IMG/VR virus record: IMGVR_UViG_3300025131_000355
Span: 1-26,442 of that record
Length of the DNA: 26,442 nt
Source: a virus
Direction: 5' to 3' (one strand)
The translations under genes and the position numbers were made by a program. Shown one piece after another: positions 1-26,442 of the stretch; position 1 is the first letter of the stretch, and every line of letters begins with the position of its first letter. The notes beneath the pieces are model-generated. The model did no database searches. It had not been told where the DNA came from and worked only from the letters and a program-made list of their open reading frames with translations.

Positions 1-72
1 GTAATCGCCAGTGAAGCATATAGTGAGATAGTACCAGCAATAGTTAGAACAAATTCAATTAATTCTTACTAA
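1..72 (+). CDS. C-terminal end of an unidentified gene (partial)
   Basis: The first 72 bases are an open frame that enters from outside the window and ends at TAA (70-72). The last residues read AIVRTNSINSY. With 23 residues visible no family can be assigned. A promoter-like box and a structural gene follow within 50 bases, so this is probably the last gene of an upstream transcription unit. Confidence 0.55.
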   Translation, partial: VIASEAYSEIVPAIVRTNSINSY

Positions 73-89
73 CATTGTTGACTTCACAC

Positions 90-97
90 TATTTATA
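90..97 (+). promoter_or_regulatory. Phage-type promoter box TATTTATA upstream of structural gene
   Basis: TATTTATA lies 25 bases upstream of the start codon at 123. The same octamer recurs upstream of at least six other starts in this window, on both strands. By position it would act as a -10 element; no consistent -35 partner is visible. This is inferred from recurrence only. Confidence 0.55.
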
Positions 98-122
98 ATT
101 AAATTGACTTAATAGAAAAGAG

Positions 123-2249
123 ATGAGTTACATAATCAATAATACCAATGCTTATTCTAGCATAAAGCTTACCGAAAAAGGTAGGGAGCGTCTTGCGTTA
201 GGTCAATTAAACTTCGCATACTGGGCTATAGGTGACTCTGAAGTCAACTATGATAGAGAAGTATTTTATGATGATACTGACCCATTCGGTTCATCTGCTA
301 ACATTTCTGGTGCAACAAGAGTTCTAAGACCTAAAGACCAACAACCGAATTTCAAATACTACATCACAACTGATGGTACTACGAACTTGAACACAATGCA
401 ACCAGCAAACATCGAAGTGATGAAGGCTGTTGTAAACAATGCTGCTGATGACCGAGGATTCTTCGCTAACAGTGGTGGTACATTCACTACTTTAAGTAGC
501 ACGACATATACCATTGATTCTCAAACAGTTAGCAACGTTGTATTTACAGGTGGGACACAACTTTGTATCTCAGGACTTACAGCCGAGGTTGGTGATAGGA
601 TTCTAATTAAGTACACTCACCCAACGACTAGCGGATTCACAGAATTCAGTAACACATTACCATTGCCTAACCTATGGTATCAAATCGAGAATACCACTAG
701 TGGTTCTACTTGTTTTGACGTTGACCGAGACCTACCTGACTTCAGTGGTTTCACTGGTATGAGTCAAGTGATGGTATACTCTGGAGAAGAGGTGTGGGAT
801 ATGTTCGGCAGTTCTTCTGTTCCTTATTGGGATAGTGGAACATTGAGTTTTGATTCATGTTGTAACGTAGCTTGTACTGACGTTCCTATTTGGAACCAGA
901 ACAACGTATGGTGTGAAGACCCTGCTGGATTCAGTTCAGGTACGACATACGAACATTTTCAAGACTTTGGTTCATTTGACTATTTAGGTCAGAAGCACCC
1001 TTATCTATGGTACCCATGTACTGAAGATGGTGAAACGAGTGATATAATTTGTGAAGTTGCAGGTTTATCAGTTGTAGACACCGTGAGAAAATCAATCGGG
1101 ATTATCCATTACACGAATAATGTGGTATCTAACGTTTATGGGGAATTCTTCTATATTGATAATGACAACAACAAGACTGTAACACTTGAGATGCCAGATT
1201 TGATGTACCACAGACGTAATTATGGTTCTGGACTTGGTACGAATATGGGTATGACATTCTTGGCTAGTGGTGACACACAAATGATACCTAATAGCGACAT
1301 TGAATACGTCCCATTGATTGAAGACCCAACATTGGTTGGTACTTCAAGAGTGGTAGGTAAAGTATTCCCACAATTGAAAACAATCGTAATTGATGATGAT
1401 GAAATTGTTATGGCGACTTCAGCTAAAGCTAACAGAAACTGGACATTACCAGCATTGGCTGCAAACTTAGTTGCCCCAGCAAGTGGTGGTACATTAGAGA
1501 CTGATAAGACGATGTACTTAACATACATTTTAGATAACGAATCTACTGGTACGACCAGTGGAATGACAACACCAATCAACTGTCAATATTACACGAAAAT
1601 AAGTAACACAACCCCAACAACTAAAAATGTTGAGTTCAGATTGAATGCAGTCGATTTACTACCTTACATGAGGAAAATCGAAGCAATTGGTTATGATGGG
1701 TTAGGGTTCAATGCATACAACTTTAGGGTGTTATGGCAAATTGTTGACGAACCTGAAGACAGACCGTTAACCGATGCATGGAATGAGTATAACTTTACTA
1801 GCCTTGCTATTACGACAGGTGTTGATGAAACAATTGACCCAGTGTTGTTGGAAGCTCAAAACCCAGTTACAAACGGGTTCTTGATTGACGATAGCGTTGC
1901 TTTAGCCAGTACAACGTTCTACATTATTGACACACTTAACTTCCCAGCAGATGTCGATGACCAAAACCTACAATTGGGTGATGAGAGATTCTTCTATGGT
2001 AATGTTAGCGCACATATTGGAGCTACAATTTACAAAACATTGTTCAAGCTTGATATCGATGCAGCGCAATTCGAATACACAAGTAACCCAACTAGAGGTG
2101 TAGACCCTAATATCCCAGAGCCAAATATCAGGATAACTGAAGCTGGCATCTATGATAGTGAGAAGAACTTGGTTTTAGTAGCTAAGATGTCAAAACCATT
2201 CATACTAGATGGTAACACAATAACAGCAGAATTAAGCATCGATTTTTAA
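123..2249 (+). CDS. Structural protein, tail-fibre or baseplate-like (708 aa)
   Basis: The N-terminus (about residues 14-45) has the pattern LTEKGRERLALG...AIGDSEVNY. The C-terminus (about 665-708) has ITEAGIYDSEKNLVLVAKM and ends in a strand-rich tail. Both ends match the protein at 3023-4216, so the two are paralogs with different middles. This layout, a GR(E/D)RL/GDS N-terminus and a GlYDxxG C-terminus, resembles phage tail-collar or fibre proteins of the DUF3751 type; that assignment is from memory of the family. The middle is Thr/Ser/Asn-rich with a Cys-rich patch near residues 240-270 and no transmembrane segment. Its last codons (AELSIDF, stop) are repeated in recoded form at the end of the adjacent HNH gene. 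A TATTTATA box precedes it, consistent with late expression. Confidence 0.7.
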   Translation: MSYIINNTNAYSSIKLTEKGRERLALGQLNFAYWAIGDSEVNYDREVFYDDTDPFGSSANISGATRVLRPKDQQPNFKYYITTDGTTNLNTMQPANIEVMKAVVNNAADDRGFFANSGGTFTTLSSTTYTIDSQTVSNVVFTGGTQLCISGLTAEVGDRILIKYTHPTTSGFTEFSNTLPLPNLWYQIENTTSGSTCFDVDRDLPDFSGFTGMSQVMVYSGEEVWDMFGSSSVPYWDSGTLSFDSCCNVACTDVPIWNQNNVWCEDPAGFSSGTTYEHFQDFGSFDYLGQKHPYLWYPCTEDGETSDIICEVAGLSVVDTVRKSIGIIHYTNNVVSNVYGEFFYIDNDNNKTVTLEMPDLMYHRRNYGSGLGTNMGMTFLASGDTQMIPNSDIEYVPLIEDPTLVGTSRVVGKVFPQLKTIVIDDDEIVMATSAKANRNWTLPALAANLVAPASGGTLETDKTMYLTYILDNESTGTTSGMTTPINCQYYTKISNTTPTTKNVEFRLNAVDLLPYMRKIEAIGYDGLGFNAYNFRVLWQIVDEPEDRPLTDAWNEYNFTSLAITTGVDETIDPVLLEAQNPVTNGFLIDDSVALASTTFYIIDTLNFPADVDDQNLQLGDERFFYGNVSAHIGATIYKTLFKLDIDAAQFEYTSNPTRGVDPNIPEPNIRITEAGIYDSEKNLVLVAKMSKPFILDGNTITAELSIDF
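2220..2249 (+). repeat. Recoded terminal duplication, copy 1 (ITAELSIDF-stop)
   Basis: The last nine codons of the structural gene encode ITAELSIDF. Positions 2992-3021 encode INAELSIDF plus stop. GCAGAATTA is identical in both, but Ser (AGC/TCA), Ile (ATC/ATA), Asp (GAT/GAC) and Phe (TTT/TTC) all use different synonymous codons. One copy is the current end of the structural gene, the other the end of the HNH gene inserted behind it. Confidence 0.8.
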
Positions 2250-2256
2250 TAATATC

Positions 2257-3021
2257 ATGGGTAGAATTAAAAAATATCTTACGGAAGAAGAGAAGCTAGA
2301 GGCTAAAAGACGTAATGGTAGAGCTTACGCTAAAAGAAACAAAGTTAGGTTAGCTAATAAAGCTAAAGAATGGTATGGTAATCATAAAGAAGAAAAAAAA
2401 GCATACTACAATTCGAACAAAAAAGAACTAACGGAGGAAGAAAAGGTGAGGCGGGATATCTATAAGAGAAAGTGGGTGGAATCTAATAAAGATAGGATAA
2501 AAAAATATGTTGAGGATAATAAGGATAGGATTAAAGCGGTCAAGGAAAAATGGGTAAAGAATAATCCTGATAAGGTAAGAGTAAGTAAATTAAAATATAA
2601 GAAAAATAATCCAGAACGAGTTAAAGAAAGCTATAATAAATCAGTTAGGAAACGGAAAATAAATGACCCCTCATTTAAACTAGCTTGTAATATTAGAAGT
2701 ATGGTGAGTAAGACGATACGTAAGGGGGGGTATATTAAGACATCTAAAACCCATGAAATACTTGGGTGCTCGTTCGATGAATTCAAGATGCATTTGGGGT
2801 CTCAATTCGAACCGTGGATGAATTGGGGGAATTACGGATTATATAACGGTGAAGAGTGCTATGGGTGGGATATTGACCATATAATACCGTTAGCCACCAT
2901 AATAACAGAAGATGATATAATCAGGTTAAATCATCACACCAACCTACAACCACTATGTAGTTATGTTAATCGTATAGTGAAACGTGGGAAAATTAACGCA
3001 GAATTATCAATAGACTTCTAA
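2257..3021 (+). CDS. HNH homing endonuclease
   Basis: This is probably a site-specific DNA endonuclease that spreads its own gene. The first ~125 residues are very basic with repeated units of the form KxKWVxxNxDRI, as in the DNA-contacting N-terminus of many phage HNH proteins. The nuclease motif is DIDHIIPL (Asp207, His208) followed by LNHHTNLQPLC (His226, His227, Asn229). The start is seven bases after the stop of the upstream structural gene, and the end is one base before the start of the next. Its last nine residues, INAELSIDF, are not HNH sequence but match the end of the upstream structural protein, so the frame runs into what looks like the original 3' end of that gene. A broken relative lies at 8503-8718. 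No TATTTATA box is seen, so it is probably co-transcribed with the structural genes. Confidence 0.9.
   Translation: MGRIKKYLTEEEKLEAKRRNGRAYAKRNKVRLANKAKEWYGNHKEEKKAYYNSNKKELTEEEKVRRDIYKRKWVESNKDRIKKYVEDNKDRIKAVKEKWVKNNPDKVRVSKLKYKKNNPERVKESYNKSVRKRKINDPSFKLACNIRSMVSKTIRKGGYIKTSKTHEILGCSFDEFKMHLGSQFEPWMNWGNYGLYNGEECYGWDIDHIIPLATIITEDDIIRLNHHTNLQPLCSYVNRIVKRGKINAELSIDF
2992..3021 (+). repeat. Recoded terminal duplication, copy 2 (INAELSIDF-stop)
   Basis: This is the partner of 2220-2249. It is probably the ancestral end of the structural gene, now read as the C-terminus of the HNH protein. It is followed at once by the start of the next structural gene (3023), which is the junction expected before the insertion. 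Confidence 0.75.
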
Positions 3022-3022
3022 G

Positions 3023-4216
3023 ATGGGATTTAACAACACAACAACAACGCTAACAGCTAAGTTCACACCGATTGGACGTGAACGACTAATCCAAAATGCT
3101 AGCAACTTGATAACACAATTTGCATTGGGTGATTCAGACGCGAACTATTACTGTACATTAGATTTAGGTCTTGGTGAGATTCCATCAATGGGTGGTGACC
3201 TTACGTCTACCAGTGGTTTGACCAGTAATACTGTGACAACAAATGTTGTGATGAATAATAAGTTATACGCTAAGAATGGTAGTTTCTTCAAGAATGTTGA
3301 ATCAGGTTCAAATAGGTTGGTTCAGTCCTTCGAAAGTTTGGGTCAATCAACGGTTTTGGGTAATCTAACCAGCGTAGATGTTATTTCACGTAGTGCTACA
3401 ACAACAGACCCATTGGTTAACCTATACCGATCATTTAAACTTCCTATTACTAGCAGTGATGATTTAGCATATACTAACAAGACATTATCCCAAGGTGGGT
3501 GGTCTGACACAGCATTGGCAAGTATCGCATCTGATAAAATAGTTGTGGTGAGTATACTTAACGAAAGTTACGGTGATATGTTAGATGGTAAGGAAGTTAA
3601 CTTTTCCGTGTCTGGTACCACAGGTGGTACGTACAATCTTTATAGCACGTTCCAAAACAAACAAGGTAACATTGCTTTGGATGATAGCAGACTCACAGAA
3701 ACTTCAAGTCAAACAGCTAAGTTCGCACCTAACTATGCGTTCCTATTCTCAGACCAAATTAAGAGACCTAATGGTGATGTTTCAAAGTCATGGGCAACAG
3801 GGTTTGGAACTATAAAACCGTTCTCAGCTAATGGTAAGAGTAGATACAATCTAACAACTAACAACACTCTAGGTTTATCAGCAGATACAGCCGTAGGTAT
3901 TGTATTCTTGGATAAAGGTTTAATCGTGATTACTGATTCTACAATCGTTAATGATGTGACTGGTACTACAAGTGCCGACACAGTAACATTCGGAAGCGCT
4001 AGTTCAATCGTAAACCAAGAGTTTACCTGTATTGCATCCAGAGGACAATTCACAAGGTCGAATAACCCAACGTATGTCGATGGTGATACACCTAGGATTT
4101 CAGAGGTTGGTCTATATGACAGCAACGGTAATATGATAGCATATGGTAAGACGGATGCACACATCCCTAAAACCGCTAACGAGTTGAAAGCCTTCTCAGT
4201 ACGTATCAACGTTTAA
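3023..4216 (+). CDS. Structural protein, paralog of the upstream fibre-like protein (397 aa)
   Basis: The N-terminus (about residues 10-40) reads FTPIGRERL...FALGDSDANY, and the C-terminus (about 352-397) reads RISEVGLYDSNGNMIAYGK. Both match the 708-aa protein at 123-2249. The middle is Ser/Thr-rich, beta-prone in composition and without transmembrane segments. It is probably a second, shorter component of the same tail or baseplate substructure. Only one base separates it from the HNH stop, so before the HNH insertion these two paralogs were neighbours. The DUF3751-like assignment is inference. Confidence 0.7.
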   Translation: MGFNNTTTTLTAKFTPIGRERLIQNASNLITQFALGDSDANYYCTLDLGLGEIPSMGGDLTSTSGLTSNTVTTNVVMNNKLYAKNGSFFKNVESGSNRLVQSFESLGQSTVLGNLTSVDVISRSATTTDPLVNLYRSFKLPITSSDDLAYTNKTLSQGGWSDTALASIASDKIVVVSILNESYGDMLDGKEVNFSVSGTTGGTYNLYSTFQNKQGNIALDDSRLTETSSQTAKFAPNYAFLFSDQIKRPNGDVSKSWATGFGTIKPFSANGKSRYNLTTNNTLGLSADTAVGIVFLDKGLIVITDSTIVNDVTGTTSADTVTFGSASSIVNQEFTCIASRGQFTRSNNPTYVDGDTPRISEVGLYDSNGNMIAYGKTDAHIPKTANELKAFSVRINV

Positions 4217-4274
4217 AGTAATACTTTACATTTATTGTGGGATTGACTATCTTTCTTTTTATAAGAACAATAGG

Positions 4275-4334
4275 ATGACAGAGAACGGATTTATATTAGG
4301 GTTGGACGTATCAACCAAGACTTTTTCACACTGA
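4275..4334 (+). pseudogene. Orphaned 5' end of the RuvC-like gene
   Basis: The frame from ATG at 4275 encodes MTENGFILGLDVSTKT, then three unrelated residues and TGA. It matches the N-terminus of the functional RuvC-like protein (EENGVILGLDVSTKT, from 5068), including the first catalytic Asp, but nearly every codon differs synonymously apart from a shared ACCAAGAC block. The copy breaks off at about 4321, where the inserted GIY-YIG cassette begins. It is best read as the original start of the gene, left behind when the cassette supplied a new one. Confidence 0.8.
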
Positions 4335-4339
4335 CGATA

Positions 4340-4347
4340 TATTTATA
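4340..4347 (+). promoter_or_regulatory. TATTTATA promoter box for the GIY-YIG gene
   Basis: TATTTATA begins 19 bases before the start codon at 4359. If it acts as a -10 element, transcription would start about 6 bases before the ATG. It lies inside the inserted cassette, so the endonuclease gene brings its own promoter. Confidence 0.5.
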
Positions 4348-4358
4348 TTGAAAGTATT

Positions 4359-5057
4359 ATGGATAAAGAGGTAGTTTATATTTATGGGTTGGTGGAACCA
4401 ACCACGAAAGAATTAAGGTATGTGGGTAAAAGTAAAAACCCTAAAGTTAGGTTACGGAAGCATATTTCAGAGAGATTTAAACATGATAGTTATAAAGATA
4501 GGTGGATTAGAAAGATGGTTGATTCAGAATCTAGACCAGAGCTTATAATTATTGATGAAGTTTTAAAAGAAGAGTGGCAGTATTGGGAGCGACATTATAT
4601 TGCGTATTATAGGGGGTTAGGTGTTAGATTAACTAATAGTACAGATGGTGGTGACCAACCACCCTCAACCAAAGGTAGGAAACATACTGAAGAATCTAAA
4701 CGAAAAATGTCTGAAGCAAAAAAAGGTAAAGCTATCCCTTGGTTGAATAACGGTGAAGTTAGGTCTCAAGAACATAGAGATAATCTAAGTAAAGCCATTA
4801 AAGGGAGGATATCACCAAATAAAGGTAAAAAAGCGTCAATTGAGTTACGAAAAAAATTAGCTGATGCCTCAACTAGTAAAAAAAAAGTGAAACAATTAGA
4901 TTTGGATGGTAATTTTATAAAAATGTGGGAGTCAGTTAATGAGGTTCAAAAAGAGATGAATTTGAGACACATTTCAGAATGTTGTAGGGGTGTTAGTTAT
5001 AAAACGGTTGGTGGTTTTAAATGGGAATATGAAAAAAGAATTAAATATGAAAAATAG
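4359..5057 (+). CDS. GIY-YIG homing endonuclease with NUMOD repeats
   Basis: The N-terminal GIY-YIG domain is seen as VYIYGLVEPTTKELRYVGKS (residues ~6-25), followed by conserved Arg and His (VRLRKH) and a Glu-containing ERHYIAYYR segment. Then come three NUMOD3-like DNA-binding repeats (GRKHTEESKRKMSEAKKGK, QEHRDNLSKAIKGR, NKGKKASIELRKKLADAS). The C-terminus is NUMOD1-like (VKQLDLDGNFIKMWESV... to FKWEY). The order nuclease, linker repeats, C-terminal binding module is typical of I-TevI-type and Seg-type enzymes. The gene sits between the orphaned 5' end of ruvC and the recoded ruvC start and overlaps ruvC by 11 bases, so the two may be translationally coupled. Confidence 0.93.
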   Translation: MDKEVVYIYGLVEPTTKELRYVGKSKNPKVRLRKHISERFKHDSYKDRWIRKMVDSESRPELIIIDEVLKEEWQYWERHYIAYYRGLGVRLTNSTDGGDQPPSTKGRKHTEESKRKMSEAKKGKAIPWLNNGEVRSQEHRDNLSKAIKGRISPNKGKKASIELRKKLADASTSKKKVKQLDLDGNFIKMWESVNEVQKEMNLRHISECCRGVSYKTVGGFKWEYEKRIKYEK

Positions 5058-5709
5058 AGAAAATGAGGAAAATGGGGTTATTCTTGGTCTAGATGTTAGC
5101 ACCAAGACAATCGGAGTTGCATTATTTGAAGATATGGGTGGTCGTGGCGAGTTGAGTGTACTTACACATATCACACCCAAAGTAAAACCAGTACCAGAGA
5201 GTAAGATTGAAGAGCTTTTTAAGAAGGTAGAGGTATTTGAAGAATTCCTCAAAAAACATAGGGACACTGGTATCACTAAAGTGATAATCGAGGAACCACT
5301 ACTACGTTCAAACAACGTTTATACTGTAGCTACATTACTACGTTTTAATGGTATGGTATCGAGGTCTGTATATGACATCCTAGGTGTAGTTCCAGACTTC
5401 ATTTCTTCTTACGATGCTAGAGCATTTGGTTTTCCAGAATTAATGCAGAAGAGAACACACAAGAAAGATGGGACGCCACACACTGAAGCTGCTATCAAAA
5501 AGGCGAAACCAGTATTGTTTGGTGGTTTAGGTTATGGCATAGACAAGAAATCTATAATTTGGGAAATGGTCAGTGAGTTAGAACCACAGATTGAGTGGTT
5601 ATACACTAAAGTGAATTCATTAAAGAAAGAGAACTACGATATGTGCGATGCTTATACCTGTGTTTTAGGGCAGATGCATAAGGGGCGTAAATGGTGTCCT
5701 AAGACTTAA
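5047..5709 (+). CDS. ruvC: RuvC-like Holliday junction resolvase, both termini replaced
   Basis: This is an RNase H-fold resolvase of the phage RuvC type, expected to cut branched DNA during recombination and packaging. GLDVSTKTIGVALFE carries the first catalytic Asp (Asp16). VIIEEPLL carries the second acidic site (Glu82/83). MCDAYTCVLG carries the last Asp (Asp201). The start at 5047 is chosen because it sits just before the region matching the orphaned N-terminus at 4275 and overlaps the GIY-YIG stop. An earlier in-frame ATG at 4990 would lie deep in the GIY-YIG gene. The first ~15 residues and the last ~20 each have an alternative, differently coded copy beyond the flanking endonuclease genes (4275-4334 and 6550-6609). 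The gene is therefore a chimera with new ends. The protein still has all its acidic residues and is probably active. Confidence 0.88.
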   Translation: MKNRENEENGVILGLDVSTKTIGVALFEDMGGRGELSVLTHITPKVKPVPESKIEELFKKVEVFEEFLKKHRDTGITKVIIEEPLLRSNNVYTVATLLRFNGMVSRSVYDILGVVPDFISSYDARAFGFPELMQKRTHKKDGTPHTEAAIKKAKPVLFGGLGYGIDKKSIIWEMVSELEPQIEWLYTKVNSLKKENYDMCDAYTCVLGQMHKGRKWCPKT

Positions 5710-6520
5710 CATGTTCTGATAAGGTTAGTGGTTGGTTTTTGAATTTCCATATATAACCACACCCAGTTTTTCTATGACCACTACAAGCCTGACGAATAGC
5801 CCCCCAACTTAAACCCGTCTTGTTGTGGGCATCTTTAGTATTTTTAAAGGTGGCTATAAGTTTCCCATTTAAGTCATACTGTCTAACTTCTGACAATCGT
5901 TTAGAATTATTGGCTTTGGTTATATCAGAATTGGTTATAGGGTCATCACGGAATCGCCAAATAAAACCATTGGAAGAGTTTTGTTTTTTTAAGCAACATG
6001 CTGATATGTTTTCAGCGTGAAAACCTGAAATTCGCTCTACTTGTGCGGCAGACCCCCAGTCTTTAATCTTAACACCCTTTAAATCATATTGGGTTATGGG
6101 TTTGCCACAATGATTATTATCAATTTTTATCTTACTAATAGTTTTACCAAAGTCACCCGAACGTTTAATTGGTATAGTGGGTTTAGCACTTGATTGTTGA
6201 TTATAACCATTCTCTTTAATGTACGATTTTTTAGCGTCTAACCATTTTTGTTCTAAGGTTATCAATAATTCTTTGATATCATTTTTAGACATCCCATCAA
6301 CATCAACCACATCCAACACCTTAAATTCAAAATTATCTATACCATATTTTGTTATAGCGTTATGTAATATTATACTACCCTTACCATACTTATGCTGGTT
6401 CCACCGTCTATCAATATCAATAGATTGACCAATATATACCTTATTATTGGTGGTATTAGTAACCCCGTATATCCCAACTACGGGTTTGTTACCTAATTCT
6501 CTAACTATTTTATCTCTCAT
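5699..6520 (-). CDS. GIY-YIG homing endonuclease with two NUMOD1-type modules
   Basis: The N-terminal nuclease domain reads VVGIYGVTNTTNNKVYIGQS, then IDRRWNQHK and LEQKWLDAKK (catalytic Glu region), then an ENGYN segment. Two C-terminal modules follow, ITQYDLKGVKIKDWGS... and VRQYDLNGKLIATFKN..., each ending in a GfIWRF/GYIWKF motif, the usual NUMOD1 arrangement. The start at 6520 was chosen because a TATTTATT box lies three bases upstream. A longer frame to 6613 would read antisense through the leftover 3' end of ruvC. The gene is convergent with ruvC and overlaps its stop by 11 bases. It separates the present ruvC end from the original one at 6550-6609. Confidence 0.92.
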   Translation of the reverse strand: MRDKIVRELGNKPVVGIYGVTNTTNNKVYIGQSIDIDRRWNQHKYGKGSIILHNAITKYGIDNFEFKVLDVVDVDGMSKNDIKELLITLEQKWLDAKKSYIKENGYNQQSSAKPTIPIKRSGDFGKTISKIKIDNNHCGKPITQYDLKGVKIKDWGSAAQVERISGFHAENISACCLKKQNSSNGFIWRFRDDPITNSDITKANNSKRLSEVRQYDLNGKLIATFKNTKDAHNKTGLSWGAIRQACSGHRKTGCGYIWKFKNQPLTLSEHVKS

Positions 6521-6523
6521 AGT

Positions 6524-6531
6524 AATAAATA
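6524..6531 (-). promoter_or_regulatory. TATTTATT promoter box for the minus-strand GIY-YIG gene
   Basis: On the minus strand TATTTATT is followed by three bases and then the ATG at 6520. It differs from the recurrent TATTTATA box by one base. The spacing implies a leaderless or nearly leaderless transcript. Confidence 0.45.
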
Positions 6532-6549
6532 TGCGGTAACCTGAGAAAA

Positions 6550-6609
6550 GATGCATACGTTGCAGTGTTAGGTCAGATGCACAAAGAAAAGCTTTGGGTA
6601 CCAGCTTAA
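6550..6609 (+). pseudogene. Orphaned 3' end of the RuvC-like gene
   Basis: This frame encodes DAYVAVLGQMHKEKLWVPA and stop, with no start codon of its own. The functional RuvC ends DAYTCVLGQMHKGRKWCPKT. DAY and VLGQMHK are identical, but the codons for Ala, Tyr, Val, Gly, His and Lys differ synonymously. It lies beyond the GIY-YIG gene, just before the primase promoter, where the native ruvC end would have been. It is best read as the original 3' terminus displaced by the cassette. Confidence 0.82.
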
Positions 6610-6621
6610 TCACATAAAAAG

Positions 6622-6651
6622 TTGTAAATGTAAGTCATTACTCGTATATTC
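6622..6651 (+). promoter_or_regulatory. Bacteroidota-type promoter for the primase gene
   Basis: TTG at 6622-6624 is followed by a 19-base spacer and TATATTCG at 6644-6651. This fits the known Bacteroidota pattern TTG-N19-TAnnTTTG with one mismatch in the -7 box. The box ends five bases before the primase ATG at 6657, so the transcript would have almost no leader. Confidence 0.6.
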
Positions 6652-6656
6652 GTGTG

Positions 6657-7616
6657 ATGGCTTTTTACATTCCAGACATATTGGAATCCTTCTTAGGTGA
6701 TGCTAAGAAGCATAATGACGTTTCTGGTCAGATGGCTTTTGACTGCCCAGTGTGCTCAGAAGAGAAGGGTATGCCACATGGTGACGGTAAGGGGAATCTT
6801 GAAGTTAACTATGAGGAAGGTGTTTATAGATGCTGGTCATGTAGTGAAACTCACGGAACCCATGGTTCGTTAGGTAAACTGATATTCAAACACGGCAGTA
6901 AAAAGAATCAACGGGATTACCAAGCTATAAAACCAGATTACGACTATATCCGAGTAGCCAAAGAAGGTGAAGTGGTGCCAGTGACAATCGTAAAACTACC
7001 TGAGAGCTTTATAAGGTTGACAGATTGTAACAAACATAGACAGTATTACCGAGAAGCAATGAAGTACCTCAAGGATAGAGGTATAACCGATTGGATGATT
7101 GACTATTATGATATTGGGTTTGCTTCAAGTGGTAAATACCATAGTAGAATAATCATACCATCTTATAGTTTAGCTGGAAACGTGGACTATTACATTGCGA
7201 GGTCTTTCAATAAGAAGGTCTACCCAAAGTATCTGAATCCAGAGGCTGAAAAAACCGAGGTCATATTCAATGGCTACAAGATAAATTTAGATTGTACAAT
7301 ATACTTGGTTGAGGGTGCTTTTGACCACATCGTGATACCGAACTCAATACCGTTATTAGGTAAATACATCTCACCAGAATTGTTCTTATTTTTACAAAAT
7401 GCTAAGGCTAACATTGTCATCTTATTGGATGCTGATGCTGTTGCTGATGCGAAAAAGAATTACAGGATGTTAAATGTTGGTGACCTACGTGGTAGGGTTA
7501 AGATAAGTATACCACCAGAAGGTGAAGACCCAAGTAGTATCTTTAAGAAGTGGGGATACAAGGGAATTAAGAAGTTTATAAATAACTCAATAAGGTTAAA
7601 AGAAGGTAGCATATGA
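6657..7616 (+). CDS. DnaG-type DNA primase
   Basis: This should synthesise RNA primers at the phage replication fork. An N-terminal zinc ribbon has Cys30-x2-Cys33 (CPVC) and Cys59-x2-Cys62 (CWSC), with a His-rich loop after it. The Toprim domain follows, with YLVEGAFDH (Glu219) and ILLDADA (Asp258, Asp260). The protein ends after a C-terminal helical segment, giving 319 residues. This is shorter than bacterial DnaG and lacks a helicase domain, as in stand-alone phage primases such as T4 gp61. The ATG at 6657 is preferred over a GTG one codon earlier. It stands directly after a host-like promoter, consistent with early expression. Confidence 0.88.
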   Translation: MAFYIPDILESFLGDAKKHNDVSGQMAFDCPVCSEEKGMPHGDGKGNLEVNYEEGVYRCWSCSETHGTHGSLGKLIFKHGSKKNQRDYQAIKPDYDYIRVAKEGEVVPVTIVKLPESFIRLTDCNKHRQYYREAMKYLKDRGITDWMIDYYDIGFASSGKYHSRIIIPSYSLAGNVDYYIARSFNKKVYPKYLNPEAEKTEVIFNGYKINLDCTIYLVEGAFDHIVIPNSIPLLGKYISPELFLFLQNAKANIVILLDADAVADAKKNYRMLNVGDLRGRVKISIPPEGEDPSSIFKKWGYKGIKKFINNSIRLKEGSI

Positions 7617-7647
7617 TGAAATTGATGATTGCACTTATGTGACGATT

Positions 7648-7737
7648 ATGTTGCAACCGTACACTACATTACAGAGTGTTGACGTTGAGTTTACTTTAAC
7701 GCCAGATGGTGTTGATTGGGGTGACCCTGCTGATTGA
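7648..7737 (+). CDS. Tiny reading frame or gene remnant (29 aa)
   Basis: The frame encodes MLQPYTTLQSVDVEFTLTPD...DWGDPAD and is acidic, with natural-looking composition. Without a start codon the frame is open a further ~50 bases upstream, into the primase stop. The ATGATG that overlaps the primase stop at 7613 is in a different frame and ends after nine codons. It could therefore be a small protein, or the rest of a gene damaged by a frameshift. No family is recognised. Confidence 0.3.
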   Translation: MLQPYTTLQSVDVEFTLTPDGVDWGDPAD

Positions 7738-7745
7738 AGAGTTCT

Positions 7746-7772
7746 AAGAGTTGTACATGTTAACACTCTTTT
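7746..7772. terminator. Weak hairpin between convergent genes
   Basis: AAGAGT (7746-7751) can pair with ACTCTT (7765-7770), followed by two more T. It sits between the plus-strand primase unit and the minus-strand GNAT gene. The 6-bp stem is AT-rich and the T-run is short, so function is uncertain. Confidence 0.25.
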
Positions 7773-7783
7773 GATGGAACCCC

Positions 7784-8224
7784 CTAATTAGCGTAACGTA
7801 TCATTTCAAAGTCAAATTCACTTTGAATCATATCTCCATATTCATCTTCCTCTGGTTCGGTTATGAATTCGAATCCGTATTGTTGATAGAATTTTTTTAG
7901 TCTCTTAGGGTTGGTTTCCTTGTCTCTGGGTACAGCACTCAAAGTAACGTCAACACCCACTTCGTCAGTAGCATTGAGGAATTGGCTTAGAGCCAGTTTA
8001 GCACCACCAGCGTCACGATTACCCTTTGCGGTTTGAATCAAATCCAATTCAATATTTCTACCATTTTTCTTGAAGTATACTTCTGAATTACCAGTACTGA
8101 ATTTGTAGGTGTTAATTTTACTTTCATCAGGTTCGGCACCTAACAATTGGATAACGGATGCTATTGGGTCTACACCCTCATTTAGCAAGCATTCTACTAA
8201 TCTTTGTCTTAAATCACTTTTCAT
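7784..8224 (-). CDS. GNAT-like acetyltransferase-fold protein (146 aa)
   Basis: The C-terminal part has KRLKKFYQQYGFEFI (about residues 108-122), the typical GNAT motif in which an aromatic residue and GF follow a short helix. A preceding GGAKLALSQFL segment (about 73-84) resembles the acetyl-CoA pyrophosphate-binding helix but is weak. The N-terminal ~30 residues are helical (DLRQRLVECLLNEGVDP). Such proteins occur in many large phages, usually with unknown substrate. It shares a 4-base ATGA overlap with the upstream gene, so the two are an operon read from the promoter at 8490-8497. Confidence 0.55.
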   Translation of the reverse strand: MKSDLRQRLVECLLNEGVDPIASVIQLLGAEPDESKINTYKFSTGNSEVYFKKNGRNIELDLIQTAKGNRDAGGAKLALSQFLNATDEVGVDVTLSAVPRDKETNPKRLKKFYQQYGFEFITEPEEDEYGDMIQSEFDFEMIRYAN

Positions 8225-8484
8225 AAGTATAACTTTTCAATAACACCTAGAACTGCACCCATAGCAGAGTTTCTATCACCGTTAAATGATTCTAAGTTAG
8301 AATTAACAAGGTGTTCTATAGCGCTCATCACATCTTCTCTGACCTTAGTGTATATCATATCCTCATTGTCAACATAGGTAGACTCTTCCACACCAATTTT
8401 GAATTTGTCATCATTAGCAACATCACCTTGAGCATGCCAATATTCCAAGTCTTCCCGTAACCTATTTTTAAGTTCTTCTTGCAT
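8221..8484 (-). CDS. Hypothetical small acidic protein (87 aa)
   Basis: The sequence begins MQEELKNRLREDLEYWHAQG and is acidic, mostly helical in character, with no Cys pairs or membrane segment. No family is recognised. It is the first gene of a two-gene minus-strand unit with the GNAT-like gene. Its ATG lies five bases after a TATTTATATAC box, implying a leaderless transcript or a very short leader. A broken HNH gene lies just upstream. Confidence 0.7.
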   Translation of the reverse strand: MQEELKNRLREDLEYWHAQGDVANDDKFKIGVEESTYVDNEDMIYTKVREDVMSAIEHLVNSNLESFNGDRNSAMGAVLGVIEKLYL

Positions 8485-8489
8485 TTGTA

Positions 8490-8497
8490 TATAAATA
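8490..8497 (-). promoter_or_regulatory. TATTTATA promoter box on the minus strand
   Basis: On the minus strand TATTTATATAC precedes the ATG at 8484. This copy on the opposite strand, in the same orientation relative to its gene, supports an oriented promoter element rather than chance AT-richness. Confidence 0.5.
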
Positions 8498-8502
8498 GTT
8501 AG

Positions 8503-8718
8503 TTATCTCTTAACGTCCCGATTAATTTTACTACATAATGGTTGTAGATTACTGTGGTGATTCAATTTGATTAGCGACAAGTTATCAGTAGCTGAATTGA
8601 TAGGTATTAGATGGTCAATGTCCCAACCATAACAGTATTCACCATTATATTTACCATAATTATCCCAATTCATCCAACATTCAAATTGAGATTCAAGGTG
8701 TAATTTGAACTCTTCAAG
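8503..8718 (-). pseudogene. Truncated HNH homing endonuclease (C-terminal 71 codons)
   Basis: Read on the minus strand this frame gives EEFKLHLESQFECWMNW, then YGWDIDHLIPI, then LNHHSNLQPLCSKINRDVKR and stop. It matches residues ~170-240 of the HNH protein at 2257-3021 almost position by position and keeps the Asp-His and Asn of the nuclease motif. The N-terminal ~170 residues are missing. The break coincides exactly with the right end of an IS605-type hairpin at 8719-8760. It has no start codon and is presumably not expressed as a functional enzyme. Confidence 0.85.
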
Positions 8719-8760
8719 TCAACTACCCATCCACACTAAAATGTGATGGATGGGCTTGCA
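8719..8760 (-). repeat. Orphan IS200/IS605-type right end
   Basis: On the minus strand the sequence forms a hairpin (arms CCCATCC and GGATGGG, 8726-8754) followed by TAGTTGA. The right end of the tnpB element at 10991-11031 has the same plan: CCCATCCCATC, loop, GTGGGTGGG and TAGTTCA. Upstream of the hairpin on the same strand, the frame reading CKPIHHILVWMGS and stop faintly resembles the TnpB tail (QEAHPIAYGVGG and stop). No transposase gene is attached, so this is a relic end. Confidence 0.55.
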
Positions 8761-8814
8761 AGGCACCTGTATGAAACTGATTGAAGTATTGTGGAAAGTG
8801 TTGGAGAAATGTGG

Positions 8815-8822
8815 TATATTCG
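8815..8822 (+). promoter_or_regulatory. Bacteroidota-type -7 box for the exonuclease gene
   Basis: TATATTCG is identical to the box before primase and ends five bases before the exonuclease ATG at 8828, also the same spacing. The TTG at the -33 position is imperfect (TGG at 8792-8794, 20 bases upstream). Confidence 0.5.
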
Positions 8823-8827
8823 TAAGT

Positions 8828-9610
8828 ATGAATATGAATATAAAACGAGACGACCGTCAGGTAGTATGGTTAGAACCCATAGAACACGTATATATCCACA
8901 GGGATACCCAGAAGCACTATAAATCGGTTACTACGACCTTAGCGTCAGTAGAACCACATTTCGATGCTGATGCGGTTTCTTTGGCTATCAGTAAGCAGAA
9001 CGATAAAGCACCAGCCAAGAACCCATTATATGTTGGTAAAACGCAAGAACAGATTCTTGACTATTGGCAAGAGTTGAATGATACAGCTAATGAGTATGGT
9101 ACACACATTCACGAGACTATTGAGACATACCTTTTAAAGAAGAAATTCTGGTTTCCAAAGGATGAGCTACAACAAGCTGCAATCGCAGGGTATGAGAGTC
9201 TTAAGGTGGATGAAGGTCAGATGATGTACCCAGAGCGCATTATGTTCTCAGAGTATTACGAATTGGCAGGTACTGCCGACCTTGTAATAGATATTGATGA
9301 TGTATTCTTCGATGTTGGTGACTGGAAAACCAATAAGGCTTTTCACTACTGGAACCAATTCGGCAATCAGACAATGTTGAAGCCGTTTGAGCACATTCAG
9401 AACTGTCAGTATGGTATCTACTCACTACAATTGAGTGTTTATGCGTACATGTACGAGTTGGAATTCCCACATAAGAAGTGTCGACACATTTGGATTGGCT
9501 ACTGGGATAAAGAGACCACGGAAATGAGAAGAATACCAATACCATACCTTAAGCATGACGCTAAGAGGTTATTAGAATTACATAAGTACAACACACAAAT
9601 GGCAATATAA
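8828..9610 (+). CDS. PD-(D/E)XK exonuclease, RecB/Cas4-like
   Basis: This is a RecB-family nuclease of the kind phages use for DNA end processing or host DNA turnover. GTHIHETIETYL (about residues 94-106) is the RecB-type first His/Glu motif. GTADLVIDIDD contains Asp151. VGDWKTNK contains Asp165-x-Lys167, the D...DxK active site. CQYGIYSLQLSVYAYMYE is the conserved Q/Y helix that closes the domain. The start at 8828 is chosen because the frame upstream runs into the IS-type hairpin and because a promoter box sits just before it; ATG at 8834 is also possible. No Cas4 Cys cluster is present. Confidence 0.82.
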   Translation: MNMNIKRDDRQVVWLEPIEHVYIHRDTQKHYKSVTTTLASVEPHFDADAVSLAISKQNDKAPAKNPLYVGKTQEQILDYWQELNDTANEYGTHIHETIETYLLKKKFWFPKDELQQAAIAGYESLKVDEGQMMYPERIMFSEYYELAGTADLVIDIDDVFFDVGDWKTNKAFHYWNQFGNQTMLKPFEHIQNCQYGIYSLQLSVYAYMYELEFPHKKCRHIWIGYWDKETTEMRRIPIPYLKHDAKRLLELHKYNTQMAI

Positions 9611-9672
9611 TGGAAAGTAAAATATGCGATAATTGTAAAGGGGAAGGTGAAAATGTTAGAATTGGTGGATGA
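9610..9672 (+). CDS. Very small Cys-pair reading frame (20 aa)
   Basis: ATG overlaps the exonuclease stop (TAATG) and the frame encodes MESKICDNCKGEGENVRIGG. A single CxxC and GEG resemble a zinc knuckle half-site. It overlaps the start of the next frame (9653). It could be a real micro-gene in a tightly packed operon or simply a short upstream frame. No function is assigned. Confidence 0.3.
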   Translation: MESKICDNCKGEGENVRIGG

Positions 9673-9736
9673 TTTAATTAGATGGAGCGTAAATCCCACT
9701 CATCTTCAGTGGGTGGGATATAAGCGACTCCTTTAA
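9653..9736 (+). pseudogene. 5' end of a gene interrupted by the tnpB element
   Basis: A frame begins MLELVDDLIRW after a purine-rich GGGGAAGG stretch. From about 9684 it continues into the left-end hairpin of the tnpB element before stopping. The first ~10 codons look like an authentic gene start that follows the exonuclease in an operon. The rest of the gene is not found directly beyond the right end of the element. Confidence 0.35.
9684..9731 (+). repeat. Left-end hairpin of the tnpB element
   Basis: It begins GGAGCGTAAATCCCAC, has a short loop, and the return arm GTGGGTGGGAT, with an outer GGAG/CTCC pairing (9684-9687 with 9728-9731). The first ten bases, GGAGCGTAAA, recur exactly at 17434-17443. 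Confidence 0.6.
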
Positions 9737-9803
9737 TAACACAAATATACAACTTTTTTTTTAATTATTCCTAATTTTTTATATCTTTTTACTTTTTCTT
9801 ACA

Positions 9804-9811
9804 TATTTATT
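9804..9811 (+). promoter_or_regulatory. Possible TATTTATT promoter box for tnpB
   Basis: TATTTATT, as before the minus-strand GIY-YIG gene, lies 28 bases upstream of the tnpB start within a very AT-rich leader (9732-9839). The base composition makes chance occurrence plausible. Confidence 0.25.
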
Positions 9812-9839
9812 TTAGTAAGAAGTAATAAAAATACTAAAA

Positions 9840-11027
9840 TTGTATAAAGCACATAAATATCGTCTGTATCCTAACCAAGAGCAAAAAGTTCTACTATCCA
9901 AACATTTTGGGCATTGTAGGTTTATTTGGAATTTGGCATTAGAGACAAAGACAAACGCATATTTGAGTGCTAAGGTGGGTTATAGTAGGTTTAATTTACA
10001 GAAGCAGTTGGTTGAGTTAAAGAAAGAATGTGAGTGGTTAAAAGAAGTAAACAGTCAAGCTTTGCAAGCTGTTTTACAAAACTTAGACTTAGCATACAAA
10101 AAGTTTTTCAAAGGTGCTGGGTTTCCTAAGTTCAAATCAAAAGATACTAAGCAATCTTTCCATGTTCCACAAAACGTAAAAGTTGAAGATGGTGGGTTGG
10201 TGATACCTAAGTTCAAGAAAAAGGGGATTAAGGTTAAGTTACATAGACCGTTGGAAGGTACTATCAAATCAGCCACCATCTCAATAACATCTACGGGAAA
10301 GTACTTTGTATCTATTCTTTGTGAAACAGGTAAAGAGTGTAAAACCAAAACACCTGTTGAAGAAAATAAAACAATAGGGATAGATTTAGGAATTAAAGAT
10401 TTTGCAGTAACATCAGATGGTGAAGTATTTGAAAACCCTAAATTCCTACGTAATTCAATACAAAGATTAAAGGTATTACAACGTAGAGCGTCTAAAAAGA
10501 AAAAAGGAAGTAACAATAGACAGAAAGCAAATAAGAGAGTAGCATTGTTACATGAGAAAATAAAGAATCAAAGACAAGACTTTTTGCACAAAGTTTCTAA
10601 TAAGCTAATTCGTGAGAACCAAACGATTTGTTTAGAAGATTTAGGTGTGAAGAACATGATGAAAAATCATTGTCTTGCACAAGCAATATCAGATGTTAGT
10701 TGGTCAGAGTTCAATAGAATGATTGAGTACAAGGCTGAATGGTATGGAGTAAATATACTTCGTATTGGTCGTTTTGCACCAAGCTCCAAAACTTGTGAAT
10801 GTGGTTCACTCAACAAAGACCTAAAACTATCTGATAGAACTTGGGAATGTAAAAGCTGTGGACGAGTTAACGAGCGAGACTTGTTAGCAGCAAACAATAT
10901 AAAGAAATTTGCTCTATATAAAGAAATATCAAGGTCGGAACGACCTGTAGAGCCTGTGGAGATGTCAACATTAGTTGAATCTATGAAACAGGAAGCCCAT
11001 CCCATCGCCTATGGCGTGGGTGGGTAG
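9840..11027 (+). CDS. tnpB: TnpB RNA-guided nuclease
   Basis: TnpB proteins are RNA-guided DNA nucleases, the ancestors of Cas12. The sequence opens YKAHKYRLYPNQEQKVLLSK and HFGHCRFIWNLALE, as is usual for the family. The RuvC domain is intact: IGIDLGIKDFAV (Asp182), ICLEDLGVKNM (Glu266) and NERDLLAANNI (Asp347). The zinc ribbon has Cys319, Cys321, Cys337 and Cys340. At 395 residues the length is normal. TTG at 9840 is the best start; no ATG is in frame before it. The C-terminal tail (VEPVEMSTLVESMKQEAHPI) overlaps the probable guide RNA scaffold. It is the only gene of its element and appears undamaged. Confidence 0.92.
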   Translation: MYKAHKYRLYPNQEQKVLLSKHFGHCRFIWNLALETKTNAYLSAKVGYSRFNLQKQLVELKKECEWLKEVNSQALQAVLQNLDLAYKKFFKGAGFPKFKSKDTKQSFHVPQNVKVEDGGLVIPKFKKKGIKVKLHRPLEGTIKSATISITSTGKYFVSILCETGKECKTKTPVEENKTIGIDLGIKDFAVTSDGEVFENPKFLRNSIQRLKVLQRRASKKKKGSNNRQKANKRVALLHEKIKNQRQDFLHKVSNKLIRENQTICLEDLGVKNMMKNHCLAQAISDVSWSEFNRMIEYKAEWYGVNILRIGRFAPSSKTCECGSLNKDLKLSDRTWECKSCGRVNERDLLAANNIKKFALYKEISRSERPVEPVEMSTLVESMKQEAHPIAYGVGG

Positions 11028-11031
11028 TTCA
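10929..11031 (+). ncRNA. Probable omega RNA scaffold at the 3' end of tnpB
   Basis: In this family the guide RNA is formed from the 3' part of the tnpB transcript and the right end, with the guide read from flanking DNA. Here the end of the gene holds a short GGTCGGAACGACC hairpin (10933-10945) and the large right-end hairpin with arms CCCATCCCATCGCC and GGCGTGGGTGGG (10997-11025). The guide would begin at about 11032, in sequence antisense to the end of the LAGLIDADG gene. The 5' boundary is a guess. Confidence 0.45.
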
Positions 11032-11925
11032 CCCATCGATAATTAATTTATACTTATCGTACTTTCTAGGTAGACCTATACCATCAATATCAAACGATTT
11101 ATAAAGGTACCCACCCAACTTTTGAATACCCACCTTATTGGTTATTCTAAATTGTGATGACGAATTTAGATTACCAGATTTAGGGTTAACACTACTACTC
11201 AACTTCACTTTGTATTTGATACCCATATCGTCACATAATTTTACCATATACGACCAGTCTTGTTCGTAAGATGAGGTAATTGTGAATTGCCTTTGAACGG
11301 AACCAGTTTTAGGTTTATAATAGTAGAAACATCCGTCACCATCACTTAGACCTAAAAAGAAATAAGACTTTAATTCGTTTGGTATTTTAGATAATATTTT
11401 ATCGGGAGATACCACGGATTTTTCATCGTAACCGTTATCCACCAAGAAATCGAATACCCTCTTATTATTAGTGGTCATAGTCTCAGTATTTCGCCAACCA
11501 GCATTATCGTAAGTCCTGACGTAGTAATTCCATTTACCAACTCTATCGAATGTAGGCTTTAGTTTAATCATATCATCTTCTAGAATCTTAACCGTGATTA
11601 GGTGATTAGACCCGTTAGTCGATGAGTTTAGGTATCCATCAGCCCACATAAACCCAAGAAAATACGCAACTTCCTTATCTCGAATTGAGTAAAATTTATC
11701 TGGATTGACGTTACATTCTGTGGGTGGTTTAGATAATAACCTACTTTTACTTTCCTTTGATAATTTTAATTGTAGTAAATTACACTTACTTACAATACCC
11801 TTTTTAGACCTGTTTAATTGTTTGCTACATTCCGTAACACCTAAATGTTGGTAATTATTCTTCAACCACTCAAGGTCTTTATAGGACCATCGTTTTTTAT
11901 TGTATTCCATTCTACTATACTTCAT
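11029..11925 (-). CDS. LAGLIDADG homing endonuclease, monomeric type
   Basis: Two LAGLIDADG motifs are visible, VAYFLGFMWADGYL and KSYFFLGLSDGDGCFYY, each with its metal-binding Asp, so this is a single-chain, two-domain enzyme. The N-terminal ~60 residues (SYKDLEWLKNNYQHLG..SKKGIVSKC) look like a helix-turn-helix DNA-binding module. The C-terminus IGLPRKYDKYKLIIDG is the usual family ending. The stop codon (TGA on the minus strand, 11031-11029) lies in the terminal bases of the tnpB element, so a few native residues may be lost. The start at 11925 follows a TATTTAAC box by three bases; ATG at 11910 is an alternative. It is divergent from gp47. Confidence 0.88.
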   Translation of the reverse strand: MKYSRMEYNKKRWSYKDLEWLKNNYQHLGVTECSKQLNRSKKGIVSKCNLLQLKLSKESKSRLLSKPPTECNVNPDKFYSIRDKEVAYFLGFMWADGYLNSSTNGSNHLITVKILEDDMIKLKPTFDRVGKWNYYVRTYDNAGWRNTETMTTNNKRVFDFLVDNGYDEKSVVSPDKILSKIPNELKSYFFLGLSDGDGCFYYYKPKTGSVQRQFTITSSYEQDWSYMVKLCDDMGIKYKVKLSSSVNPKSGNLNSSSQFRITNKVGIQKLGGYLYKSFDIDGIGLPRKYDKYKLIIDG

Positions 11926-11928
11926 ATT

Positions 11929-11936
11929 GTTAAATA
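11929..11936 (-). promoter_or_regulatory. TATTTAAC, possible promoter box for the LAGLIDADG gene
   Basis: On the minus strand TATTTAAC lies three bases before the ATG at 11925, the same spacing as the TATTTATT box before the minus-strand GIY-YIG gene. It differs from the consensus at the last two positions. Confidence 0.3.
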
Positions 11937-11970
11937 TGTTAATAAACTGGAAAACGTTAAAAATGTGTTG

Positions 11971-11978
11971 TATATTTG
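11971..11978 (+). promoter_or_regulatory. Bacteroidota-type -7 box for gp47
   Basis: TATATTTG matches the TAnnTTTG consensus fully, 17 bases before the gp47 ATG at 11996. The -33 region is weak (TGG at 11948-11950, 20 bases upstream). It lies in the 70-base divergent region shared with the LAGLIDADG gene. Confidence 0.55.
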
Positions 11979-11995
11979 TGTTAAAATTTAATATC

Positions 11996-12676
11996 ATGAT
12001 AAAATCCGTGATTCATCTCGCAGATATTCATATCAGAACATATAGGATGCACAGCGACTATGAGGCTATGTTCAAAGAGTTGTATTCGAAATGCAGGGAG
12101 ATAACCCAAGACTTCGGATATGAGGAAGTAAGAATTGTCATTGTTGGAGACTTACTCCACCAAAAAATCACAATCTCTAACGAGTTGTTGGTAATGACAG
12201 CAGAGTTCATAAGTGAATTAGCCGACATAGCGCCTCTGGTGATTGTTGCTGGAAACCACGACCTACTTGAAAATAACAAGGATAGGCTGGACAGCATCAC
12301 ACCAGTCGTGCGCCTATTAAATAACAAGAACATTCAATACTATAAGGATAAAGAGTGTTACTTGGATAATAACATCGTATGGTGTAACTATTCAATCTTT
12401 AGTGAGAATGAACGACCAGATATCGAAGCTGCTAGGGCTGAACATGGTGCCGACAAGAAATACATCGGACTATACCATGCACCAGTATTGGGTGCTTCTA
12501 CGGACTTGGGTTATGAGTTCGAGATTGGCACACCATTAGACCACTTCCAAGGTTGTGACGCTGTTATGATGGGTGACATTCATAAGCGGAGTTGTTTTTA
12601 TCTAACGGATAAGAAAGAAATTTACGAAGATGAATTAGATAAATACCTTAAAATGGGGTGGGAAATTGATAATTAA
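11996..12676 (+). CDS. gp47/SbcD-like recombination nuclease, N-terminal piece
   Basis: This is the metallophosphoesterase part of the Mre11/SbcD-type nuclease that works with gp46 in recombination-dependent replication. All catalytic motifs are here: DIH (Asp10, His12), VGDLLH (Asp52), AGNHD (Asn87-Asp89), YHAP and MGDIHKR (His196). After HKR the expected sequence stops and is replaced by a 28-residue tail containing EDELDKYLKMGWEIDN, which resembles linker motifs of phage endonucleases rather than SbcD. The continuation expected after HKR is found 0.9 kb downstream at 13609-13836. The start at 11996 gives the normal SbcD N-terminus; a longer frame to 11900 would run through the promoter. 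Confidence 0.87.
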   Translation: MIKSVIHLADIHIRTYRMHSDYEAMFKELYSKCREITQDFGYEEVRIVIVGDLLHQKITISNELLVMTAEFISELADIAPLVIVAGNHDLLENNKDRLDSITPVVRLLNNKNIQYYKDKECYLDNNIVWCNYSIFSENERPDIEAARAEHGADKKYIGLYHAPVLGASTDLGYEFEIGTPLDHFQGCDAVMMGDIHKRSCFYLTDKKEIYEDELDKYLKMGWEIDN

Positions 12677-12699
12677 TGTTCTTTCATTATGTTTACCGA

Positions 12700-12707
12700 T
12701 ATTTATA
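12700..12707 (+). promoter_or_regulatory. TATTTATA promoter box for the PD-(D/E)XK endonuclease gene
   Basis: GATATTTATATAAGG shares eleven or more bases with the box before the sigma gene (GATATTTATATAAG at 16532-16545). It lies 33 bases upstream of the start at 12741, within the insert that splits gp47. Confidence 0.55.
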
Positions 12708-12740
12708 TAAGGATAACGCCTAAATAAATAATAGTAGAAT

Positions 12741-13625
12741 ATGATAAAGATATGTGAAAATTGTAATGGTGAGTTTAAAACTTATAAGAGTGGGCAGAAG
12801 TATTGTAGTAAAAAGTGTAGTGGTAAGGCTAATAGTCTAAATAAGGTTAATAAAGAATGTGAGTATAGTGGTTGTACAAAAATATTTGATATCTATGAGG
12901 ATAGTAAATCTAATAAGGTTAAGAAGTTCTGTTCGACTACATGTCAAAATAATTGGCAAAAAACCTATCAGTTAGGTGAAAATAATGGTAATTATGGTAG
13001 AAAAAATAGTTGGGGTACCCATAGTTTAGAGAAGAGAAGAGAAATAAGTATTAAAGTTAAAAATAGTTGGGAAAACCCGGAACGGTTGGAAAAGCATTTG
13101 GAATTTTTAAATCGTCATAGGCTATCAGATGGCAGTTTTGATTGGCAAGACGAGTTTTTTAGGGATAGAATTTCTAAAGCTAATATAAAACGGTTAATGT
13201 GTGAACCTAGTTATGGTGCATATAATAATTGTAAGCGTGGGTGGTACAAATCAACTAAAACTGATGATGATGAGTATTATCATTCTTCGTGGGAGGAATT
13301 AAAAATGGTTGAATTAGATGGAGATGATAACGTAAACTTTTGGACTAAGAAACATCGACACGTTATAGTTTATTATGATGGTAATATAAGGAGAAGATAT
13401 TTACCAGATTTTTTAATTGATAATGGTGTTGAAAGTATATTAGAGGTTAAAGGTCACATAAAAGACGAGCGAATTTTTAAATTGAAATGTGTTGCAGCGT
13501 TAGAATATTTTAGTTCATTAAAAATAGACTATCGTTTAGATTTCATGAAAAATGAAAATAAATATGGTGATTTATTATATTGGTTTAAAAATAAGAAAGA
13601 GGAATATTATGAAAAAGAAGATTAA
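12741..13625 (+). CDS. Putative homing endonuclease, zinc fingers plus PD-(D/E)XK domain
   Basis: The N-terminus has two Cys clusters, CENCNGEF...KYCSKKC and CEYSGCTKIF...KFCSTTC. Then comes a NUMOD3-like GENNGNYGRKNSWG element. The C-terminal domain has YYHSSWEELKMVEL, LPDFLIDNGVESILEVKG and KLKCVAALEYF. This D...ExK pattern with the preceding SSWE is the VSR/PD-(D/E)XK fold seen in a class of phage intron- and intergenic endonucleases. It sits exactly between the two halves of gp47 and overlaps the start of the second half by 17 bases, so the pair may be translationally coupled. The family assignment is by motif only. Confidence 0.78.
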   Translation: MIKICENCNGEFKTYKSGQKYCSKKCSGKANSLNKVNKECEYSGCTKIFDIYEDSKSNKVKKFCSTTCQNNWQKTYQLGENNGNYGRKNSWGTHSLEKRREISIKVKNSWENPERLEKHLEFLNRHRLSDGSFDWQDEFFRDRISKANIKRLMCEPSYGAYNNCKRGWYKSTKTDDDEYYHSSWEELKMVELDGDDNVNFWTKKHRHVIVYYDGNIRRRYLPDFLIDNGVESILEVKGHIKDERIFKLKCVAALEYFSSLKIDYRLDFMKNENKYGDLLYWFKNKKEEYYEKED

Positions 13626-13836
13626 AATAAAGAAGATAACCCCCATTGTATATTCTGGTTCACTAATCCAGCAAGATTTCGGTGAGAATGTAAGTGGTCA
13701 CGGATTCCTACTTTGGGATGTACCAACATTGGGGTTTACTGGGGTTGACCTTAATAACGATTACGGTTTCTATAAATTCACAGTTAATTCAGTGGATGAT
13801 GTGGAGAACGATAAAGAAGTATTTAACAACGCATAA
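13609..13836 (+). CDS. gp47/SbcD-like recombination nuclease, C-terminal piece (75 aa)
   Basis: The sequence ITPIVYSGSLIQQDFGEN, then HGFLLWDV, is the segment that normally follows GDIHKR in SbcD-like phage nucleases. It ends with a short capping domain (YGFYKFTVNSVDDVENDKE). The start at 13609 (MKKKIKIKKITPIVYSG) was chosen because the upstream in-frame extension lies entirely inside the endonuclease gene. The ten basic residues before ITPIVYSG are probably new. With the piece at 11996-12676 it would make a nearly complete gp47 if the two associate. It overlaps the next gene by one base. Confidence 0.82.
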   Translation: MKKKIKIKKITPIVYSGSLIQQDFGENVSGHGFLLWDVPTLGFTGVDLNNDYGFYKFTVNSVDDVENDKEVFNNA

Positions 13837-14168
13837 TGGAAGTACCTAAGCAACTTAAAAACGACATTTGGGATTACTGTAGAGCTAACGATATTACTGA
13901 TATTGAAGGGTTTACGATTAAGATGATTAAAGACGGTTTTACAGTTGAGAAATACGGCTATAAACCAAACCTACCAAACAAACCAAAGAAAAAAATAGTT
14001 GAAGAACCAGTGGTGGAGAAACCAGTGGTTGAAGAACCTGTGGTAATAGATGTTGTTGAAGAAGTTAAGAAGGCTGAAGAGGAAATAGAGAAAAAACCAG
14101 AACCAATAAAACCCGACCTTTATGGTGAAACACCCAGAGGGAAATTCGGTTCAAATTTATTAGACTAA
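13836..14168 (+). CDS. Hypothetical protein with Glu/Pro/Val repeats (110 aa)
   Basis: The first ~45 residues form a compact-looking segment (LKNDIWDYCRANDITDIEGF, KMIKDGFTVEKYG). This is followed by a low-complexity tail with three imperfect copies of VEEPVVEKPVV and a further Lys/Glu-rich stretch, encoded by an imperfect DNA tandem repeat at about 13998-14046. The protein ends in TPRGKFGSNLLD. It sits between gp47 and gp46 with 1-2 base spacing and is presumably made with them. A linker or partner role is possible; no family is recognised. Confidence 0.7.
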   Translation: MEVPKQLKNDIWDYCRANDITDIEGFTIKMIKDGFTVEKYGYKPNLPNKPKKKIVEEPVVEKPVVEEPVVIDVVEEVKKAEEEIEKKPEPIKPDLYGETPRGKFGSNLLD

Positions 14169-14169
14169 C

Positions 14170-16521
14170 ATGAACAAAACAAAAATATCACCACACGGTA
14201 AGGTAAAAATCTACTGGAATGATAAACCAGAGAATTACTCAAGAGCCAATAAGTTGGCTGTAAGGAACAATTTTGCCAAGAAGTATGGTGTTGACAAGGA
14301 TAGGATAGATGTTACCTACAGACCCGTTAAAATAGACGGTAAGGGTAATGTAATCAAGTTAGATGGGGTACAGATAGAGAATATCGGTGATATTAACTAC
14401 CAAAGACAACTTTTCAAGAGTTGGATTGAACGAAATGACAAGAAGGTCAATTTCGAACGGTTAATGAAATTGGATGACACAATTAATTCTGAGTTGGATG
14501 CTGATGTTGTAGTTTCTACTGGTAAGAAGTGGGAATTTGATTGGTTGCGACTTGATAATATGATGGGTTTCGGTGATAATAACTTCTTCCCAATTGAGAA
14601 ATATCGAGATTTGGTTGTAGTAAACTCAGACCCAGAAAATCAAGGTGGTAAGACCACGTTAATAATCGATGGGTTTAAGTTCTTGATATTCGGTGTCACG
14701 ACCAGAACTGGTAAGAACGAACAAATATTCAATCGTTTCCGAGATGTAAACGAAGTAAGGGCTAGAGGTCTTATGCGAATTGACGGTGAGAAAGAGTTCA
14801 TTATTGAACGTAAACTAAACCGTAAGGCAAAGCGTGGTGGTGGATGGAGTGTAACCAGCACTTTGAATTACTACTGGTTGCTTCCAGATGATGAAGAAGA
14901 GTCAATGGATGAAGCGGATTCAATCCAAACTACAAAGAAGATTCGTGAAACCGTGGGTGATGTTAAGGATTTTGACTTGGTATCATTAGCTACTGGTGAC
15001 AACTTATCTTCATTGGTGGCTAATACTGTAACTGAGAACGGAAAGGTCTTCACAAGGCTAATCGGTTTGGAGATTATGGAACACAAGGAAGCTGCTGCAC
15101 GTAAGATGTATAATGAGTATGCTAAGAAGATGCTCTCAAACATGCACAGTAAGGTTGAGTTAGAAGATGAAATTATCGAAGCTGAAACGAGTCAAGAATT
15201 GGTTGAGATACGATTGGGTGAAGCTGAAGCTAAACTGGCAACGCTGACTACTGAAATTGAAGGCATGGAAACCAAGAAGGGAGAACTTCAAGGTTTTAAA
15301 GAACCAGTTGATAGTAAGTTGATGTTGACAAACCTTACTGCATTGGAACAAGAGATAACTAACATCACAGCTACTGGGGTTAAACATAAAAATGCGTTGG
15401 CTGCGTTAGTAACATCTGTTAATGAAATTAAGGACGTTGATTATGATGAGTACAAGGAAAAACGTGTCACTGACCGAATTAACGAACTAAACACTGAGAT
15501 AGCATTGAAAACTGCTGAAGTGTTAAGAATGAAATCGGATATTGTAAACATTGAGAAGTCTGAAATCTGTATTACATGTGATAGACCATTGGAAGGTGTT
15601 GACAATACGGCTAAAATAGAGGAACTAAAGGAATCCATCATTGCGTTTGATGGGTTTATTATTAAGTTACAGACTGAATTAGGTGAGTTGGTGGCAGAAG
15701 CTGAAACCTTTAAAGTAGCTAAAGCCGACTTAGAGAGAAAACAACGTATCGAACTTGAAATTGAGCGTACTAAACTTAGAATGAATGCGCTGAGAAACAA
15801 GTTAGGTGAAATAAGAAACACCAAACGTGAGTTCGAGTCCAACAAAAAGTCTATTGAGCGTAACAACCAAATTGATATTGACGTAAACCTCATAACATCC
15901 AACTTACAGGTAGCAAGACACAGCCACGATAATGTAATCAAGGTAATTGAGATTGCCAAGGCTGAAGTTAGTAAGCATAAGAACATTGTTGAGACCAATA
16001 AGGGGCTTCTGATTAAATTGGGTAAGGAAGCTGAGGTTGAAAGGATTTACAAACTGTACATTGAGATGGTTGGTAAGAAGGGTGTATCTAAAATCATTCT
16101 AAGGTCAGTTATTCCAATAATAAACAGCGAATTGGAACGATTAATGGAAGGGGCTTGTGACTTTGACATTGAAGTCCGAATGGATGACAAGAACGATGTC
16201 AACCTGTACATGATTAAAGATGGGGTTGAAGGATTACTGAAATCGGCTAGTGGTTTCGAACGGTCTGTTAGCGGTGTAGCATTAAGGTGTGTACTGGGAA
16301 CCATATCAACATTACCAATGCCGAATTTCATCGTTTTCGATGAAGTATTGGATAAGGTAGCAGACTCTAATTTACCATTAATGAGACCACTATTTGAGAA
16401 AGTAGCGGATGCATATGACAAGGTGTTTTTGATAACTCACAAAGCACATGCGAAGGAGTGGTCTAACCAAATAATTACGGTAACTAAATCGCAAAATATA
16501 TCACAAATAAGCTGTAAATAA
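14170..16521 (+). CDS. gp46/SbcC/Rad50-like recombination ATPase
   Basis: This is the ATPase partner of gp47 in DNA end processing. The N-terminal ATPase half contains a Walker A variant, PENQGGKTT (Lys161), with Pro in place of the usual first Gly. Two long coiled-coil arms (about residues 320-450 and 490-640) flank a zinc hook, CITC (467-470). The C-terminal half has the signature region SASGFERSVSGVALR (from about 692) and Walker B with D-loop, FIVFDEVLDKVAD (Asp724, Glu725), then LITHKAH. At 783 residues it is longer than T4 gp46 (about 560) and has about 110 additional residues before the Walker A that are not recognised. It follows the gp47 pieces directly. Confidence 0.92.
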   Translation: MNKTKISPHGKVKIYWNDKPENYSRANKLAVRNNFAKKYGVDKDRIDVTYRPVKIDGKGNVIKLDGVQIENIGDINYQRQLFKSWIERNDKKVNFERLMKLDDTINSELDADVVVSTGKKWEFDWLRLDNMMGFGDNNFFPIEKYRDLVVVNSDPENQGGKTTLIIDGFKFLIFGVTTRTGKNEQIFNRFRDVNEVRARGLMRIDGEKEFIIERKLNRKAKRGGGWSVTSTLNYYWLLPDDEEESMDEADSIQTTKKIRETVGDVKDFDLVSLATGDNLSSLVANTVTENGKVFTRLIGLEIMEHKEAAARKMYNEYAKKMLSNMHSKVELEDEIIEAETSQELVEIRLGEAEAKLATLTTEIEGMETKKGELQGFKEPVDSKLMLTNLTALEQEITNITATGVKHKNALAALVTSVNEIKDVDYDEYKEKRVTDRINELNTEIALKTAEVLRMKSDIVNIEKSEICITCDRPLEGVDNTAKIEELKESIIAFDGFIIKLQTELGELVAEAETFKVAKADLERKQRIELEIERTKLRMNALRNKLGEIRNTKREFESNKKSIERNNQIDIDVNLITSNLQVARHSHDNVIKVIEIAKAEVSKHKNIVETNKGLLIKLGKEAEVERIYKLYIEMVGKKGVSKIILRSVIPIINSELERLMEGACDFDIEVRMDDKNDVNLYMIKDGVEGLLKSASGFERSVSGVALRCVLGTISTLPMPNFIVFDEVLDKVADSNLPLMRPLFEKVADAYDKVFLITHKAHAKEWSNQIITVTKSQNISQISCK

Positions 16522-16533
16522 CTGATTTGTAGA

Positions 16534-16541
16534 TATTTATA
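16534..16541 (+). promoter_or_regulatory. TATTTATA promoter box for the sigma factor gene
   Basis: GATATTTATATAAG lies 36 bases upstream of the sigma ATG. The sigma gene carrying the same box as the structural and endonuclease genes would fit autoregulation, if this sigma recognises the box. Confidence 0.55.
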
Positions 16542-16576
16542 TAAGTAGATATAACACAACAATACGACAACAACAC

Positions 16577-17416
16577 ATGGCAAAATACATTGATTTTAAT
16601 AACGAGAAAACTATCAGTCAATACTTCAAGGATGTTAGGGGAACCAACAAATTGACCAAAGCTGAAGAGTATGACTTAGCGCTAAAAATACAATCGGGTG
16701 ACGAAAAAGCATTGCACACATTGGTAAAGGATAACCTCAAATTTGTGGTATCAGTAGCTAAGGAATATCAGGGTAACGGAATACCGTTGAACGACCTGAT
16801 AAATGAGGGTAACTATGGCTTGGTTAAAGCAGCTATCAAGTTTGACCCAGAACGAGGATTTAAGTTCATATCATACGCTGTATGGTGGGTTCGACAGGCT
16901 ATACTTCATTCATTGAATGAACATTCTAGGATGGTCAGACTACCAGCAAATCTTATTAATAAGATGAACAAGCTTAAGAAGCAGTTCGAGCAGTTCGAGC
17001 AGACATATGAAAGAGAGCCTAATTTCGGTGAAGAAGTAAATGGGGATGGTGGTAAATATGATATCGATTTAGATACCACTTGCTTATCCCTTAACGACAA
17101 GAGTTGGGGTGGTGAAGGTGACGAATGGGGTGACTTAATATCAGAGGATATTAATGGTGAAGAGGAAGAAGGTCTCTATGTGGTTGATGATAGAATCAGA
17201 CAAGAAATGGAGGATACGTTGAAAATCCTCACCAATAGAGAACGAGATATTATCAAATGTTACTTCGGGATTGACGCTGGTTGTGAAGCAATGACATTAG
17301 AAGATATCGGAGATAGATACGGATTAACTAAAGAGAGAGTTCGACAAATCAAATCAAAAGCTATTAGAAAGTTACGACATAATGCTCATGGTCTATTTAT
17401 GGCGATGAGTGAATAG
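16577..17416 (+). CDS. Sigma-70 family factor, Bacteroidota RpoD-like
   Basis: It should direct host RNA polymerase to phage promoters. Region 1.2-2 covers about residues 9-125: ISQYFKDVRGTNKLTKAEE, NLKFVVSVAKEYQGNG, DLINEGNYGLVKAA and FKFISYAVWWVRQAI. The last is nearly the Bacteroidota RpoD sequence. After EREPNFGEE, region 3 is replaced by a short acidic Gly/Asp/Glu linker (about 155-205). Region 4 (about 210-272) is intact: LTNRERDIIKCYFGI and MTLEDIGDRYGLTKERVRQI with its helix-turn-helix. At 279 residues it is close to Bacteroidota RpoD in size. Unlike the small T4 gp55 it retains region 4. The TATTTATA box lies in front of it. Confidence 0.93.
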   Translation: MAKYIDFNNEKTISQYFKDVRGTNKLTKAEEYDLALKIQSGDEKALHTLVKDNLKFVVSVAKEYQGNGIPLNDLINEGNYGLVKAAIKFDPERGFKFISYAVWWVRQAILHSLNEHSRMVRLPANLINKMNKLKKQFEQFEQTYEREPNFGEEVNGDGGKYDIDLDTTCLSLNDKSWGGEGDEWGDLISEDINGEEEEGLYVVDDRIRQEMEDTLKILTNRERDIIKCYFGIDAGCEAMTLEDIGDRYGLTKERVRQIKSKAIRKLRHNAHGLFMAMSE

Positions 17417-17421
17417 AGTGG

Positions 17422-17429
17422 TATTTATA
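17422..17429 (+). promoter_or_regulatory. TATTTATA promoter box upstream of membrane protein gene
   Basis: GGTATTTATATAACGG starts six bases after the sigma gene stop. The predicted 5' untranslated region (to 17493) is almost filled by an IS605-type hairpin. Confidence 0.55.
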
Positions 17430-17433
17430 TAAC

Positions 17434-17475
17434 GGAGCGTAAAACCTACCCATCAGAATGTGGGTGGGTAGTTCA
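17434..17475 (+). repeat. Solo IS605-type end hairpin in a 5' untranslated region
   Basis: It begins GGAGCGTAAA, exactly as the left end of the tnpB element at 9684. It forms a hairpin with arms ACCTACCCATC and GTGGGTGGGT and ends TAGTTCA, exactly as the right end at 11031. At 42 bases it combines a left-end start with a right-end finish and carries no gene. It lies between a promoter box and the next start codon, so it would be the leader of that mRNA. Confidence 0.6.
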
Positions 17476-17492
17476 CATAAAACTATATTATT

Positions 17493-18797
17493 ATGAAGTA
17501 TCACCATTTAGTATTATTAGCTGCTGTAATATTGGCAGGTTGTGGAGCACTCGTATCGGTATTCGGTTTGGGTGCTTTATTCGCTGGCGCTGGCACAACA
17601 GTGTTGGTTATGGTTGGTGGTTTAGAGTTCGCTAAACTAGTCGGTACTGCTGCATTACACAGATATTGGGACAAATTATCATGGGTGTTGAAACTCCCAT
17701 TCGCGTTGGCTATCGTTATAATGGTGGGTCTTACGTCATTGGGTATATATGGCTTCCTATCAGATGGGTACCAGAAAACTGCATCACAGTATGAAATTCA
17801 AGTTGGAAAGACTGACATTCTTAGTGATAAGTCTGCGGTGTTCTCTAACAGGATACTTAGTAATGAAAAGGTTGTTGAGAACAAGAATAAACGTGCTGAA
17901 ACGTTAAGCGCATTACGTGCTCAACAAGAGGTTAGGTTGGACTCACTATACGCTAAGAACTATATCAGTAACGCTAACAAGGTTCGAAAAGATATTGAAG
18001 CGGCTACCGAAGAAATACGAAAGTTGAATTCAGATGTCGATGCCATACTGGTAAGTAACGGTGCGTTGGCAGATTCAGTTAACGTGTATACTGGGAAAAT
18101 ACACGCTGTTGAAGAAGCTTCTACGATAACAGCCGAGTTAGGTCCTCTAATTTATTTGTCGAACCTGACAGGTCTACCAATGGATACTGTGGTTAACTAT
18201 TTGATATTCATTATCATTGGGGTATTTGACCCGACAGCTATTGGTCTATTGATATTGGCGAGTAGTATTCTTAAGATAGAAGAAAAGAAACGTGCAGGTG
18301 AACCAGAACCAGAGAAAAAGGTTAAACGTAACCACCTTGCTGAGGTTGTGGAGAAGTTTAAGAATTTCAAACTACCAAAGGCTACTGTTGACCCAAACGA
18401 GAGTTCTGATGACCAAGATATTTGGTTACCATCACCAGATTATGACGATGAGGGTGTTAACCCAAACGTTAAGGTAGACCCAGAAACTGGGCATATAGAC
18501 CTCAAGTATGATGGTTTACTTGAAGATGAAGATATCTACATAGGGTTACGTGATGAAAGTAAAAGCGAACCAATTGTTAAATTAGACGATAATGGTACAT
18601 TCAAGGTACCAGTTGAACCTATTGATAAGGGTATTGTCGCTAAAGGTAAAATCGATGCTGAGGATGTTGAGCAAATCAGAAAGAACGATAAGGGTCGAGG
18701 ATACTCAGTAGACGTACCTAAACCAAAGCAGATAACCGAAGCCCCAGAACCAACAAAATTAGGCAAGACGTGGACTAGAAAGAAGAAATGGTTATAG
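17493..18797 (+). CDS. Membrane protein with coiled coil (434 aa)
   Basis: Hydrophobic segments at about residues 4-25, 28-50, 66-90 and 237-262 look membrane-spanning. The first contains LAGC, which could be mistaken for a lipobox but lies inside a longer hydrophobic stretch. Residues ~105-205 are charged and helical (VVENKNKRAETLSALRAQQE), probably a coiled coil between membrane segments. The C-terminal ~170 residues are acidic and probably disordered (ESSDDQDIWLPSPDYDDEG) with a basic end (KTWTRKKKWL). No family is recognised. It precedes the amidase-like and spanin-like genes and overlaps the former by 10 bases, so a role at the envelope or in lysis is possible. Confidence 0.75.
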   Translation: MKYHHLVLLAAVILAGCGALVSVFGLGALFAGAGTTVLVMVGGLEFAKLVGTAALHRYWDKLSWVLKLPFALAIVIMVGLTSLGIYGFLSDGYQKTASQYEIQVGKTDILSDKSAVFSNRILSNEKVVENKNKRAETLSALRAQQEVRLDSLYAKNYISNANKVRKDIEAATEEIRKLNSDVDAILVSNGALADSVNVYTGKIHAVEEASTITAELGPLIYLSNLTGLPMDTVVNYLIFIIIGVFDPTAIGLLILASSILKIEEKKRAGEPEPEKKVKRNHLAEVVEKFKNFKLPKATVDPNESSDDQDIWLPSPDYDDEGVNPNVKVDPETGHIDLKYDGLLEDEDIYIGLRDESKSEPIVKLDDNGTFKVPVEPIDKGIVAKGKIDAEDVEQIRKNDKGRGYSVDVPKPKQITEAPEPTKLGKTWTRKKKWL

Positions 18798-19390
18798 ACC
18801 GAGTAACATATCCGTTGTTCCATAACAACTTTGTTATGGAAGCTTCTAGTAAAGATAAGATAATGCTTGTCAATACTTTCGGTACTGGGATGAACCATTA
18901 TGAGGGTTGGAAAACAAGGCGTGGTGGTAAGTACAAATCAACGACTGCGTACACAATAGACCGAGATGGGTCTGTGTACGAACATTTCGACCCAAACTAT
19001 CATGGTAAGGTCTTCGATAAGAAGGTTGACACTTCACTAATTGTGATTTCCATGGTAAACATGGGTTATCTAACATTAGATAAAGAGTCAAATGAGTACC
19101 TTACGTGGTTGGGTGATATTTATAAGGGTAAAGACGTTGTAGATAGACGGTGGCGTGGACATAGATACTGGGAAGCTTATACCAAAGAACAACAGGACTC
19201 TGTGGTTGAACTACTTAAGTTCCTTTGTGACAAATTCACAATAGGTAATAATGTGGTCGGACACAACACTAAAGTCGAAGCATTAAATACTTTTAGTGGT
19301 ATTTTATGTAGAAGCAACTTCGATAAGCATTATAGTGATTTATCTCCAGCGTGGGATTTTGAACAACTTAAAGAGAATATGGTATTATGA
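18788..19390 (+). CDS. Amidase_2-like protein lacking key active-site residues
   Basis: The fold resembles N-acetylmuramoyl-L-alanine amidases (T7 lysozyme type). AYTIDRDGSVYEHFDPNYHG, VVGHNTKVE and HYSDLSPAWDF align with the Amidase_2 core and with the second amidase at 25559. However, the first zinc-ligand position, HHTAG in that paralog, is NTFGTG here (Asn29). The catalytic Glu of GIELNNWG is replaced in VISMVNMG (around Ser88). His72 and the His of VVGHN remain. With one zinc ligand and the Glu gone it is unlikely to cleave peptidoglycan and may be a binding or structural paralog. It overlaps the genes on both sides by 4-10 bases. Confidence 0.75.
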   Translation: MVIDRVTYPLFHNNFVMEASSKDKIMLVNTFGTGMNHYEGWKTRRGGKYKSTTAYTIDRDGSVYEHFDPNYHGKVFDKKVDTSLIVISMVNMGYLTLDKESNEYLTWLGDIYKGKDVVDRRWRGHRYWEAYTKEQQDSVVELLKFLCDKFTIGNNVVGHNTKVEALNTFSGILCRSNFDKHYSDLSPAWDFEQLKENMVL

Positions 19391-19833
19391 GAAAGAAATT
19401 AGCAAGACCAAGTAATAGTAAAACGGTTATTAACGAACATGACCTGACCAAGACGATGATTGCAACATTGCGTGAAGCTAGCTTCAATGGTGAAGGTGGT
19501 GGAGAGACTGAAGATGATTCAATTCCGTTAGAAGGTGATGAGTTAAAAGCTGAAGAAGGTAAGTTTAGAGAGCAAGTAACACCTAGAGTTCAATTCGGTG
19601 AATTTATGATTTACCCTAATGACCAAAACGTAGTTTGGGCTGGTCAAAATCTTAGTGGTCTTAAATGGATGATGTCTGTAAGAGAAGACTTGAAAATGGG
19701 TGGTAATTATGATATGGAAGATTCAGTTTTAGAAGAGATACAGAACATCAAGAAGTACCGAGAAGTATGGGTTGATGAATGGGCAATAAAATTAGCTAAC
19801 GAATACAAACCAAATAATGGAGAACAATTCTAA
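19387..19833 (+). CDS. Hypothetical protein (148 aa)
   Basis: The basic N-terminus (MRKKLARPSNSKTVINEHDL) is followed by an acidic Gly/Glu segment (about residues 37-60). The C-terminal half has aromatic residues (FGEFMIYPNDQNVVWAGQNL, WMMSVREDL). No signal peptide or membrane segment is seen and no family is recognised. It shares an ATGA overlap with the amidase-like gene and overlaps the next gene by 17 bases, so it is part of the same unit. Confidence 0.7.
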   Translation: MRKKLARPSNSKTVINEHDLTKTMIATLREASFNGEGGGETEDDSIPLEGDELKAEEGKFREQVTPRVQFGEFMIYPNDQNVVWAGQNLSGLKWMMSVREDLKMGGNYDMEDSVLEEIQNIKKYREVWVDEWAIKLANEYKPNNGEQF

Positions 19834-20209
19834 AATAGTCTGGGTATCAGTCATTGGTAATATTGTATTAGCAGTAGTGTTGGTACTTTTCATTGCGTTC
19901 GGGAGAACCAAACCAATAGAAGAGTACGATACTGAAATTGCGACATTAAAAACCGAGAATACAGGGTTAGTTGACGACAATAAAGCGTTAAGGTTTGAAA
20001 ACACCATCTCTAATGAGAGATATAACGATTTAGACAAGGAATACAACATCACACTGGAAGACCTTAAGACCAGTGATGATATTATAGCAAGATTAAGGGC
20101 AAAAAGACCAAAGAATGGTAAGAGTAATTATGTTGATAACCTTTCTGATGATGCCATTATTGGCGAATTCACAAAGTATTTCGAAAGGAGAGTTCAGAGA
20201 AACAACTGA
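19817..20209 (+). CDS. Single-span membrane protein with coiled coil, possible i-spanin
   Basis: One N-terminal membrane segment (VWVSVIGNIVLAVVLVLFIAF, residues ~8-28) is followed by a charged helical domain (IATLKTENTGLVDDNKALRF) predicted to be coiled coil. The C-terminus is basic (RAKRPKNGKS, FERRVQRNN). This is the layout of an inner-membrane spanin (lambda Rz). A second gene begins inside it in the +1 frame and encodes a protein with a signal peptide, as Rz1 does inside Rz. The position after an amidase-like gene also fits, but there is no sequence proof. Confidence 0.6.
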   Translation: MENNSKIVWVSVIGNIVLAVVLVLFIAFGRTKPIEEYDTEIATLKTENTGLVDDNKALRFENTISNERYNDLDKEYNITLEDLKTSDDIIARLRAKRPKNGKSNYVDNLSDDAIIGEFTKYFERRVQRNN

Positions 20210-20648
20210 AAACCCTATTACGTATACAGATAGCATACCACGTGGTACCGTAATTGGTACGACTGATACTGCTGGTAATTTATATCTTCACATGCATGTT
20301 GAAGATGCTAAACTCATATTGACTGATTTACTGGACTATGAATTAATCGTAGACAGCATTCTACCTGAATACGAACGGAATGATTCATTACATACCAAAG
20401 CTATAGTTTTGAATATAGCCAAAATAAAGGAACTTCAACTACAAAGTGACAACCAAGTAGAACAATTAAAAAACCTTAATTCTATAATAGATAACGTAAA
20501 GGAAATAGATGGTTTTAAAGACCTTACGATAGAGAACGCTAAGGATGTTATAAAGAAGGAGAAAATTAAGAAGGGGTTAGCTCTTGGGGGTGGTATCGGT
20601 GGTGGTGTCGGATTAGGCATAATAATTGGCTTTTTCTTAGCCAAGTAA
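20115..20648 (+). CDS. Secreted/membrane protein overlapping the spanin-like gene (177 aa)
   Basis: The N-terminus MVRVIMLITFLMMPLLANSQ looks like a cleavable signal peptide; there is no lipobox Cys. Residues ~95-150 are helical and charged. The C-terminus is a Gly-rich hydrophobic segment (GLALGGGIGGGVGLGIIIGF) ending in AK, likely a membrane anchor. It starts 95 bases before the end of the previous gene, in the +1 frame. The tandem overlap is like Rz/Rz1, but the C-terminal anchor is more like a one-protein spanin. The signal-peptide coding stretch is thus also coding for the coiled-coil protein's tail. A strong terminator follows. Confidence 0.65.
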   Translation: MVRVIMLITFLMMPLLANSQSISKGEFRETTENPITYTDSIPRGTVIGTTDTAGNLYLHMHVEDAKLILTDLLDYELIVDSILPEYERNDSLHTKAIVLNIAKIKELQLQSDNQVEQLKNLNSIIDNVKEIDGFKDLTIENAKDVIKKEKIKKGLALGGGIGGGVGLGIIIGFFLAK

Positions 20649-20660
20649 ATCAAATTGGAA

Positions 20661-20686
20661 AGCCTATCTTCGGATAGGCTTTTTTT
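20661..20686 (+). terminator. Strong Rho-independent terminator
   Basis: Stem AGCCTATC (20661-20668), TTCG loop, GATAGGCT (20673-20680), and a T-run to 20686. The perfect 8-bp stem with a stable tetraloop and eight T residues ends the transcription unit that began at 17422. Confidence 0.9.
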
Positions 20687-20700
20687 ATGTGGTTGGTTCC

Positions 20701-20708
20701 TATTTATA
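20701..20708 (+). promoter_or_regulatory. TATTTATA promoter box just before a start codon
   Basis: TATTTATATG lies directly after the terminator and ends three bases before ATG at 20712. If it is a -10 element, transcription would begin at about 20714, so translation might start at 20718 or the mRNA may be leaderless. Confidence 0.5.
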
Positions 20709-20711
20709 TGT

Positions 20712-20960
20712 ATGAGCATGAAGAACAGAATCTTAGAAGAACTAAGCCAAGCAGATAAATCTGAGGCTAAGAAATACGTTATTGACTCAAAAGATTTGGA
20801 AGCAAAGATTGGTAAGATAGTTCAACAGAAATTAATGAATAATCGAGAGTTGGAAAACCAATCGGTTGAAATCAGTAAGAACGTTCTGACGCAATTGTTT
20901 AAAGCCCTTTGGGTTAAGAGAAACTTCTGGAAATCAGGGTTGAGTAACAAAGCTACGTAA
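20712..20960 (+). CDS. Hypothetical small helical protein (82 aa)
   Basis: The sequence begins MSMKNRILEELSQADKSEAK and is charged and helical throughout, ending FKALWVKRNFWKSGLSNKAT. The start at 20712 is preferred because the upstream in-frame extension lies inside the terminator hairpin; ATG at 20718 would give the protein two residues fewer. It overlaps the next gene by one base. No family is recognised. Confidence 0.65.
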   Translation: MSMKNRILEELSQADKSEAKKYVIDSKDLEAKIGKIVQQKLMNNRELENQSVEISKNVLTQLFKALWVKRNFWKSGLSNKAT

Positions 20961-22513
20961 TGAAGAAGAAAATTAGAATCACCGAAGCGCAAGCTGAAAT
21001 ATTGGCTAACCTACCCCAAAAAAGGAAGCTTGTCATTACGACCAAACAATTGAATAAGATTAGAGAAAGTCTTGGTGACAATATATCTAAGAACTTCAAA
21101 AAGGAATTCGCTGGTCACAAACCAAAGATTCAATTTGAAGGTGCGATAAATGAAGGCGGTCCTACAATTGAACTATTAGAACTAATTCGAGGTGTTGTAG
21201 ATTTCATCTTAGCAGAATTAAATAACGATACCAGTCATGGGCTATCACCAATCTTTCAACAAATGGGTGTAACCAGAGGTGAACTATTCACGTTGTTAAC
21301 GGACATGGGACTTCTTGGGGTCACATTCTATCAGTTGGCATACAACGAGAAGATTAAGGCTATTAGAAACGGTATTAAGGACATTGCGAAGGCTTTAATG
21401 GGTAAATCTGAAACCATGAAGTTGGGTGAGGCTGAGAAACCACAAGGTATCACACCACAACGCCTACTTCAACATCTAGATTTACCTAACACAAGGGCTG
21501 AAGTAGATTGGGATAATAGAAGCGAACTACAGATACCAAGTTTAACTGATGGTGACGCTAACTCTATTATAATGGATAAAGAATTCTTCACTGGAAGACA
21601 ATTCGAAACCAGAATTGGTAAGAAGGTTGTAGAGGATGGTTACATCAAGGACTTCGCTAAGAAATTCGGTGAGATGCCGGTATTCGCGATTAACGGAAAT
21701 AGAATTGAGGTTTTGAATCCAGTATTCAAAGAGTGGCAACAACAATATACACAAGCTAAGGCTAATACACTTAAGCAATGGGGTACAACTGAAACAACTG
21801 GTGCGGCATCTTCTGGTGCGTTCACTGGTGGAATGGCATTAGGTACATCTAAAGACCACAACCCAGATTTAGACCCAAGCCAACAATTAGCCAATACAGG
21901 TCAAGATGATATGTTGACTGACGCTGAAAACCCAATGCAGGGTTTAATCGGATTACCAATAGGTACCGAACATGACCTATTCCAAGTATCAAGTATTGAT
22001 GATAAGGTAATGGGTAAGGGTGGTACAGTAGATTACAAGGTTAATTTGAGTCAAGATAATCAGGGTGAAGGTCTGGTTCCAGCAGAGAGTCATCTTATAT
22101 TCAAGATAGACTTGGCAAACGGTAAGGCTCACGTACTATTCAATCACGATTTTGAAGCTATGTACGATGCAGAGAAGATTATACCAATAGTATATCACGA
22201 CAACCTTAATAAGATTGGTAATGAATTATACAAGCAATCTAAATTGAACACAGAATCTACAACCTCTGGTGGGATGTCGGCTGCTGGTGGTTCTATGGAG
22301 TTTGATGCTAACGCCATTGACGATGGTTATATTGGTAAGAATCTTGGTGATGGTATGGTTCAAAATGTTAACGTTAATGAAGAGAGTATACATGGTACGG
22401 TTAAAATAGATGACTGCACCAAACTCAATAATAATAAAGTGGCTCAGAATGGTGGGTGCGGCACAGGTGATGATGGAGTAGTATCTGCAACACCGATTAA
22501 AAAGAGTGCTTAA
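20960..22513 (+). CDS. Hypothetical protein, possibly virion-associated (517 aa)
   Basis: The N-terminus MKKKIRITEAQAEILANL is followed by a helical region with a hydrophobic stretch (about 95-130, GVVDFILAEL, LTDMGLLGVTFYQLAY). The middle is mixed, and residues ~275-330 are Gly/Ala/Ser/Asp-rich and probably flexible. The C-terminal part has a Cys pair (DDCTKL, NGGCGTG). No family is recognised. It lies in a run of similarly uncharacterised genes between the terminator at 20686 and the endolysin, which suggests a virion or maturation role, by position only. Confidence 0.7.
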   Translation: MKKKIRITEAQAEILANLPQKRKLVITTKQLNKIRESLGDNISKNFKKEFAGHKPKIQFEGAINEGGPTIELLELIRGVVDFILAELNNDTSHGLSPIFQQMGVTRGELFTLLTDMGLLGVTFYQLAYNEKIKAIRNGIKDIAKALMGKSETMKLGEAEKPQGITPQRLLQHLDLPNTRAEVDWDNRSELQIPSLTDGDANSIIMDKEFFTGRQFETRIGKKVVEDGYIKDFAKKFGEMPVFAINGNRIEVLNPVFKEWQQQYTQAKANTLKQWGTTETTGAASSGAFTGGMALGTSKDHNPDLDPSQQLANTGQDDMLTDAENPMQGLIGLPIGTEHDLFQVSSIDDKVMGKGGTVDYKVNLSQDNQGEGLVPAESHLIFKIDLANGKAHVLFNHDFEAMYDAEKIIPIVYHDNLNKIGNELYKQSKLNTESTTSGGMSAAGGSMEFDANAIDDGYIGKNLGDGMVQNVNVNEESIHGTVKIDDCTKLNNNKVAQNGGCGTGDDGVVSATPIKKSA

Positions 22514-22536
22514 CCTAACTTTAATGAATACACAGA

Positions 22537-22544
22537 TATTTATA
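22537..22544 (+). promoter_or_regulatory. TATTTATA promoter box
   Basis: GATATTTATAGTA lies 15 bases upstream of the ATG at 22560, between two genes separated by 46 bases. A purine-rich AGGATAA precedes the start. Confidence 0.5.
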
Positions 22545-22559
22545 GTAAAACTAGGATAA

Positions 22560-23801
22560 ATGGATAGAGACGTCATAAAAAATAGACTACAATTGGAAGC
22601 TACTGCTCCTGGTATCACTCAAACCGAAAAGGTTTTGAAGGATGACAAGAAGGTGAATGACAAGTACTACAAAGAAGTAGAAAAGAAAATGGGTGAATAC
22701 GAAAAGGCTACTACACAAAGTGGTAAAGAGTCTATTGAACCAGTTATGGACAATTACACCGATGATGCTGAAAAGACGTATCACGATGACATGGAAATAA
22801 TGAATGGTCAAGAGATGCTTTCATACGATAGCACTCCATCTGAGGAATTCACTAAACGAGCTAAGATGTCATTAGAAGGTGATGCGTTAATGGGTAATAG
22901 TGCTGAATATGCAAACGTTGTCGAGAAGGGGCAAGGTGGTGACCCAGACTATGGTAAAACATTAGTAGCTAGAATTAAAGACTCAAAAGCTAAGAGAGAT
23001 GCTGCAACTCCAGCACTTGACCAATTCGGTGACGATATTGAGGAAAAGAATGTTGGCGTAGCTTGCAGTAAGGGTGCAATAAAACCAGCAGCAGTTAACA
23101 AGAAAGTGGCTGTTGAATCAAAACAAGAAAACAAAAAGGTAATCATGGAAAATACTAAGAAAATTAAGAGATTAAAATTCAAGAACGAAATTGGTGGCGT
23201 TGAAAACGCTAAGACCATCATACCAGAAAGTTACAAAGTTGACAAGAAGGTATTTGAAGTAACTGACGGTAACGAAAACTATCGATTCCGATGGGAAGGT
23301 GATGCTGCTGGTGCTGCTGTAACTCTTAGAGCTTCTGACAAAGAAGTTGTAAGTGAAGACATGGCACACATCAAACACCTTATGGGCTTCAAACCTGACC
23401 TAGGACGACTTAACCCAACTGAAAGGTTGAATGAAAGTACTGAGTTCACGAAACTATTCCATAAAGTTATATCAGAATCAGTAGTAGCTGAAGGTGAAAT
23501 CGCTGAAACTTTGGATGCAGATGATTGCCCATGTGAGATTGAGAAACAAGCCGCACAAAAAATACCTAAACGAGTTAAGGTTACTGAAGGTGAAAAAAGA
23601 AAAGTCTTAACTGAAATCTCTGACGAGAAGAAAAAAGAACACGCACGTGACCAGCATCACCACAGTGACTACCCTGAAGGGGTCGTACCAGACTGTTGTC
23701 CTGGTGCTTCTTTTGTTGATGGGGATAGGTGCTCCAAATGTAAAGAACATGCTTCCCCAGCTAAATTAGCTGAAAGAGAGGGTTCGAGTAAACAGGGTTA
23801 A
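22560..23801 (+). CDS. Hypothetical protein with C-terminal Cys/His cluster (413 aa)
   Basis: The first ~190 residues are acidic, helical and low in hydrophobics, with a Lys-rich stretch near 180-205. Residues ~215-265 look like a small beta domain (KKVFEVTDGNENYRFRWEGD). The C-terminus carries a dense metal-binding-like region: DDCPCEIE, RDQHHHSDYPEG, PDCCPGASF and DRCSKCKEHA, with seven or more Cys and five His. A repeated short pattern, LNES or SESV, appears near 290-310. No known family is recognised. The cluster may bind zinc or stabilise a virion protein. Confidence 0.7.
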   Translation: MDRDVIKNRLQLEATAPGITQTEKVLKDDKKVNDKYYKEVEKKMGEYEKATTQSGKESIEPVMDNYTDDAEKTYHDDMEIMNGQEMLSYDSTPSEEFTKRAKMSLEGDALMGNSAEYANVVEKGQGGDPDYGKTLVARIKDSKAKRDAATPALDQFGDDIEEKNVGVACSKGAIKPAAVNKKVAVESKQENKKVIMENTKKIKRLKFKNEIGGVENAKTIIPESYKVDKKVFEVTDGNENYRFRWEGDAAGAAVTLRASDKEVVSEDMAHIKHLMGFKPDLGRLNPTERLNESTEFTKLFHKVISESVVAEGEIAETLDADDCPCEIEKQAAQKIPKRVKVTEGEKRKVLTEISDEKKKEHARDQHHHSDYPEGVVPDCCPGASFVDGDRCSKCKEHASPAKLAEREGSSKQG

Positions 23802-23805
23802 ACTA

Positions 23806-24267
23806 ATGGAAAAAGGAAATAGAGTAAGAAGGGTTGAAGCAGCTAATAAGTTAGCCGAACAACGTTACCTTAATAGGAACGCAATCGTTGAGAATGAATT
23901 TAGTCATAACGGTATGGCACCCTTCATGAACGTACATAAGGATGGTACATTCAGTGATGCTGATAAGGAGCCAGTCTCAGACAACGAAGCGGTTAATGAA
24001 ACCGAAGTATCCTTAAATGAGGGTGTGGTAAACGAGGTTGATATGGATTTAATCAACGCTGCTGGTGATTGGATTACTGGTGGTGGTATTGTAAATGTCG
24101 GTGGTGAATCAGTTCCAAGGAACCTAGCCACATTAGCTATGAGTATTATGCCAGCCGCATCCGTAGCAGGTTTCGTAGCGACATTCTGGAGTGAAATTAA
24201 AGCAAAAGTAGGGAAAGGTGATATTGAAGAACTTTCTCCAGCGCAAAAAGATGCTGAAAAAGAGTAG
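23806..24267 (+). CDS. Small protein with conserved hydrophobic module (153 aa)
   Basis: The N-terminus contains NKLAEQRYLNRN, and the C-terminal half has ITGGGIVNVGGESVPRNLA followed by a hydrophobic helix and FVATFWSEIKAKVGKG. Both elements recur in the next large protein (24349-25584): VNLLAEQRYLESK and KGGGMSNVGGETIPTNLA with FVANFWSEIKAKLGFG. The two are paralogs or share an exchanged module. The hydrophobic stretch (about residues 108-130) could insert in a membrane. Function is unknown. Confidence 0.72.
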   Translation: MEKGNRVRRVEAANKLAEQRYLNRNAIVENEFSHNGMAPFMNVHKDGTFSDADKEPVSDNEAVNETEVSLNEGVVNEVDMDLINAAGDWITGGGIVNVGGESVPRNLATLAMSIMPAASVAGFVATFWSEIKAKVGKGDIEELSPAQKDAEKE

Positions 24268-24346
24268 ACCACCAAGACAACAACATAATGGGCGCCCATC
24301 TAAACCAAAAGAAGATAGGACTAATTCAAGTAAAGATAGAAGATAA
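24251..24346 (+). CDS. Possible small basic protein (31 aa)
   Basis: ATG overlaps the end of the previous gene and the frame encodes MLKKSRPPRQQHNGRPSKPK and ends DRTNSSKDRR, two bases before the next start. It is strongly basic. The ending SSKDRR resembles the ending NASKDR of the following 411-aa protein. It could be a micro-gene or non-coding spacer. Confidence 0.3.
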   Translation: MLKKSRPPRQQHNGRPSKPKEDRTNSSKDRR

Positions 24347-24348
24347 TC

Positions 24349-25584
24349 ATGAGAAGGCGAGACAAATCAAAGAACATCGAAAAAGTTAATTTATTAGCTG
24401 AACAACGTTACCTTGAATCAAAGACCGATACTTTGGGTAATCCTTACGTATCGAATGGTGAAATGCAAGCAGCACAAGAAATGCTTAGAAGAACCCAAGT
24501 TCAATTGGCTGAAAGAGCTGAAGCAGGTGTTATCACAGAAGATTTGGAGAGCCAAGAAGTTTCTTTGAAGTTAGACAACGGTGGTGTATTCACAGGTGAA
24601 CCTAGGTTAAGACCAGAACAATTAAGTCTACAGATAGGGAGAAATGGTCATTTCTCTTTTTGGGAAGGTGAATTCTCAAGTGGTGGTGTAAAGATTGTTG
24701 GTGGGGTTGACCCTCAATCAGAAGAATGGTTAAGGCAAGCCACTAAAGTGTATAGTGTTGCCGAAAGAAAATCTTACCCAGAAAAATTTGCTGAAAGAGG
24801 GGGTTCCCGAAAAATCCTTATCAAAAGTAAGGATGATTGGACACGAGAAATGACCAATCTTAAAAGTAAGGGGTACATGTATAAATCACAACATGATATA
24901 AACCCAGAAAGAGATTTTGTCTCTATGCATAACTATGCCAAATATCCATATGAAGTTATCGTTGATGATAGCGCTAAGACAATACATTTTGGTGAACACT
25001 CAATCAGTGAAGGGAAAACACCATTTGAAAGAATAGGTAGTAGGGATAGTATTGCGGTTAAGGAGAGTACATTAACAGAAGGTGGAATCGACCCAAGCGT
25101 TGTTATCAATATAATCGACCTTGCAGGTGAATGGGTTAAAGGTGGTGGTATGTCAAACGTTGGTGGTGAAACAATACCAACTAACTTAGCCAGTCTTATT
25201 ATGGGACTAATGCCAATGGCTGCTGCCACAGCATTCGTTGCTAATTTCTGGTCAGAGATAAAAGCAAAATTAGGTTTTGGTAATGAGGTGGGTAAACCTG
25301 TTAAGGAAGCAATAAGCGAATACCCAAACGCTGATAAGATAATGGAGAAAGTAATTGACGACATTTACCAAACGGTTAAATCTACTGGTAGTCGACATGT
25401 TGAAATATCTGACCAGACATGGCAAATGGTAGAAATACTTCACGGTCTTGGTGATGGTGCAATATCAGAGGTTGGTGCAGGTTACAACGGTACAAACCCA
25501 TTTATGGAAGGTGATGCACCACAGAAAAACTATAATTCTTCTGGAATACCTAGAGTAGATGGCAATGCGAGTAAAGATAGGTGA
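24349..25584 (+). CDS. Protein with hydrophobic module, paralog of the preceding small protein (411 aa)
   Basis: The N-terminus (residues ~10-25, EKVNLLAEQRYLESK) and a segment at about 255-310 (LAGEWVKGGG, SNVGGETIPTNLA, hydrophobic helix, FWSEIKAKLGFG) match the 153-aa protein upstream. Between them lies an extra ~200 residues, including a beta-rich stretch (RNGHFSFWEGEFSSGGVKIVG) and a basic helical stretch (DDWTREMTNLKSKGYMYKSQ). The C-terminus is acidic then Gly/Asn-rich. No known family is recognised. The last 26 bases overlap the endolysin gene. Confidence 0.72.
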   Translation: MRRRDKSKNIEKVNLLAEQRYLESKTDTLGNPYVSNGEMQAAQEMLRRTQVQLAERAEAGVITEDLESQEVSLKLDNGGVFTGEPRLRPEQLSLQIGRNGHFSFWEGEFSSGGVKIVGGVDPQSEEWLRQATKVYSVAERKSYPEKFAERGGSRKILIKSKDDWTREMTNLKSKGYMYKSQHDINPERDFVSMHNYAKYPYEVIVDDSAKTIHFGEHSISEGKTPFERIGSRDSIAVKESTLTEGGIDPSVVINIIDLAGEWVKGGGMSNVGGETIPTNLASLIMGLMPMAAATAFVANFWSEIKAKLGFGNEVGKPVKEAISEYPNADKIMEKVIDDIYQTVKSTGSRHVEISDQTWQMVEILHGLGDGAISEVGAGYNGTNPFMEGDAPQKNYNSSGIPRVDGNASKDR

Positions 25585-26442
25585 TAAAGGTGCTTCTGTA
25601 AAAGAAATTCAACGACTATTAGGAATAACTGCCGATGGGGATTTCGGTAAGGGAACCAAACGTGCAGTAAGAAACTTCCAAGCCAGTAGAGGTTTGGTTG
25701 TCGATGGTATTGTTGGTAACAACACTTACGCACAGCTAATAGCATTCACAAGTGACATTTCAGATGGTACCTTCATAGATAATGATGGTAAACTTGACGA
25801 TAGAGGGTCATATAAGACTCGTGAGGGGCTTACTATCCATAAACGGTACTTGGATACCGATGAATACGTTACAGACGCAGGGACGACCACAAAAGACACA
25901 TTGTTTATACATCACACCGCAGGTCGTTCAAACCCATTCAAAACAGCCAAGAACTGGAATCTTGATACCAGAGGTCGTATCGCCACACAATATTGCATTG
26001 GTGGTGAGTCAATCAAAGGGGATAAGGATAATGATGGTGTGGTTGTTGAATGTTTTCCAGACGAATATTATGCTTGGCACCTAGGAAAAGTAGGTAGCCA
26101 TCACATGCACACTCACTCAGTCGGGATTGAACTGAATAATTGGGGCTATTTATATAAAGATGGTGACGATTATTACAATTACGTTGATATTAAAGTTCCT
26201 AAAGAACAAGTATGTGGGTTGAAAAGAAAATTCAACGGACATTACTACTATCACAAATACACAGACGCACAATTACAATCACTTAAACTACTCATCTACG
26301 AGATAGTAAGAAAGCACCCAGCAATTAACATTAATTTGGGGTTACCTCATATGTTAATGAACATGGGTGAATTCGAAGCATTTGGCTTTCAACAAGCCGC
26401 ATATGATGGTGAGATTAAAGGTATCTTAACCCATACAAACGT
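25559..26442 (+). CDS. Endolysin: PG-binding domain plus N-acetylmuramoyl-L-alanine amidase (partial)
   Basis: The frame stays open from ATG at 25559 to the window end (294 codons). Residues ~3-62 are a PG_binding_1 domain (VKIGDKGASVKEIQRLLG, DGDFGKGTKRAVRNFQ, VDGIVGNNTYAQL). From about residue 113 an Amidase_2 domain follows with the full active site: FIHHTAG (His118, His119), YYAWHLGK (His174) and SVGIELNNWG (Glu191). The last zinc ligands would be expected near or beyond the window end. The protein should cut the glycan-peptide bond of peptidoglycan, either at lysis or as a tail-associated enzyme. It overlaps the preceding gene by 26 bases; ATG at 25565 is an alternative start. No signal peptide is seen. 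Confidence 0.9.
   Translation, partial: MAMRVKIGDKGASVKEIQRLLGITADGDFGKGTKRAVRNFQASRGLVVDGIVGNNTYAQLIAFTSDISDGTFIDNDGKLDDRGSYKTREGLTIHKRYLDTDEYVTDAGTTTKDTLFIHHTAGRSNPFKTAKNWNLDTRGRIATQYCIGGESIKGDKDNDGVVVECFPDEYYAWHLGKVGSHHMHTHSVGIELNNWGYLYKDGDDYYNYVDIKVPKEQVCGLKRKFNGHYYYHKYTDAQLQSLKLLIYEIVRKHPAININLGLPHMLMNMGEFEAFGFQQAAYDGEIKGILTHTN

Follow-up and report, generated by a model that had tools for sequence, protein, structure and literature searches.

The closest described relatives of the elements reported here come from fungi. WHO elements of Torulaspora and Lachancea yeasts combine an endonuclease gene with an imported, cleavage-resistant end of the conserved FBA1 gene (Coughlan et al. 2020, PMC7282813). 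The native end is displaced as an orphan fragment, the host gene becomes chimeric, and the endonuclease is expressed independently, in either orientation (PMC7282813). The WHO enzyme is intein-derived and has a zinc finger, its main target is the 3' end of FBA1, and fragments of ~400 bp occur in stacked clusters (PMC7282813). The mORFs of fungal mitochondrial DNA are known from atp6 in Allomyces and from atp6, atp9, cox2 and nad3 in Glomus (Beaudet et al. 2013, PMC3630166). They comprise a foreign C-terminus on the host gene, an endonuclease ORF (GIY-YIG at atp9) and an orphaned native C-terminus, and the inserted and native atp6 ends share 63.5% DNA and 91% protein identity (PMC3630166). In phages, the free-standing endonucleases of the T4 seg and mob groups home by double-strand-break repair with co-conversion (Edgell et al. 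2010, PMC2988022).

We analysed a viral DNA stretch of 26,442 nucleotides (IMG/VR record IMGVR_UViG_3300025131_000355), referred to as the window. As had been predicted from its sequence, one HNH and two GIY-YIG endonuclease genes each lie between the working end of a host gene and an orphan copy of that end:

123..2249, plus strand: tail-type structural gene A (position deduced from gene order and from phage L249)
about 2220-2249, plus strand: imported C-terminus of gene A, its last codons
2257..2994, plus strand: native portion of an ORF for an HNH-type homing endonuclease (motif WDIDHIIP..NLQPLC)
2992..3021, plus strand: native C-terminus of gene A, orphaned; it forms the in-frame 3' end of the HNH ORF, including its stop
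4275..4322, plus strand: orphaned native RuvC N-terminus MTENGFILGLDVSTKT, broken inside the conserved DVSTKT motif
4323..4358, plus strand: left GIY-YIG cassette edge TTTTCACACTGACGATATATTTATATTGAAAGTATT; sister phage L084 has it at 97% identity
4359..5057, plus strand: GIY-YIG/NUMOD3 homing endonuclease (Pfam PF01541, PF07460)
5047..5109, plus strand: imported N-terminus of the working RuvC gene MKNRENEENGVILGLDVSTKT
5047..5709, plus strand: working RuvC-like Holliday junction resolvase gene (phrog_159)
5647..5709, plus strand: imported C-terminus of the working RuvC gene DAYTCVLGQMHKGRKWCPKT
5699..6520, minus strand: GIY-YIG/NUMOD1-type homing endonuclease (PF01541 above cut-off, NUMOD1 just below)
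6550..6609, plus strand: orphaned native RuvC C-terminus DAYVAVLGQMHKEKLWVPA, still at its native position ahead of the primase gene
6654..7616, plus strand: downstream DNA primase gene (phrog_47)

In each case the working end and the orphan are copies of the same 9–18 codons, with 56–70% nucleotide and 67–89% amino acid identity. At the RuvC N-terminus (case 2), the working start, which includes EENGVILGLDVSTKTIG, matches the orphan over 15 codons (87% aa, 58% nt). At the C-terminus (case 3), the working end with its stop at 5709 matches the orphan and its stop over 18 codons (67% aa, 56% nt), and the last endonuclease codons run antisense to the RuvC stop region. The duplication scores of cases 2 and 3 are 71 and 69, and just 2 of 1848 mismatched flank pairs reached 60. 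In case 1, gene A ends in ITAELSIDF and the HNH ORF (2257-3021) in INAELSIDF, each followed by a stop, with 21/30 nt identical; the stop of the HNH ORF lies directly 5' of the next gene, which starts at 3023. The HNH-type gene gave no Pfam matches by profile, and its phage homologues are annotated as HNH endonuclease or endonuclease VII. The cassettes had been taken for three unrelated ones; their number stands, but two nuclease folds serve the three, the two GIY-YIG enzymes sharing their nuclease domain. Two contigs from different metagenome sets (L001 and L002) have the same structure and a RuvC protein 100% identical to that of the window, so the structure is not an assembly accident of the window record.

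Chance resemblance, or matches between low-complexity stretches near AT-rich genes, could be invoked for case 1, whose duplication spans only nine codons and whose strict score of 38 was reached by 48 of 1578 controls (~3%). By itself, case 1 is weak; it gains support from the exact co-termination and from a second phage (L249) in which the arrangement occurs independently. Such co-termination, together with replication in other phages, also argues against chance for the class as a whole, where this explanation is already refuted and hardly deserves any credence: a flanking terminus duplication scoring at least 60 was found in 25 of 308 endonuclease clusters (8.1%), as opposed to 0.11% of the mismatched pairs. 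The strict count gave 22/308 versus 2/1578 controls scoring at least 60 (Fisher p=5e-16), and one of these two control matches adjoins an ORF that probably encodes an endonuclease too. The original prediction of a recurrent class of terminus-replacing cassettes, staked on an excess over random genes, is thus supported by a strong excess; its view that the endonucleases are all unrelated has to be given up, since they belong to a few families only.

Curation yielded 31 cassettes, and both termini are represented, 12 of the 31 being N-terminal. The targets include RuvC, primase, exonuclease, SbcD, thymidylate synthase, IF3, sigma factor, capsid and integrase, among others; the endonucleases are of the GIY-YIG, HNH and TnsA-like types, and the imported ends measure 9–56 codons. 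High scores were rejected for L307 (tandem GIY-YIG genes) and L298 (a repeated GIY-YIG tail) and, upon inspection, for L322 and L310. A ribbon-helix-helix match in L241 was also rejected on inspection, and a separate N-terminal match in L241 was retained. None of the cultured phages examined had a clear case. Clear terminus duplication was absent from T4 (including the seg genes), crAss001 and 13 other public phage-record loci; loci without it included Flavobacterium elemo and Fpv1, Pseudomonas JBD44, Enterocloster CB473P1, Streptococcus Str-PAP-1, Staphylococcus PH15, Bacillus Moonbeam and uncultured huge-phage loci. The start MNYDRIY common to T4 mobC and nrdG (19/21 nt) is not claimed as a case, as NYxxIY is also a usual N-terminal motif of HNH enzymes. 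In the window, no terminus duplication was found at the LAGLIDADG gene, the TnpB gene or the endonuclease that splits SbcD:

11996..13836, plus strand: SbcD gene split in two, with no terminus replacement
12741-13625: SbcD-splitting TnsA-like/NUMOD3-type endonuclease

The GIY-YIG enzymes are associated with their sites. On the GIY-YIG tree, the target gene end maps with a minimum of 10 changes, compared with 15.3 in shuffles, of which 0/200 were as low. The case 2 enzyme falls in a six-member RuvC-N clade and the case 3 enzyme in the RuvC-C clade (support 100/99), the latter remaining one clade despite both orientations of its genes. Within an endonuclease family the orphan breaks at the same site; RuvC-C orphans begin at the same codon boundary, between GAY and ATG, in four phages. 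In insertion-free relatives (L007, L009, L011, L013, L016, L026), primase lies directly 3' of RuvC.

In phages, homing endonucleases of the GIY-YIG and HNH types are frequently encoded within introns, as in T4 td and nrdD, and in a group I or II intron the orphan would be the true first or last exon, joined by splicing, while the gene-body copy would be intron sequence. However, the gene-body copy is complete and in frame, and no Rfam intron-family match was obtained in the window at E<=1. In case 2, the gap between orphan and endonuclease is about 36 nt and the end of the endonuclease gene overlaps the working copy, which leaves no room for a ribozyme. As the occurrence of one-clade endonucleases in both orientations also speaks against introns, we regard them as extremely improbable.

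Pairs of empty and occupied alleles, obtained for two cassettes (exonuclease C-terminus and primase N-terminus) within one population of near-identical environmental phages, reveal the direction of replacement. The occupied exonuclease allele (L006) agrees with the empty one (L005) at all 545 nt compared ahead of the insertion point. Past this point it continues with a foreign 60-nt end, the HNH cassette and an orphan that shows no difference from the empty allele. The primase start displays the same pattern (L004/L022 versus L005), with foreign sequence stopping 7 nt past the orphan break. For both cassettes, insertion was clean: the orphan matches the empty allele at 100% identity, and identity resumes at the insertion point or at most 7 nt away. 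This settles that in the exonuclease and primase cassettes the orphan is the native end and the working gene carries a foreign one from a diverged relative, as had been proposed. For the window's own insertion sites no close empty allele was found, and INPHARED contained no relative of its RuvC or tail gene.

In distant comparisons, the same final layout would be expected if part of the gene had first been duplicated in tandem and the two copies had then received a free-standing endonuclease between them and diverged in situ. In these near-isogenic phages, however, the empty allele is unduplicated, the orphan has not changed at all, and the divergence of the other copy has already reached 28%; this divergence is therefore older than the insertion. 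The constant break site within an endonuclease family and the rarity of strict control matches also count against tandem duplication, which we consider highly improbable. Mismatches between imported and orphan ends amount to 0.27/0.17/0.53 by codon position, so the ends have diverged under protein constraint. The original prediction spoke of a recoded terminus; its DNA is indeed different, but it resembles an ordinary diverged homologue and not a designed recoding.

The cassettes are also transferred laterally. Between the window and L084, whose surrounding genes are mostly 50–75% identical, the RuvC N-termini differ up to AAGACT; there the cassette edge begins, at one and the same nucleotide of two distinct RuvC alleles. 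The two phages also have unlike imported RuvC N-termini, so that endonuclease and imported end do not always travel together; the endonucleases show internal recombination too. Such unlike ends would fit classic co-conversion only, with the endonuclease dragging the adjacent gene end along once and the other junction being illegitimate, and with no standing unit that homes again using the orphan as second homology arm. This accounts for the first formation of a cassette, and ~140 nt of SbcD coding flank were co-converted around the splitting endonuclease. Against it, the same-nucleotide edge in two native RuvC alleles and the exact-edged presence/absence polymorphism speak for a defined unit that has homed repeatedly, and we judge co-conversion alone to be rather unlikely.

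Our main reading, to which we assign a probability of roughly 0.87, is that the cassettes are homing elements without introns, each mobile unit consisting of an endonuclease gene plus a foreign, functional host-gene end. Judging from the sequences, the probable cleavage site of the endonuclease is a conserved coding motif close to one gene end, in a phage without the element. Repair of the break from an element-bearing phage, presumably upon co-infection, would insert the unit at the cut point; the recipient gene body would join the imported end in frame, and its own end would be orphaned beyond the inserted unit, in some cases as a fusion with the endonuclease ORF. With an imported end from a diverged homologue, the protein would be kept and the DNA changed, and the changed DNA should shield the new allele from cutting. 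We think it quite likely that this strategy acts at N- and C-termini of core genes, is built from several endonuclease folds, and lets conserved phage gene ends evolve apart from their bodies.

Such elements would answer how an intron-less endonuclease can sit in essential genes, within their most conserved coding motifs: the breaks are repaired by the element. They would explain chimeric ends of core phage genes, a possible source of misled phylogeny and annotation. The orphan, which marks the insertion point to the base, offers a sequence signature for homing-site mapping, and the cassettes are natural, site-specific and have known empty targets, hence usable for biochemical tests.

The strategy is not new in kind, as yeast WHO elements and fungal mitochondrial mORFs do likewise at 3' ends; the architecture reported there is now extended to phages and N-termini. 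In the literature searched, which took in few subscription journals, we found no phage or N-terminal report. Like WHO elements, the phage cassettes join an endonuclease gene to an imported gene end and orphan the native one. Unlike them, they use GIY-YIG, HNH and TnsA-like enzymes on many targets, with ends of 9–56 codons at either terminus; there is no HO/VDE-like intein-derived zinc-finger enzyme, no FBA1 target and no WHO-like stacking of orphans at RuvC (at most two clear RuvC-end copies per locus). The mORFs reside in organelle genomes and, in the paper cited, involve C-termini only (PMC3630166), whereas our cases come from phage contigs and are N-terminal in 12 of 31. The mORF endonuclease is sometimes in frame with the host gene (PMC3630166); the phage endonuclease ORF is sometimes fused to the orphan. 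With T4 seg and mob the cassettes share GIY-YIG and HNH enzymes without introns, and the window's GIY-YIG genes, with a GIY-YIG domain, NUMOD modules and no intron, qualify as free-standing homing endonucleases. Known T4-type cases, however, sit between genes or split them (mobA, mobE), the SbcD insertion in the window being of the splitting type, and the review by Edgell et al. 2010 (PMC2988022) mentions neither imported nor orphan ends. Group I introns and inteins also insert in conserved coding motifs, but they splice out, whereas the phage cassettes replace the lost end.

The original prediction described one HNH and two GIY-YIG genes between positions 2220 and 6609, each accompanied by a partial copy of a neighbouring gene's end, and all three duplications were found as described. 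The second copy, which we call the orphan, lies apart from the working gene:

123-2249: tail-type gene A, ending in ITAELSIDF and a stop codon
2992-3021: orphan end of gene A, INAELSIDF and a stop codon, fused in frame to the HNH ORF
4275-4322: orphan RuvC N-terminus, MTENGFILGLDVSTKT, in the order orphan, GIY-YIG gene, RuvC
End of the working RuvC gene: DAYTCVLGQMHKGRKWCPKT and a stop codon, followed by a GIY-YIG gene on the minus strand
Past this minus-strand GIY-YIG gene and ahead of the primase: orphan RuvC C-terminus, DAYVAVLGQMHKEKLWVPA and a stop codon

The duplication at gene A is short. At the RuvC N-terminus, the working start after the GIY-YIG gene reads EENGVILGLDVSTKTIG. In the three cases, the paired ends share 56–70% DNA identity and 67–89% protein identity, and a tblastn query of RuvC against its own record recovered the orphan N-terminus at E=6e-4. 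The RuvC-like resolvase corresponds to phrog_159 and the primase to phrog_47. Both RuvC break points fall within conserved motifs, between LGLDVSTKT and IG at the N-terminus and between NFD and M(T/S)DAY at the C-terminus; judging from their aspartates, these motifs resemble the catalytic termini of the RuvC fold. A sequence search of solved structures with RuvC gave only a weak match, to a putative Holliday junction resolvase. Since relatives with the same gene order occur on contigs reaching 362 kb, the 26,442-bp window probably represents part of a large phage genome. Neighbouring genes at 23803-25584 also have N-terminal and internal blocks in common (LAEQRYL; GDWITGGG..), and we rejected them as paralogues rather than a homing cassette.

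It had further been proposed that the orphan is the native end and the working end an import. RuvC is directly followed by the primase, with no endonuclease, in six relatives (L007, L009, L011, L013, L016 and L026). A direct comparison was possible among near-identical contigs, all from one phage population, of which L005 and L008 lack both cassettes (endonuclease gene plus imported end), L006 carries one at the exonuclease, L022 one at the primase and L004 both. The exonuclease gene of L006 matches that of L005 without a mismatch over 545 nt, up to L005:8405; there follow a foreign 60-nt end including the stop codon, an HNH gene, a second ORF and then the orphan, which is identical to L005 from 8405 onward. 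In L004, the orphan copy of the primase start agrees fully with L005 through L005:6760, where the GIY-YIG cassette starts; the working copy is foreign as far as L005:6767 and then 93–100% identical per 30-nt window. For these two cassettes, therefore, the native end survives as the orphan, the working end was imported, and the two copies had diverged before insertion. By analogy, the three cassettes of the window would have the same direction.

The prediction also expected such duplications to recur at many loci, more often than around random genes. A scan of six-frame translations for same-strand peptide copies flanking an ORF revealed more cassettes among the window's relatives, at the N- and C-termini of RuvC, the primase N-terminus and the exonuclease C-terminus. 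We then gathered loci centred on endonucleases, drawn from viral contigs and from GTDB genomes, and compared 308 endonuclease clusters (90% identity) with 1578 similar-sized other ORFs from the same loci, requiring that one copy be the in-frame end of the neighbouring gene. At a score of at least 60 there was a clear excess, 22/308 among the endonucleases against 2/1578 among the controls (odds ratio 61, p=5e-16), rates that hold for the sampled endonuclease families, a biased set found as relatives of the window's enzymes. At a score of at least 50 the counts were 25 and 8. Among the 22 matches, two loci (L298, L307) were rejected on inspection and L241 was retained for its N-terminal match only; setting these aside does not affect the excess. 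Mismatched flanks, left of one endonuclease and right of another, reached 60 in 2/1848 cases, against 25/308 true pairs, and both were genuine homologies, between two RuvC sequences in one case and two endonucleases in the other. The best-scoring control is itself probably a further cassette, in which a DUF723 ORF is fused to an orphan sigma-factor C-terminus. The cultured phages examined held no clear case of terminus replacement. T4 mobC and nrdG (L427 42896-43538) have a common seven-residue start, MNYDRIY (19/21 nt), which may be due to chance or to an old N-terminal replacement.

After inspection, 31 cassettes were kept (12 N-terminal, 19 C-terminal), and locus L091 holds one more. Among the hosts, profile matches identified thymidylate synthase, IF3, sigma-70, tyrosine integrase, a PD-(D/E)XK nuclease, a pyridine nucleotide-disulphide oxidoreductase-like gene, gp23-type major capsid and an SbcD-like phosphoesterase. 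Profiles likewise gave primase, exonuclease, RuvC, a protease and the tail sheath stabiliser; further hosts, such as the VRR-NUC-like gene of L116, were named by eye. In four C-terminal case types (tail gene A, VRR-NUC-like, integrase, sigma factor) the endonuclease ORF now ends in the orphan, read in frame.

A tree of 24 cassette GIY-YIG enzymes requires 10 changes of target end, the minimum for 11 labels; shuffled labels gave a mean of 15.3, and none of 200 shuffles came down to 10. The six RuvC C-terminal enzymes form one clade (100/99), although their genes are antisense to RuvC in two cases and sense in the other four, and the three primase N-terminal enzymes form another. The RuvC N-terminal enzymes comprise a clade of six plus that of L012 (4997-6654), which is sister to the primase N-terminal enzymes and represents a probable target switch to the neighbouring gene. 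RuvC C-terminal orphans start at an identical codon boundary, between GAY and ATG, in four phages, and six nt later in the window. This grouping and the shared orphan start are as expected from site-specific homing.

Recent movement could be observed by comparison with a sister phage (contig of loci L084 and L263), which is occupied at SbcD and at both ends of RuvC and in which most genes show 50–75% identity to the window in 120-nt steps. The GIY-YIG gene at 4359-5057 is a recent chimera, with 94–98% identity to that of the sister phage in its catalytic half and 55–65% in its C-terminal half. The native RuvC N-termini of the two phages differ up to AAGACT; beyond it the cassette edges agree at 97%, so that a single edge lies at the same base in two different native alleles. 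Because the imported N-termini differ between the two phages, enzyme and imported end can be separated by recombination.

Other elements lie nearby. A TnsA-like/NUMOD3-type endonuclease (12741-13625) divides the SbcD gene (11996-13836) into two ORFs, and neither end of the gene is duplicated; SbcD is interrupted in the same way in the sister phage, with 97–100% DNA identity and about 140 nt of co-converted SbcD coding flank. Between exonuclease and SbcD are a TnpB/IS605-type gene (9840-11027) and, on the opposite strand, a LAGLIDADG endonuclease (11029-11997), neither with a terminus duplication. Just ahead of the exonuclease, a fragment at 8489-8696 (minus strand) resembles the C-terminal part of L263 HNH endonucleases and is probably a decayed homing gene. 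An SbcC-like ORF at L263 6853-7443 reads ..NQGGKCIRYNTKI.. and then stops; by eye, this looks like an intein beginning within the Walker A motif.

As the simplest account, we propose that, during co-infection, a phage lacking the element would be cut by the endonuclease at the conserved motif. Repair would copy the enzyme gene and its linked gene end, fused to the recipient's gene body, and leave the recipient's own end stranded. Carriage of the endonucleases by introns is unlikely, given that the spacing argues against it and that no Rfam intron family matched the window at E<=1. Under terminus replacement, the imported end should block re-cutting through synonymous differences beside the cut. 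In end pairs picked for protein similarity, mismatches by codon position were 0.27/0.17/0.53 and 204/443 same-residue codons were recoded, a pattern that appears to be that of an ordinary diverged homologue. The stranded end could serve as a second homology arm for subsequent homing, as proposed for the WHO elements, terminus-replacing homing elements of yeast (Coughlan et al. 2020, PMC7282813).

Our searches of the available literature found no phage report of terminus-replacing cassettes, and terminus replacement is absent from the passages found in the T4 review (Edgell et al. 2010, PMC2988022) and of a 2023 study on phage homing endonucleases. As far as we could find, the occurrence in phages, the replacement of N-termini, the use of GIY-YIG, HNH and TnsA-like enzymes and the breadth of targets are new.
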